Positions 1-42,513 of a DNA stretch of 42,513 nt are shown here, piece after piece. How positions within the stretch are numbered: position 1 is the first letter of the stretch; each line of letters opens with the position of its first letter. The notes under the pieces are model-generated. The model made no database searches. It was given only the letters and a program-made list of their open reading frames with translations, and was not told the origin of the DNA. Source of the DNA: Bacteroidetes bacterium MED-G13 (GTDB lineage: Bacteria; Bacteroidota; Bacteroidia; Flavobacteriales; Flavobacteriaceae); contig NTKO01000008.1 in NCBI GenBank assembly GCA_002457735.1, positions 1 to 42,513 on the forward strand, written 5' to 3'. Both the position numbers and the translations under genes were made by a program.

Positions 1-1
1 G

Positions 2-817
2 CAAATAGATTGTCCAAATGGTAATAGTGGTTGTGATGATTGGGATAGGTTTGCAAATGTTAAAGTTAAAGACAACTCATCTGGAAATTGGTTTGAGATT
101 GGGAGATATATAACTCCTTACTGGACAGGCACTCAAGTACTTGAAAGAGGATTAGAGTTTGATGTGACTGATTTTAAATTTCTACTAACAGGTCCTACAG
201 AGTTGAGAATTTACATAGAAAACTGGACTGCAAAACCTGATATTATTTCAATTGATTTTGATTATGTGGTTGGAACTCCAGATTATCAAAACTATGAAGT
301 CTCTGAAGTTTTAAATCTTCACTCGAATTCAATTGATTGTGTTCCTTATGGTGTCACACACAATGTAGACTTAGAGAAATCTATACTCATACCTGCCGAA
401 GCTGAAAGTACTCATTTTAGAACAATTATCTCTGGTTGGGGCCATGCTACCCCAACCGATAGTGATGGCAGACCGTGTGCAGAGTGGTGCTATAGAACAC
501 ATGAAATCAAAATAAATAATTTTCCAACATTTCAGCATTATATGGGGCCGATTGGGTGTCCATCAAATCCTATTAATGATGAACAGGAGCCTGGAAACTG
601 GGAGCCCAACAGAGCGGGATGGTGTCCAGGAATGACAGTTCCGGTTAGAAAGGATAATATTATTGACATGTCTTTAAATGGATCTCCTTTTATTTTTGAA
701 TATGATTTTCAAGACTGGACAAGTAATGGAGCTGGTGGTAATGCATTTTACGCTATCTCTACATATGTAGTTGTAAAAAGTAATTCTGAAATTAATCCAG
801 CAGTAATTCAAGACTAG
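2..817 (+). CDS. PNGase F-type peptide-N-glycosidase, 5' end outside window
   Basis: The reading frame is open from the first bases, so the gene is cut by the window edge. A GTG at 164 is internal, not the start. The product aligns closely, from memory, with Elizabethkingia PNGase F, which cleaves the Asn-GlcNAc amide bond of N-glycoproteins. The three acidic residues known to matter in that enzyme (Asp60, Glu118, Glu206) have counterparts: Asp in CDDWDRF (codon 44-46), Glu in YIENW (218-220) and Glu in CAEWC (482-484). Other shared segments are GRYITPYW, ISGWGHA, NRAGWCPGM and NAFYAIS. Paired cysteines suggest an exported, disulfide-bonded protein, but the signal peptide is not in view. It covers both beta-sandwich halves of the family apart from the N-terminus. 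A flavin monooxygenase starts one base after its stop. The family call is firm; substrate is inferred from homology. Confidence 0.93.
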   Translation, partial: QIDCPNGNSGCDDWDRFANVKVKDNSSGNWFEIGRYITPYWTGTQVLERGLEFDVTDFKFLLTGPTELRIYIENWTAKPDIISIDFDYVVGTPDYQNYEVSEVLNLHSNSIDCVPYGVTHNVDLEKSILIPAEAESTHFRTIISGWGHATPTDSDGRPCAEWCYRTHEIKINNFPTFQHYMGPIGCPSNPINDEQEPGNWEPNRAGWCPGMTVPVRKDNIIDMSLNGSPFIFEYDFQDWTSNGAGGNAFYAISTYVVVKSNSEINPAVIQD

Positions 818-818
818 A

Positions 819-2270
819 TTGAAAATAGATCTGCAAACCGATATTCTTATAATTGGCGCTGGAATTTCTGGTATTGGTGCAGCTTGTCATCTTGAAAGAA
901 AAAACAAAAATAAAAACTATATAGTTCTCGAATCTAGAGAAGAAATTGGAGGTACTTGGAGCCTATTCAAATATCCTGGCATAAGGTCTGATTCCGATAT
1001 GTACACATTTGGTTATTCTTTCAAAACATGGGATAACCAGCAATCTTTTGCAGATGGCCCTAATATTTTGAAATATCTAAAAAGTGCTGTTGATGATTTT
1101 AAAATAAAGGACAAAATAAAATTTAATTGTAAAGTTAATCATGTTAATTTTAATAAATCGACAAATAAATGGACCATTAAATATTTTGATAAATCTAAGG
1201 ATAAAGAAAGAATAATTGAAAGTTCAATAATCTTTTCATGTACTGGATACTATAATTACAAAGAAGCACACTTGCCTGAATATAAAAATTCAGAAAGTTT
1301 TAAAGGGAAAATCATTCACCCCCAATTTTGGCCTAAGAATTTTGACTACAAAAACAAAAAAGTTGCTGTAATTGGAAGTGGGGCAACAGCAGTAACCCTA
1401 GTTCCAGCATTGAGCAAATTTACTTCCAATATTGTTATGATTCAAAGGTCGCCAACATATATCGGAGCCTTTCCAAATAAAGATGCTTTGAGTTCATTTC
1501 TAAAAAAAATTCTGCCTAAAAAATTTGCACATAAATTAATCCGATTCAAAAATATTTTGCTGCAAATATTATTTTTTCAGGCATGTAAGATATTGCCTAA
1601 ATTGACGAAAAAGTGGATTGTTAATAGCGCTAAAAAAAGACTTGGACAATTTCCAGTAAAGCCCCATTTTGAACCAAAATACAATCCTTGGGATCAAAGG
1701 TTTTGTGTTGCACCTGATGGAGACTTGTTTAAATGTATAAGGGATGGCAAAGCTGAAATTATAACTGACCAAATTGAGTCTTTTTACGATAATGGAATTA
1801 AATTAAAATCAGGAAAAAAAATAGAAACAGAAATAATTATTAGTGCAACTGGTCTAAAACTATTGGCATTTGGAGATATAAAGATAACGATTGATAATAT
1901 GCCATTTAATCCTTCAAAGAGTACTACATACAAAGGATTGATGTTAAGTGGTTTACCCAATTTGATATTTTTTGCAGGCTACACGAATGCATCATGGACT
2001 TTAAAAAGTGATCTTACAAGTGAGTATTCAAGTAGATTAATGAAAATAATGGATAAAAAAAGTTATTCATCTTTTGTAGCTTTAACAAATGGAGATGAGA
2101 TGGAAACCATTCCACTACTCAACTTGAACTCAGGGTACATAAATAGGTCTTCTAACATTTTTCCTAGGCAAGGTAGTAAACTTCCATGGAGGCTATACCA
2201 GAACTATTTCTTTGATTATAAGATGCTAAGAATAAATGGAATCGAAGATAAATTTCTATCTTTCAATTAA
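819..2270 (+). CDS. Flavin-containing (Baeyer-Villiger type) monooxygenase
   Basis: The product is a 483-residue two-dinucleotide-binding flavoprotein. An FAD Rossmann motif GAGISG lies at residues 13-18, followed by EEIGGTW. A second, NADPH-type GSGATA lies at 186-191. Between them, FKGKIIHPQFWP at 161-172 fits the Baeyer-Villiger fingerprint FxGxxxHxxxWP, so the enzyme probably uses NADPH and O2 to oxygenate a ketone, aldehyde or related compound. The substrate cannot be read from the sequence. The start is TTG, one base after the PNGase stop, so the two may be cotranscribed. No ATG lies nearer the conserved N-terminal beta strand. A generic FMO (N- or S-oxygenase) is the main alternative. 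Confidence 0.9.
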   Translation: MKIDLQTDILIIGAGISGIGAACHLERKNKNKNYIVLESREEIGGTWSLFKYPGIRSDSDMYTFGYSFKTWDNQQSFADGPNILKYLKSAVDDFKIKDKIKFNCKVNHVNFNKSTNKWTIKYFDKSKDKERIIESSIIFSCTGYYNYKEAHLPEYKNSESFKGKIIHPQFWPKNFDYKNKKVAVIGSGATAVTLVPALSKFTSNIVMIQRSPTYIGAFPNKDALSSFLKKILPKKFAHKLIRFKNILLQILFFQACKILPKLTKKWIVNSAKKRLGQFPVKPHFEPKYNPWDQRFCVAPDGDLFKCIRDGKAEIITDQIESFYDNGIKLKSGKKIETEIIISATGLKLLAFGDIKITIDNMPFNPSKSTTYKGLMLSGLPNLIFFAGYTNASWTLKSDLTSEYSSRLMKIMDKKSYSSFVALTNGDEMETIPLLNLNSGYINRSSNIFPRQGSKLPWRLYQNYFFDYKMLRINGIEDKFLSFN

Positions 2271-2278
2271 TTAAATTA

Positions 2279-2629
2279 ATGCAAATGAATACTAATCTTG
2301 TAATTGTGGTTTTTACTTCATTTTCATTTATCATTTATGGTATAAATTCATTTACATCTAACAGAATGGTCAATGAATATGTAAGATGGGGTTTTGGAAA
2401 GTATAGAAAAATAATTGGGTTAAGTCAAATCTTGTGTGGAACCGGGTTGCTAATTGGACTTAAGTGGTTGGTATTACTTCAATTTACATCATTGTCATTG
2501 ATAATTATGATGTCATTAGCGATTTTAGTAAGAGTTAAAATAAATGATAATATTTCAGAAGTTCTTCCAGCAATTACTTACTTATTGTTAAGTTGTTTGA
2601 TTTTTTTCAATACATTGAATTATAATTAA
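2279..2629 (+). CDS. DoxX-like small membrane protein
   Basis: This 116-residue protein has four hydrophobic segments. A central stretch with EYVRWGF and YRKIIGLSQILCGTGLLIG resembles the DoxX-like family, small four-helix membrane proteins whose biochemical role is mostly undefined. It starts 8 nt after the monooxygenase stop and so may belong to the same transcript. The family assignment rests on the fold pattern and the GxxxxxxG-like segment and is moderately sure. No function is proposed. Confidence 0.7.
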   Translation: MQMNTNLVIVVFTSFSFIIYGINSFTSNRMVNEYVRWGFGKYRKIIGLSQILCGTGLLIGLKWLVLLQFTSLSLIIMMSLAILVRVKINDNISEVLPAITYLLLSCLIFFNTLNYN

Positions 2630-2647
2630 ATACAATACTTTTAAAAA

Positions 2648-3067
2648 ATGAACTGGAAGTGTAAACACACTTGGAAAAGATCAATTAATAATACTTTGTG
2701 GTGTTTGCTTGGTTGTTCAATTGGGGATTTTGGAACAATATTCTTTTTGCAGTCCATAGAACACACCTTTAGTATTACTACTGTAATGTCTTTAGCAATA
2801 TTAAATGGGCTAATTTCATCCATTATTTTAGAAACTTTAATTTTACTGAAACAAATGAATTTTAGGAGTGCAATAAATACAGCTTTAGGAATGAGCTTTA
2901 TTTCAATGATTGGTATGGAGTTATCAATGAATATCACTGATATTATTTTAACTGGAGGTGCTATGCTAACCTGGTGGGCCATCCCTATTATGTTGTTTGT
3001 AGGGTTTTCTACACCTCTTCCATATAATTACTATAAATTAAAAAAGTATAATATAGGATGTCATTAA
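2648..3067 (+). CDS. DUF4396 family membrane protein
   Basis: This 139-residue protein has about four membrane segments. The N-terminal LLGCSIGD, the central MSFISMIGMELSMNITD and the C-terminal PYNYYKLKKYNIGCH match the layout I recall for DUF4396 (LGCAIGD, a Met/Glu-rich helix, PVNxxLIxxGxGHA). DUF4396 proteins often sit near DoxX-like or metal-handling genes, and here a DoxX-like gene lies 18 nt upstream. The conserved Cys, Met, Glu and Asp in the helices would suit a metal or heme role, but that is speculation. The long antisense frame over the same bases is a shadow. Confidence 0.75.
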   Translation: MNWKCKHTWKRSINNTLWCLLGCSIGDFGTIFFLQSIEHTFSITTVMSLAILNGLISSIILETLILLKQMNFRSAINTALGMSFISMIGMELSMNITDIILTGGAMLTWWAIPIMLFVGFSTPLPYNYYKLKKYNIGCH

Positions 3068-3112
3068 ATTTATAACTTTCTATATTTAATTTAAACTAAT
3101 ATTTAAATAGCT

Positions 3113-3571
3113 ATGAAAAAACTACTGATTACTTTAATTGCTGCTTCTTTGATAAACCTCAGCTGTGAAAATTCAATTGCCGAAGCTTATAATCCAAATG
3201 AGATAATATTTGTAGTAGAAATGAATAGTAACAAAGGAAAATCATATGATGATATTGCAGAATTTTCAAAGTTCTATACTAAAGCAATTGATAAAAAAGA
3301 GCCTAATTCATTAGGCTGGGGGTTTTTTGATTCTGGTGAGCAAATTGTTTTAATTGAAAGATACTTAGACGGTGATGCAATGATGCAGCATTCAAAAAAT
3401 ATTTCTGAAGGAGGCATACTTGAAACTCATTTTGTAAAGTTTATGGAACATTTTACAATTAATAAAATTGACGTCTTTGGTAACGCTTCTGATGAACTAA
3501 AAGAATTTGTTAAACCTTTTGGGTTGCCCTTCTACTTTCACCCTGAATTTGCTAAATTCAGTAGAAACTGA
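3113..3571 (+). CDS. Lipoprotein with ABM-like (dimeric alpha/beta barrel) domain
   Basis: The product has 152 residues. A signal peptide with lipobox LINLSC predicts lipid attachment at Cys19. The mature part (FVVEMN, then a helix, NSLGWGFF, IVLIERYLDGDAMMQH) has the beta-alpha-beta rhythm and the E-x-(Y/W)-x(4-5)-A-x(2)-H element of the antibiotic-biosynthesis-monooxygenase/Dabb barrel. These domains often dimerise and bind a quinone-like or other small ligand. An exported lipidated version is unusual, and no catalytic residue is certain. The CIA30-family gene follows after 3 nt, so the two are probably cotranscribed. Confidence 0.62.
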   Translation: MKKLLITLIAASLINLSCENSIAEAYNPNEIIFVVEMNSNKGKSYDDIAEFSKFYTKAIDKKEPNSLGWGFFDSGEQIVLIERYLDGDAMMQHSKNISEGGILETHFVKFMEHFTINKIDVFGNASDELKEFVKPFGLPFYFHPEFAKFSRN

Positions 3572-3574
3572 CAA

Positions 3575-4117
3575 ATGAAAAAAATAATACTGTTTCTTTT
3601 TTCAATAACTATCATGCAAAACCAAAATCAAGATTTGATTAATACTTCTAAAAATATTGGTATAAATAATTGGAGCATTGTTAACGATGATGTAATGGGT
3701 GGTGTTTCTACTTCAGAAATAACTCTAAATGAAAAAAATAAATTAGTTTTTCAGGGTAATTTATCTCTTGAGAATAATGGTGGGTTTGCATCAATTCGAT
3801 TAAATATTAGTGAAAAAAATCTGGATGATGTAAATTCTTTTGAGCTTAGATTCAAAGGCGATGGTAATATATACAAACTTAGGCTAAGACAAAACAATAG
3901 TCGTGTTTCCTATTCTTGTGATTTTAAATCCAAAAAAAACGAATGGATGGTTGTAAAACTCCCGTTAGAGAAATTTATAGCAACTTGGAGGGGGTATACT
4001 TATAAAGAATATGCTGATTTAGAAGCAGAAAAAATAACTTCATTAAGTCTTCTTATTTCTGACAAACAGCAAGGCCGTTTTAATTTAGAAATAGATTATA
4101 TAAAAGCTGTAAAATGA
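3575..4117 (+). CDS. CIA30 (NDUFAF1-like) family protein
   Basis: This 180-residue protein has WSIVNDDVMGGVSTS near residues 33-47 and GGFASIRL near residue 70. These are hallmarks of the CIA30 family, a galactose-binding-like beta sandwich named for a mitochondrial complex I assembly factor. In bacteria the role is unclear, and many members act outside complex I assembly. The hydrophobic start (MKKIILFLFSIT) may be a signal peptide. The gene lies 3 nt after the ABM-like lipoprotein gene. Its TGA stop is contained in an ATGA that begins a short repeat remnant (4114-4125). Confidence 0.85.
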   Translation: MKKIILFLFSITIMQNQNQDLINTSKNIGINNWSIVNDDVMGGVSTSEITLNEKNKLVFQGNLSLENNGGFASIRLNISEKNLDDVNSFELRFKGDGNIYKLRLRQNNSRVSYSCDFKSKKNEWMVVKLPLEKFIATWRGYTYKEYADLEAEKITSLSLLISDKQQGRFNLEIDYIKAVK

Positions 4118-4125
4118 AAAAGCTT
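4114..4125 (+). repeat. Weak remnant of MKKL-start repeat
   Basis: The twelve bases ATGAAAAAGCTT match the first eleven of the repeat seen complete at 12556 and 8110. The ATG overlaps the stop of the upstream gene (ATGA). It is short, and only the recurrence of the same placement elsewhere makes it worth listing. Confidence 0.35.
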
Positions 4126-4151
4126 AAACAATAAATATTTTAAAAACTCGA

Positions 4152-4505
4152 ATGAGAATCATTGTTATTTTATTATCATTTTTAATTTTATTTCAAAGCT
4201 GTTTTAGTTATCGGACAGTAAATTACAGTGAAATTTCAGATGATAAAAAACAAAAGGTTGAAGTTGAAATGCTAGATAGAACAAAATTCAGTGGTCAATT
4301 AGTATCCACAGATGATAAATCAATGACTTTTGATAATAATGGGATCGAACAAAAAGTTCTTAAGAAAGATATTTATGAAATTAAAATCAAAAAGTTTTCA
4401 ATTCTTAAAACTCTAGGTAAAATTGCCAAAGGAGGTGCCTGGGTAGCAGCCTCAGCAGGTATTCTTTTTATTTATGCTCTATCAAAATCTGATGGAATTC
4501 CATAA
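4152..4505 (+). CDS. Small lipoprotein, unknown function
   Basis: I do not recognise this 117-residue protein. It has a clear lipobox (LILFQSC) with the acylated Cys at residue 17. Next comes a soluble part with an SM-like/beta-rich pattern (VEVEMLDRTKFSGQLVS, then DDKSMTFDNNG). It ends in a glycine/alanine-rich hydrophobic segment (GGAWVAASAGILFIYAL) that could span or associate with a membrane. Coding is supported by the signal peptide and by spacing with its neighbours. Confidence 0.7.
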   Translation: MRIIVILLSFLILFQSCFSYRTVNYSEISDDKKQKVEVEMLDRTKFSGQLVSTDDKSMTFDNNGIEQKVLKKDIYEIKIKKFSILKTLGKIAKGGAWVAASAGILFIYALSKSDGIP

Positions 4506-4557
4506 TCAGCACCTTCATATAATAAATAATTTAAATTGAATATTATGAAAATAAAAA

Positions 4558-4570
4558 ATGAAAAAGCTAA
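4558..4570 (+). repeat. MKKL-start repeat, 13-bp copy
   Basis: ATGAAAAAGCTAA is identical to the first 13 bases of the full copies at 8110 and 12556, and the match then ends abruptly. It provides the first codons of the small membrane protein gene. Confidence 0.55.
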
Positions 4571-4764
4571 ATTCTCCAAACAATAATCATTATATCTTTT
4601 TTTGCGCTGTTATCTTTGATGTGTTTTTCTTATATAATTTAATTCAATATATCCGTTTCGGACTCGATACACATTTATATGGGTTTCTTATTTCTTTAGG
4701 TGCTGGTATTATAGTTCTTATATATCTTTGGAAAAACAATTACTTCCCACGAAACGAAAACTAG
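4558..4764 (+). CDS. Small two-helix membrane protein, unknown
   Basis: This 68-residue protein is predicted to have two membrane helices (roughly residues 13-32 and 41-58), a charged C-terminus and no recognisable family. Its first 13 bases (ATGAAAAAGCTAA) are identical to the start of the dispersed repeat, after which the sequence diverges at once. The start codon may therefore have been supplied by a repeat remnant. Confidence 0.55.
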   Translation: MKKLNSPNNNHYIFFCAVIFDVFFLYNLIQYIRFGLDTHLYGFLISLGAGIIVLIYLWKNNYFPRNEN

Positions 4765-4767
4765 AGT

Positions 4768-4790
4768 ATGAAAAAAACAAATACTATTTG
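4768..4790 (+). repeat. Degenerate MKKL-start repeat between convergent genes
   Basis: ATGAAAAAAACAAATACTAT, followed by TTG, resembles the repeat with substitutions at bases 9-12. It starts 3 nt after the stop at 4764 and lies just before the end of the minus-strand gene at 4794. Placement after a stop and between convergent genes repeats the pattern at 7497. Confidence 0.45.
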
Positions 4791-4793
4791 TTT

Positions 4794-5006
4794 CTAACAA
4801 CAACCACAGTTTTTTTGTGAAATATGGTTTTTAGACTTTTTTATATTGCAACTGTAGATAGGATATTTAGAAAGAAATAATTCGGCTAACATAACATTGG
4901 AAATAAAGCTATCAGCTCCAAATTTATTTCTTAATGTAGAGCCAAATTCTTCAATAGTATATAACTTATTTTCAATACCTAAAGGATTGTTGCCACTTTC
5001 TTTCAT
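4794..5006 (-). CDS. Small Cys-tailed protein after cruF, unknown
   Basis: This 70-residue soluble protein is not one I recognise. Its C-terminus (HISQKNCGCC) holds three closely spaced cysteines that could bind metal or be modified. It begins 9 nt after the cruF stop, so it is probably the last gene of the crtD-cruF transcript, and that position is the best support for it being real. Confidence 0.5.
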   Translation of the reverse strand: MKESGNNPLGIENKLYTIEEFGSTLRNKFGADSFISNVMLAELFLSKYPIYSCNIKKSKNHISQKNCGCC

Positions 5007-5015
5007 ATTATGAGT

Positions 5016-5648
5016 TCAGATTAAATTAAGGGAACTAAAGAACAGAAAAAAAGCAGCATATAAATTAATTGAAACAAATTTCTCTTTTTCATGAAATAAC
5101 AAGTTGTATATAGTTTGAGTAAATAATCCAATGATAAACCATCCAAGGTAATTAGTAAATGGAACCATTAAATTTTTAAATCTCCACATATCTAATTTTG
5201 GGGCTACAGGCTCCATAACAAAATCCATAAATAACATTAAAAATGCCCCAATAATAACTGTCAATAGAGGGCTCTTATTTTTTGTTAAAAAAGTAGCGAT
5301 ATTTCCAGAAATAGCCGTCAGTATTATCCAATTTACTCCAATCAAAAAAGGCACACCAAATAACTTAAAACCTAGGTTGTTTCCATATTGATAATCACCA
5401 AAAATTAAACCATAATTTACACCTAAAATCTCTGTTACCATTCCAATAAAGAAGATTAACAAAATGGATATTGTTTGATGCTTTGATTTTAAATTAAAAT
5501 TTAAAAATAAAATTATTGACATCAAATAAAGATTTAAAGAAGTAAAACCTGCAAAGAAATCTAAGTCATAAAATAACATCCCCAAGAAGCCAGAAATATG
5601 AACTAGCCAAATTATAAATATCGATATGTTTTTTTTATTGGCTTTCAA
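5016..5648 (-). CDS. cruF: Carotenoid biosynthesis protein, CruF family (1',2'-hydratase)
   Basis: This 210-residue integral membrane protein has six to seven helices. GMVTEILGVNYGLIFGDYQYG and LFGVPFLIGVNWI are diagnostic of the DUF422/CruF family, as is the acidic DFVMEPVA in a later helix. CruF hydrates the 1',2' end of a psi-end carotenoid in routes to myxol- or saproxanthin-type pigments. The start is TTG and overlaps the 3' end of crtD by 14 nt, so the two are translationally close and almost surely one operon. The product pigment is inferred, since other steps lie outside the window. Confidence 0.85.
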   Translation of the reverse strand: MKANKKNISIFIIWLVHISGFLGMLFYDLDFFAGFTSLNLYLMSIILFLNFNLKSKHQTISILLIFFIGMVTEILGVNYGLIFGDYQYGNNLGFKLFGVPFLIGVNWIILTAISGNIATFLTKNKSPLLTVIIGAFLMLFMDFVMEPVAPKLDMWRFKNLMVPFTNYLGWFIIGLFTQTIYNLLFHEKEKFVSINLYAAFFLFFSSLNLI

Positions 5649-7095
5649 TTAAATCAGAAACTATTTTTGATGATAAAATCGCCAATGGAATTCCTCCACC
5701 AGGGTGTACACTCCCCCCACAAAAAAATAGATTTTTTATTTTCTTTGTGAAATTTGGATGCCTCATAAAAGAAGACATAATATTGTTACTAGAGCTTCCA
5801 TAAAGAGAGCCGTTAAATGAATTTGTGTTTGATTCTAAATCAATTGGGCTGTAAACTTTTTCCTTTACAATATTTTTTCCAATTTCAACACCTAGTGTTT
5901 TTTCAAGCTTATTAATTATTTTTTTTCTAGTAATCTTAATTTGTCTATCCCAATCTTGATTTAGATTATATGGCGAATTTATCATTACAAACCAATTTTC
6001 AGAATTTTTCGGAGCATCCTTTGACACATCCTTACATGAAATATTAACGTAAACAGTAGGATCATCAAAAATTTCCTTTTTTTCAAAAATTGCATTAAAC
6101 TCTTCTTCATAATTCGAAGAAAAAAATATGTTATGTAAGTCTAATTCATCATAAGTTCCATTAATTCCCCAATAAAAAATTAGAGCGGAACTAGAACTTT
6201 CATTTTTCAAAGACCTATGCTTAAACTTCTGTTTTAATAATTCTTTATAGGTGAAATTTACATCAACATTTGATACAATAATATCAGACTCAATCACCTC
6301 ATTATTTACTCTTATTTTCTTAGCAATATTTTTTTCTAAAATAATTTCATCAACATTACAATTAAAATGAAATTTTACGCCAACATGCTTAGCTAAATTA
6401 AATATAGCATTTGTTATTTCATACATTCCGCCATGGGGGATAAATGTCCCAAAATGATTTTCCAAATGTTGAATTAATGTCATCATTCCAGGTGTTTTGT
6501 AGGGTGACGAGCCATTATAAGTTGCATACCTGTCAAATATTTGTATTAGGTATTTATTTTTTAACTCGTCAGAATTCACCTCATTTAATGTTCTATTAAT
6601 CTGGAAAATATTTAAATTAAAAAGGGCTTTAATTGTTTCAAGATTTAAAAAGCTAGAAAACCTGTGGAGTGATTTTTTCAGAAAAATCTTCTCCGTTAAA
6701 TCATATTTTATTTTAGCTTTTTTTAAATATTTATTAACCACTGACTCTTCCACCTGAAATTTATTTTTAACCTCTTTTAAGAATTTTTTATTTTCTGAAA
6801 AAGCAGTAAATTTTGTTTTGTCATCCCAAAAATATTTACAATGTATTTCCTTTTTTTTGTAGTTAAAATAATCCCTGGGGTTTAGATCAAATAGTTCAAA
6901 TAATTCATCAACTAAGAATGGCATCGTAAATAAGGAAGGGCCAGCGTCAAATCTAAACTCATCCAATTTGAAAGTGTTTAGTTTCCCTCCAGGCATTTTA
7001 TTTTTTTCATAAACATCAACATCAAAGCCCATTGATTTTAGCCGAATTGCGGCAGATATTCCACTTACACCAGAGCCTATTATTGATACTTTCAT
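5635..7095 (-). CDS. crtD: CrtI-family carotenoid desaturase, probably CrtD
   Basis: This 486-residue FAD-dependent desaturase has the N-terminal dinucleotide fold SIIGSGVSGISAAIRL (GxGxxG near residues 7-12), then PGGKLNTF and FDAGPSLFTMP. Its C-terminal FAD motif is LFFCGGSVHPGGGIPLAILS. The family covers phytoene desaturase (CrtI) and the 3,4-desaturase CrtD. Overlap with cruF favours CrtD, which acts on the 1'-hydroxylated end made by CruF. Divergence from a short upstream gene leaves about 220 bp holding a candidate minus-strand promoter at 7217-7244. Confidence 0.82.
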   Translation of the reverse strand: MKVSIIGSGVSGISAAIRLKSMGFDVDVYEKNKMPGGKLNTFKLDEFRFDAGPSLFTMPFLVDELFELFDLNPRDYFNYKKKEIHCKYFWDDKTKFTAFSENKKFLKEVKNKFQVEESVVNKYLKKAKIKYDLTEKIFLKKSLHRFSSFLNLETIKALFNLNIFQINRTLNEVNSDELKNKYLIQIFDRYATYNGSSPYKTPGMMTLIQHLENHFGTFIPHGGMYEITNAIFNLAKHVGVKFHFNCNVDEIILEKNIAKKIRVNNEVIESDIIVSNVDVNFTYKELLKQKFKHRSLKNESSSSALIFYWGINGTYDELDLHNIFFSSNYEEEFNAIFEKKEIFDDPTVYVNISCKDVSKDAPKNSENWFVMINSPYNLNQDWDRQIKITRKKIINKLEKTLGVEIGKNIVKEKVYSPIDLESNTNSFNGSLYGSSSNNIMSSFMRHPNFTKKIKNLFFCGGSVHPGGGIPLAILSSKIVSDLIESQ

Positions 7096-7216
7096 TTATA
7101 AATAAAACTTACTTGCAATTTAAATGCCGTTTCTAATAACTCAAAGTAAAAAGCATTGTGAAATTCATAATTTTTTTGATAATTTTTTAAACTTTGTTTA
7201 AGTGTTATATGTATAT

Positions 7217-7244
7217 CAAACATATACCATTATGTATAGCGCAA
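7217..7244 (-). promoter_or_regulatory. Candidate promoter for crtD-cruF
   Basis: Read on the minus strand, TTG (7242-7244), 17 nt and TATGTTTG (7217-7224) resemble the Bacteroidota -33/-7 promoter (TTG, about 19 nt, TAnnTTTG). It would give a 5' leader of roughly 115 nt. The spacing is a little short, so confidence is modest. Confidence 0.4.
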
Positions 7245-7252
7245 CTTACTAT
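7242..7252 (+). repeat. CAACTTACTAT leader core, copy 1
   Basis: CAACTTACTAT occurs here, at 8070-8080 and at 9355-9365, and with one change at 8784-8794. Each copy lies tens of bases before a short plus-strand reading frame. This copy is embedded in a longer weakly similar stretch running to about 7295. Confidence 0.45.
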
Positions 7253-7292
7253 AAACCATAAACAACTTTTTTACTAATTTTAACCCTAACTA

Positions 7293-7316
7293 ATGAAAAA
7301 GATAAAACTATTATAT
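7293..7316 (+). repeat. Degenerate MKKL-start repeat
   Basis: ATGAAAAAGATAAAACTATT and the next four bases match the full repeat with a few substitutions. The tract sits directly before the ATG of the small membrane gene at 7318, where it could act as part of the leader. Confidence 0.45.
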
Positions 7317-7317
7317 A

Positions 7318-7500
7318 ATGAAATTTAGTTGGTCTGAAACTATTTTATGGCTGTCCATATTGAGTCTTACAGTTACTATGAGTGCTGAATTTATTTCTGA
7401 TTATATAGGTATTGATGCTTGGACAATACTCTATTTTGGAATTGGTCTTGTTGCAATTGCAGTGTTTTTAATAGTATTAAAGTTTAAAAAAAAGAAATGA
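7318..7500 (+). CDS. Small membrane protein, unknown
   Basis: This 60-residue protein has two predicted helices (about 10-27 and 35-54), a lysine-rich tail (KFKKKK) and no recognised family. The positive-inside tail suggests a genuine small membrane protein. Its TGA stop overlaps the ATG of a repeat copy (ATGA at 7497). Confidence 0.5.
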   Translation: MKFSWSETILWLSILSLTVTMSAEFISDYIGIDAWTILYFGIGLVAIAVFLIVLKFKKKK

Positions 7501-7520
7501 AAAAGCTAATACTATTACTA
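7497..7520 (+). repeat. MKKL-start repeat, 24-bp perfect copy at a convergent gene junction
   Basis: Twenty-four bases are identical to the start of the full copies at 8110 and 12556. The leading ATGA contains the stop of the plus-strand gene ending at 7500. The terminal CTA at 7518-7520 is the TAG stop of the minus-strand methyltransferase. The repeat therefore exactly fills the junction. Confidence 0.75.
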
Positions 7521-7961
7521 AATCCACCTTCTTGTTTTAATCTTATATGACATGTATTCTCTCCCAAATTTTTCTGTAAGAAAAATTTCTTCTCTTTTAA
7601 TTTGAAATCTATTTATCCAAAAATAAAAAAGGAAAGGGGTTGTAATTGAAAAGATATTCAAATAGAATATTGATGTTGATATAACGATCATCAACAAACC
7701 TAAATACATCGGATTTCTTGAATATTTATAGATTCCAGAGGTTATAAGTTTGTTAACTTTTTTAAACTTTATTGGATCAATTGTGGTTTTTGATTTTATA
7801 AACTTAAAAATTGGATTAGTTAAAATAAGCACCCCAATTAAAAGAATAATAATTGAGATTAAGTCTTGATTTGGTAAATGAATTAGATCAGTTTTTTTGG
7901 AAGAAAAAAAATTAGAAATAACTAAAGCCAGAACTAATATAGGTGGTGGTATTCTTATCAT
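7518..7961 (-). CDS. ICMT/PEMT-family membrane methyltransferase
   Basis: This 147-residue membrane protein carries TSGIYKYSRNPMYLG and then EEIFLTEKFGREYMSYK with a terminal RRWI. These are the signature of isoprenylcysteine carboxyl methyltransferase-like enzymes, whose C-terminal helices bind S-adenosylmethionine. Bacterial members methylate varied small or lipid substrates, and the target here is unknown. Four hydrophobic segments are visible. The stop codon lies inside a repeat copy, but the C-terminus is the normal one for the family. Confidence 0.85.
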   Translation of the reverse strand: MIRIPPPILVLALVISNFFSSKKTDLIHLPNQDLISIIILLIGVLILTNPIFKFIKSKTTIDPIKFKKVNKLITSGIYKYSRNPMYLGLLMIVISTSIFYLNIFSITTPFLFYFWINRFQIKREEIFLTEKFGREYMSYKIKTRRWI

Positions 7962-8042
7962 TTTTTAAATATCACAATAATGATTTTAAACAAAATAATA
8001 AATTTTTTATTAATTAACTATTTGCTAAATACAATGTATCGG

Positions 8043-8109
8043 GCAAAATACCACTTGTACAACCCCTATCAACTTACTATCTTGTTGATACACTAAACAA
8101 CTAATTAAT
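8043..8109 (+). repeat. Promoter/leader repeat, copy R1
   Basis: The roughly 65 bases before the gene at 8110 closely match those before the gene at 9392 (9328-9391), including an identical CAACTTACTATCTTG. The shared stretch contains a promoter-like TTG/TATCTTG pair, so both genes appear to carry the same duplicated control region. Confidence 0.7.
8055..8084 (+). promoter_or_regulatory. Candidate promoter of the 8110 gene
   Basis: TTG at 8055-8057 is followed by 20 nt and TATCTTG at 8078-8084, close to the Bacteroidota -33/-7 pattern but one base short in the -7 box. An equivalent pair with the same 20-nt spacing lies at 9340-9369. Confidence 0.45.
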
Positions 8110-8160
8110 ATGAAAAAGCTAATACTATTACTATTTATTCCAATTGTATCTTTTGGGCAA
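8110..8160 (+). repeat. MKKL-start repeat, full-length copy in a gene
   Basis: The 51 bases encoding MKKLILLLFIPIVSFGQ differ at only two positions from the copy at 12556-12606, even though the proteins are unrelated beyond it. Identity at synonymous positions shows common DNA descent, not just similar signal peptides. Confidence 0.85.
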
Positions 8161-8649
8161 GGGCAAAAAAAAGTAATGAATCAAAATCCAATAATAAAAA
8201 AGAAGATGAAGATGCAAATGAAAAAAGAGCTTGATTCCAAGGCTTTTAGAATGAAAAAGAAAATTGAAAAAGAAATTATTGAAAAATGGGAAGAATATAG
8301 TAAAGCTTTTGAATATTCAGATTTTGTTAAAATAAAAAGTTATTTCACATTTCCTGTTACAATATCTCTTTTCAAAGATCCCTTTTTAATTTACAATGAG
8401 AATGAATTAATTAAATTCTACAAGAATATTAGGGCGAATGTTCAAAAAGGATATAAGTATAGTAAACTTGAGAAGTCAAGGTTAATTTGGATAGCTAAAG
8501 ATATATGCGCTTTAGATGCTACATATTCTAGATTTAATGAAAGTTATGAAAAGGTTTTTACAGGAAGAGGAATTTATATGTACAAAAAAGTTGACGAGGC
8601 TTGGAAAATGTTCTCAATGTCAGGTATTGAAATGGATGATAAAAAATAG
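8110..8649 (+). CDS. Secreted NTF2-like protein
   Basis: This 179-residue protein has signal peptide MKKLILLLFIPIVSFGQ, with cleavage expected near residue 17. A Lys/Met-rich linker (about 20-55) follows, and then a domain whose pattern fits NTF2/SnoaL-like folds: EKWEEYSKAFEYSDFVKIKSYF, CALDATYSRFNE and GRGIYMYKKVDEAWKMFSMSG. Such domains bind small ligands or act as enzymes, and no catalytic residue is clear. The first 51 bases are 49/51 identical to the start of the unrelated esterase gene at 12556, so its signal peptide belongs to the dispersed repeat family. It has its own promoter-like leader. Confidence 0.78.
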   Translation: MKKLILLLFIPIVSFGQGQKKVMNQNPIIKKKMKMQMKKELDSKAFRMKKKIEKEIIEKWEEYSKAFEYSDFVKIKSYFTFPVTISLFKDPFLIYNENELIKFYKNIRANVQKGYKYSKLEKSRLIWIAKDICALDATYSRFNESYEKVFTGRGIYMYKKVDEAWKMFSMSGIEMDDKK

Positions 8650-8650
8650 T

Positions 8651-8686
8651 ATGAAAAGGTTAATACTATTACTATTTATTCCGCTT
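8651..8686 (+). repeat. MKKL-start repeat, truncated copy (mini-ORF)
   Basis: This copy matches the full copies at 33 of 36 bases and starts one base after the stop at 8649. In frame it reads MKRLILLLFIPLII and then stops at 8693-8695, so it is a signal-peptide start with no gene attached. Confidence 0.75.
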
Positions 8687-8783
8687 ATAATTTAATTTAC
8701 ATATATTAGCACCACACAAAACGAATTGGTTTGATTAATTGCTATGGTTGGCTTTCTTTTCAAACCTTTTCATTTTTGTCTAG

Positions 8784-8794
8784 CAACTCACTAT
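8784..8794 (+). repeat. CAACTCACTAT leader core, variant copy
   Basis: This is one base different from the CAACTTACTAT core at 7242, 8070 and 9355. It lies about 50 nt before the small reading frame at 8844 and is preceded by TAG as at 7237. Weak, but part of a pattern. Confidence 0.35.
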
Positions 8795-8843
8795 AAAACT
8801 TTTTCACTAACTTGTAAATGCACTTAACAAATCAAAACTTTAT

Positions 8844-8972
8844 ATGGGAACAAAAAATAAAGAGTTAATAAATAATATATCTCAAACAATTTCTAAAGAA
8901 TTGAAAAAACCTAATGGAGGTAATAAGAAACTTATTGATACACTACAGAAGATTTTAGACAAGGCTTCTTAA
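8844..8972 (+). CDS. Possible 42-residue soluble peptide
   Basis: This short frame begins MGTKNKELINNISQ, contains LKKPNGGNKK and ends LQKILDKAS. It is hydrophilic and helix-prone, without a signal peptide or known family. It is supported by codon usage like its neighbours, a leader-like repeat core upstream at 8784 and a repeat copy 9 nt after its stop, which elsewhere marks gene ends. It remains uncertain because it is short. Confidence 0.4.
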   Translation: MGTKNKELINNISQTISKELKKPNGGNKKLIDTLQKILDKAS

Positions 8973-8981
8973 TTAATCATT

Positions 8982-9012
8982 ATGAAAAGGCTAATGCTAT
9001 TGTTATTTATTC
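8982..9012 (+). repeat. MKKL-start repeat, truncated copy (mini-ORF)
   Basis: Twenty-seven of 31 bases match the consensus. In frame it reads MKRLMLLLFIQS and stops at 9018-9020. It starts 9 nt after the stop of the 42-residue frame and abuts the 3' end of the minus-strand gene at 9024. Confidence 0.7.
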
Positions 9013-9023
9013 AATCTTGATGG

Positions 9024-9209
9024 TTATTTGTTTTGCTTATAATGCTTTATAAGCCTTCTTATACCTAAAACAAAATAAATTGAACTAAGTCCAAGAATCC
9101 ATACTGCCATTGTGGACTTATTCATTTCGTCTGGAATATTAAAATAAACCAGTATGGAAATAGAACCCATAACTAAATATAGTCTCCCAACATTTAATAA
9201 ACTATACAT
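9024..9209 (-). CDS. Small membrane protein, unknown
   Basis: This protein of about 61 residues starts at the ATG at 9207-9209; an in-frame TTG one codon earlier is less likely. Two hydrophobic segments (LYLVMGSISILVYF and TMAVWILGLSSIYFVLGI) are followed by a basic tail (RRLIKHYKQNK). The family is not recognised. Its 3' end lies just beyond a repeat mini-ORF, as for the genes at 4794 and 7518. Confidence 0.5.
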   Translation of the reverse strand: MYSLLNVGRLYLVMGSISILVYFNIPDEMNKSTMAVWILGLSSIYFVLGIRRLIKHYKQNK

Positions 9210-9327
9210 CAATACTATTTTAGTATATAAAAATAAAAATTATATACTGAAAATACAACTGGTCTAACTATCCACTACTTATTATGCTATTTGGTTGTTT
9301 AAGTGATGTATATATATAATGTGTAGA

Positions 9328-9391
9328 GCAACATACGACTTGTAAAACCCTAAGCAACTTACTATCTTGCAGATACATTAAACCAATAATT
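9328..9391 (+). repeat. Promoter/leader repeat, copy R2
   Basis: This stretch is closely similar to 8043-8109, including identical CAACTTACTATCTTG and GATACA segments and the same distance to the start codon. It contains the same TTG-20 nt-TATCTTG arrangement. Confidence 0.7.
9340..9369 (+). promoter_or_regulatory. Candidate promoter of the 9392 gene
   Basis: TTG (9340-9342), 20 nt and TATCTTG (9363-9369) form the same arrangement as at 8055-8084. The promoter is inferred from resemblance to the Bacteroidota consensus and from its duplication. Confidence 0.45.
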
Positions 9392-9607
9392 ATGAAAAAA
9401 ATAATCTTATTAATGTTTTCATTTTTAGTTCTTAGCTCTTGTGTTGATGCAAGCCCTAATATTAAAATGGACAACCACATCAGTATTACAATTGACGATA
9501 ACAATATTGATGGTATTCAAGGAGAGTGGAAAATAACATCAGATGAAATAGAAGAAGACGGGGAAGACGTTATAATTATTAGAATTGAAAAATCTGAATT
9601 AGAGTAA
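9392..9607 (+). CDS. Small acidic lipoprotein, unknown
   Basis: This 71-residue protein has a signal peptide ending in lipobox LVLSSC (Cys17). The mature part is strongly acidic (IDDNNIDG, EEDGEDV) and beta-prone. No family is recognised. It shares its upstream leader with the 8110 gene. The antisense frame over 9268-9504 is judged a shadow. Confidence 0.65.
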   Translation: MKKIILLMFSFLVLSSCVDASPNIKMDNHISITIDDNNIDGIQGEWKITSDEIEEDGEDVIIIRIEKSELE

Positions 9608-9623
9608 AGTTAGTACCAAAAAA

Positions 9624-9830
9624 ATGGATAAACTTGAAAAACTCATATACTCTGTCAAATATTTACCTCATGTATTATATTTTGGATCTTTGGCATTAAT
9701 TATATGTGATACGTATTTTTATTTTATTGGAGAAAGACAATTTCTTAATCAATATGTTCAAACTTTGTTGACTTTTACATTTTTTTATATGATATACTTG
9801 GCAGGTAAAAACTTAAAAAAGAATAAATGA
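9624..9830 (+). CDS. Small two-helix membrane protein, unknown
   Basis: This 68-residue protein has helices near residues 16-34 and 44-61 and a basic tail (GKNLKKNK). No known family is recognised. Its stop overlaps the next gene's start (ATGA at 9827), so the two are translationally coupled and likely work together. It lies 16 nt after the acidic lipoprotein gene. Confidence 0.6.
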   Translation: MDKLEKLIYSVKYLPHVLYFGSLALIICDTYFYFIGERQFLNQYVQTLLTFTFFYMIYLAGKNLKKNK

Positions 9831-10093
9831 ATAAGCCAATAATATTTATACTCCTAATGTCATTAATGACAATTAGTTGGGTATTGATGTATTTCATCAT
9901 AAAAGCATATTATAGGATTAATAATATTAGATTTACCTATGAAAAATGGTATCTGAATTGGAAAAAGGGTGTGACGTTAAGAGAAAAACTAATTTTGTAT
10001 GCTTTAATTCAAGTTCCCCTAGGTATAATGTTGATGATATTTAGGCCTCTCTATGATGTTTTAGATGATTTCATATTTTGCATTATTTCATGA
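9827..10093 (+). CDS. Small membrane protein, unknown
   Basis: This 88-residue protein has an N-terminal helix (IIFILLMSLMTISWVLMYFI), a basic middle (RFTYEKWYLNWKKG) and a second helix near residues 57-75. The family is not recognised. It overlaps the preceding gene by 4 nt. A repeat copy follows 23 nt after the stop. Confidence 0.6.
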   Translation: MNKPIIFILLMSLMTISWVLMYFIIKAYYRINNIRFTYEKWYLNWKKGVTLREKLILYALIQVPLGIMLMIFRPLYDVLDDFIFCIIS

Positions 10094-10116
10094 TATTGAT
10101 TGAAAGCTTAAATAGT

Positions 10117-10167
10117 ATGAAAAAGCATATACTACTATTATTTATTACGCTTATCTCAACTAAATGA
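10117..10167 (+). repeat. MKKL-start repeat as a 16-codon mini-ORF overlapping a gene start
   Basis: Thirty of the first 36 bases match the consensus. The frame encodes MKKHILLLFITLISTK and its TGA (10165-10167) overlaps the ATG of the methyltransferase gene at 10164. It therefore sits where an upstream coupling peptide would be. Whether it is translated is unknown. Confidence 0.65.
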
Positions 10168-11093
10168 TAAAAATTAAATATTGTCCTGTATGTGGATCAT
10201 CTTCTTTTAATTCTTTTGCTAAGACAACTCCTCAAATGCACCATGATGATAAGCTATTCAATTTTGATAAATGTATCAAGTGTGATTTTGTTTTTCTGAA
10301 CCCTAGATTAAAATTTAAGGATTTAAAAAACTATTACACTTCGAATTACTTACCATATCGGGGTGCAAAGGCTTGGGGGAAGTTTGAATGGTTAGTATCA
10401 CAAAGTCAAAAAAGGCTAGATTTAAAGAGGGTTAAACTAATAAAAAATATTCATAGTCTTTCAGAGGAATCACTAATCTTAGATGTAGGTTGCGGGAATC
10501 CTACTTTTTTAAAGGCTTGTCAACAAAAATTAAAATGCAAGACTATTGGAATTGACTTTAACGATGCGGGTTGGAAAAATCAATTACATAATTTTAAAAA
10601 AATAAATTTGCAAGTTGGTGAAATCAAAGATCTGCCATCTAATCTCCACCCAGATGTTATTACAATGTGGCATTATTTAGAACACGATTATAATCCTTAT
10701 GAAAACTTGAAGTCAATAAAAAAAATATGCAAACCATCAACTAAGCTTGTAATTGAAGTTCCAAATTTTGATTCATTAAGTAGAAAAAAATATGCCAAAA
10801 ACTGGGCTGGCTGGCACACACCTAGACACCTGTCATTATTTTCACCTAATAATATTGATTTATTGCTTAAAAAAAGTGGTTGGAAAGCTACTCAGGTTTT
10901 TACATATGGCACTATGAATCCATATTTACTATACTGGATGAGTGAAATGGAAAAAAAGAGAATAAATTGGAATAAAAGTATGGAAGATGAATTCATAAGT
11001 TTTATAATTGGAATGATTAAGTTTTTTCCTTTGCGGTTTAAAGAAAAAAATTCTTCACTTGGCATAATGACAATTATTGCAAATCCAAAATGA
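10164..11093 (+). CDS. Class I SAM methyltransferase with N-terminal zinc ribbon
   Basis: This 309-residue protein has CPVCGSS at residues 7-13 and CIKCDFVFLNPR near 37-48, forming a zinc-ribbon-like pair of CxxC motifs. A Methyltransf_23-type core follows: LILDVGCGN (SAM-binding motif I, near 104-112), TIGIDF and MWHYLEHDYNP, with GWHTPRHLSLFS further on. Related proteins methylate small molecules, glycans or lipid-linked sugars. The acceptor here is unknown. The start overlaps a repeat mini-ORF by 4 nt. The gene converges on the CrtA-like gene with only 3 nt between stops. Confidence 0.85.
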   Translation: MIKIKYCPVCGSSSFNSFAKTTPQMHHDDKLFNFDKCIKCDFVFLNPRLKFKDLKNYYTSNYLPYRGAKAWGKFEWLVSQSQKRLDLKRVKLIKNIHSLSEESLILDVGCGNPTFLKACQQKLKCKTIGIDFNDAGWKNQLHNFKKINLQVGEIKDLPSNLHPDVITMWHYLEHDYNPYENLKSIKKICKPSTKLVIEVPNFDSLSRKKYAKNWAGWHTPRHLSLFSPNNIDLLLKKSGWKATQVFTYGTMNPYLLYWMSEMEKKRINWNKSMEDEFISFIIGMIKFFPLRFKEKNSSLGIMTIIANPK

Positions 11094-11107
11094 TTTTTAA
11101 AAAATCA
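11091..11107. terminator. AT-only palindrome at convergent stops
   Basis: TGATTTTTAAAAAATCA is a perfect 8-bp inverted repeat around one base. It covers both stop codons of the converging genes and could act as a weak bidirectional terminator. There is no GC in the stem apart from one pair, so this is tentative. Confidence 0.3.
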
Positions 11108-11798
11108 ATTGATTATTATCATCCCAAGTCCCAAGTGATTTATATGGGTGAAACCTTGAAAACAACTCTTCTTTATACCATTTATTTTTTCGAGTTTTTC
11201 TAATTGCCTCTTTGTGTTGTTTGCTTTTATAAGCATACTCCTTTACTGCATTAAAGTTTTTCCAAAGGCTAAATGTAGCCATTTGGACAACTGGAACCTC
11301 ACCGATTCCTTTTGTATAGATCAAGCCTTTATTTCCGTCTAAAGGTTCTTGAGAAGTGGGAACATATTTCCAAAATCGAAATAGCCAACTCAATTTAATA
11401 GTTGCTCTTGTAATTATAGCAATAGGTTGATTAGGATCTAAATCAATTACTTTTTCAAAGGGGGTTTTATCAATCCAGGTTCCTGTAGAGGCAATATTTT
11501 TCATATATAGCGTATAAGTTTCTTTTGTATGATTTTTGTATTTTTTAATTAATTTTGAGCGATTAAAAAATTCATTTGCGGCTTCTTCCGATTTCCAAAC
11601 TTGTATTAAGCTGTATACAGACCAATCCGGAAGTGGATTAAAACCTTTATCCTTACCGCTTCCCATTAGTCGATAAAATGAAAGCCCTTTGACTTTGTAC
11701 AAGTCTTTGTGAGCAAGTAACATCATTATAAACGCCCAGATTTTATTTTGTAAGGATGAAAACTTAAAAAAAGAAATAGTTGTAATTTGTCTATTCAT
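11097..11798 (-). CDS. Spheroidene monooxygenase (CrtA)-like protein
   Basis: This 233-residue protein has YRLMGSGKDKGFNPLPDWSV and WKSEEAANEFFNRS. Further on come TRATIKLSWLFRFWKYVP, GIGEVPVVQMATFSLW, and YKSKQHKEAIRKTRKNKWYKEELFSRF (given here only as landmarks around residues 190-220). These fit the CrtA family, heme-dependent carotenoid 2-oxygenases in phototrophs, which also occurs in many pigmented flavobacteria. It probably modifies the carotenoid made with CrtD/CruF, although it is 4 kb away. It has its own good promoter (11850-11878). Confidence 0.8.
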   Translation of the reverse strand: MNRQITTISFFKFSSLQNKIWAFIMMLLAHKDLYKVKGLSFYRLMGSGKDKGFNPLPDWSVYSLIQVWKSEEAANEFFNRSKLIKKYKNHTKETYTLYMKNIASTGTWIDKTPFEKVIDLDPNQPIAIITRATIKLSWLFRFWKYVPTSQEPLDGNKGLIYTKGIGEVPVVQMATFSLWKNFNAVKEYAYKSKQHKEAIRKTRKNKWYKEELFSRFHPYKSLGTWDDNNQLIF

Positions 11799-11849
11799 CT
11801 TAAATAATCCGATTATTTATAATTATGAAATAAAGATTTATTGATAATA

Positions 11850-11878
11850 CAAATTTAAGGATATAAACTTAATATCAA
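11850..11878 (-). promoter_or_regulatory. Promoter of the CrtA-like gene
   Basis: On the minus strand, TTG (11876-11878), 18 nt and TAAATTTG (11850-11857) match the Bacteroidota -33/-7 consensus well. The predicted leader is about 45 nt. Confidence 0.6.
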
Positions 11879-11941
11879 ATGATTTAGCAACTTAGGATAT
11901 TACTTTAAACTAAATATTTATTAAAATTAAATTAGAATTTT

Positions 11942-11949
11942 TAATTTTG
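11942..11949 (+). promoter_or_regulatory. -7 box (TAATTTTG) just before the 11954 gene
   Basis: TAATTTTG fits TAnnTTTG and ends only 4 nt before the ATG, so the mRNA would be leaderless or nearly so. No TTG is seen at the usual -33 distance. Confidence 0.4.
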
Positions 11950-11953
11950 AAAA

Positions 11954-12547
11954 ATGGATTCAATTTTAGAAAAAAACTTGTACTTATTTAAAGAACATTT
12001 AGGCCTTATAAAGGCACATAACAACTATGATATTTTTGATCCTGAAAGCAAAGAAATGATTCTTCATTGCAGAGAAAAAAACTTGAACATCTTTTACAAA
12101 ATAGTTAGAATATTTTTAAAGGATTATAAAAGAATGACTCCCTTTGAAATTGAAATTAAAGGATTAACTGGAAAGAAAATTTTAAAGGTAAAAAAAGGCG
12201 TTTCATTTATTCTTTCAAAAATTCAGGTTTATGATGAAAATGATAATATTGTCGGAATTTTTAAACAGAGACTTTTTCCATTTGGGAATTATTTTGATAT
12301 GCTTGATAAAAGTGAAAATCTTGTCTGTAAACTCAAAGGAAATTTCATCGGTTGGAATTTTAAATTTCTTATAGAAGACTCTGAAGTTGGAATAGTTACC
12401 AAAAAATGGGCAGGTATCGGAAAGGAAATGTTTACAAGTGCAGACAATTACATTCTAGAAATAAAAGATAAAGTTGAAAAAGACAGCCCACTTAGATTAT
12501 TAATTTTAGCTGCTGTAATATGCATTGATATGGTTATTAAAGAGTAA
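11954..12547 (+). CDS. LURP-one-related / phospholipid scramblase-like protein
   Basis: This 197-residue protein carries FDPESKEMILHCREKN, IVGIFKQRLFPFG and then KKWAGIGKEMFTSADNY. The C-terminal LLILAAVICIDMVIKE resembles the membrane-anchored end of scramblase/LURP-one (Tubby-like) proteins. These form a closed beta barrel around a C-terminal helix. In bacteria the role is not established. The esterase gene follows after 8 nt. Confidence 0.8.
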   Translation: MDSILEKNLYLFKEHLGLIKAHNNYDIFDPESKEMILHCREKNLNIFYKIVRIFLKDYKRMTPFEIEIKGLTGKKILKVKKGVSFILSKIQVYDENDNIVGIFKQRLFPFGNYFDMLDKSENLVCKLKGNFIGWNFKFLIEDSEVGIVTKKWAGIGKEMFTSADNYILEIKDKVEKDSPLRLLILAAVICIDMVIKE

Positions 12548-12555
12548 GACGTGAT

Positions 12556-12606
12556 ATGAAAAAGCTAATACTATTACTATTTATTCCACTTGTTTCTTTT
12601 GGGCAA
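12556..12606 (+). repeat. MKKL-start repeat, full-length copy in a gene
   Basis: This reference copy starts ATGAAAAAGCTAATACTATT and runs to the signal-peptidase site (SFGQ). It differs at two of 51 bases from the copy at 8110. Confidence 0.85.
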
Positions 12607-13359
12607 GAACAAAACATTGATGATAGTTATTATGATAAACATATTTCATTGAAATTCTGGACGGTTGATGGAGTGGAAAGAAATGCACTTGTTTATATTC
12701 CTGAAAAAGAGTTGTTAAAAAATACTCCATTAATTTTTGTATGGCACGGACACGGAGGAAGTGCTGAAAAATTTATAAAAAGATTCCCAGTTCATAAATT
12801 ATGGAAAGAAGCAATAGTAGTTTTTCCTCAAGGAGTTAATTCAAAATCTCCTTGGGATATTAAAGCAGAAAAAACAGGTTGGCAATTTCAAATAGGAGAT
12901 TACAATGACAGAGATATCAAGTTTTTTGATACTATGTATACATATTTTTCAAATACTTTTCCAATCGACGATGAAAGGGTTTATTGTACAGGATCTTCAA
13001 ATGGGGGAACATTTACGTATATTTTACTACAATTAAGACCTAAGATTTTTGCGGCAGCGGCACCTGCAATTACTGCAAATATAGGTCTTGAAAATATATA
13101 TGAAATGAGTCTACCTCCAATTCCAATCTTTCATACTTCTGGAAAAAAAGAAAACAGTTTTACAAAGCAAACAAAGTTGGTTAATTTTATAATTAAAGAA
13201 AAAAAAGCTGAATATGTTGGATATTGGAATGATAATATTCAAACTGAATATTACAAAAGTGATAAAGGGAATTTAGTTTGGTTTAAGCATAAGGATGGTC
13301 ACAGATGGAGAACAAGAGACACTGAGTTGATAGCAAATTTTTTCAAAAAAAGTAATTAA
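12556..13359 (+). CDS. Secreted PHB-depolymerase/feruloyl-esterase-like alpha/beta hydrolase
   Basis: This 267-residue protein has signal peptide MKKLILLLFIPLVSFGQ. Its alpha/beta-hydrolase core has oxyanion-side HGHGGSAEKF, nucleophile elbow GSSNG (Ser at about residue 154) and a late KDGHRW supplying the likely catalytic His. The layout matches LpqC/esterase-PHB family enzymes, which cleave polyhydroxyalkanoate, feruloyl or acetyl esters. The exact substrate is not readable. The first 51 bases are nearly identical to those of the NTF2-like gene at 8110. It lies 8 nt after the LURP-one-like gene and 8 nt before the small gene at 13368. Confidence 0.87.
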   Translation: MKKLILLLFIPLVSFGQEQNIDDSYYDKHISLKFWTVDGVERNALVYIPEKELLKNTPLIFVWHGHGGSAEKFIKRFPVHKLWKEAIVVFPQGVNSKSPWDIKAEKTGWQFQIGDYNDRDIKFFDTMYTYFSNTFPIDDERVYCTGSSNGGTFTYILLQLRPKIFAAAAPAITANIGLENIYEMSLPPIPIFHTSGKKENSFTKQTKLVNFIIKEKKAEYVGYWNDNIQTEYYKSDKGNLVWFKHKDGHRWRTRDTELIANFFKKSN

Positions 13360-13367
13360 TGAATGAT

Positions 13368-13400
13368 GTGAAAAAGCTAATACTATTACTATTTATTCCA
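13368..13400 (+). repeat. MKKL-start repeat copy with GTG start
   Basis: Thirty-two of 33 bases match the copies at 8110 and 12556; the only change is A to G in the start codon. It provides the anchor of the small coiled-coil gene. Confidence 0.8.
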
Positions 13401-13535
13401 ATACTTATTATAGTTTTGATTTCTGAATATAATACTAATGAAACCAAAAAAAAATTAGATATAATTGAAAAAGAACTTGATGAGAAAATAAGAATTGCAA
13501 AAGAAAAAGACTCTTTAGAAAACATAAAAAACTAA
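13368..13535 (+). CDS. Small anchored coiled-coil protein, paralogue of the 14007 gene
   Basis: This 55-codon gene starts with GTG. The first 33 bases are the repeat (one mismatch), giving a membrane anchor (KKLILLLFIPILIIVLI). EYNTNETKKKLDIIEKELDEK and a C-terminal KEKDSLENIKN follow, a short charged helix. The tail aligns with that of the gene at 14007 (LEYSNYSTEKRLEFEREKAEE, then LKDSIEYKKD), and both stops are followed by ACCAACATATGATATG- or ATCAACATACGATATG-type sequence leading into a repeat copy. The homology to the second gene is the main support. Function unknown. Confidence 0.6.
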   Translation: MKKLILLLFIPILIIVLISEYNTNETKKKLDIIEKELDEKIRIAKEKDSLENIKN

Positions 13536-13548
13536 ACCAACATATGAT

Positions 13549-13561
13549 ATGAAAAAGCTAA
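13549..13561 (+). repeat. MKKL-start repeat, 13-bp truncated copy
   Basis: ATGAAAAAGCTAA starts 13 nt after the stop at 13535 and encodes only MKKLNSF before a stop. The preceding ATATGAT matches that before the copy at 14199 (ATACGAT). Confidence 0.6.
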
Positions 13562-13661
13562 ATAGCTTTTAAAGTAAAGCAACTCAGTTCTTTATTAATT
13601 GTGAAAAAGGCTATTTCAATATATATTTTAATTACTTTTATAATGAAGCTAAAAATGAATT

Positions 13662-13979
13662 ATGTATACAAAAAAAGATTATTGGATGCAGATTTTAATA
13701 GCATACATATTTTTGGCAATCGGAATTGTAATTATAAAATTTTTTAAAGAATACAGTTTATTAGGACTTCTTTTTTTAGGGTTCACTCTTTTGTGGATCA
13801 TTAAAGCTGTTAAGGTGTTTCGATCGCTAAAAGACAAAAATGTCTATCCCAAAAAATTTATTCAACTAAACCGTTGGGCTAAGTGGAGTCTTGACCCAAA
13901 GAGATTTAGGTATGTATTTTTAATTTCACTCTTATTAGGGGCTGTAATTGGAATTTTGATTGTTCTTTATAAAAACTAA
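13662..13979 (+). CDS. Membrane protein, unknown
   Basis: This 105-residue protein has three to four hydrophobic segments: ILIAYIFLAIGIVIIKFF, LLGLLFLGFTLLWIIKAV and a C-terminal FLISLLLGAVIGILIVLY. A basic soluble loop (RSLKDKNVYPKKFIQLNRW) lies between. No family is recognised. The 100 bases before it hold only the short repeat copy at 13549 and a second, poor GTG-started likeness at 13601. Confidence 0.6.
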   Translation: MYTKKDYWMQILIAYIFLAIGIVIIKFFKEYSLLGLLFLGFTLLWIIKAVKVFRSLKDKNVYPKKFIQLNRWAKWSLDPKRFRYVFLISLLLGAVIGILIVLYKN

Positions 13980-14006
13980 TAAAATAATTAAAGAGCAAGA
14001 AACGAT

Positions 14007-14186
14007 ATGAAAAAGGATGAAAAAACAGCAGTTGGAATCATTTTTATAGTTACATTAATTTTAATTTTAGCTTTAGAGTATTCTAATTATAGCACAGAAA
14101 AAAGGCTTGAATTTGAAAGAGAAAAAGCTGAGGAAAGATTAGAGCTTTCCAAATTAAAAGACTCAATAGAATATAAAAAAGACTAA
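14007..14186 (+). CDS. Small anchored coiled-coil protein, paralogue of the 13368 gene
   Basis: This 59-residue protein starts MKKDEKTAVG and has one helix (IIFIVTLILILALEY). A charged coiled-coil-like tail follows (STEKRLEFEREKAEERLELS) and ends LKDSIEYKKD. The tail and the downstream flank match the gene at 13368, so the two arose by duplication, but this copy has a different N-terminus. It does not carry the MKKLILLL repeat, although it also starts with ATGAAAAAGG preceded by ACGAT. Function unknown. Confidence 0.6.
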   Translation: MKKDEKTAVGIIFIVTLILILALEYSNYSTEKRLEFEREKAEERLELSKLKDSIEYKKD

Positions 14187-14198
14187 TCAACATACGAT

Positions 14199-14211
14199 AT
14201 GAAAAAGCTAA
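14199..14211 (+). repeat. MKKL-start repeat, 13-bp truncated copy, last in the array
   Basis: ATGAAAAAGCTAA starts 12 nt after the stop at 14186 and encodes MKKLKSAK before a stop. It directly abuts the TGCCA repeat cluster and is the rightmost copy I can find. Confidence 0.6.
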
Positions 14212-14215
14212 AGAG

Positions 14216-14273
14216 TGCCAAATGAGTTGCCATATAGTTGCCACTTTTTATAAGGACTGCCATATAACTGCCA
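14216..14273. repeat. Cluster of five TGCCA direct repeats beside tRNA-Asn
   Basis: TGCCA occurs at 14216, 14228, 14239, 14258 and 14269, always on the same strand. Two 18-bp units are near repeats: GTTGCCATATAGTTGCCA (14226-14243) and ACTGCCATATAACTGCCA (14256-14273). Such closely spaced direct repeats resemble protein-binding iterons or recombinase arm sites. The 300 bp around it hold no gene apart from the terminator and tRNA. Confidence 0.65.
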
Positions 14274-14301
14274 AAAAATTGTACCTTTAACTTGTAACTA
14301 T

Positions 14302-14333
14302 TAAAAAAGAAGCCCCCGATTTCTCGAAGGCTT
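14302..14333 (-). terminator. Rho-independent terminator after tRNA-Asn
   Basis: Read on the minus strand, AAGCC TTCGA, loop GAAA and TCGGG GGCTT form a 10-bp stem (two G-T pairs), followed by CTTTTTTAA. It lies about 30 nt past the tRNA 3' end and would end its transcript. Confidence 0.8.
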
Positions 14334-14362
14334 TTATCTGTGTAGTGTAGCGGTTAAGCTTG

Positions 14363-14436
14363 CTCCCCCTCTAAGACTCGAACTTAGGACCCTCTGATTA
14401 ACAGTCAGATGCTCTAACCAACTGAGCTAAGGAGGA
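14363..14436 (-). tRNA. tRNA-Asn (GTT)
   Basis: The minus strand folds as a full cloverleaf. The acceptor TCCTCCT pairs with AGGGGGA. The D arm is AGCTCAGTTGGTTAGAGC. The anticodon stem TCTGA/TCAGA has loop CTGTTAA, giving anticodon GTT. The T stem CTAAG/CTTAG has loop TTCGAGT. The discriminator is G and CCA is not encoded. A -7 promoter box lies at 14453-14460. Confidence 0.97.
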
Positions 14437-14452
14437 ATTTATTAAGTGTGGG

Positions 14453-14460
14453 CAAATATA
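14453..14460 (-). promoter_or_regulatory. -7 box of tRNA-Asn
   Basis: TATATTTG on the minus strand fits TAnnTTTG and lies 16 nt upstream of the mature tRNA end. No clear -33 TTG is visible. Confidence 0.5.
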
Positions 14461-14503
14461 TATATAATTTTTAAAATTTGATTTTATTTGTGAAGCTAAA
14501 CTT

Positions 14504-15850
14504 TTAAATAAGAATATTAAATAGTTTATATATATCATTACCGTTTGCAAAAATGACTAATGTCATGAGAATTATAAAACCTATAATTTGAACTGTCTGA
14601 AGAAATTTATCTGATGGTTTTCTTCCAGAAATCATTTCATAAATCAAGAACATTGCATGACCTCCATCTAATGCAGGAATTGGCAGCAAATTTAAAACTC
14701 CCAACATCACAGATAATATGGCTGTTGTATTCCAAAATGCCCCCCAATCCCATGAAGGCGGGAAAATATTACCAATTGCAAGAAAACCTCCTAAGCCCTT
14801 ATACGCTCCAGTACTAGGATTAAAAATTGCTACAAATTGTTCTAAATAAAACCCAAAAAATGATACAAAGTTATTTATCCCAACTTCAATACTTTCAAAA
14901 AAAGAATATTGGATAGTTGAAACTTCAAGTAATCCAAGATTTATATTATCTACCATTGATGCTCCGTGCATAATTCCCAATTTTCCATCTTCATCAACAT
15001 TTAAGGTTTTTTGTATTGTAAAAGACCCGCGCAATAGCTCTGCTTCAATAGTTGTGTTTCTGTTTTCTGATAAAATAGGAATTAATTCATCTACATAATT
15101 GATTTTTTTATCATTAATTGAAGTTATAATATCACCTTTTTGAATATCATATGTTTTATTTAAGGAGCTATCCAAAACCTCCTGAATTACAAACGGCATT
15201 CTTAGCTCAAATGTTGTAGTGTTCTTTTGAGATGAAAGCCTGCCAAGAAAATCCTTGGGTATAGATATTTCTAGAAATTCTCCGCTTCTTTCAATTTGAT
15301 AAACCGATGCACTAACAATAGATTTTCTTAGCTCTGAGTATGTTAAAAGCTCTTTGTTGTCTACACTAATTATTCTATCTCCAGTCTTGAATCCAATTTC
15401 GTTTAATATTGGGTTTTCAATTAGAAAACCATCTTTGATTGAGTTAAGTGGTATTGATGTTTTACCATAATTATAAGCTAATCCAATATAAATGACAATA
15501 GCGAGAATAAAGTTTATGGTAACTCCACCTAACATTATAACCAGTCTTTGCCATGATGGTTTAGTTCTAAATTCCCAAGGTTTTGGATCCTCTCTCATTT
15601 GTTCTTTGTCCATACTTTCATCTATCATGCCTGCAATTTTTACATAACCTCCAAGAGGTAGCCACCCTATTCCATAAACCGTTTCACCAATTTTCTTCTT
15701 AAAAAGAGAAAACTTGACATCAAAAAATAGATAAAACTTTTCAACTTTGATTTTGAAAAACTTTGCTGGCAAATAATGGCCTAACTCATGGAGGACAATT
15801 ATTAAAGAAAGGCTTAAAAAGAATTGTACAGTTTTGATAAAAATCTCCAT
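14504..15850 (-). CDS. rseP: RIP metalloprotease RseP (site-2 protease)
   Basis: This 448-residue inner-membrane protease cleaves transmembrane segments, classically of anti-sigma factors. The zinc motif HELGH is at residues 21-25 in the first helix. WLPLGGYVKIAGM follows, with two PDZ-like regions in the middle (around 130-280) and a C-terminal NLLPIPALDGGHAMFLIYE that carries the third zinc ligand Asp. Length is normal for the Bacteroidota form. A -7 box (TACTTTTG) lies at 15877-15884. The M1 peptidase gene upstream is on the same strand with a 69-nt gap. Confidence 0.96.
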   Translation of the reverse strand: MEIFIKTVQFFLSLSLIIVLHELGHYLPAKFFKIKVEKFYLFFDVKFSLFKKKIGETVYGIGWLPLGGYVKIAGMIDESMDKEQMREDPKPWEFRTKPSWQRLVIMLGGVTINFILAIVIYIGLAYNYGKTSIPLNSIKDGFLIENPILNEIGFKTGDRIISVDNKELLTYSELRKSIVSASVYQIERSGEFLEISIPKDFLGRLSSQKNTTTFELRMPFVIQEVLDSSLNKTYDIQKGDIITSINDKKINYVDELIPILSENRNTTIEAELLRGSFTIQKTLNVDEDGKLGIMHGASMVDNINLGLLEVSTIQYSFFESIEVGINNFVSFFGFYLEQFVAIFNPSTGAYKGLGGFLAIGNIFPPSWDWGAFWNTTAILSVMLGVLNLLPIPALDGGHAMFLIYEMISGRKPSDKFLQTVQIIGFIILMTLVIFANGNDIYKLFNILI

Positions 15851-15876
15851 ATGAATTTTTAAAAAGATATAGCTGA

Positions 15877-15884
15877 CAAAAGTA
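15877..15884 (-). promoter_or_regulatory. -7 box of rseP
   Basis: TACTTTTG on the minus strand fits TAnnTTTG and lies 26 nt before the rseP ATG. The -33 element is not obvious. Confidence 0.45.
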
Positions 15885-15919
15885 GTCTAATAAAAATTAA
15901 TTAAAAATATCTTCCTAAA

Positions 15920-17848
15920 TTATTTTACCAAAAGGGATTTGTAAATATAGCTTTCAAAATTATCTAAACGAATAATATATTTTCCCTTAGTCAAAGTTGA
16001 AATTTTAATAGTATCTGAGTATGGGGTTTTTAATATTTTTTGACCATTAATATTAAAGATAACTATCTGATTAATTACAAGATTTTCGGGTTTAATTATT
16101 CTAAATTCATTTGATGCTGGTATTGGATAAATACTTACTTTCTGATGAATTAAATCTGTGTTCAAACCTAATGTGACAAGGTTGTTTTTTGAAATTATAT
16201 TATTAAAAGGATCAAATTCTATGCTTTCTACATCAAAAGAAACGGGAAATGAAAAGAATTGATCATCTTGTGTTAAAATAAAGTTTATTAAAGACTCCTC
16301 ATTATCAGAACCAATTAATTTGAGAGTTATTGGTCCTTCAAAGAAATCTACAGACGAATGACTTTGTGATTGTGAAACTTCTAGATTAAGATTCCCTTGA
16401 GAATTATGGCTCCAACTAATCTGATATGAAGGATAACCCTCCCCATATATCCAATCGCCAAAAAACTCAGTAACATCCTCTTCTGTGGATTCTTCAATAG
16501 TACTTTTCAAATCATCAGTTTTTGCATAACTATATGACAAATCTTCATCTGAAAGATAGTCTCTTAAGGATTGGAAAAAGGGTTCATCTCCTAATTTTTT
16601 TCTCAACATATGTAAAACCATTGCTCCCTTGCTGTAGGAAAGCCTGCTACTAAAAACTCTTGCTACCGTAGTATCATTATTTGAAATATATACTGAGCCC
16701 GAAGGTTGCGCAGTAATTGAATTAATCCTAGATTGTTTCCAGCTTGTAAATGAATTCTCTGCTTCAAAATTTTCAACAACTAAGCCAGATAAATATGTAG
16801 CAAAGCCTTCATTAAGCCAAATATCTTTCCAACTCCCACAAGTAATTTTATTTCCAAACCATTGGTGAGCTAACTCGTGAGCAATTAGTGAAGAACTAAA
16901 ATTTCCCATGAAGGATATAGTCGTATGCTCCATTCCTCCGCCCCATCCAAATTGTGCATGGCCATATTTTTCATCAGAAAAAGGATATTCTTCAAAAAGC
17001 TCAGAAAATAGATTCATGATGTCTACAGTTATTTCAGTATTATTAGTTGCGTATTCTACTGACTCGGGATAAACATAGTTTACAATTTCAAATGGATTAC
17101 CATTATTTTGAACCGTGTGGCTATAAACTTCATAATTAGTAATGGCAATGGCAATTAAATACGCCGGAATTGGATATTTGTGTTGAAAGTGTGTTATTTT
17201 ATTCTCACCGATATATGCCTGACTTTTTTCTAATCCATTAGAAACAGAAATATATTCGTCTCCGTTAGGGTCTAATATAGGGCTCGTAATAAAAACATCA
17301 ATCGAGTCAATTTTGTCATCTAATGATTGTTTGCAAGGCCACCATCCTTTAGCCCCATATGGCTCTGAAAGCGTCCACATGATAGGAGAACCATTATGCT
17401 CAGAAACCTCATATGATCCAAAGCCTGAACTAACAGGGTTCCCATAATAGGATACTTTTACAGAGTCCATTTCTCCTTGTAATATTATTTGGTCCAAATC
17501 AATAAAAAGACTATCATTTTGATGTATAAAAGATAATTCTGTATTACTGGACAATTGTATTACCTCAGTAACAGTCATGTTTTCCGAAAGATCAAAAACT
17601 ATTTTATCCATATTTTCATCAGCTAAGAAAGAACTTGAAATATCCCCCGAAATAGAAGTTTGCGAAGGGTCTATATTCAGTTCTAACTTATGATACTTCA
17701 AATCATAATTTGATATCTGGATATTTGAAATAGTTTTAAATTTTTTTGTTGCAATTTTTGACTCAAAATCTGCAATGGACTCAATAGATCCAACTTGACA
17801 AAACAAATGGTTTGTAAAAACAAATAATAGAATTATATATTTATGCAC
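15920..17848 (-). CDS. Secreted M1-family metallopeptidase with T9SS C-terminal signal
   Basis: This 642-residue protein has an N-terminal signal peptide (start GTG). The M1 aminopeptidase N-type domain has the substrate motif GGGMEHTT (303-310), zinc motif HELAH (324-328) and third ligand Glu347 in WLNEGFATY. The last 80 residues form a type IX secretion sorting domain: VSIYPIPASNEF, VIFNINGQKIL and ISTLTKGKYIIRL, ending in SLLVK. It is therefore exported to the cell surface or medium and degrades peptides. It lacks the large C-terminal domain of APN, as is usual for the secreted Bacteroidota type. Confidence 0.93.
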   Translation of the reverse strand: MHKYIILLFVFTNHLFCQVGSIESIADFESKIATKKFKTISNIQISNYDLKYHKLELNIDPSQTSISGDISSSFLADENMDKIVFDLSENMTVTEVIQLSSNTELSFIHQNDSLFIDLDQIILQGEMDSVKVSYYGNPVSSGFGSYEVSEHNGSPIMWTLSEPYGAKGWWPCKQSLDDKIDSIDVFITSPILDPNGDEYISVSNGLEKSQAYIGENKITHFQHKYPIPAYLIAIAITNYEVYSHTVQNNGNPFEIVNYVYPESVEYATNNTEITVDIMNLFSELFEEYPFSDEKYGHAQFGWGGGMEHTTISFMGNFSSSLIAHELAHQWFGNKITCGSWKDIWLNEGFATYLSGLVVENFEAENSFTSWKQSRINSITAQPSGSVYISNNDTTVARVFSSRLSYSKGAMVLHMLRKKLGDEPFFQSLRDYLSDEDLSYSYAKTDDLKSTIEESTEEDVTEFFGDWIYGEGYPSYQISWSHNSQGNLNLEVSQSQSHSSVDFFEGPITLKLIGSDNEESLINFILTQDDQFFSFPVSFDVESIEFDPFNNIISKNNLVTLGLNTDLIHQKVSIYPIPASNEFRIIKPENLVINQIVIFNINGQKILKTPYSDTIKISTLTKGKYIIRLDNFESYIYKSLLVK

Positions 17849-17894
17849 AAATAAAAATTTTTCTAAATGTAATAATTAAAAAGCTAATCTATTG

Positions 17895-17902
17895 TATTTT
17901 TG
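17895..17902 (+). promoter_or_regulatory. -7 box of the SCO1-P19 operon
   Basis: TATTTTTG fits TAnnTTTG and lies 20 nt before the TTG start of the SCO1 gene, with a purine-rich ATAAGG in between. Confidence 0.45.
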
Positions 17903-17922
17903 CAATTCACAAAAAATAAGGT

Positions 17923-18591
17923 TTGAAACTATTTAGAAAAAAAGATTTATTAGTTTACCTAGGGGGGTTAGTATTTGCCTTAATTTCTGTTTCAATATTT
18001 TATTGGATCTTGAAGCCTCAAAAAACTCTTCCAGTATTTCAGCCTGCAACAGTAAACTTAAAACTTGTTGATTCATCCATTCAATATGTTTCGAAGTATC
18101 ATAATATATCAGCCTTTTCATTGATAAATCAAAATGGAGATACTATAACTGAAAAGTTTTACAATGGAAAGATTTATGTAGCTGACTTCTTTTTTACAAC
18201 TTGCCAAGACATATGTCCAATAATGACAAGGAATATGCATGTTCTACAAGAAAAATTAAAAGATGATGACGAAGTTTTATTGTTATCTCATACTGTAATG
18301 CCTGAAGTAGATAATGTTGAAACCTTAAAAAAATATTCAATGGATTATAATGTTGATGATAATAAATGGAATTTGGTTACTGGAGATAAAGAACAAATAT
18401 ATAATCTAGCAAGAAAATCATACTTAGCGGCTGAGGATGCTGAATTTAAAAAGTATGATTTGATACACACCGAAAATTTTGTTCTGATTGACAGAGAAAG
18501 TCAAATAAGGGGCTTTTATGACGGAACAAAAATTGATGAAATTAATTTGCTACTAGATGATTTAAAAATTTTGAAAAACTCATATAAATGA
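17923..18591 (+). CDS. SCO1/SenC family copper chaperone
   Basis: This 222-residue protein has an N-terminal membrane anchor (about 9-30) and a thioredoxin-like domain. The copper ligands are Cys94 and Cys98 (FFTTCQDICPIM) and His181 (LIHTENFVLID). SCO proteins deliver copper to, or reduce thiols of, the CuA centre of cytochrome oxidase. The start is TTG with AAGG upstream. The gene overlaps the P19/Tp34-like gene by 4 nt (ATGA at 18588), indicating translational coupling. Confidence 0.94.
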   Translation: MKLFRKKDLLVYLGGLVFALISVSIFYWILKPQKTLPVFQPATVNLKLVDSSIQYVSKYHNISAFSLINQNGDTITEKFYNGKIYVADFFFTTCQDICPIMTRNMHVLQEKLKDDDEVLLLSHTVMPEVDNVETLKKYSMDYNVDDNKWNLVTGDKEQIYNLARKSYLAAEDAEFKKYDLIHTENFVLIDRESQIRGFYDGTKIDEINLLLDDLKILKNSYK

Positions 18592-19127
18592 AAAAAATTA
18601 TACACTTTTTATTGATTTTAAATTTAAGCCTCGTCTTTTCACAAGAGCTAATAATTGGGGAAGAAACAGTGGATCCAGGTATTGTATTCATTTTTGAAGG
18701 AGCCATAAAAGATCATGTTATCCCTAGTGGGCTGCACTTAAAAGAAGTTCAGACAAATATTCACATTGAAGCTCGTGTAAACTGGGATACAAAAAACACT
18801 CCCATCGGTACTCCTGGGGGAGGATTTGTTGCATATCTGCACATTACTGCAAAGATTACAAATGAAAAAACCGGAATTAGTACTTTTATTGATTTGTTGC
18901 CACATATAAATCTTATAGATAATTACCATTACGCAAGAAATATTTCTTTGCCCGGAAATAATGATGATTTATATTTAGTTGAATTTAATATTTTGCCTCC
19001 AACTCATATAGAATTATCCCTACACAAAGACTGGCTGGATAATTATGGTAAGACACTAATGAAAAATCAATATTTCAAATATAGAAATGTAGATTTTCAA
19101 GAAATTGCAAACAGTTCAAGAAGGTAA
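18588..19127 (+). CDS. Periplasmic P19/Tp34-like metal-binding protein
   Basis: This 179-residue protein has a signal peptide (to about FSQ, residue 19). HIEARVNWD, TPGGGFVAYLHITA, DLLPHINLIDNYHYARNISLPG and LHKDWLDNYG match the P19/Tp34 (iron transport protein) family. Members form periplasmic beta-sandwich dimers that bind Cu or Fe and aid ferrous iron uptake. It is coupled to SCO1 by overlap and faces a ZIP transporter with one base between stops, so the cluster handles transition metals. Whether copper or iron is the true cargo is open. Confidence 0.88.
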   Translation: MKKIIHFLLILNLSLVFSQELIIGEETVDPGIVFIFEGAIKDHVIPSGLHLKEVQTNIHIEARVNWDTKNTPIGTPGGGFVAYLHITAKITNEKTGISTFIDLLPHINLIDNYHYARNISLPGNNDDLYLVEFNILPPTHIELSLHKDWLDNYGKTLMKNQYFKYRNVDFQEIANSSRR

Positions 19128-19128
19128 A

Positions 19129-19986
19129 TTATCCTAGTGCAACATCTAAACACATCATCACAATAAACCCTGCAATTAAACCCATAGTTGCAATATCCGC
19201 ATTTCCTCCACTTTGACTCTCTGGAATAACCTCCTCAACAACAATGAATATCATAGCACCTGCAGCAAAAGCTAGTGCATAAGGCAAAATTGGGTAAACA
19301 GAAATTACAATAGCTGCTCCAATAACTGCAAATATAGGCTCTACAATCGCTGAAAGCTGACCCCATTGCCAAGACTTGAATCTACTAAATCCTGCTCTTC
19401 TCATTGGCATAGATACAGCAAACCCCTCAGGGGCATTTTGCAAACCCATTCCAATTGCAAGAGCAATAGCTCCACCTAGCGTGATACCTAAATCCATCCC
19501 TTGAGCAAGGGCACCGAAGGCAACTCCAACAGCTAAGCCTTCAGGAATATTGTGTATTCCAATTGCCAAAACTAAAAGCTCTGTTTTTTTTAAATCAGTT
19601 TTTGGGCCTTCTGCTTGCTCTATTTTCTGAAAAAGATGCAAGTGCGGTATTTTTTTATCCAAAAAGTAAATAAAAAAAGCTCCAAGAAAGAATCCAATTG
19701 CAGGAGGTAAAAATGAAGGAAGGTTGGTTAATCCTAATTCATGTTGTTTTTCCACAGCGGTAATAGCCGGAGATAATAAAGACCAAAAGCTTGCTGCAAT
19801 CATTACCCCACCCGTAAATCCTAGAGCTGCATCAAGAAATTTTCTGTTAGTCGATTTGATAAAAAAAACCAATGAAGCTCCCAGCGCAGTGAGAATCCAT
19901 GTAAATAATCCAGCAATAAGAGCTTGTAAAATAGGGTTTTCTAAGTAATTGAAAAAACCCTCAAGAAGTTCTACTATTTTCTCCAT
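19129..19986 (-). CDS. ZIP-family divalent metal transporter
   Basis: This 285-residue protein has eight predicted helices. The two metal-site helices carry HNIPEGLAVGVAFG (helix 4) and NAPEGFAVSMPMRRAG (helix 5). An acidic/His loop (KKIPHLHLFQKIEQAEGP) is also present. The GufA/ZupT branch imports Zn, Fe or Mn. Convergence with the P19-like gene suggests, but does not prove, a linked role. Confidence 0.92.
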   Translation of the reverse strand: MEKIVELLEGFFNYLENPILQALIAGLFTWILTALGASLVFFIKSTNRKFLDAALGFTGGVMIAASFWSLLSPAITAVEKQHELGLTNLPSFLPPAIGFFLGAFFIYFLDKKIPHLHLFQKIEQAEGPKTDLKKTELLVLAIGIHNIPEGLAVGVAFGALAQGMDLGITLGGAIALAIGMGLQNAPEGFAVSMPMRRAGFSRFKSWQWGQLSAIVEPIFAVIGAAIVISVYPILPYALAFAAGAMIFIVVEEVIPESQSGGNADIATMGLIAGFIVMMCLDVALG

Positions 19987-20038
19987 AATCTCTGATGTGA
20001 AAATAATAAAACTAATATCATTATTTGTTAAAAGGTTA

Positions 20039-20046
20039 TATATTTG
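20039..20046 (+). promoter_or_regulatory. -7 box of the bacilliredoxin gene
   Basis: TATATTTG fits TAnnTTTG and lies 24 nt before the ATG at 20071. No -33 TTG is found at the usual distance. Confidence 0.45.
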
Positions 20047-20070
20047 TTCTAATTTATAATCATTTTAAAT

Positions 20071-20481
20071 ATGTATCCAGAAGAAATTGTTAAACCAATG
20101 CGTGAACAGCTTACTAGTCAAGGTTTCAGTGAACTAAAATCTTTAGACGATGTTGATAATATGATCTCAAAAAAAGGTACTACTCTTGTAGTTGTTAATT
20201 CCGTTTGTGGTTGTGCGGCAGCTAATGCCAGGCCTGGAGCTATTTCTAGTCTTTTAAATGAAAAAAAACCAAACCATCTTACAACAGTTTTTGCCGGTGT
20301 TGACAGAGAAGCTGTAGAAAAAGTAAGATATTACTTAGCTCCATTTCCGCCAAGTTCCCCAGCAATTGCCCTATTTAAAGATGGTGAATTGGTTCACATG
20401 CTTGAAAGACATCATATCGAAGGAAGGTCAGCAGAAATAATATCTCAAAATCTTGCAGGTGCTTACAATGAGTTTTGCTAA
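20071..20481 (+). CDS. Bacilliredoxin (BrxA/BrxB family)
   Basis: This 136-residue thioredoxin-fold protein has MYPEEIVKPMREQL at the N-terminus and the active-site CGC at residues 46-48 (VVNSVCGCAAANARP). These are diagnostic of the YphP/YqiW family. In Firmicutes it removes bacillithiol from S-bacillithiolated proteins, and several Bacteroidota also make bacillithiol. Length is full. It has its own promoter box and converges on the TonB-plug gene with one base between stops. Confidence 0.94.
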   Translation: MYPEEIVKPMREQLTSQGFSELKSLDDVDNMISKKGTTLVVVNSVCGCAAANARPGAISSLLNEKKPNHLTTVFAGVDREAVEKVRYYLAPFPPSSPAIALFKDGELVHMLERHHIEGRSAEIISQNLAGAYNEFC

Positions 20482-20482
20482 G

Positions 20483-22477
20483 TCAATTATTTTTTAAAGC
20501 CCCTATAGTAACTTTGTTTAAAAGTTTATTTAATTCAACTGTTTTAACTTCTCTTTCTTCATTGGGTTTAGCATAATTTTTTACAAATGTATACTTTAAA
20601 AATACAGGGTATTCTTTACTTGCTAGGTCATAATTTTCCAAATTAATCAGCCAAGTTCCTTGCATGTCGTCATCAATAAAAAAATCCTTAGAATTATAAC
20701 CAAACATCAATTCATCTTCAATAGTGTTTTCATTTTCAATAGAGCTGTGGGTCCAATTAAAATACTTTGCGCTTGGGTCAACAAATTGGACATTAAATTC
20801 TGCAAATGGATCATTCCATTCGAATGTTATCCTGTAATCAGATCCAAAACTTTTCCATTTATCATTAGAATAAAAAGACTTTAATTCTCTGACTGTTTCA
20901 GATGAAAAAGTATTTGGGGTAAAATTATTTAATAGTAAATTAGAGGCTTCCGTATATAATATTTTTTGAAAATCTGGAATTTTGCTAATATCAATGTTTG
21001 ACTCAATAATATAATTATACATAAATGAAGCAAGATTATATTTTCCTTGCTTTATATAAGCAAGAGCTAAATTCCTGTATGCTTGTACATTTTCAGGCTG
21101 TGTTTTTATTAATCTTCTATGAATCGTATTTTCGGTTTCATAATCTCCAATCTCGTCTGCAAGAAATGCAAAAGCTTTTAAAAGAATTGAACTATCCTTG
21201 TAGCTTCTGATAAAATTATAAGCAATATTTTTTGCTAAATCATGATCAATCTCATAAAAAAACTTATAACTATGTAGATAAAAAATGGGGTCAGAGCTAT
21301 ACAGTTCTTCAAGTGTATAAAAATTAGTCTGCAAGTCAACTAATGAATTGGAGGTGGATAATTTCTGTATATATGTTAATTGTAAATCATCAAGATTTAA
21401 AAGAGGAACATTTTCATTGTAAATATTTCCTTTAATTTTAATTAAGTCTTTATTTTTTATTTTTTTAGTCTTAGATAGTGACTTAAGCTTAATTAAAAAA
21501 ACTCCACCTCGCCCCTCACTTCCATATCTGTTTGTGGCAGCAAGTGATTTTAATAAAGTAATACTTTGAATTCTTTGGGTGTCCAAAAAGTCAGGGACTG
21601 CTTTATAGATAATGCCTTCAACATCATAAATTGCAGCAGCTGGATTATTTATGGAAAGCGTACCTCCTCTTACATATATTTGATCTTCATTGTAAGTAAC
21701 TTGGACATTACTAAAGCTTCTTCGTATCAAGTCAACCATTCGCGTGTTTGCAGGGGAAATGTCATCAGCACTAATTGATGAAACAGCATAACCAATAGTC
21801 CTTTTATTTTTTTTACCATAACCCGTTTCAAAATTTTCTAGATTGTCCAAATAACTATTAATGGTAACTTCGTCTAAAATTTGAGAATTTGTTTCTAATT
21901 GAATCTTGTTGTTTTCAAAATTTTCAATGCGAATTATTTTTTCATTCATCCCAAGGAAATTAATAATTAATTCATCCTTTAAATCTGCAGAAATTTTAAA
22001 ATTTCCGTTAAAATCAGATCTTGACTCAACATATTTGTTTTTCACTTTAATAATAGCTCCTTGAATTGGAGTTTCTGCAGAAAAAATTCTTCCTGAGACA
22101 AGTTGATTTGATTCATTTATTTTATCACCAATATATTTACTACTTCTTTTTAAATAAAACTTATTGGTGTTTTCTAAAAATGAATAAACTCGACCCAATT
22201 TAACCGAAATTGTATTGTATCCTGGGCTTGTAATCTTTAAGATTGTTTCAGGATCAACTTTGCTTTGCAAGAAAATCAAACTAAATTTTCCTTTCTCATC
22301 ACTAAGTGTGCCTAAATTGTTATCTGCTAATTCTATTTGAGCAAAAGCAATTGGATTATTATTAGAAAAATCTAAAATAAATGCATCAATTGTAACTTGC
22401 AGGTCTTTGTTTGTTTGAGATAAACTAGTAGATGTTAAAAAAATAAAATAAATAGATATCAATAATATTTTTTTCAA
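20483..22477 (-). CDS. Carboxypeptidase-regulatory / TonB-plug / TPR protein without beta barrel
   Basis: I place the start at TTG 22477 (MKKILLISIYFIFLTSTSLSQ, a good signal peptide) because longer frames run into the crotonase gene. That gives 664 residues. In order come two CarboxypepD_reg-like beta-sandwich units (about 25-205), a TonB-receptor-type plug (about 230-340: DDISPANTRMVDLIRR, then VYVRGG-like YVRGGTLSINN), TPR-like helices (NVQAYRNLALAYIKQGKYN) and a C-terminal beta domain with FIDDDMQGTWLINLENY, resembling DUF2135. No 22-strand barrel is present. It is probably the last gene of the kinase-crotonase-plug operon. Function unknown; periplasmic or surface scaffold is a guess. Confidence 0.75.
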   Translation of the reverse strand: MKKILLISIYFIFLTSTSLSQTNKDLQVTIDAFILDFSNNNPIAFAQIELADNNLGTLSDEKGKFSLIFLQSKVDPETILKITSPGYNTISVKLGRVYSFLENTNKFYLKRSSKYIGDKINESNQLVSGRIFSAETPIQGAIIKVKNKYVESRSDFNGNFKISADLKDELIINFLGMNEKIIRIENFENNKIQLETNSQILDEVTINSYLDNLENFETGYGKKNKRTIGYAVSSISADDISPANTRMVDLIRRSFSNVQVTYNEDQIYVRGGTLSINNPAAAIYDVEGIIYKAVPDFLDTQRIQSITLLKSLAATNRYGSEGRGGVFLIKLKSLSKTKKIKNKDLIKIKGNIYNENVPLLNLDDLQLTYIQKLSTSNSLVDLQTNFYTLEELYSSDPIFYLHSYKFFYEIDHDLAKNIAYNFIRSYKDSSILLKAFAFLADEIGDYETENTIHRRLIKTQPENVQAYRNLALAYIKQGKYNLASFMYNYIIESNIDISKIPDFQKILYTEASNLLLNNFTPNTFSSETVRELKSFYSNDKWKSFGSDYRITFEWNDPFAEFNVQFVDPSAKYFNWTHSSIENENTIEDELMFGYNSKDFFIDDDMQGTWLINLENYDLASKEYPVFLKYTFVKNYAKPNEEREVKTVELNKLLNKVTIGALKNN

Positions 22478-22493
22478 ATCAAAAAATATATAT

Positions 22494-23270
22494 TTAGTTA
22501 AAATTGGGTTTTCTTTTCTCAATAAACGCTGAGGTTCCCTCTTTGAAATCATCTGAATCAAAACATTTTGAAAAATTAAAAATTTCATCAGAAAAATTAC
22601 TAAATCCCTCCTTATAATTAGAGTTTAAAGATTTTATCGCATGCTTTATCGCGTTAGGAGAATTTACCATTATCTTACTAGCAAGGTCATTACAAAAATC
22701 GATAAGTTTTTCTTTTTTAACCATATGGTTAATTAAACCAAAAGATTGTGCCTCCGTAGCATTAATCATTCTTCCTGTAATTATCATCTCCATTGCTCTT
22801 CCCTTTCCAACCAAGAGTGGTAATCTTTTAGTTCCACCATATCCCGGAATAATGCCTAAAGAAACTTCTGGCAGCCCCATTCTTGAATCTTCAGAGGCAA
22901 CTCTAATATGACACGCCATTGCTAGCTCTAATCCACCTCCAAGAGCATAACCATTTATCATTGCAATAATTGGTTTAGGAGAGTTCTCAATAACTTCAAA
23001 GAGTAATTTGTTTCCAGTTTCAGAAAAAGTATATGCATTGCTAGAATCGTATTTCATAAACTCCTTAATATCTGCACCTGCAATAAATGCCTTATCACCA
23101 ACACCCGTAATAATTATACATTTAGTTTTATCATTATTTATACTTAAATTAATCCCCTTAGCAATTTCTTCTAAAGTTTTAATGTTCAAGGAATTTAGAT
23201 TATTAGGTCTATTAATAGAAATAGTCGTAATGTTATTTTTTGTATCAATTAGTAAATTTTTAAATTCCAT
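22494..23270 (-). CDS. Enoyl-CoA hydratase/isomerase (crotonase)
   Basis: This 258-residue crotonase-fold enzyme has the CoA/oxyanion segments AGADIKEF (64-71) and GGGLELAM (111-118), with Glu115. A second catalytic Glu135 lies in MGLPEVSLGIIPGYGGTKRL. Both glutamates of true hydratases are kept, so hydration of trans-2-enoyl-CoA is likely. It starts 3 nt after the histidine kinase stop, and the plug-domain gene follows after 16 nt. Confidence 0.94.
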   Translation of the reverse strand: MEFKNLLIDTKNNITTISINRPNNLNSLNIKTLEEIAKGINLSINNDKTKCIIITGVGDKAFIAGADIKEFMKYDSSNAYTFSETGNKLLFEVIENSPKPIIAMINGYALGGGLELAMACHIRVASEDSRMGLPEVSLGIIPGYGGTKRLPLLVGKGRAMEMIITGRMINATEAQSFGLINHMVKKEKLIDFCNDLASKIMVNSPNAIKHAIKSLNSNYKEGFSNFSDEIFNFSKCFDSDDFKEGTSAFIEKRKPNFN

Positions 23271-23273
23271 AAT

Positions 23274-24716
23274 TTATATTTTTGGGAATTTTACCTCAAA
23301 AGTGGTCCCCTTATTCTTTTTTGATTTAAATGAAATTGATCCGTTATAAGCTTCTAATATACTTTTGATCATTGATAATCCTAACCCCATGCCACTTGAT
23401 TTAGTTGTAAAGTTAGGTTCAAAGATCTTTTCCGTATCAGACTTTGAAATTCCATAACCATTGTCTGAAATTAATATTAACACCTGTTTAGCATTTTGAC
23501 TTATACTGACTTTAATTTCAGGAATTTTGTTTTCAGGAATTGCTTGAAACGCATTCTTTAGTAAATTGGTTGTGATACGAATTAATTGTGTTCTATCAAA
23601 ACTGGCTTCTATTTCTTTGTCTTCACATTTAAATTCTATAAAATCTCTATTAAATATGTCCAAAGCAACATCAACTATTTGAATTACATTTAATTTCTCT
23701 TTTTTTGGTGTAGGCATTTCAGCAAAATCAGAAAAAGCAGTGGCTATTGAACTCATTGTATCAATTTGCTGAATTAAAGAGTCAGAAAATTCTTTTATTT
23801 TTTCTTTACTAAATTCCTGCCCTTTGCTGTAAGATCTTTCAAAAGTTTGGATACTTAATCTCATTGGGGTTAGGGGGTTTTTAATCTCATGTGCTACCTG
23901 TTTTGCCATTTCTCTCCACGCTGTCTCTCTTTCACTTTTAGCAAGTTTTACAGCACTTGATTTAAGCTTATCAATCATTGTATTATATGATTCTACAAGA
24001 GCAACAACTTCTTTTGGTGTGTTATGATTTTCAATTTTTATATTTTTATCAGTAAGACGTGTTTGTTTAATTGTTTTTCCAATTGCGTCAAGGGACTTTG
24101 TAACAAAACTAGAAATAAAAAAGGCTATTACAAATGCCACTAAAATCATATTTCCATGCACAAAGCCAAGCCTGATTAAAAAGCTACTTCTTTCCTCTTT
24201 ACTCACAGTGTCATCGGCAAAATAAGGAATATAAATAATTCCTAAAGGTTTATTTTCTAAGGATAAAACTAAGTTATATGAAGGTTTAAAATAGCTGTTA
24301 TTTTTTTCCTCCTGCATATATCTGTTTGATGAGTTTTCAGAAAAAAAATTAAGAATATTTTTATCTAACTCTGTTTTACCGGGTATTCCCTTAATGGCAG
24401 TTGAGCTTTTGATTAAAACCCCATCTAAATTATAAAGTTCAAATTCCATATTATGAACATCTGCCATTTCCATGACTGTAGAATCAGATAAAGATTCTAA
24501 AGTTAAGGCTAGAGATTTTTTTACTTCGTACTGAATATCAACCAACAAATTTTTCTCTTTTCTCTCAAGTCTGTCTTTGTGATACTCAGAATTTTGTTTA
24601 TTAAACTGATATAAGGTTACCCCTGCAATCATAATGGATTCGACAACAACAAACACCATCATGTAAAAGAAGATTCTTGAACTTAAGGAGACTTTATTTT
24701 CTTTTGATTTTTTCAA
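23274..24716 (-). CDS. NtrY-like sensor histidine kinase
   Basis: This 480-residue kinase has two membrane helices (about 14-36 and 184-206) around a periplasmic sensor region, then a HAMP linker. The dimerisation/phosphoacceptor box has His276 (AHEIKNPLTPMRLSIQ). The ATPase has N-box NLLKNAFQAI, DNGYGIS and GMGLGLSMIKSI. The HEIKNPLTP form is typical of NtrY-type kinases. No response regulator lies in the window, so its partner is elsewhere. The start is TTG. It is the first gene of a minus-strand operon with crotonase and the plug protein. Confidence 0.92.
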   Translation of the reverse strand: MKKSKENKVSLSSRIFFYMMVFVVVESIMIAGVTLYQFNKQNSEYHKDRLERKEKNLLVDIQYEVKKSLALTLESLSDSTVMEMADVHNMEFELYNLDGVLIKSSTAIKGIPGKTELDKNILNFFSENSSNRYMQEEKNNSYFKPSYNLVLSLENKPLGIIYIPYFADDTVSKEERSSFLIRLGFVHGNMILVAFVIAFFISSFVTKSLDAIGKTIKQTRLTDKNIKIENHNTPKEVVALVESYNTMIDKLKSSAVKLAKSERETAWREMAKQVAHEIKNPLTPMRLSIQTFERSYSKGQEFSKEKIKEFSDSLIQQIDTMSSIATAFSDFAEMPTPKKEKLNVIQIVDVALDIFNRDFIEFKCEDKEIEASFDRTQLIRITTNLLKNAFQAIPENKIPEIKVSISQNAKQVLILISDNGYGISKSDTEKIFEPNFTTKSSGMGLGLSMIKSILEAYNGSISFKSKKNKGTTFEVKFPKI

Positions 24717-24813
24717 ATGAAAATTAATTTTAGTTAGTAATAAAATTAACGATTATTTATTTCTCAATTTGATTTAATCAACTAAATCGGGAAAAAGAGG
24801 GTTTTATAATTCC

Positions 24814-24821
24814 TATATTTG
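24814..24821 (+). promoter_or_regulatory. -7 box of the serine hydrolase gene
   Basis: TATATTTG fits TAnnTTTG and ends 14 nt before the ATG at 24836, predicting a very short leader. Confidence 0.45.
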
Positions 24822-24835
24822 CAAAAAACACAAAT

Positions 24836-25981
24836 ATGAAAAAAGGATTAAAGTGGCTTGCAGGTACTTCCCTATTTTTTATTTTTTTAATATACTTACT
24901 ACAGGTTGATTACATATTTAGTGGAATCAAAACTATTTATTTCACAGGAAATAATACAGCATTTATTTCAGATTATAAATACTTTGATAATAGAAAAATA
25001 ATAGCCTCAAGTCCTGAGCCCTGGTTAATACACAAACAATACAACCAAATTGAAGCGTCTGAAAAACTGAAGGAAATTAATCAAAAAAGAAAAACAAAGT
25101 CATTTTTAGTTATTAAAAATGATAGTATAGTTTTTGAAAAATATTATGATGGTTACAGCGAATCAAGTATTTCAAATTCCTTCTCTGTGACTAAGAGTGT
25201 TGTTGTAAGTATGTTGTGGAAAGCGATAATGTTAGGATATATTAAGGGGGTTGATCAGCCCGTTAGCGATTTTTTTGATGAATATAAAGTTGGGCTGGCA
25301 TCTAAGTTGACAGTAGGCAACTTAGCTTCCATGTCCTCAGGAATGGATTGGAGTGAAGAGTACTATTCCCCATTCAATATCACTGCTGAAAGTTATTTCA
25401 CAAAAGACCTAAGGCCAGTAATATTAAACAGAAAAATAATAAGTGAGCCTGGAAAAATATTTAAATATTTAAGTGGAGATACACAGCTTCTGGGAATGGT
25501 AATTGAAAAAGCAACACAATCAACATTAAGCGAATTTTTGGAAAAACATTTTTGGAATCCAATGGGTGCTGAAAATACAGCACTTTGGCAATTGGACAGC
25601 GAAAAAAATGGAATGGAAAAGGCCTATTGCTGTTTTTCAGCTTCAGCTAAGGACTTTGCAAGATTTGGAAAACTTTACATTAATCATGGAATGTGGAATA
25701 ACAAAAAAATATTAGATTCCTCTTACATCAACTTATCTCTAAATCCAGTGTTTGAAAAAAGCCCTTATTATGGATATGGTTGGTGGTTGTATGAATTTAA
25801 GGGTAAAAAAGTTTTTACAATGAATGGACACAGAGGACAATTTGTTATTTCTTTCCCAGATGAAAATATAATTATCGTAAGACAAGGTGAATTTAATAAT
25901 AAAGTTGAAGAAGGTAACGGAGCCAGCGATCTTCAACACTACATCGCAGAAGGTTATAAAATTGCTTCTTCAACAAATTAA
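24836..25981 (+). CDS. Beta-lactamase-fold serine hydrolase
   Basis: This 381-residue protein has an N-terminal signal/anchor (about 6-22). The catalytic SxxK is Ser117-Val-Thr-Lys120 (SFSVTKSVV), the Tyr motif is Tyr211 (KYLSGDTQ) and the third motif is GHRGQ (331-335). This is the class C beta-lactamase/DD-peptidase/esterase family (Pfam Beta-lactamase). A lactamase role is not implied; related proteins cleave D-peptides or esters. The ABC ATPase gene starts 3 nt after the stop, so the pair is an operon. Confidence 0.92.
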   Translation: MKKGLKWLAGTSLFFIFLIYLLQVDYIFSGIKTIYFTGNNTAFISDYKYFDNRKIIASSPEPWLIHKQYNQIEASEKLKEINQKRKTKSFLVIKNDSIVFEKYYDGYSESSISNSFSVTKSVVVSMLWKAIMLGYIKGVDQPVSDFFDEYKVGLASKLTVGNLASMSSGMDWSEEYYSPFNITAESYFTKDLRPVILNRKIISEPGKIFKYLSGDTQLLGMVIEKATQSTLSEFLEKHFWNPMGAENTALWQLDSEKNGMEKAYCCFSASAKDFARFGKLYINHGMWNNKKILDSSYINLSLNPVFEKSPYYGYGWWLYEFKGKKVFTMNGHRGQFVISFPDENIIIVRQGEFNNKVEEGNGASDLQHYIAEGYKIASSTN

Positions 25982-25984
25982 TTC

Positions 25985-27586
25985 TTGAGACTAAAAAAAC
26001 CAATATTAGAAATAAAAAAACTGAGTATTCGTCTCAAGAAAAATCCTGCAAAAAAAATAATTGATGATGTTTCATTTGAGCTATATGAAAATGAAATATT
26101 TTCAATAATTGGGGAGTCGGGAAGTGGAAAGAGCCTTATATCAATGAGTATATTAAAGTTGTTAAATATGAACAACTTTTTAATTTCTGGTAATATTCAA
26201 TTTGAGGGAAATAATTTATTGGATATTGATTACGGCAATATAAAAAATGTTCGGGGTAATAAAATCTCTATGGTTTTCCAAGAGCCTATGACAGCTTTAA
26301 ATCCTACCATGAAAATTGGAAAACAAATCTTTGAAAGCTACAAAACGCATTTTCCCAATAATTTGATTGAGATAGAAAATAAAATAAATTTTCTTTTAAA
26401 AAAAACAAGGTTAAATACCATAAACAACCTTAATGAAAAATATCCACACGAACTTTCTGGAGGACAGCAACAAAGAGTAATGTTAATTATGGCTCTGTCA
26501 TGTAGTCCAAAAATTTTAATTGCAGATGAACCCACAACAGCTCTAGATATTACAATTCAAAAAGAAATAATCTTAATATTAAAAGAGTTACAGAAAACCG
26601 AAAACCTTTCGATAATATTTATTTCTCATGATTTGGGTTTAGTAAATAAGTTTTCTGAAAGGTTATTAATCTTAAAAGCTGGAAGAATCGTTGAACAAGG
26701 AAAAAATGAATTGATATTTAGATCTCCAGAAGAAAAATACACCAAAGGATTAATTTCTCTCTACGCCAAAAACAAAAAAATAAACTTAAAAATTTCTGAT
26801 TATAAAAATCAAAAAATATTATCGGTGAGAAACTTATATAAATATTATTCAACATCTAAAGGTTTGTTTTCTAATAAAAATGATTTCTGTGCACTAAAAA
26901 ATATAAATTTTGATGTTTTCGAAGGCGAAACATTGGGAGTAATTGGAGAGTCTGGAAGTGGCAAGAGTACTCTTTCAAATATTTTATTAAAAGTATGTAA
27001 TATTGATCAAGGAAATGTGTATTACAAAAAACAAAAAATATCTGAATTGAATGGAGAAAAATTAGATGAATTCAGAAATCAGGTTCAGGCAATTTTTCAA
27101 GACCCCTCCGCTTCATTAAATCCAAATCAAACCGTAGAAAAGATTTTGTCAGAAGGTATAAGTTACCATAAGATTTTACAATCAAAAAGTCAAATAAAAT
27201 CCAGAGTAATTGAGCTGCTTGACAATGTAAACTTGAATGAAGGTTATTTAAAAAGATATCCTCATCAGCTTTCAGGAGGGCAAAAACAAAGACTTTGTAT
27301 TGCTAGAGCAATTAGTTTAAATCCAAAATTAATAATCTGTGATGAAGCTGTCTCAGCCTTAGATATTTCTACTCAACATACCATCATCAAACTTTTAAAC
27401 AATCTAAAAAAACAGTTGAAATTAAGCTATATTTTTATAACACATGATCTTTCTGTGGCTAGGCTGATTGCAGATAGAATATTGGTCTTAAAAAAAGGGG
27501 AAATAGTAGAACTAAATAGCGCCGAAAAAGTTTTCAAGAGCCCAAAAAATAGTTACACAAAAAAACTCATTTCTGTGCTGCATTAA
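25985..27586 (+). CDS. Fused tandem ABC ATPase of oligopeptide type (YejF/DppDF-like)
   Basis: This 533-residue protein has two complete ATPase halves. The first has Walker A GESGSGKS (43-50), signature LSGGQQQR (157-164) and Walker B ILIADEP. The second has GESGSGKST, LSGGQKQR and LIICDEA. The fused layout with AEKVFKSPKNSYTKKLI at the end is that of peptide or nickel importer ATPases. No permease or binding protein is nearby, so those subunits are encoded elsewhere. The start is TTG, 3 nt after the serine hydrolase stop. Confidence 0.93.
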   Translation: MRLKKPILEIKKLSIRLKKNPAKKIIDDVSFELYENEIFSIIGESGSGKSLISMSILKLLNMNNFLISGNIQFEGNNLLDIDYGNIKNVRGNKISMVFQEPMTALNPTMKIGKQIFESYKTHFPNNLIEIENKINFLLKKTRLNTINNLNEKYPHELSGGQQQRVMLIMALSCSPKILIADEPTTALDITIQKEIILILKELQKTENLSIIFISHDLGLVNKFSERLLILKAGRIVEQGKNELIFRSPEEKYTKGLISLYAKNKKINLKISDYKNQKILSVRNLYKYYSTSKGLFSNKNDFCALKNINFDVFEGETLGVIGESGSGKSTLSNILLKVCNIDQGNVYYKKQKISELNGEKLDEFRNQVQAIFQDPSASLNPNQTVEKILSEGISYHKILQSKSQIKSRVIELLDNVNLNEGYLKRYPHQLSGGQKQRLCIARAISLNPKLIICDEAVSALDISTQHTIIKLLNNLKKQLKLSYIFITHDLSVARLIADRILVLKKGEIVELNSAEKVFKSPKNSYTKKLISVLH

Positions 27587-27596
27587 TAATTATGAT

Positions 27597-29933
27597 TTAA
27601 AAATCAATATCCTGAATCTCTTGATCAGTAGTTTTTCCAGAACCAATACTGTCAATCACAAACTGATTACAGTCAAGCTTAATATTCAAAATCTCTGGTT
27701 TTTCGAACGGCTCTTGAGAAATCATAAGTGTTGAGTCAAGATAAATATTTCTCATGTAGTTTGCCCATATTGGTAAAGCCATTGTTGCCCCTTGTCCGTA
27801 TGCAATATCTTCAAAATGTATTGCTCTATCCTCAGCGCCAACCCAAACACCAGTAACCAAATTAGGAACCATTCCAATGAACCATCCATCACTCTGATTT
27901 TGAGTTGTTCCAGTTTTACCAGCTATAGGATTTTTAAATTCATAAGGGTAGCCTGTAACAACTTTTTGATATGCTCTATTATATTCATCTGCACCAACTG
28001 TTCTAAGCCTTGTACCCGACCCAGCAGTGGTCACGCCCTCTAATAAATTTACAGTAACATATGCTGCTTCCTCACTTAAGACATCTTTTATTTTAGGATT
28101 TGATTGAAAAAGAATTGTTCCGTTTTTATCTTCAATTTTTTCAATAAAAGTAGGAGTTGTATAAACCCCTTTATTAGCAAAAGTGGAATATGCTGCTACC
28201 ATTTCATAAACACTTAAGTCGGGAGTTCCAAGGGCTATTGATGGAACAGGAAAAATTTTCTGTTCAATACCCAAGTCCTTGGCAAGGTTTGCAACAATCC
28301 TTGGTCCAATTCTATCAATCAACCTGGCTGTTACAGTGTTTACAGAATTCGCAAGAGCATTCTTTAGAGTTCTTGTTTTTCCATATTTATCTCCTGAATT
28401 TTTGGGGCACCATTTTTCAATATTCCCAAATTTATTTTTTTCTACACAAAATTGACTATCTGGAAAAGTATCACATGGTGAAAGTTTTAATTGATCAATA
28501 GCTGCTGCGTAAACAAAGGGTTTAAAAGTTGAGCCAATTTGACGTTTTCCTTTTTTTACCATATCATATTGAAAATGCCTATAATTCATACCTCCAACCC
28601 ATGCCTTAATTTTTCCGTTTGTAGGATCCATTGACATCATACCAGGTCTAAAAAAGGATTTATAATACTTCATTGAATCGATGGGAGTCATAACTGTATC
28701 TATTTCTCCATTCCATGAAAAAACTGACATTTTCACAGGCTCATAAAAAGATTCTTTAATCTCTTCTTCATCTTTACTTAAATCATATTTCATTTTTCTC
28801 CACCTTTCAGATCTTTTCATTGACAACCTTAAAATAGTATCAACAGCTCCTACAGTTAAATCTCTAAAAGGAGCAATGGAGTCATCAACTTGTTCATTTT
28901 GTTCAAAAAATTCTTTTTGCAGCCTTGGCATATGCAGGCTTATAGCTTCTTCAGCAATTTTTTGCATCTCATAATTTATAGTTGTATAAATTTTTAATCC
29001 ATCTGTGTTTAAATTGTATTTAGATCCATCTGGCTTTCTGTTTTCACTAGAATTTACCCAACTTTTCATATAGGATCTCAAAAACTCCCTGAAATAAGTT
29101 GCAAGCCCCTCACGATGAGATTCTGGAGTATACTTTAAATTCAGGGGTTCCATTTTCAGTGAATCAACTATTTCTTTGTGTAAATAATTGTATTTTTTCA
29201 TTTGATTTAGCACAACATTTCTTCTGTTTTTTACGCCAACGGGGTTTCTGTGTGGTCGCGGATTATACAAAGAAGAGTTTTTAAGCATACCTACAAGAAT
29301 TGCAGACTCATTTAAATTAAGCTCAATTGGTTCTTTACCAAAATAAATCCTTGCGGCACTTCTTATGCCATCAGCATTATTATTAAAATCATATATATTT
29401 AGGTATTGAGTAATAATTTCATCTTTGGTATATTGTCTTTCCAATCGAACAGCAATAATATATTCTTTAATTTTTTGGGAAATCCTTTCAATAATATCCC
29501 TTGATCCTTCCCCAGTAAATAGTTGTTTAGCTAACTGCTGAGTAATTGTACTTCCCCCTCCATCTTTACCAAATTTTATTATTGCACCAAATGTCCTTTT
29601 AAAATCTATACCGCTGTGTGAATAGAATCTTATATCTTCCGTGGCAATTAAGGCATCAACAAGATGGCTAGGTAGTTCTTCAAATGTTACAGGTGTTCTA
29701 TTGTCATTAAAGTAGTACTTACCTAAAGTTTTTTTGTCAGATGAAATTATTTCAGATGCCAACTTAGTTTTTGGATTCTCTAATACTTCAAGGTCTGGCA
29801 TATCTCCGAAACCTCCAACTGAAGCAAAATAGAAAAGCCCCAAAACAATAAAGATTGGTGTTATAACTATTAGCCAAAGAATAAAAGAATAAAATCTAAA
29901 TTTTTTTTGAGATAGCTTTTTACTTTTTGACAT
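27597..29933 (-). CDS. Penicillin-binding protein 1A (bifunctional)
   Basis: The product is about 778 residues from the ATG at 29933. An in-frame TTG at 29951 would overlap gldH and is less likely. Order: short cytoplasmic tail, one membrane helix (IVITPIFIVLGLFYFAS), a GT51 transglycosylase (ATEDIRFYSHSGID, GSTITQQLAKQLF), then a transpeptidase with SxxK in GSTFKPF, SxN in SVNT and KTG in GKTGTTQN. It builds and crosslinks peptidoglycan strands. It starts one base after gldH, a common flavobacterial order. Confidence 0.95.
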   Translation of the reverse strand: MSKSKKLSQKKFRFYSFILWLIVITPIFIVLGLFYFASVGGFGDMPDLEVLENPKTKLASEIISSDKKTLGKYYFNDNRTPVTFEELPSHLVDALIATEDIRFYSHSGIDFKRTFGAIIKFGKDGGGSTITQQLAKQLFTGEGSRDIIERISQKIKEYIIAVRLERQYTKDEIITQYLNIYDFNNNADGIRSAARIYFGKEPIELNLNESAILVGMLKNSSLYNPRPHRNPVGVKNRRNVVLNQMKKYNYLHKEIVDSLKMEPLNLKYTPESHREGLATYFREFLRSYMKSWVNSSENRKPDGSKYNLNTDGLKIYTTINYEMQKIAEEAISLHMPRLQKEFFEQNEQVDDSIAPFRDLTVGAVDTILRLSMKRSERWRKMKYDLSKDEEEIKESFYEPVKMSVFSWNGEIDTVMTPIDSMKYYKSFFRPGMMSMDPTNGKIKAWVGGMNYRHFQYDMVKKGKRQIGSTFKPFVYAAAIDQLKLSPCDTFPDSQFCVEKNKFGNIEKWCPKNSGDKYGKTRTLKNALANSVNTVTARLIDRIGPRIVANLAKDLGIEQKIFPVPSIALGTPDLSVYEMVAAYSTFANKGVYTTPTFIEKIEDKNGTILFQSNPKIKDVLSEEAAYVTVNLLEGVTTAGSGTRLRTVGADEYNRAYQKVVTGYPYEFKNPIAGKTGTTQNQSDGWFIGMVPNLVTGVWVGAEDRAIHFEDIAYGQGATMALPIWANYMRNIYLDSTLMISQEPFEKPEILNIKLDCNQFVIDSIGSGKTTDQEIQDIDF

Positions 29934-29934
29934 A

Positions 29935-30414
29935 TTATTTATCTTTTTCAAATTTATATCCTACGTCTAAAACTCCTTCCAGCTTTTCAACTCCAATTGT
30001 TTCATTTACATTTCTCATAGCATGTTCAATATTAATAAAATAATTTTCTTTTGACATAAGTTGAAAATCAATTTTATGAAGTAAATTTAATTCGTTAATA
30101 TTAATCATTTTGGAACCAATAAGTTTTCCGAAATTATCAGCAACCTCATACTCAATTGTATCTCTAGAAATTGTTTCACTTGAATTACTAACAGTGATTA
30201 TTACAAAAATATTGTTATATCTATATTTTTCATTAAGTCTTAAAATCAAATAAGAATTAGTATGTATTAGTTTATCTTCATTTTGAAAGAGAAAATTTTG
30301 AATAGAATCTTTTTGCCAGGCTCCCTTAATCGAATTGTATTTAATAAAAATTGGGTTGGGTTCACATGAGAGAATACAAATAAACATTAAACAAATTAAT
30401 ACTTCTCGCATCAT
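29935..30414 (-). CDS. gldH: Gliding motility lipoprotein GldH
   Basis: This 159-residue protein has lipobox CILSC at about residues 13-17. A beta-rich domain follows, with YRYNNIFVIITVSN, SRDTIEYEVADNFGKLIG and IEHAMRNV, then LEGVLDVGYKFE, as in GldH. In Flavobacterium, GldH is needed for gliding and chitin use, as part of or alongside the Gld/T9SS machinery. A second Met follows directly and could also be the start. It abuts trhO upstream and PBP1A downstream. Confidence 0.85.
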   Translation of the reverse strand: MMREVLICLMFICILSCEPNPIFIKYNSIKGAWQKDSIQNFLFQNEDKLIHTNSYLILRLNEKYRYNNIFVIITVSNSSETISRDTIEYEVADNFGKLIGSKMININELNLLHKIDFQLMSKENYFINIEHAMRNVNETIGVEKLEGVLDVGYKFEKDK

Positions 30415-31446
30415 TTAATTAATTCGTGAAACTTTTGTTGTTCGGCCCTTTTTAAAAATATCATACTTTGTTTTTTTTCCCTTTCTCAATACCTTTTTCT
30501 CATCAAAAGGTTTTCTAAAAGTTTCTCTACACTCATAGGAGCAACAATTTTCCATTATTTCTTTGCAATCATTACATTGGATGAATAATAAATGACAGGC
30601 ATCATTGGCACAATTAGTATGAATGTCAAAAGGGGTTCCGCATTGGTGGCAATTTGCAATAACTTGTTTGCCAACTTCTTCAGCCATTCTACCGTCGAAA
30701 ACAAAGTTTTTCCCAATAAAATTATTTTCTAAACCCTGCTCTTTGACTTGTTTTGCATATTCTATAATTCCGCCCTCAAGTTGGTAAACATTCTGAAAAC
30801 CTTTATGTTTAAAATAAGCGCTTGCTTTTTCACATCTTATTCCACCTGTACAATACATTAATAATTTCTTATTTTTTTTGTTCTTTAGAATATCTCTTTC
30901 AATTATACTTAATGAGTCTCTAAAAGTGTCAACATCAGGGCAGATTGCTTCTTTAAAATGTCCAATTTCACTTTCATAGTGATTTCTCATATCCAATACT
31001 ATAGAGTTTTTGTCTTTCATATGATTATTAAACTCTTTTGCATTTAAATGTTCTCCTTTTTTTGTTACATCAAAAGAATTATCATTTAATCCATCGGCAA
31101 CAATTTTATTTTTTACCTTAATTTTTAGCTTTAAAAAAGATTTCAAATTGTGTTGTAATGCTACATTAATTCGAAGATCCTTCAAAAAATAAATTTTCAT
31201 TAAATGATTTGAAAATGTATTCAAATTTTTCTTAGGTAAAGAAAGTTGGGCATTTATACCCTCATTTGCAATATAAATTCTTCCCAAAACATCAATGCTA
31301 TTCCAAAAAATGAAAAGATCATCTCTAAGTTTTGACGGGTTTTTTATACTTGCATATTTGTAGAATGACAATGTAATTCTCTCTAAATTTGAAGCCTCTA
31401 ATATTTTTTCTCTCTCATTAGAGCTGAGTTTGTTGTACAGTTGCAT
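30415..31446 (-). CDS. trhO: tRNA U34 hydroxylase TrhO (rhodanese family, UPF0176)
   Basis: This 343-residue protein has an N-terminal acylphosphatase-like domain (IYIANEGINAQLSL) and a rhodanese domain with active-site Cys199 (LLMYCTGGIRCEKASAYF). The C-terminal Cys cluster (CHQCGTPF, CANDACHLLFIQC, CCSYEC) likely binds zinc. TrhO installs 5-hydroxyuridine at tRNA position 34 using oxygen and prephenate-independent chemistry. A -7 box lies upstream at 31469-31476. Confidence 0.93.
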   Translation of the reverse strand: MQLYNKLSSNEREKILEASNLERITLSFYKYASIKNPSKLRDDLFIFWNSIDVLGRIYIANEGINAQLSLPKKNLNTFSNHLMKIYFLKDLRINVALQHNLKSFLKLKIKVKNKIVADGLNDNSFDVTKKGEHLNAKEFNNHMKDKNSIVLDMRNHYESEIGHFKEAICPDVDTFRDSLSIIERDILKNKKNKKLLMYCTGGIRCEKASAYFKHKGFQNVYQLEGGIIEYAKQVKEQGLENNFIGKNFVFDGRMAEEVGKQVIANCHQCGTPFDIHTNCANDACHLLFIQCNDCKEIMENCCSYECRETFRKPFDEKKVLRKGKKTKYDIFKKGRTTKVSRIN

Positions 31447-31468
31447 GCTATACTGTTTTAATTAATTA

Positions 31469-31476
31469 CAAAAGTA
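31469..31476 (-). promoter_or_regulatory. -7 box of trhO-gldH-PBP1A
   Basis: TACTTTTG on the minus strand fits TAnnTTTG and lies 22 nt before the trhO ATG. The three genes that follow are packed with almost no spacing and probably share it. Confidence 0.45.
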
Positions 31477-31557
31477 GATAAAAAAGATAAAATTCATCCT
31501 TTCTTATATTGTATTGTGTTAAAAGATGTCATAAATTAGTAATGAAAATTAACTACT

Positions 31558-32550
31558 ATGGGGAACGAAAAAGAAGACAAACTTAAAGCCTTAAAATTAA
31601 CGCTTGACAAACTGGATAAAACATATGGAAAAGGAACCGTAATGAAAATGGGTGATAGACCAGATGAAAATGTTGAGGCCATATCATCTGGATCCATTGG
31701 ACTTGACTTAGCTCTGGGTGTAGGCGGTTACCCCAAAGGCAGGGTTGTTGAAATTTACGGACCCGAATCCTCTGGAAAAACAACGCTAACATTACATGCA
31801 ATTGCTGAATGTCAAAAAAAAGGTGGCATAGCTGCTTTCATTGATGCTGAACATGCTTTTGACAGGTTTTATGCAGAAAAATTAGGTGTAGATATAGAGA
31901 ATCTTATCATCTCTCAGCCTGATCATGGTGAACAAGCTTTGGAGATTGCTGATAACCTGATCCGCTCTGGCGCAATTGATATGGTCATTATTGATTCAGT
32001 CGCTGCTCTTACGCCAAAAAGTGAAATTGAAGGTGAGATGGGTGACTCTAAAATGGGATTGCATGCAAGACTAATGTCTCAGGCATTAAGAAAACTAACA
32101 GGCTCAATCAGTAAAACTAATTGCACAGTTTTTTTTATTAATCAATTAAGAGAAAAAATTGGAATCATGTTTGGAAATCCAGAAACTACAACAGGTGGAA
32201 ATGCACTTAAGTTTTATGCTTCCATAAGAATTGATATACGAAGATCAACTCAAATTAAAAGCAGTGATGGAGCAGTAATTGGTAATAAAACTAGGGTAAA
32301 AATTGTAAAAAATAAAGTTGCTCCACCATTCAAATTAGCTGAATTTGATATTATGTATGGGGAAGGTATCTCAAAGGTTGGAGAAATAATTGACCTTTGT
32401 GTTAATGCTGAAATTATTAATAAAAGTGGATCATGGTTTAGTTATGAGGGAACCAAATTAGGTCAAGGAAGAGATTCTGTAAAAGCTTTGCTTAAGGATA
32501 ATCCTGATCTTTGTGAAACACTTGAAAAAAAATTAAAGGAAATTTTTTAA
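31558..32550 (+). CDS. recA: RecA recombinase
   Basis: This 330-residue protein is full length apart from a short C-terminal tail. Walker A is GPESSGKT (68-75), and [21 protein letters not shown] and [10 protein letters not shown] are also present. It drives homologous strand exchange and LexA-type co-cleavage. No SOS box is recognised upstream. It converges on plsC with stops overlapping. Confidence 0.98.
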
Positions 32551-33311
32551 GAGGTCTCCAAATCTGAAAGTATTAAATCCCTTACTTTATTACATAATGT
32601 ATTGACATCTTTTCTTGTCATATTTTCAGTAATTATTGGATCGTGAATTTTAACCCTCAATTGGCCAGGGCTTCCCTTTGATCCAGCTAAAAGGCCACCG
32701 TAACTCCAAGGAAATCTTTTCTTATTATCTAAAAATGTCATGGGGACAATAGGTATTTTGTGGTCGATTGCTATAGAAAATGCACCATGTTTGAATGGCC
32801 CCAAGTTTACATCAAGAGAGGGCACCGTACCTTCAGGAAAAATCACTATACTAATCCCTTCCTTTAATTTTTTTTCGGTTTGTACAAACACATTTTTTTT
32901 GCTTTCGTTGCTTGACCGATCAACTAAAATCATAGTTTTTTTATAGACATAACCAAAAAATGGAATTTTTTCTAATTCTTTTTTGCCTATGAAAACTAAA
33001 GGATGATTTCTAATGGATGAAACCATTAACATGATATCAATCATTGAAACATGATTAGCAACAAAAATATAAGGTGATCCAGGAGACAAGTTAATTTTAC
33101 TTTCAACTTTTGGGAACATTCCCATTCCAAATAAGACTAAATCAGACCAGAATACAGCCATTTTAGAAAATTTTTTAAATAATTTAGGATTTAGAGCAAC
33201 AAAGAAGAATGATGGAAATAAAATTAAAATTGTGAGAACTAATACTAATAAATAAAACCAAATATTATAAAACGCCCAAAAAATATATTTCAATGCCTTC
33301 ACAAGTTTCAA
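32547..33311 (-). CDS. plsC: 1-acyl-sn-glycerol-3-phosphate acyltransferase (PlsC)
   Basis: This 254-residue protein has N-terminal membrane helices (about 10-40). The acyltransferase block I is NHVSMID (His87-x4-Asp92) and block III is FPEGTVPS. It acylates lysophosphatidic acid to phosphatidic acid in phospholipid synthesis. The start is TTG, or possibly a GTG four codons later. Its 3' end overlaps the recA end by 4 nt. Confidence 0.9.
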
Positions 33312-33340
33312 AACTAATTAATTTATTTTAATAAAAGGGT

Positions 33341-33348
33341 TAACTTTG
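33341..33348 (+). promoter_or_regulatory. -7 box immediately before trpS
   Basis: TAACTTTG fits TAnnTTTG and ends only 4 nt before the ATG at 33353, so the transcript would start at or near the A of the start codon. A -33 TTG is not seen. Confidence 0.45.
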
Positions 33349-33352
33349 TTTT

Positions 33353-34333
33353 ATGGGTGAAAAATTAAAGAGAATTCTAACGGGCGTACAAAGTACGGGA
33401 GTTCCTCATCTTGGCAATATCCTAGGGGCTATTATTCCTGCTATTGAATTTTCAAAAAAAGAAAATATTAAAAGCTATTTGTTTATTGCAGATTTTCACT
33501 CTTTGACTCAAATTAAAAATTCTGAAGAATTAAAGAAAAACACATTGTATACTGCTGCAGCTTGGTTAGCTTGTGGATTAAACCCAGACAAAACAGTATT
33601 CTATAAACAAAGTGATATTCCACAGGTATCTGAACTAGCTTGGTACTTAAGCTGTTTTTTTCCGTTTAAAAGACTATCATTAGCACATAGCTTCAAAGAC
33701 AAACAAGATAGGCTAGATGATGTCAACGCAGGGTTATTTAACTATCCCATGCTTATGGCAGCTGACATATTAATGTACGATGCTGATGTAGTTCCAGTAG
33801 GAAAAGACAACCTACAGCACTTAGAAATCACCAGAAATGTGGCTAACAGATTCCATAATGTTTTTGGAAATACATTTACATTACCTGTCGGCCATTTACA
33901 AGATGATACAAAATTAATTACTGGAACGGATGGAGCAAAAATGAGCAAAAGTAAGAACAATATAATTGATATTTTTGCAGACGAAAAAGTTCTAAAAAAA
34001 CAAATTATGTCAATAAAAACGGACTCCACAGCAATTGAAGATTCTAAAGATTGGAAAAACTGTAACCTCTTTAAAATTTATAGACTACTTGCAAAAAAAG
34101 ATGAAATTGAATCAATGAAAAAAAATTATGAACTTGGGGGGTATGGATATGGTCAGGCTAAAAAAGAACTACTTAATCTGATACTAAAAAAATATGAACT
34201 TGAGAGAGGTAGGTTCCAGCATTATATAGCTAACGCAGACAAAGTTGAAAAGATATTAAAAGATGGTGCAAAAAAAGCAAATGTAACTGCTGATAAAGTT
34301 TTGAATAGAGTGCGTAAAAAATTAGGTTATTAA
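33353..34333 (+). CDS. trpS: Tryptophanyl-tRNA synthetase
   Basis: This 326-residue class I synthetase has the HIGH-type motif PHLGN (18-22) after TGVQSTG and KMSKSKNN near residue 197. Landmarks of TrpRS such as DVVPVGKDNLQHLEITR are present. It charges tRNA-Trp. Length is normal. The HU/SPOR gene follows 46 nt later. Confidence 0.97.
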   Translation: MGEKLKRILTGVQSTGVPHLGNILGAIIPAIEFSKKENIKSYLFIADFHSLTQIKNSEELKKNTLYTAAAWLACGLNPDKTVFYKQSDIPQVSELAWYLSCFFPFKRLSLAHSFKDKQDRLDDVNAGLFNYPMLMAADILMYDADVVPVGKDNLQHLEITRNVANRFHNVFGNTFTLPVGHLQDDTKLITGTDGAKMSKSKNNIIDIFADEKVLKKQIMSIKTDSTAIEDSKDWKNCNLFKIYRLLAKKDEIESMKKNYELGGYGYGQAKKELLNLILKKYELERGRFQHYIANADKVEKILKDGAKKANVTADKVLNRVRKKLGY

Positions 34334-34379
34334 ATAAAGAGTTTAATATTTTTTATATATTGATATATATTATTTTGAA

Positions 34380-35261
34380 ATGAAATTCAACAACCATATT
34401 TTTCCATTATTAAAAGAATACGACTGTGTTGTAATTCCAAATTTTGGATCTTTTGTTTGCAGAAATATCTCCGCAAAATTTAGTGAAAATCGTTCAAAGC
34501 TACTCCCTCCAAATAAAGAAATTGTATTTAATAAAAACTTGAAAAAAAATGACGGCGTTTTGGTAAAAAATATTTCAGAATTAAAAAATATTTCATACTC
34601 TGACGCAGAAGAAAAAATTAATTCATGGGTTAAGAAAATTAACAAGAAAATTAACAAGGGCAAAAGTATTGCATTTGAAAAAATAGGTTCCTTAAGAAAA
34701 ATTGACAAGAATTTCATTTTTGAGCCAAACCATAATAGTATATTTCTTAAAAGCTCTTACGGTTTGTCGGCAGTGCATACTCTACAAATAAATAAAACAA
34801 AAATAATTAAGCCTTCTTTTAATAATACAATGCTTAAATACGCTGCAATTTTAATTTTGTTTGTTTCCTTTTCTGCAATTGCTTTAAATTCTTATTTTGA
34901 TTCTGTAAAAAATTTTAACGAAAACTCTTACTTAGTTGCAAGCAAAGAAGTCAGTAAAAAAATTCAAAGAGCAACTTTTAGTATAAACCCTGTTATTCCC
35001 TTGGTTACTTTACCTATTGAAAAGAAATATGGAAATTTTCATATTATTGCTGGATCATTTAGGTTCGAAGAGAATTCACTAAAAATGATTGATTTATTAA
35101 AGAAAAAAGGTTTTATTGAAGCAAGAAAAGTCGGCGTGAACCCATATGGACTAATTCAAGTTGCTTATAACAGTTATGATTCTGTAGAATCAGCAAGAGC
35201 TGCCCTTGAGCTACTAAGAGACTCCGAAGATGAGAATGCTTGGCTTCTTATAAAAAATTAG
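34380..35261 (+). CDS. HU-CCDC81 / SPOR domain protein
   Basis: This 293-residue protein has an N-terminal HU-like DNA-binding-fold domain (LKEYDCVVIPNFGSFVC) followed by a second (YSDAEEKINSWVKKINKK). A single membrane helix (YAAILILFVSFSAIALNSYF, about 154-173) and a C-terminal SPOR domain (FHIIAGSFRFEENSLKMIDLL to about 290) follow. SPOR binds denuded septal glycan, so the protein probably links cytoplasmic and septal events in division. This combination is typical of Bacteroidota. Confidence 0.9.
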   Translation: MKFNNHIFPLLKEYDCVVIPNFGSFVCRNISAKFSENRSKLLPPNKEIVFNKNLKKNDGVLVKNISELKNISYSDAEEKINSWVKKINKKINKGKSIAFEKIGSLRKIDKNFIFEPNHNSIFLKSSYGLSAVHTLQINKTKIIKPSFNNTMLKYAAILILFVSFSAIALNSYFDSVKNFNENSYLVASKEVSKKIQRATFSINPVIPLVTLPIEKKYGNFHIIAGSFRFEENSLKMIDLLKKKGFIEARKVGVNPYGLIQVAYNSYDSVESARAALELLRDSEDENAWLLIKN

Positions 35262-35272
35262 GTTAGCCCAAA

Positions 35273-35785
35273 ATGCCTCCAAAAAGTAAAACACCTAAAG
35301 ACTCTTTAACCATTCTTACAGATACTGTTCTGCCTGGAGAAACAAATGCAATAAATAATTTATTTGGTGGAGAGCTCCTTGCAAGGATGGATAGAGCTGC
35401 TGCAATTTCAGCTAAAAGACACTCTAAACAATTTGTTGTTACATCATCTGTTAATAATGTGTCATTTGGAATGCCTATACCGCTTGGAAGCACAGTGACT
35501 ATAGAAGCAAAAGTTTCCAGAGCATTTAATTCTTCAATGGAAGTATATATAGATGTTTGGATTGACAATAGTAATGGAGAAAAAATCAAAGCTAATGAAG
35601 CAATTTATACATTTGTTGCTGTAGACAAAAATGGACGTCCAACAAAAATTGATAAAATTTTTCCAGAAACTAGTATCGAAAAAGAAAGATATGAAGCAGC
35701 TCTCAGAAGAAAGCAGCTGAGCTTAGTTCTTGCTGGTAAATTGAGTGTTAACGAAGCTACTGAACTAAAAGCTTTATTTTACTAA
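35273..35785 (+). CDS. Acyl-CoA thioesterase (hotdog fold)
   Basis: This 170-residue protein has NLFGGELLARMDRAAAISAKRH with the helix-start Asp used for thioester hydrolysis. VTSSVNNVSFGMPIPLGSTVTIEAKV and a late YTFVAVDKNGRP match the YciA/acyl-CoA hydrolase group. It releases CoA from medium or long acyl-CoA. It lies 11 nt after the SPOR gene and converges on the EnvC-like gene with no gap. Confidence 0.92.
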   Translation: MPPKSKTPKDSLTILTDTVLPGETNAINNLFGGELLARMDRAAAISAKRHSKQFVVTSSVNNVSFGMPIPLGSTVTIEAKVSRAFNSSMEVYIDVWIDNSNGEKIKANEAIYTFVAVDKNGRPTKIDKIFPETSIEKERYEAALRRKQLSLVLAGKLSVNEATELKALFY

Positions 35786-36976
35786 TTACATTTTGTAAAT
35801 CCAGCTTGCAGGGTTTTGTGGAATCCCTTCTTTAAAAATACTAAAACTTAAAATTGTTTGTTTTGTAATTTTGTCTGTTGTAATCTCACCTATTTTCTGT
35901 TTTAGCTTAACCTTTTCTCCTTTTTTGACAAAAATTGCTTCAAGATTTTTATATGCTGTAAAAAAACTACCGTGCTGAATTAAAACTGTATATAAATTAT
36001 TTTTTGATAAAATAACTGAATAAACATTACCCTCAAAAATTGATCTTGCATAAGAGTTTTCTGATGTTCTTACTCTTACTCCATTACTCTGAATTGTAGC
36101 TGTTTTAACAATAGGATGGGGTTGCTTCCCAAAGCCAAGAACTACATATCCCTTTTCTACAGGCCAAGGCAATTTCCCTTTATTATTATTAAAATTTTTT
36201 GAAATTAGTTTTGCCTCAGCAGTCAATTCAAATCCTTTTTTCTTACTTCTTGATTTTGCTAAAGCATCAGCTATAATCTTTTGAATCTTAGCATCAATTT
36301 CTCTAGATAATTTTTGTTTAGAATTTATTTGTTGAATATAACTCGTTTGATTTTGATTGATTCGAGAAACTAATTCATTTAAATTTAAAAGCTCCAAATC
36401 CAATTCTTTTCTTATTAGTTTGTTTTCTTTGATTAGAAGCTCCTTGCCTGTTTTTTGTGAATCCAATAAAATAATTGTTCTATTAATTTCTGACGTTGTG
36501 ATATCTAATCTTGATAATATTTTGGATTGATAATTTGCATATTGTTTAAAATATTGGATGCGTTTAAATACCTGGTAAAATGATGAGGAAGAAAAAATAT
36601 ATTTTATTTTATTTAAACTTGACTTTGTCTTGTAAGATTTGAGAATCATTTTTGAAAGTTCATCTTTCAGGCTAGTTTCTCTGTCTTTTAAGCTTCTAAA
36701 CTTTATTTCATTTTCCTCAATATTTGAAACAATTAGATTCAGCTGATCATTCATGTTTTCTATTAGCCTCTCTTGTAAACTAGTCTTATATTTTACATCT
36801 TCTGCATTAGACAGAATTAGCTTTTTTTCCTTTTTAGAGTTAGATAGTTTGTTTTGAATTTTTGCTATCTCAGTCAATAAATCTTTTTTTTGTTTCTCTA
36901 AACTTGATTTATTTTGAGCAACTCCCTGAAAACAAAATGCAAAAACAATTATTAAAATAGTGCTTACATTTTTCAT
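35786..36976 (-). CDS. EnvC-like murein hydrolase activator (degenerate M23)
   Basis: This 396-residue protein has a signal peptide (to about VAQ, residue 20). A long coiled coil (about 22-245) is followed by a C-terminal LytM domain. The zinc ligands of active M23 peptidases are not kept: the first His/Asp segment reads TIQSNGVRV, then HGSFFTAYKNL, and the final HxH is replaced by ILSFSIFKEG. It is thus expected to activate an amidase at the septum rather than cut peptidoglycan. It overlaps the DUF4292 stop by one base (TAATG). Confidence 0.9.
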   Translation of the reverse strand: MKNVSTILIIVFAFCFQGVAQNKSSLEKQKKDLLTEIAKIQNKLSNSKKEKKLILSNAEDVKYKTSLQERLIENMNDQLNLIVSNIEENEIKFRSLKDRETSLKDELSKMILKSYKTKSSLNKIKYIFSSSSFYQVFKRIQYFKQYANYQSKILSRLDITTSEINRTIILLDSQKTGKELLIKENKLIRKELDLELLNLNELVSRINQNQTSYIQQINSKQKLSREIDAKIQKIIADALAKSRSKKKGFELTAEAKLISKNFNNNKGKLPWPVEKGYVVLGFGKQPHPIVKTATIQSNGVRVRTSENSYARSIFEGNVYSVILSKNNLYTVLIQHGSFFTAYKNLEAIFVKKGEKVKLKQKIGEITTDKITKQTILSFSIFKEGIPQNPASWIYKM

Positions 36977-37719
36977 TACTGCAAAATAGCTTTATAGTTA
37001 TTTGGAATTTTGAAAGGCATATTGATTTTTTCAACTAAATTGAATGATTTAAATTCAATTTTAAGTAGAATTTCTCCGTTCTTAAATAGTCTAATTTGTG
37101 CTGGAAATTGACTTCCGTTTATTGTATTAAAAGAGTCATAGCTAAGAAAAATTTTGTTAGCACCATCGTCAAAGACATAACTTCGTACATTGAAATCATA
37201 GGGACTTAAGGTGGTCAAAACTTCAAAACTTTTATTTAAAAAATCTATTGAGGTTTTAAAAGAATAGCCAGATTCCGATTCACCTACATAATCCTTATAG
37301 CTAATTCCTGTAACAATCTCACCTAATATAAGTCTTTGTAATGTTTTAAAATCAATATCTAAACCTACTTGTTGATTGAAATAGTTAAAATCAGATATTA
37401 AATACTTTTTTTCTAATTTATTATAGAATTTAACAGAGTCGTTATCTATAAGAAAACGAACAGCTCCCAATGCAGCATTAGCCCAGAGTTGCTGATCTTT
37501 TACAATTCTGATGTTTAGATTATTAGATCTATCTTTCCCATTGTTATTAATTGTAAGTCTTGCCTTGGCCTGTAAGTTTTTAAAATCCTTAACAGTTTTA
37601 TTTGCATTTCTCAGTACTTTCTTAGCAGAATATTTTTTTATTCCATCTGTCAATACATTCTTTTTTACAGAACATGAGCAAATAAATAGTAAAATAAATA
37701 GTAAAATATAGTTTTTCAT
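36976..37719 (-). CDS. DUF4292 lipoprotein (LolA-like fold)
   Basis: I choose the internal ATG at 37719 (MKNYILLFILLFICSCS, with lipobox Cys16) because the longer frame overlaps dut by over 80 nt and lacks a signal peptide. That gives 247 residues. Lipobox, NNLNIRIVKDQQLWANAALG, FYNKLEKKYLIS and LSPYDFNVRSYVF fit the Bacteroidota DUF4292 family. It is an outer-membrane lipoprotein whose fold resembles LolA/LolB. The role is not known. It is usually linked to the EnvC-like gene, as here. Confidence 0.85.
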   Translation of the reverse strand: MKNYILLFILLFICSCSVKKNVLTDGIKKYSAKKVLRNANKTVKDFKNLQAKARLTINNNGKDRSNNLNIRIVKDQQLWANAALGAVRFLIDNDSVKFYNKLEKKYLISDFNYFNQQVGLDIDFKTLQRLILGEIVTGISYKDYVGESESGYSFKTSIDFLNKSFEVLTTLSPYDFNVRSYVFDDGANKIFLSYDSFNTINGSQFPAQIRLFKNGEILLKIEFKSFNLVEKINMPFKIPNNYKAILQ

Positions 37720-37726
37720 TATTATT

Positions 37727-38158
37727 CTAAATTCCAGTGCTTCCAAAGCCACTTTCTCCTCTGACAGATTTGCCAAGGCTAGTTTTTGGATTCCATGAAA
37801 TAACTTCATGTTTAGCTACAACCATTTGTGCGATTCTATCACCAGAACAAATTTCAAAATCTTGTGATGAAAGGTTAACTATTACAACTGCAATCTCTCC
37901 TCGGTAGTCAGCATCTATAGTACCAGGAGAGTTCAAAACTGTAATTCCATTTTTTAGGGCCAAGCCACTTCTGGGTCTGATTTGTGCTTCATAACCCTTC
38001 TTTAATGAAATGAACAAGCCCGTTTTTATTGCTTTTCTTTCTAAGGGTTTGATAGTAATAGGTTCTATCAAAAATGCCTTAAGATCCATTCCAGCAGACT
38101 GTTCTGTTTCATACTTTGGTAAATCATTATTTGATTTATTAACAATATCTATAATCAT
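37727..38158 (-). CDS. dut: dUTP diphosphatase
   Basis: This 143-residue trimeric dUTPase has all five motifs in order: AGMDLKAF, RPRSGLALKNG, GTIDADYRGE, RIAQMVV and the glycine-rich tail RGESGFGSTG. It removes dUTP to keep uracil out of DNA. Start and flippase stop overlap by 4 nt (ATGA). Confidence 0.97.
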   Translation of the reverse strand: MIIDIVNKSNNDLPKYETEQSAGMDLKAFLIEPITIKPLERKAIKTGLFISLKKGYEAQIRPRSGLALKNGITVLNSPGTIDADYRGEIAVVIVNLSSQDFEICSGDRIAQMVVAKHEVISWNPKTSLGKSVRGESGFGSTGI

Positions 38159-39621
38159 CTTAAAATTGCAAATAAGTTATAAATTCTTTTTTTCTCAATC
38201 ACAAAAATTATAAGGTTCATTATTAAAATACATAAAACACCTATTTGTAGATTATTTCTGAAACAATAAAAAGATAGTAAAGATAAGGATACAGAAATTA
38301 TAAAATAAAATATAATCTTATTCACATTATAAGGAATTGGATAGTATCTTTTTCCGATAAAGTAAGACAAAATCATCATTGAGAAATATGCGACCAAGGT
38401 GGCAATTGCTGAGCCAAAAAATCCATAACTAGGGATCATTAAAAAATTAATTAATAAAGTTAAAAACGCACCAAATATAGAAATGTAAGCGGCAAATTTA
38501 GTTTTGTCGGTTACCTTGTACCACACAGACAGATTTTGATAAATTCCTAAGCAAAAGTTTGCGATTAAAATAATTGGAACAATATACATTGCCTTCCAAT
38601 ATTCTTCATCTCCAATAAAAATTACTTTAAGTAAGTCTAATGAAACAACGATCAAAACTAAAATTGATGAACCAATAATAACAAATGTTTCTAAAACTAA
38701 AGCATATTTTTTCTGTGGATCTTTTTTGTCAGCTTCACTGAAAAAAAAGGGCTCAATAGCAAGCTTATAGGCAGTTGAGAATAACATCATAAAAATAGCT
38801 AGTTTATAGCACGCCGAGTACATTCCAATTTGGGTTTTAGCAATAGACTCCGGCAGTAAAAAATCTAATAAAATTTTATCAAAGGTTTCATTAACTGTAA
38901 ATGCAAGACCAGAAACTAAAATGGGAAAAGCATAAACTAGCATTTTCTTTAAAAGATTAATATTTGCCCGATACTTTATGTTAAAGTAAAATGGAATTAG
39001 TAAAAGTAGTGATGTTATACTTGCCAAAAGATTTGCAATAAATATGTAAGCAACCTCATAATTATCTATATAAATGTTTTCAAGAATTGAGCTGTTTGTT
39101 GCCAAGTCCTTTAAAAAAATCAAGAGAAAAATATTTAGAAAGAAATAAACACATATATTGATTATTTTGACTAAAGAGTATTTTAATGCTCTTTGTTTTA
39201 ATCTCAAATATGCTAAAGGAATTACAGTCAAAACATCAACTACTAGAATCCATACTACAATATTTAAATATTTTACATCAATTTCTAAAAACTCAGAAAT
39301 ATTTAATTTAAATATGCTAAAAAAACACATGAAAACAACTGAGGTAAACACAATTGAAATAGCTGATGTACTTAACACATCATCCTTTTTCTTTTCAGAA
39401 TTATAAAACCTAAAGAAAGAGGTTTCCATTCCATATGATAAAACAACATTAAATAAAATTATATAAGAGAAAATTAAAGACAATGTGCCAAACTCAGCAA
39501 CTTCACTAATAACACTTTTATCAGTATGAATTCGTACAAGAATAACACTTATTAATCTAGGAAATACTGTGGCAAGTCCATAAATAAATGTCTGCTTAAA
39601 TAATTCAATGAATTTTTGCAA
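38155..39621 (-). CDS. Polysaccharide flippase (Wzx/MVF-like)
   Basis: This protein of about 488 residues has 12-14 membrane helices. FKQTFIYGLATVFPRLISVILV at the N-terminus and GMETSFFRFYNSEKK are typical of Bacteroidota oligosaccharide flippases, which move lipid-linked glycans across the inner membrane. I prefer the TTG at 39621. A frame open to TTG 39687, right after the atpG stop, adds 22 residues including a run of seven C on the coding strand. It is cotranscribed with dut (4-nt overlap). Confidence 0.88.
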   Translation of the reverse strand: MQKFIELFKQTFIYGLATVFPRLISVILVRIHTDKSVISEVAEFGTLSLIFSYIILFNVVLSYGMETSFFRFYNSEKKKDDVLSTSAISIVFTSVVFMCFFSIFKLNISEFLEIDVKYLNIVVWILVVDVLTVIPLAYLRLKQRALKYSLVKIINICVYFFLNIFLLIFLKDLATNSSILENIYIDNYEVAYIFIANLLASITSLLLLIPFYFNIKYRANINLLKKMLVYAFPILVSGLAFTVNETFDKILLDFLLPESIAKTQIGMYSACYKLAIFMMLFSTAYKLAIEPFFFSEADKKDPQKKYALVLETFVIIGSSILVLIVVSLDLLKVIFIGDEEYWKAMYIVPIILIANFCLGIYQNLSVWYKVTDKTKFAAYISIFGAFLTLLINFLMIPSYGFFGSAIATLVAYFSMMILSYFIGKRYYPIPYNVNKIIFYFIISVSLSLLSFYCFRNNLQIGVLCILIMNLIIFVIEKKRIYNLFAILR

Positions 39622-39687
39622 GCTTGATGAATTTAGATTTAAAAATAAACTAATAAAATTTGGAAAACAAGGGGGGGCAATAATCAA

Positions 39688-40542
39688 CTAGCTATTTAAG
39701 GCTTCAGCACCTCCAACAATTTCTAATATTTCATTGGTTATAGCTGCTTGTCTAGCTTTGTTGTATGTGAGTTTTAATTGATCTCTAAGTTCAGTGGCAT
39801 TATCTGTAGCTTTGTGCATAGCGGTCATTCTAGCCCCATGCTCAGAAGCATAAGAGTCCCTAACAGATTTGAATAGCTGTGTTTTAAGAGATTTGGGAAT
39901 TAGTTCTGAAATAATTTCAACTTTGGATGGTTCAAAGATATAATCAGCAGACTCTTGATGATTATTTTTAGATATAGTATTTTCAATTGGGAGATATTGT
40001 TCCTGCATTACAACTTGTGTGGCAGCATTTTTAAACTTATTATAAACAATCTGTATCCTGTCAAACTCTTTATCGACAAACTTTTTCATTAATACTTCAG
40101 CAATGAAGGAAATTTTTTCAAAAGAGAGGTCATCAAATATGTCATTATTTGAATCTATTATATTGTAATTTTTTGATAAAATATCCGCGCCTTTTTTCCC
40201 TATGCAAAAAAAACTAATATTTCCTTCTGGATTATCGGCTAAATCAAAGCATTTTTTAATTACATTGGAATTAAATGCTCCACACAGCCCTCTATTAGAA
40301 GTAATGCAAACCACCAATAAGTTCTCTACTTTTCTGGGTTTTAAATAAATATTTTCAAAATCAAGGGAAGAAGATAAATCAACCAACATTTGAGTAAGCT
40401 TATTAGAATAGGGCCTCATTGCTGTTATTGCATCTTGAGCTTTTTTTAATTTAGCTGCGGAAACCATTTTCATGGCGCTAGTAATCTGCATCGTAGAAGA
40501 TACTGAGCCTATTCTATTCCTTATTTCTTTTAAATTTGGCAT
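39688..40542 (-). CDS. atpG: F1 ATP synthase gamma subunit
   Basis: This 284-residue central-stalk subunit has an N-terminal helix with IRNRIGSVSSTMQITSAMKMVSAAKL and a C-terminal helix with RMTAMHKATDNATEL and YNKARQAAITNEILEIVGGAEAL. These are the two helices that rotate inside the alpha3-beta3 ring. It follows atpA after 3 nt. Confidence 0.98.
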   Translation of the reverse strand: MPNLKEIRNRIGSVSSTMQITSAMKMVSAAKLKKAQDAITAMRPYSNKLTQMLVDLSSSLDFENIYLKPRKVENLLVVCITSNRGLCGAFNSNVIKKCFDLADNPEGNISFFCIGKKGADILSKNYNIIDSNNDIFDDLSFEKISFIAEVLMKKFVDKEFDRIQIVYNKFKNAATQVVMQEQYLPIENTISKNNHQESADYIFEPSKVEIISELIPKSLKTQLFKSVRDSYASEHGARMTAMHKATDNATELRDQLKLTYNKARQAAITNEILEIVGGAEALNS

Positions 40543-40545
40543 ATA

Positions 40546-42120
40546 CTAAAATTTTCCTGCTAATTCAGCACAAACTTTTTCTAAAGTTTTAACTACCTCA
40601 TCCGTAAGCTTTCCTTGTTTAATAGTTGACAAAACTTTTGAGTGTTTATCGTTTAGAACTCGTATATATTCGGATTCAAAATCCTTAATTCTTTCCACAG
40701 GAATATCTCTCAACAAATTTTTTGACCCTACATATATAATTGCAACTTGATCTTCAACTTTAAAAGGGTCATTTTGAGCTTGTTTTAATATTTCAACATT
40801 TCTTTTACCCTTTTCTATTACATTTAATGTTGCTGCATCTAAGTCAGATCCAAACTTTGCAAATGCTTCTAATTCTCTAAACTGAGCCTGGTCTAATTTT
40901 AAAGTTCCTGAAACTTTCTTCATAGATTTTATCTGAGCTGATCCTCCAACCCTAGAGACCGAAATTCCAACATTAATTGCCGGTCGTACTCCAGAATTAA
41001 ATAAATCTGATTCTAAAAATATTTGTCCGTCAGTAATGGATATTACATTGGTTGGTATGTATGCAGAAACATCTCCAGCTTGAGTTTCAATAATTGGAAG
41101 TGCAGTCAGGGACCCACCACCTTTAACAATTGATCTTAACGATGCTGGAAGATCATTCATTTCTTTAGCAATTTCATCATCATCAATTACTTTAGCTGCT
41201 CTTTCTAGCAGTCTTGAGTGTAGATAAAAAACATCTCCAGGGTAAGCTTCTCTTCCTGGAGGTCTTCTAAGCAACAAAGATATTTCTCTATATGCAACTG
41301 CCTGCTTTGATAGGTCGTCATAAATTATTAAAGCGGGTCTACCTGTGTCTCTAAAGTATTCTCCAATAGATGCTCCTGTAAAAGGTGCATATACTTGCAT
41401 TGCAGCAGGATCGGATGCATTGGCAGCAACAATTGTAGTATAAGCTAAGGCGCCTTTGTCTTCTAAAATTTTTGCTATTCCTGCAACAGTAGAAGCTTTC
41501 TGGCCTACAGCTACATAAATACAATAAACAGGTTCTCCCGCATCAAAAAATTCTTTCTGATTTAAAATTGTATCAATACAAACAGTAGTTTTTCCTGTCT
41601 GACGATCACCAATTACAAGCTCTCTTTGACCTCTACCAATTGGGATCATCGCATCAACTGATTTTATACCAGTTTGTAAAGGCTCATTAACTGGTTGTCT
41701 AAAAATTACACCTGGTGCTTTTCTCTCCAAAGGCATTTCAAATAATTCCCCTTTCAATTCCCCTTTACCATCTATAGGGTTTCCAAGAGTGTCAACTACT
41801 CTTCCTACAATACCTTCGCCTACTTTAACCGAAGCAATTGTAGATGTTCTTTTCACAGTATCACCTTCTTTTATCTCAGTAGATGATCCAAGTAGTACAA
41901 TACCAACATTATCCTCTTCAAGATTCAGTACAATTCCTTGTGTACCGTTGGAAAACTCAACAAGCTCACCATACTGAGCATTCGTAAGCCCATATGCTCT
42001 TGCGATACCATCTCCAACAGTTAAGACACTGCCTATTTCATTTAAAGAAGAGGAGGAGTCAAAATCTTTAAGTTGCTTTTTTAATATAGCTGAAACCTCA
42101 GCTGGATTCACTTCTGACAT
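40546..42120 (-). CDS. atpA: F1 ATP synthase alpha subunit
   Basis: This 524-residue protein has P-loop GDRQTGKT near residues 168-175, [12 protein letters not shown] before it and the alpha-specific [13 protein letters not shown] and [14 protein letters not shown]. This is the non-catalytic nucleotide-binding subunit. Length is normal. Gene order delta-alpha-gamma on the minus strand matches Bacteroidota operons in which atpDC lie elsewhere. Confidence 0.99.
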
Positions 42121-42126
42121 AATTTT

Positions 42127-42513
42127 TTAATTTGTAAGTTCTGTTTTTAAGTTTTTTAAGTTCTGTTTGATACTAGCATTGTATTCCTTGCCATCATATT
42201 GAATTATAAACCCCCCAATAATACTTGAATCTACAAGATTTGTCAAGGTTATTGACTTTGCTTCAGGAATTTTAATCTGAGACAAAATCTGATTCTCAAG
42301 ATTTTTGTTAATTGGAGAAGCAGTTATAACAACTGCTTCCTTAATATTGTTGTGTTTGTTGTACAACTGTATAAAGCTACTTGAAATATCACTTATAATT
42401 GCAACTCTCTTATTATGAATCAAAAGATCTAAAAGTTTTTCAGTTATTGAATTATTTTTCTCTATTAAAGATAAAATTGCTTTTTTCTTATCAATATTAT
42501 CTATAATAGAATT
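42127..42513 (-). CDS. atpH: F1 ATP synthase delta subunit, N-terminus outside window
   Basis: The frame stays open to the right edge. An apparent start at 42423 is only an internal TTG, and upstream codons read SLIEKNNSITEKLLDLLIHNKR. The visible 128 residues cover the second half of OSCP/delta: LLDLLIHNKR, then VDSSIIGGFIIQYDGKEYNASIKQNL. This subunit ties F1 to the peripheral stalk. It is followed by atpA after 6 nt. Confidence 0.93.
   Translation of the reverse strand, partial: NSIIDNIDKKKAILSLIEKNNSITEKLLDLLIHNKRVAIISDISSSFIQLYNKHNNIKEAVVITASPINKNLENQILSQIKIPEAKSITLTNLVDSSIIGGFIIQYDGKEYNASIKQNLKNLKTELTN

Follow-up and report, generated by a model that had tools for sequence, protein, structure and literature searches.

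Two stretches of DNA, at positions 8043 to 8109 and 9328 to 9391, which serve as leaders of two unrelated genes in the 42,513-nucleotide piece of the Bacteroidetes bacterium MED-G13 genome analyzed here (contig NTKO01000008.1; hereafter, the window), are homologous to each other. They are probably copies of a portable promoter, designated P2, within a cassette island that is anchored at a tRNA-Asn gene and appears to be rebuilt by recombination at short seams. The island itself is variable and recurs throughout a single genus of uncultured Flavobacteriaceae.

The two P2-type leaders, both on the plus strand, are 77.5% identical over 111 alignment columns (8026-8136 against 9311-9418; E = 3.7e-18) and have a local score of 97, compared to a maximum of 32 among 500 shuffled pairs. 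Their homology starts upstream of 8043 and extends through the first nine codons of both genes. The close similarity of these regions had been noted in the first-pass annotation, together with the shared 15-mer CAACTTACTATCTTG and the TTG-N20-TATCTTG pattern, and all of this proved correct: the 15-mer is found, letter for letter, at 8070-8084 and 9355-9369, and the pattern at 8055-8057/8078-8084 and 9340-9342/9363-9369. With the next base included, its second part becomes TATCTTGY, a predicted -7 box (TATCTTGT at 8078-8085 in copy 1 and TATCTTGC at 9363-9370 in copy 2), and TTG would be the -33 element. The ATG follows 24 nt behind the -7 box in copy 1 and 21 nt behind it in copy 2. Both leaders are probably active as promoters; the geometry of the SM5 promoter class discussed below predicts their starts at 8090 and 9375 and 5' untranslated regions (UTRs) of 20 and 17 nt, respectively. 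A genome-wide search for the 15-mer, as had been suggested, produced two matches in 1,061,404 bases, which are the two leaders, and none in the reversed control.

Copy 1 precedes the gene at 8110..8649 (plus strand), which opens with a 32-base repeat in its exact form and whose 179-aa product has a signal-peptide-like start. Copy 2 precedes the gene at 9392..9607 (plus strand) for a 71-aa acidic protein with a lipoprotein-like N terminus, in which we take LSSC to be the lipoprotein-like motif. Clustering assigned the two products to different families, in agreement with the earlier view that these genes are unrelated; the names proposed for them fared less well, as the NTF2-like assignment of the first product comes from a weak match to DUF6841 (E = 0.0011, under the Pfam cut-off) and the profile search of the second, the supposed lipoprotein, gave no family above the cut-off.

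The core 11-mer CAACTTACTAT, reported in the same annotation in front of short frames at 7242 (exact) and 8784 (one change), is indeed present at both sites, but in another register and not at a -7 box. Here, it is a variant of CAACATACGAT and lies upstream of a second module type, P1 (AAACCATAAACAACTTTTTCACTAACTTGT). The plus-strand modules in question are a degenerate one at 7242..7290, preceding a 60-aa frame at 7318, and a shortened one at 8784..8843, preceding a 42-aa frame at 8844. In the former, the box, also degenerate, is found 22 bases after the 11-mer at about 7275; in the latter, it is TAACTTGT at 8808-8815, 13 bases after the 11-mer. Given these distances, neither site repeats the -7 region of the leaders. 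Two other exact copies of CAACTTACTAT in the genome (C20 and C29) lie within open frames that are over 100 codons long.

P2 modules have the form TTG-N20-TAtCTTGY, followed by some 20 to 25 nt before the ATG, and are frequently preceded by CAACATACGA or ATCCTCGTTTCTTACTTGAC. With up to 7 mismatches allowed, the P2 consensus AAACCCTAAACAACTTACTATCTTGT had 24 matches in 26 stretches, 22 of them on the array strand and two, with 7 mismatches each, on the other strand; all 32 matches to the P1 consensus in these stretches were on the array strand. An ATG frame of at least 40 aa started within 60 nt of 23 of the 24 P2 and 27 of the 32 P1 matches (50/56 in total), mostly at a distance of 22 to 29 nt. 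In the eight tRNA-Asn islands with flanks, every P2 core (7/7) and every P1 core (10/10) is located within the island. The leader is a genuine module, and such leaders are most likely mobile promoter modules that would put newly joined genes under common control.

In Flavobacterium psychrophilum, TAnnTTTG is the box of the primary sigma factor. Promoters of the SM5 class carry TAnnTTGY, one base shorter, at -12 to -5 relative to the start, and their most likely reader is an alternative sigma factor; the median 5' UTR there is 24 (PMC9723704). The two boxes are distributed differently in the genomes studied here. Upstream of island genes (n = 168), TAnnTTGY occurs 75 times versus 24.6 expected, and TAnnTTTG occurs there too, 27 times versus 19.8 expected. 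Upstream of flank genes (n = 135), TAnnTTTG is found 42 times versus 17.6 expected and TAnnTTGY 27 times versus 22.6, all expectations being derived from shuffles that preserved base content only. This box-only test was used instead of a strict promoter scan that required the TTG element and had almost no matches upstream of flank genes. These counts show TAnnTTGY to be an island-typical -7 box that precedes genes there and is distinct from TAnnTTTG, and one sigma factor may read the leader modules. The shared regulation proposed in the first-pass annotation is supported at the level of sequence, with a TAnnTTGY class in the island that is separate from the TAnnTTTG class of the flanks.

The second recurrent element is the 32-base repeat ATGAAAAAGCTAATACTATTACTATTTATTCC. 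In the window, this repeat or its remnant is found, always on the plus strand and mostly right after a gene stop, at 7497, 8110, 8651, 8982, 10117, 12556, and 13368. It encodes the signal-peptide-like start MKKLILLLFIP... of the long genes at 8110 and 12556, where the copy at 12556..12587, an exact one, opens a 267-aa esterase-like protein (12556-13359). The copy at 13368..13399 has 1 mismatch and begins a 55-aa frame with GTG. Four of these seven sites are dead: 7497..7528 (5 mismatches; overlapping the stop of the frame at 7318-7500), 8651..8682 (2 mismatches; behind the stop of the gene at 8110-8649), 8982..9013 (5 mismatches), and 10117..10148 (5 mismatches). A half repeat, ATGAAAAAGCTAA, at 13549..13561 (plus strand) follows the CAACATATGAT variant of the seam, and the array ends at 14187..14290 (plus strand) with an CAACATACGAT seam, another half repeat (14199), and a terminal anchor, GAGTGCCAAATGAGTTGCC..., in which TGCCA-type units recur. 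The seam element CAACATACGA frequently precedes the repeat or the promoter modules; by column counts, about half of the 119 repeat sites are without the CAACATACGAT element.

The repeat is sharply conserved over its 32 bases. In a codon-free search, which fixed only the first Lys codon as AAA, 59 of the 76 listed places (by a hand count) had the exact repeat sequence. Its nine identical codons, which include some rarer ones (CTA, 0.13 of Leu; AAG, 0.18 of Lys), have a joint probability of 2.4e-5 under the codon usage of the flanks, which favors descent of the DNA itself. Coding copies have stayed exact more often than dead ones (45/89 versus 7/31), so there is selection on the signal peptide as well.

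The island extends in the window at least over positions 2279..14361, with gene families known also from other islands beginning at 2279 and the actual left end lying beyond the contig. It is followed by the anchoring tRNA-Asn(GTT) gene (14362..14436, minus strand), the only RNA found in an Rfam scan of positions 1-16000, and by conserved chromosome with an rseP-like gene. The relatives used for comparison are incomplete assemblies (56 to 86% complete). For the analysis, 20 stretches, 13 more, and another 20 for a recheck were taken, all chosen for holding the repeat. The variable part, approximately 9 to 17 kb long, is bordered by a conserved block on its left and by tRNA-Asn-rseP on the other side. 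Eight contigs with both sides present have 50 copies of the repeat, counted with at most 6 mismatches, in 110,426 island positions versus 0 in 152,790 flank positions, with 0 copies on the opposite strand, and CAACATACGA occurs 38 times in the islands and 0 in the flanks; the island borders were placed by eye from gene maps, and the counts are not independent, since promoter and repeat copies share descent. Modules and repeat, judged by these counts, are concentrated in the islands and have a single orientation within those at tRNA-Asn.

Beyond the window, 9 of the 20 stretches that make up the first set have tRNA-Asn, as do loci L120, L122, L126, L144, and L145; tRNA-Ala is found in L062 and L125, and 7 of the first 20 stretches lack any tRNA. 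Two arrays end at tRNA-Ala, the first from the same genome as the window and the second from genome G010. Several arrays are closed by the anchor GAGTGCCAAATGAG... or its variant, which in the window, L061, L062, and L063 comes immediately after the half repeat. Repeat copies are better preserved closer to the tRNA (rho = 0.35; 98 sites at 13 loci), although the trend is modest; when only the 70 sites that have no more than 8 mismatches are considered, rho is 0.36 and the within-locus permutation p is 0.003. The cargo of the window includes a PEMT-type methyltransferase, a methyltransferase 23, a scramblase, and an esterase. A Pfam scan of 85 island proteins, with those shorter than 90 aa left out, showed, among the matches listed, secretion-tail domains in 5 proteins and, in one or two each, SnoaL-like, TonB C-terminal, GH43, sulfatase-modifying factor, peptidase M28, carotenoid synthesis, scramblase, and further families. 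A transposase as the carrier found no support: there is none among the 25 families listed, of 73 matched, for these 85 proteins.

The codon-free search of 40 genomes had matches in 18, namely, the window's genome and 17 of the 20 others of its genus, and in none of the 19 genomes outside it. Among 299 Flavobacteriaceae genomes, 4 had matches, three of them in the genus and one, at a contig end, in genome G170 of another genus; 295 of the 296 other-genus genomes were without a mismatch-free match. An exact 29-mer is present in 38 stretches of GTDB r220 contigs, all of which are titled Flavobacteriaceae, Flavobacteriales, Bacteroidetes, or Ulvibacter, and in no viral contigs. Going by isolate names, we take the hosts to be marine organisms; the AG- and AH- isolates among the relatives are presumably marine single-cell genomes, although many are titled as metagenome-assembled ones.

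Isolated copies of the repeat also occur near other tRNA genes. In L128, L129, and L140, which represent 3 of the 15 informative loci (L141, which would be the 16th, breaks off at the cluster), a copy follows a tRNA Thr-Tyr-Gly-Thr cluster, some 95 nt past its last gene and beside an Xer-like recombinase gene. The copy in L143 is 3.3 kb from tRNA-Thr, and the one in L052 lies beyond tRNA-His. All five are oriented away from the tRNA, opposite to the copies in the arrays. The copies in L055 and L146 lie 5' of tRNA-Arg and tRNA-Ala, respectively. One of the 76 places from the codon-free search (G015:C14) was left out of this inspection.

Comparison of gene neighborhoods indicates extensive shuffling. 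Between genes of recurring families (those without a family were left out), there are 52 junctions with the repeat and 136 without it. Across the repeat, none of 17 comparisons gave the same downstream family and none of 50 gave the same upstream family, versus 41/171 and 41/185, respectively, at repeat-free junctions, the compared pairs being non-independent. Repeat-free junctions are also much rearranged, and therefore the 32-base repeat is not the sole seam. Of the 298 island gene pairs shared within 45 genome pairs, each having three or more flank genes, 96 are more alike than even the closest flank gene of the two genomes concerned. By these comparisons, the neighbors change across the repeat, and the cassettes have been exchanged between species. 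In one clean case, two genomes differ by a single cassette that lies precisely between two copies of the repeat: genome G007 has families 98-repeat-53 and genome G003 has 98-repeat-70-repeat-53, the sequences to the left and right being similar and 25 nt of the repeat being shared. The crossover cannot be mapped to one base because the repeat itself is common to both sides. The left ends of non-coding cassettes stop at differing positions within the repeat. The first-pass annotation had described control regions and signal peptides as duplicated within this block, with shared regulation of new genes as the outcome. Both are indeed repeated before unrelated genes, but in a genus-wide island whose unrelated cassettes are shuffled among species rather than through local duplication as a source of new genes, which by itself is ruled out by the presence of the same modules and cassettes in relatives throughout the genus.

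The scheme that we favor assumes repeated rebuilding of the island by recombination at two seams, the 32-base repeat and the CAACATACGA element. A gene joined at such a seam would gain, in a single step, either a start codon with a signal peptide or a promoter, and unrelated genes would therefore come under one type of control, probably exerted by an alternative sigma factor that reads the SM5-like box. Joining would occur by short-homology recombination, not through a dedicated recombinase, with the seams kept alike by recent exchange. New material may enter by tRNA-directed insertion, and the island would grow mainly from the tRNA side.

The main rival is a dedicated site-specific recombinase that cuts at the 32-base repeat, making the island an integron-like platform with the repeat as its cassette site. 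We regard this as unlikely, although several observations speak for it: the single orientation of the copies in eight islands, the sharp 32-base conservation with dead copies that are still exact, the clean single-cassette difference between G007 and G003, and the better-preserved copies near the anchor. If such a recombinase were at work, the terminal ATGAAAAAGCTAA-GAGTGCC anchor would be its primary site. There are also candidate enzymes. Two common Xer-like proteins are encoded in 21/21 and 17/21 genomes, and the repeat lies behind the tRNA cluster that adjoins a chromosomal Xer-like gene at 3 of 15 informative loci; the other 12, however, have no nearby repeat (L143 is not counted as near). 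Beyond Xer-like proteins, a tyrosine recombinase adjoins tRNA-Asn in G020, another one in G008 is beside a copy of the tRNA-Asn 3' end, and G011 has fragments. Only 3 of the 21 incomplete genomes, two with intact genes and one with fragments, show such a tyrosine recombinase, and the window's genome is not among them. Both intact enzymes best match phage integrases, scoring 25.7 bits (G020) and 36.2 bits (G008) versus the integron-integrase cut-off of 265, and a PF00589 search of the 21 incomplete genomes found no integron integrase (IntI) beside the array. The features of attC-type sites, judged by dyad and fold tests, were sought and rejected: any dyad in the repeat is within chance (74% of shuffles were at least as good), and the strands at 8 junctions showed no unusual fold (z from -0.61 to 1.14 relative to shuffles). 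Furthermore, other seams recombine too. With neither dyad nor fold and with integrases few and phage-like, short-homology recombination is favored over the dedicated recombinase. By the tests made, the island is not an integron; it is somewhat integron-like without the known parts of one.

It is improbable that the cassettes arrived singly by integrase-mediated insertion at the tRNA, in an additive, tycheposon-like manner, with the shared gene starts being secondary. Such insertion would fit with the terminal anchor shared by the tRNA-Asn and tRNA-Ala islands, the repeat copies near tRNA-His, -Arg, and -Thr, and the G008 integrase element, which lies between two tRNA-Asn 3' ends. However, in all 13 stretches with a match, one exact tRNA-Asn 3' end is at the tRNA itself, and extra ones occur only in G003 and G008, so exact tRNA-Asn ends do not separate the cassettes and tRNA 3' repeats are ruled out as cassette borders. 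Tandem duplication of a gene with its leader, followed by divergence of the coding part, would explain why the leader homology runs nine codons into the genes; it is very improbable, given that the proteins are in different families, that the same cassettes are found beside other genes in other species, and that many cassettes are more alike between species than the flanks. Independent selection for a strong promoter and a good signal peptide, without common descent of the DNA, is in line with the better preservation of coding copies but is hardly credible in view of the identical rarer codons, the exact dead copies, the lack of copies in the flanks of the eight contigs, and the 295 of 296 other-genus genomes without an exact match.

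If recombination at short seams is the right explanation, it would show how flavobacteria with small genomes can gain secretion and common control of a gene in one recombination event, and it would predict a regulon readable from sequence. It also carries a warning for annotation, as identical leaders or signal peptides in these islands would mark cassette junctions rather than related genes. Tentatively, such islands might even represent a third kind of cassette platform next to integrons and tRNA-additive islands, one that recombines at the DNA encoding the start of a signal peptide, exports captured genes' products by default, and runs all cassettes as one TAnnTTGY regulon under a dedicated alternative sigma factor. 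Searches of open papers for the signal-peptide strings had no matches and found no paper that joined cassette, signal, flavobacteria, island, and tRNA, only neighboring topics, which does not prove that such a system is unpublished.

Several known systems share parts of this organization. Like integrons and CALINs, the islands carry mostly small cassettes in one orientation with a repeated site behind each gene, and the sites are better preserved near one end (PMC9024848). The single orientation (50 versus 0 copies) and the mobility of units, seen in the single-cassette difference and the shuffled neighbors, are integron-like as well. In contrast to integrons, the island repeat is conserved in sequence rather than in structure, with no dyad or fold found, and covers the start codon and the signal-peptide region of whichever gene follows; an integron integrase was looked for without success, and internal promoters are common in the islands. 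With additive flexible genomic islands and tycheposons, our islands share the anchoring at a tRNA gene, a variable stretch amid conserved chromosome genes, and, in a few of the incomplete genomes, a tyrosine recombinase, but their cassettes are parted by signal-peptide and promoter modules, not by tRNA 3' repeats (PMC10872708, PMC5217437). The island boxes resemble SM5 of F. psychrophilum in being TAnnTTGY, one base shorter than TAnnTTTG; however, the SM5 genes listed there are chromosomal (lipopolysaccharide, amino-acid scavenging, and gliding) whereas here the box is part of a repeated island module, and the sigma factor, left unnamed in that account, is a putative one in the islands (PMC9723704). 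Finally, the vpma, vsp, and vsa loci of Mycoplasma also have a repeat at the 5' ends of surface-lipoprotein genes, and recombination at that repeat switches which gene receives the promoter or the 5' part (PMC2268961). There, a lipoprotein gene family inverts within one genome and an xer1 recombinase is adjacent (PMC2268961), whereas the islands described here, in which no inversion was seen, hold unrelated genes and show exchange between species.

The cargo of the tRNA-Asn-anchored island includes two pigment genes on the minus strand (positions 5016-7095 of the window): one is phytoene-desaturase-like, the other a carotenoid synthesis gene. Counting the window's own genome, the two are seen within the islands of seven genomes, so they move together with the array. 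A PEMT-like methyltransferase cassette, also on the minus strand (7518-7961), is shared with ten relatives, and in most of the 11 copies, as judged by eye, its end adjoins the 32-base repeat or a repeat remnant. A non-coding module (ATATATATTCGCACCACACAAAA...; 8690-8780) is found again past dead repeat copies, i.e., those that do not open a gene, in several arrays (L044, L048, L060, and L063).

The terminal anchor, common to tRNA-Asn and tRNA-Ala islands (14199-14290 in the window; also in L062 and L063), can be read as a mini-frame of 8 codons (MKKLKSAK); after it come repeats of TGCCA-type units, which are possibly integrase arm sites. The tRNA-Asn 3' half adjoining the anchor comes in two versions with unlike T-arm letters, one in L058 and L061 and the other in the window, L045, L051, and L063, as if the islands carried their own tRNA end. 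In genome G008, the cassette array has on its tRNA side an element of ~8.8 kb bearing a 353-aa phage-type integrase (L060, 11676-14001, continuing into L126); the element is bounded on either side by a tRNA-Asn 3' end copy and looks like a recent insertion.

Isolated repeats are also found. Three loci (L128, L129, and L140) share the order Xer-like recombinase gene, tRNA Thr-Tyr-Gly-Thr cluster, and, ~95 nt past the cluster, a single repeat-headed gene; 12 further Xer-like/tRNA Thr-Tyr-Gly-Thr loci have no repeat-headed gene at that position. In G170, a genome from another genus (L119/L110), one repeat copy with a single mismatch lies 143 bases from the contig end, which may reflect either an assembly breaking at the repeat or a system that reaches outside the genus.
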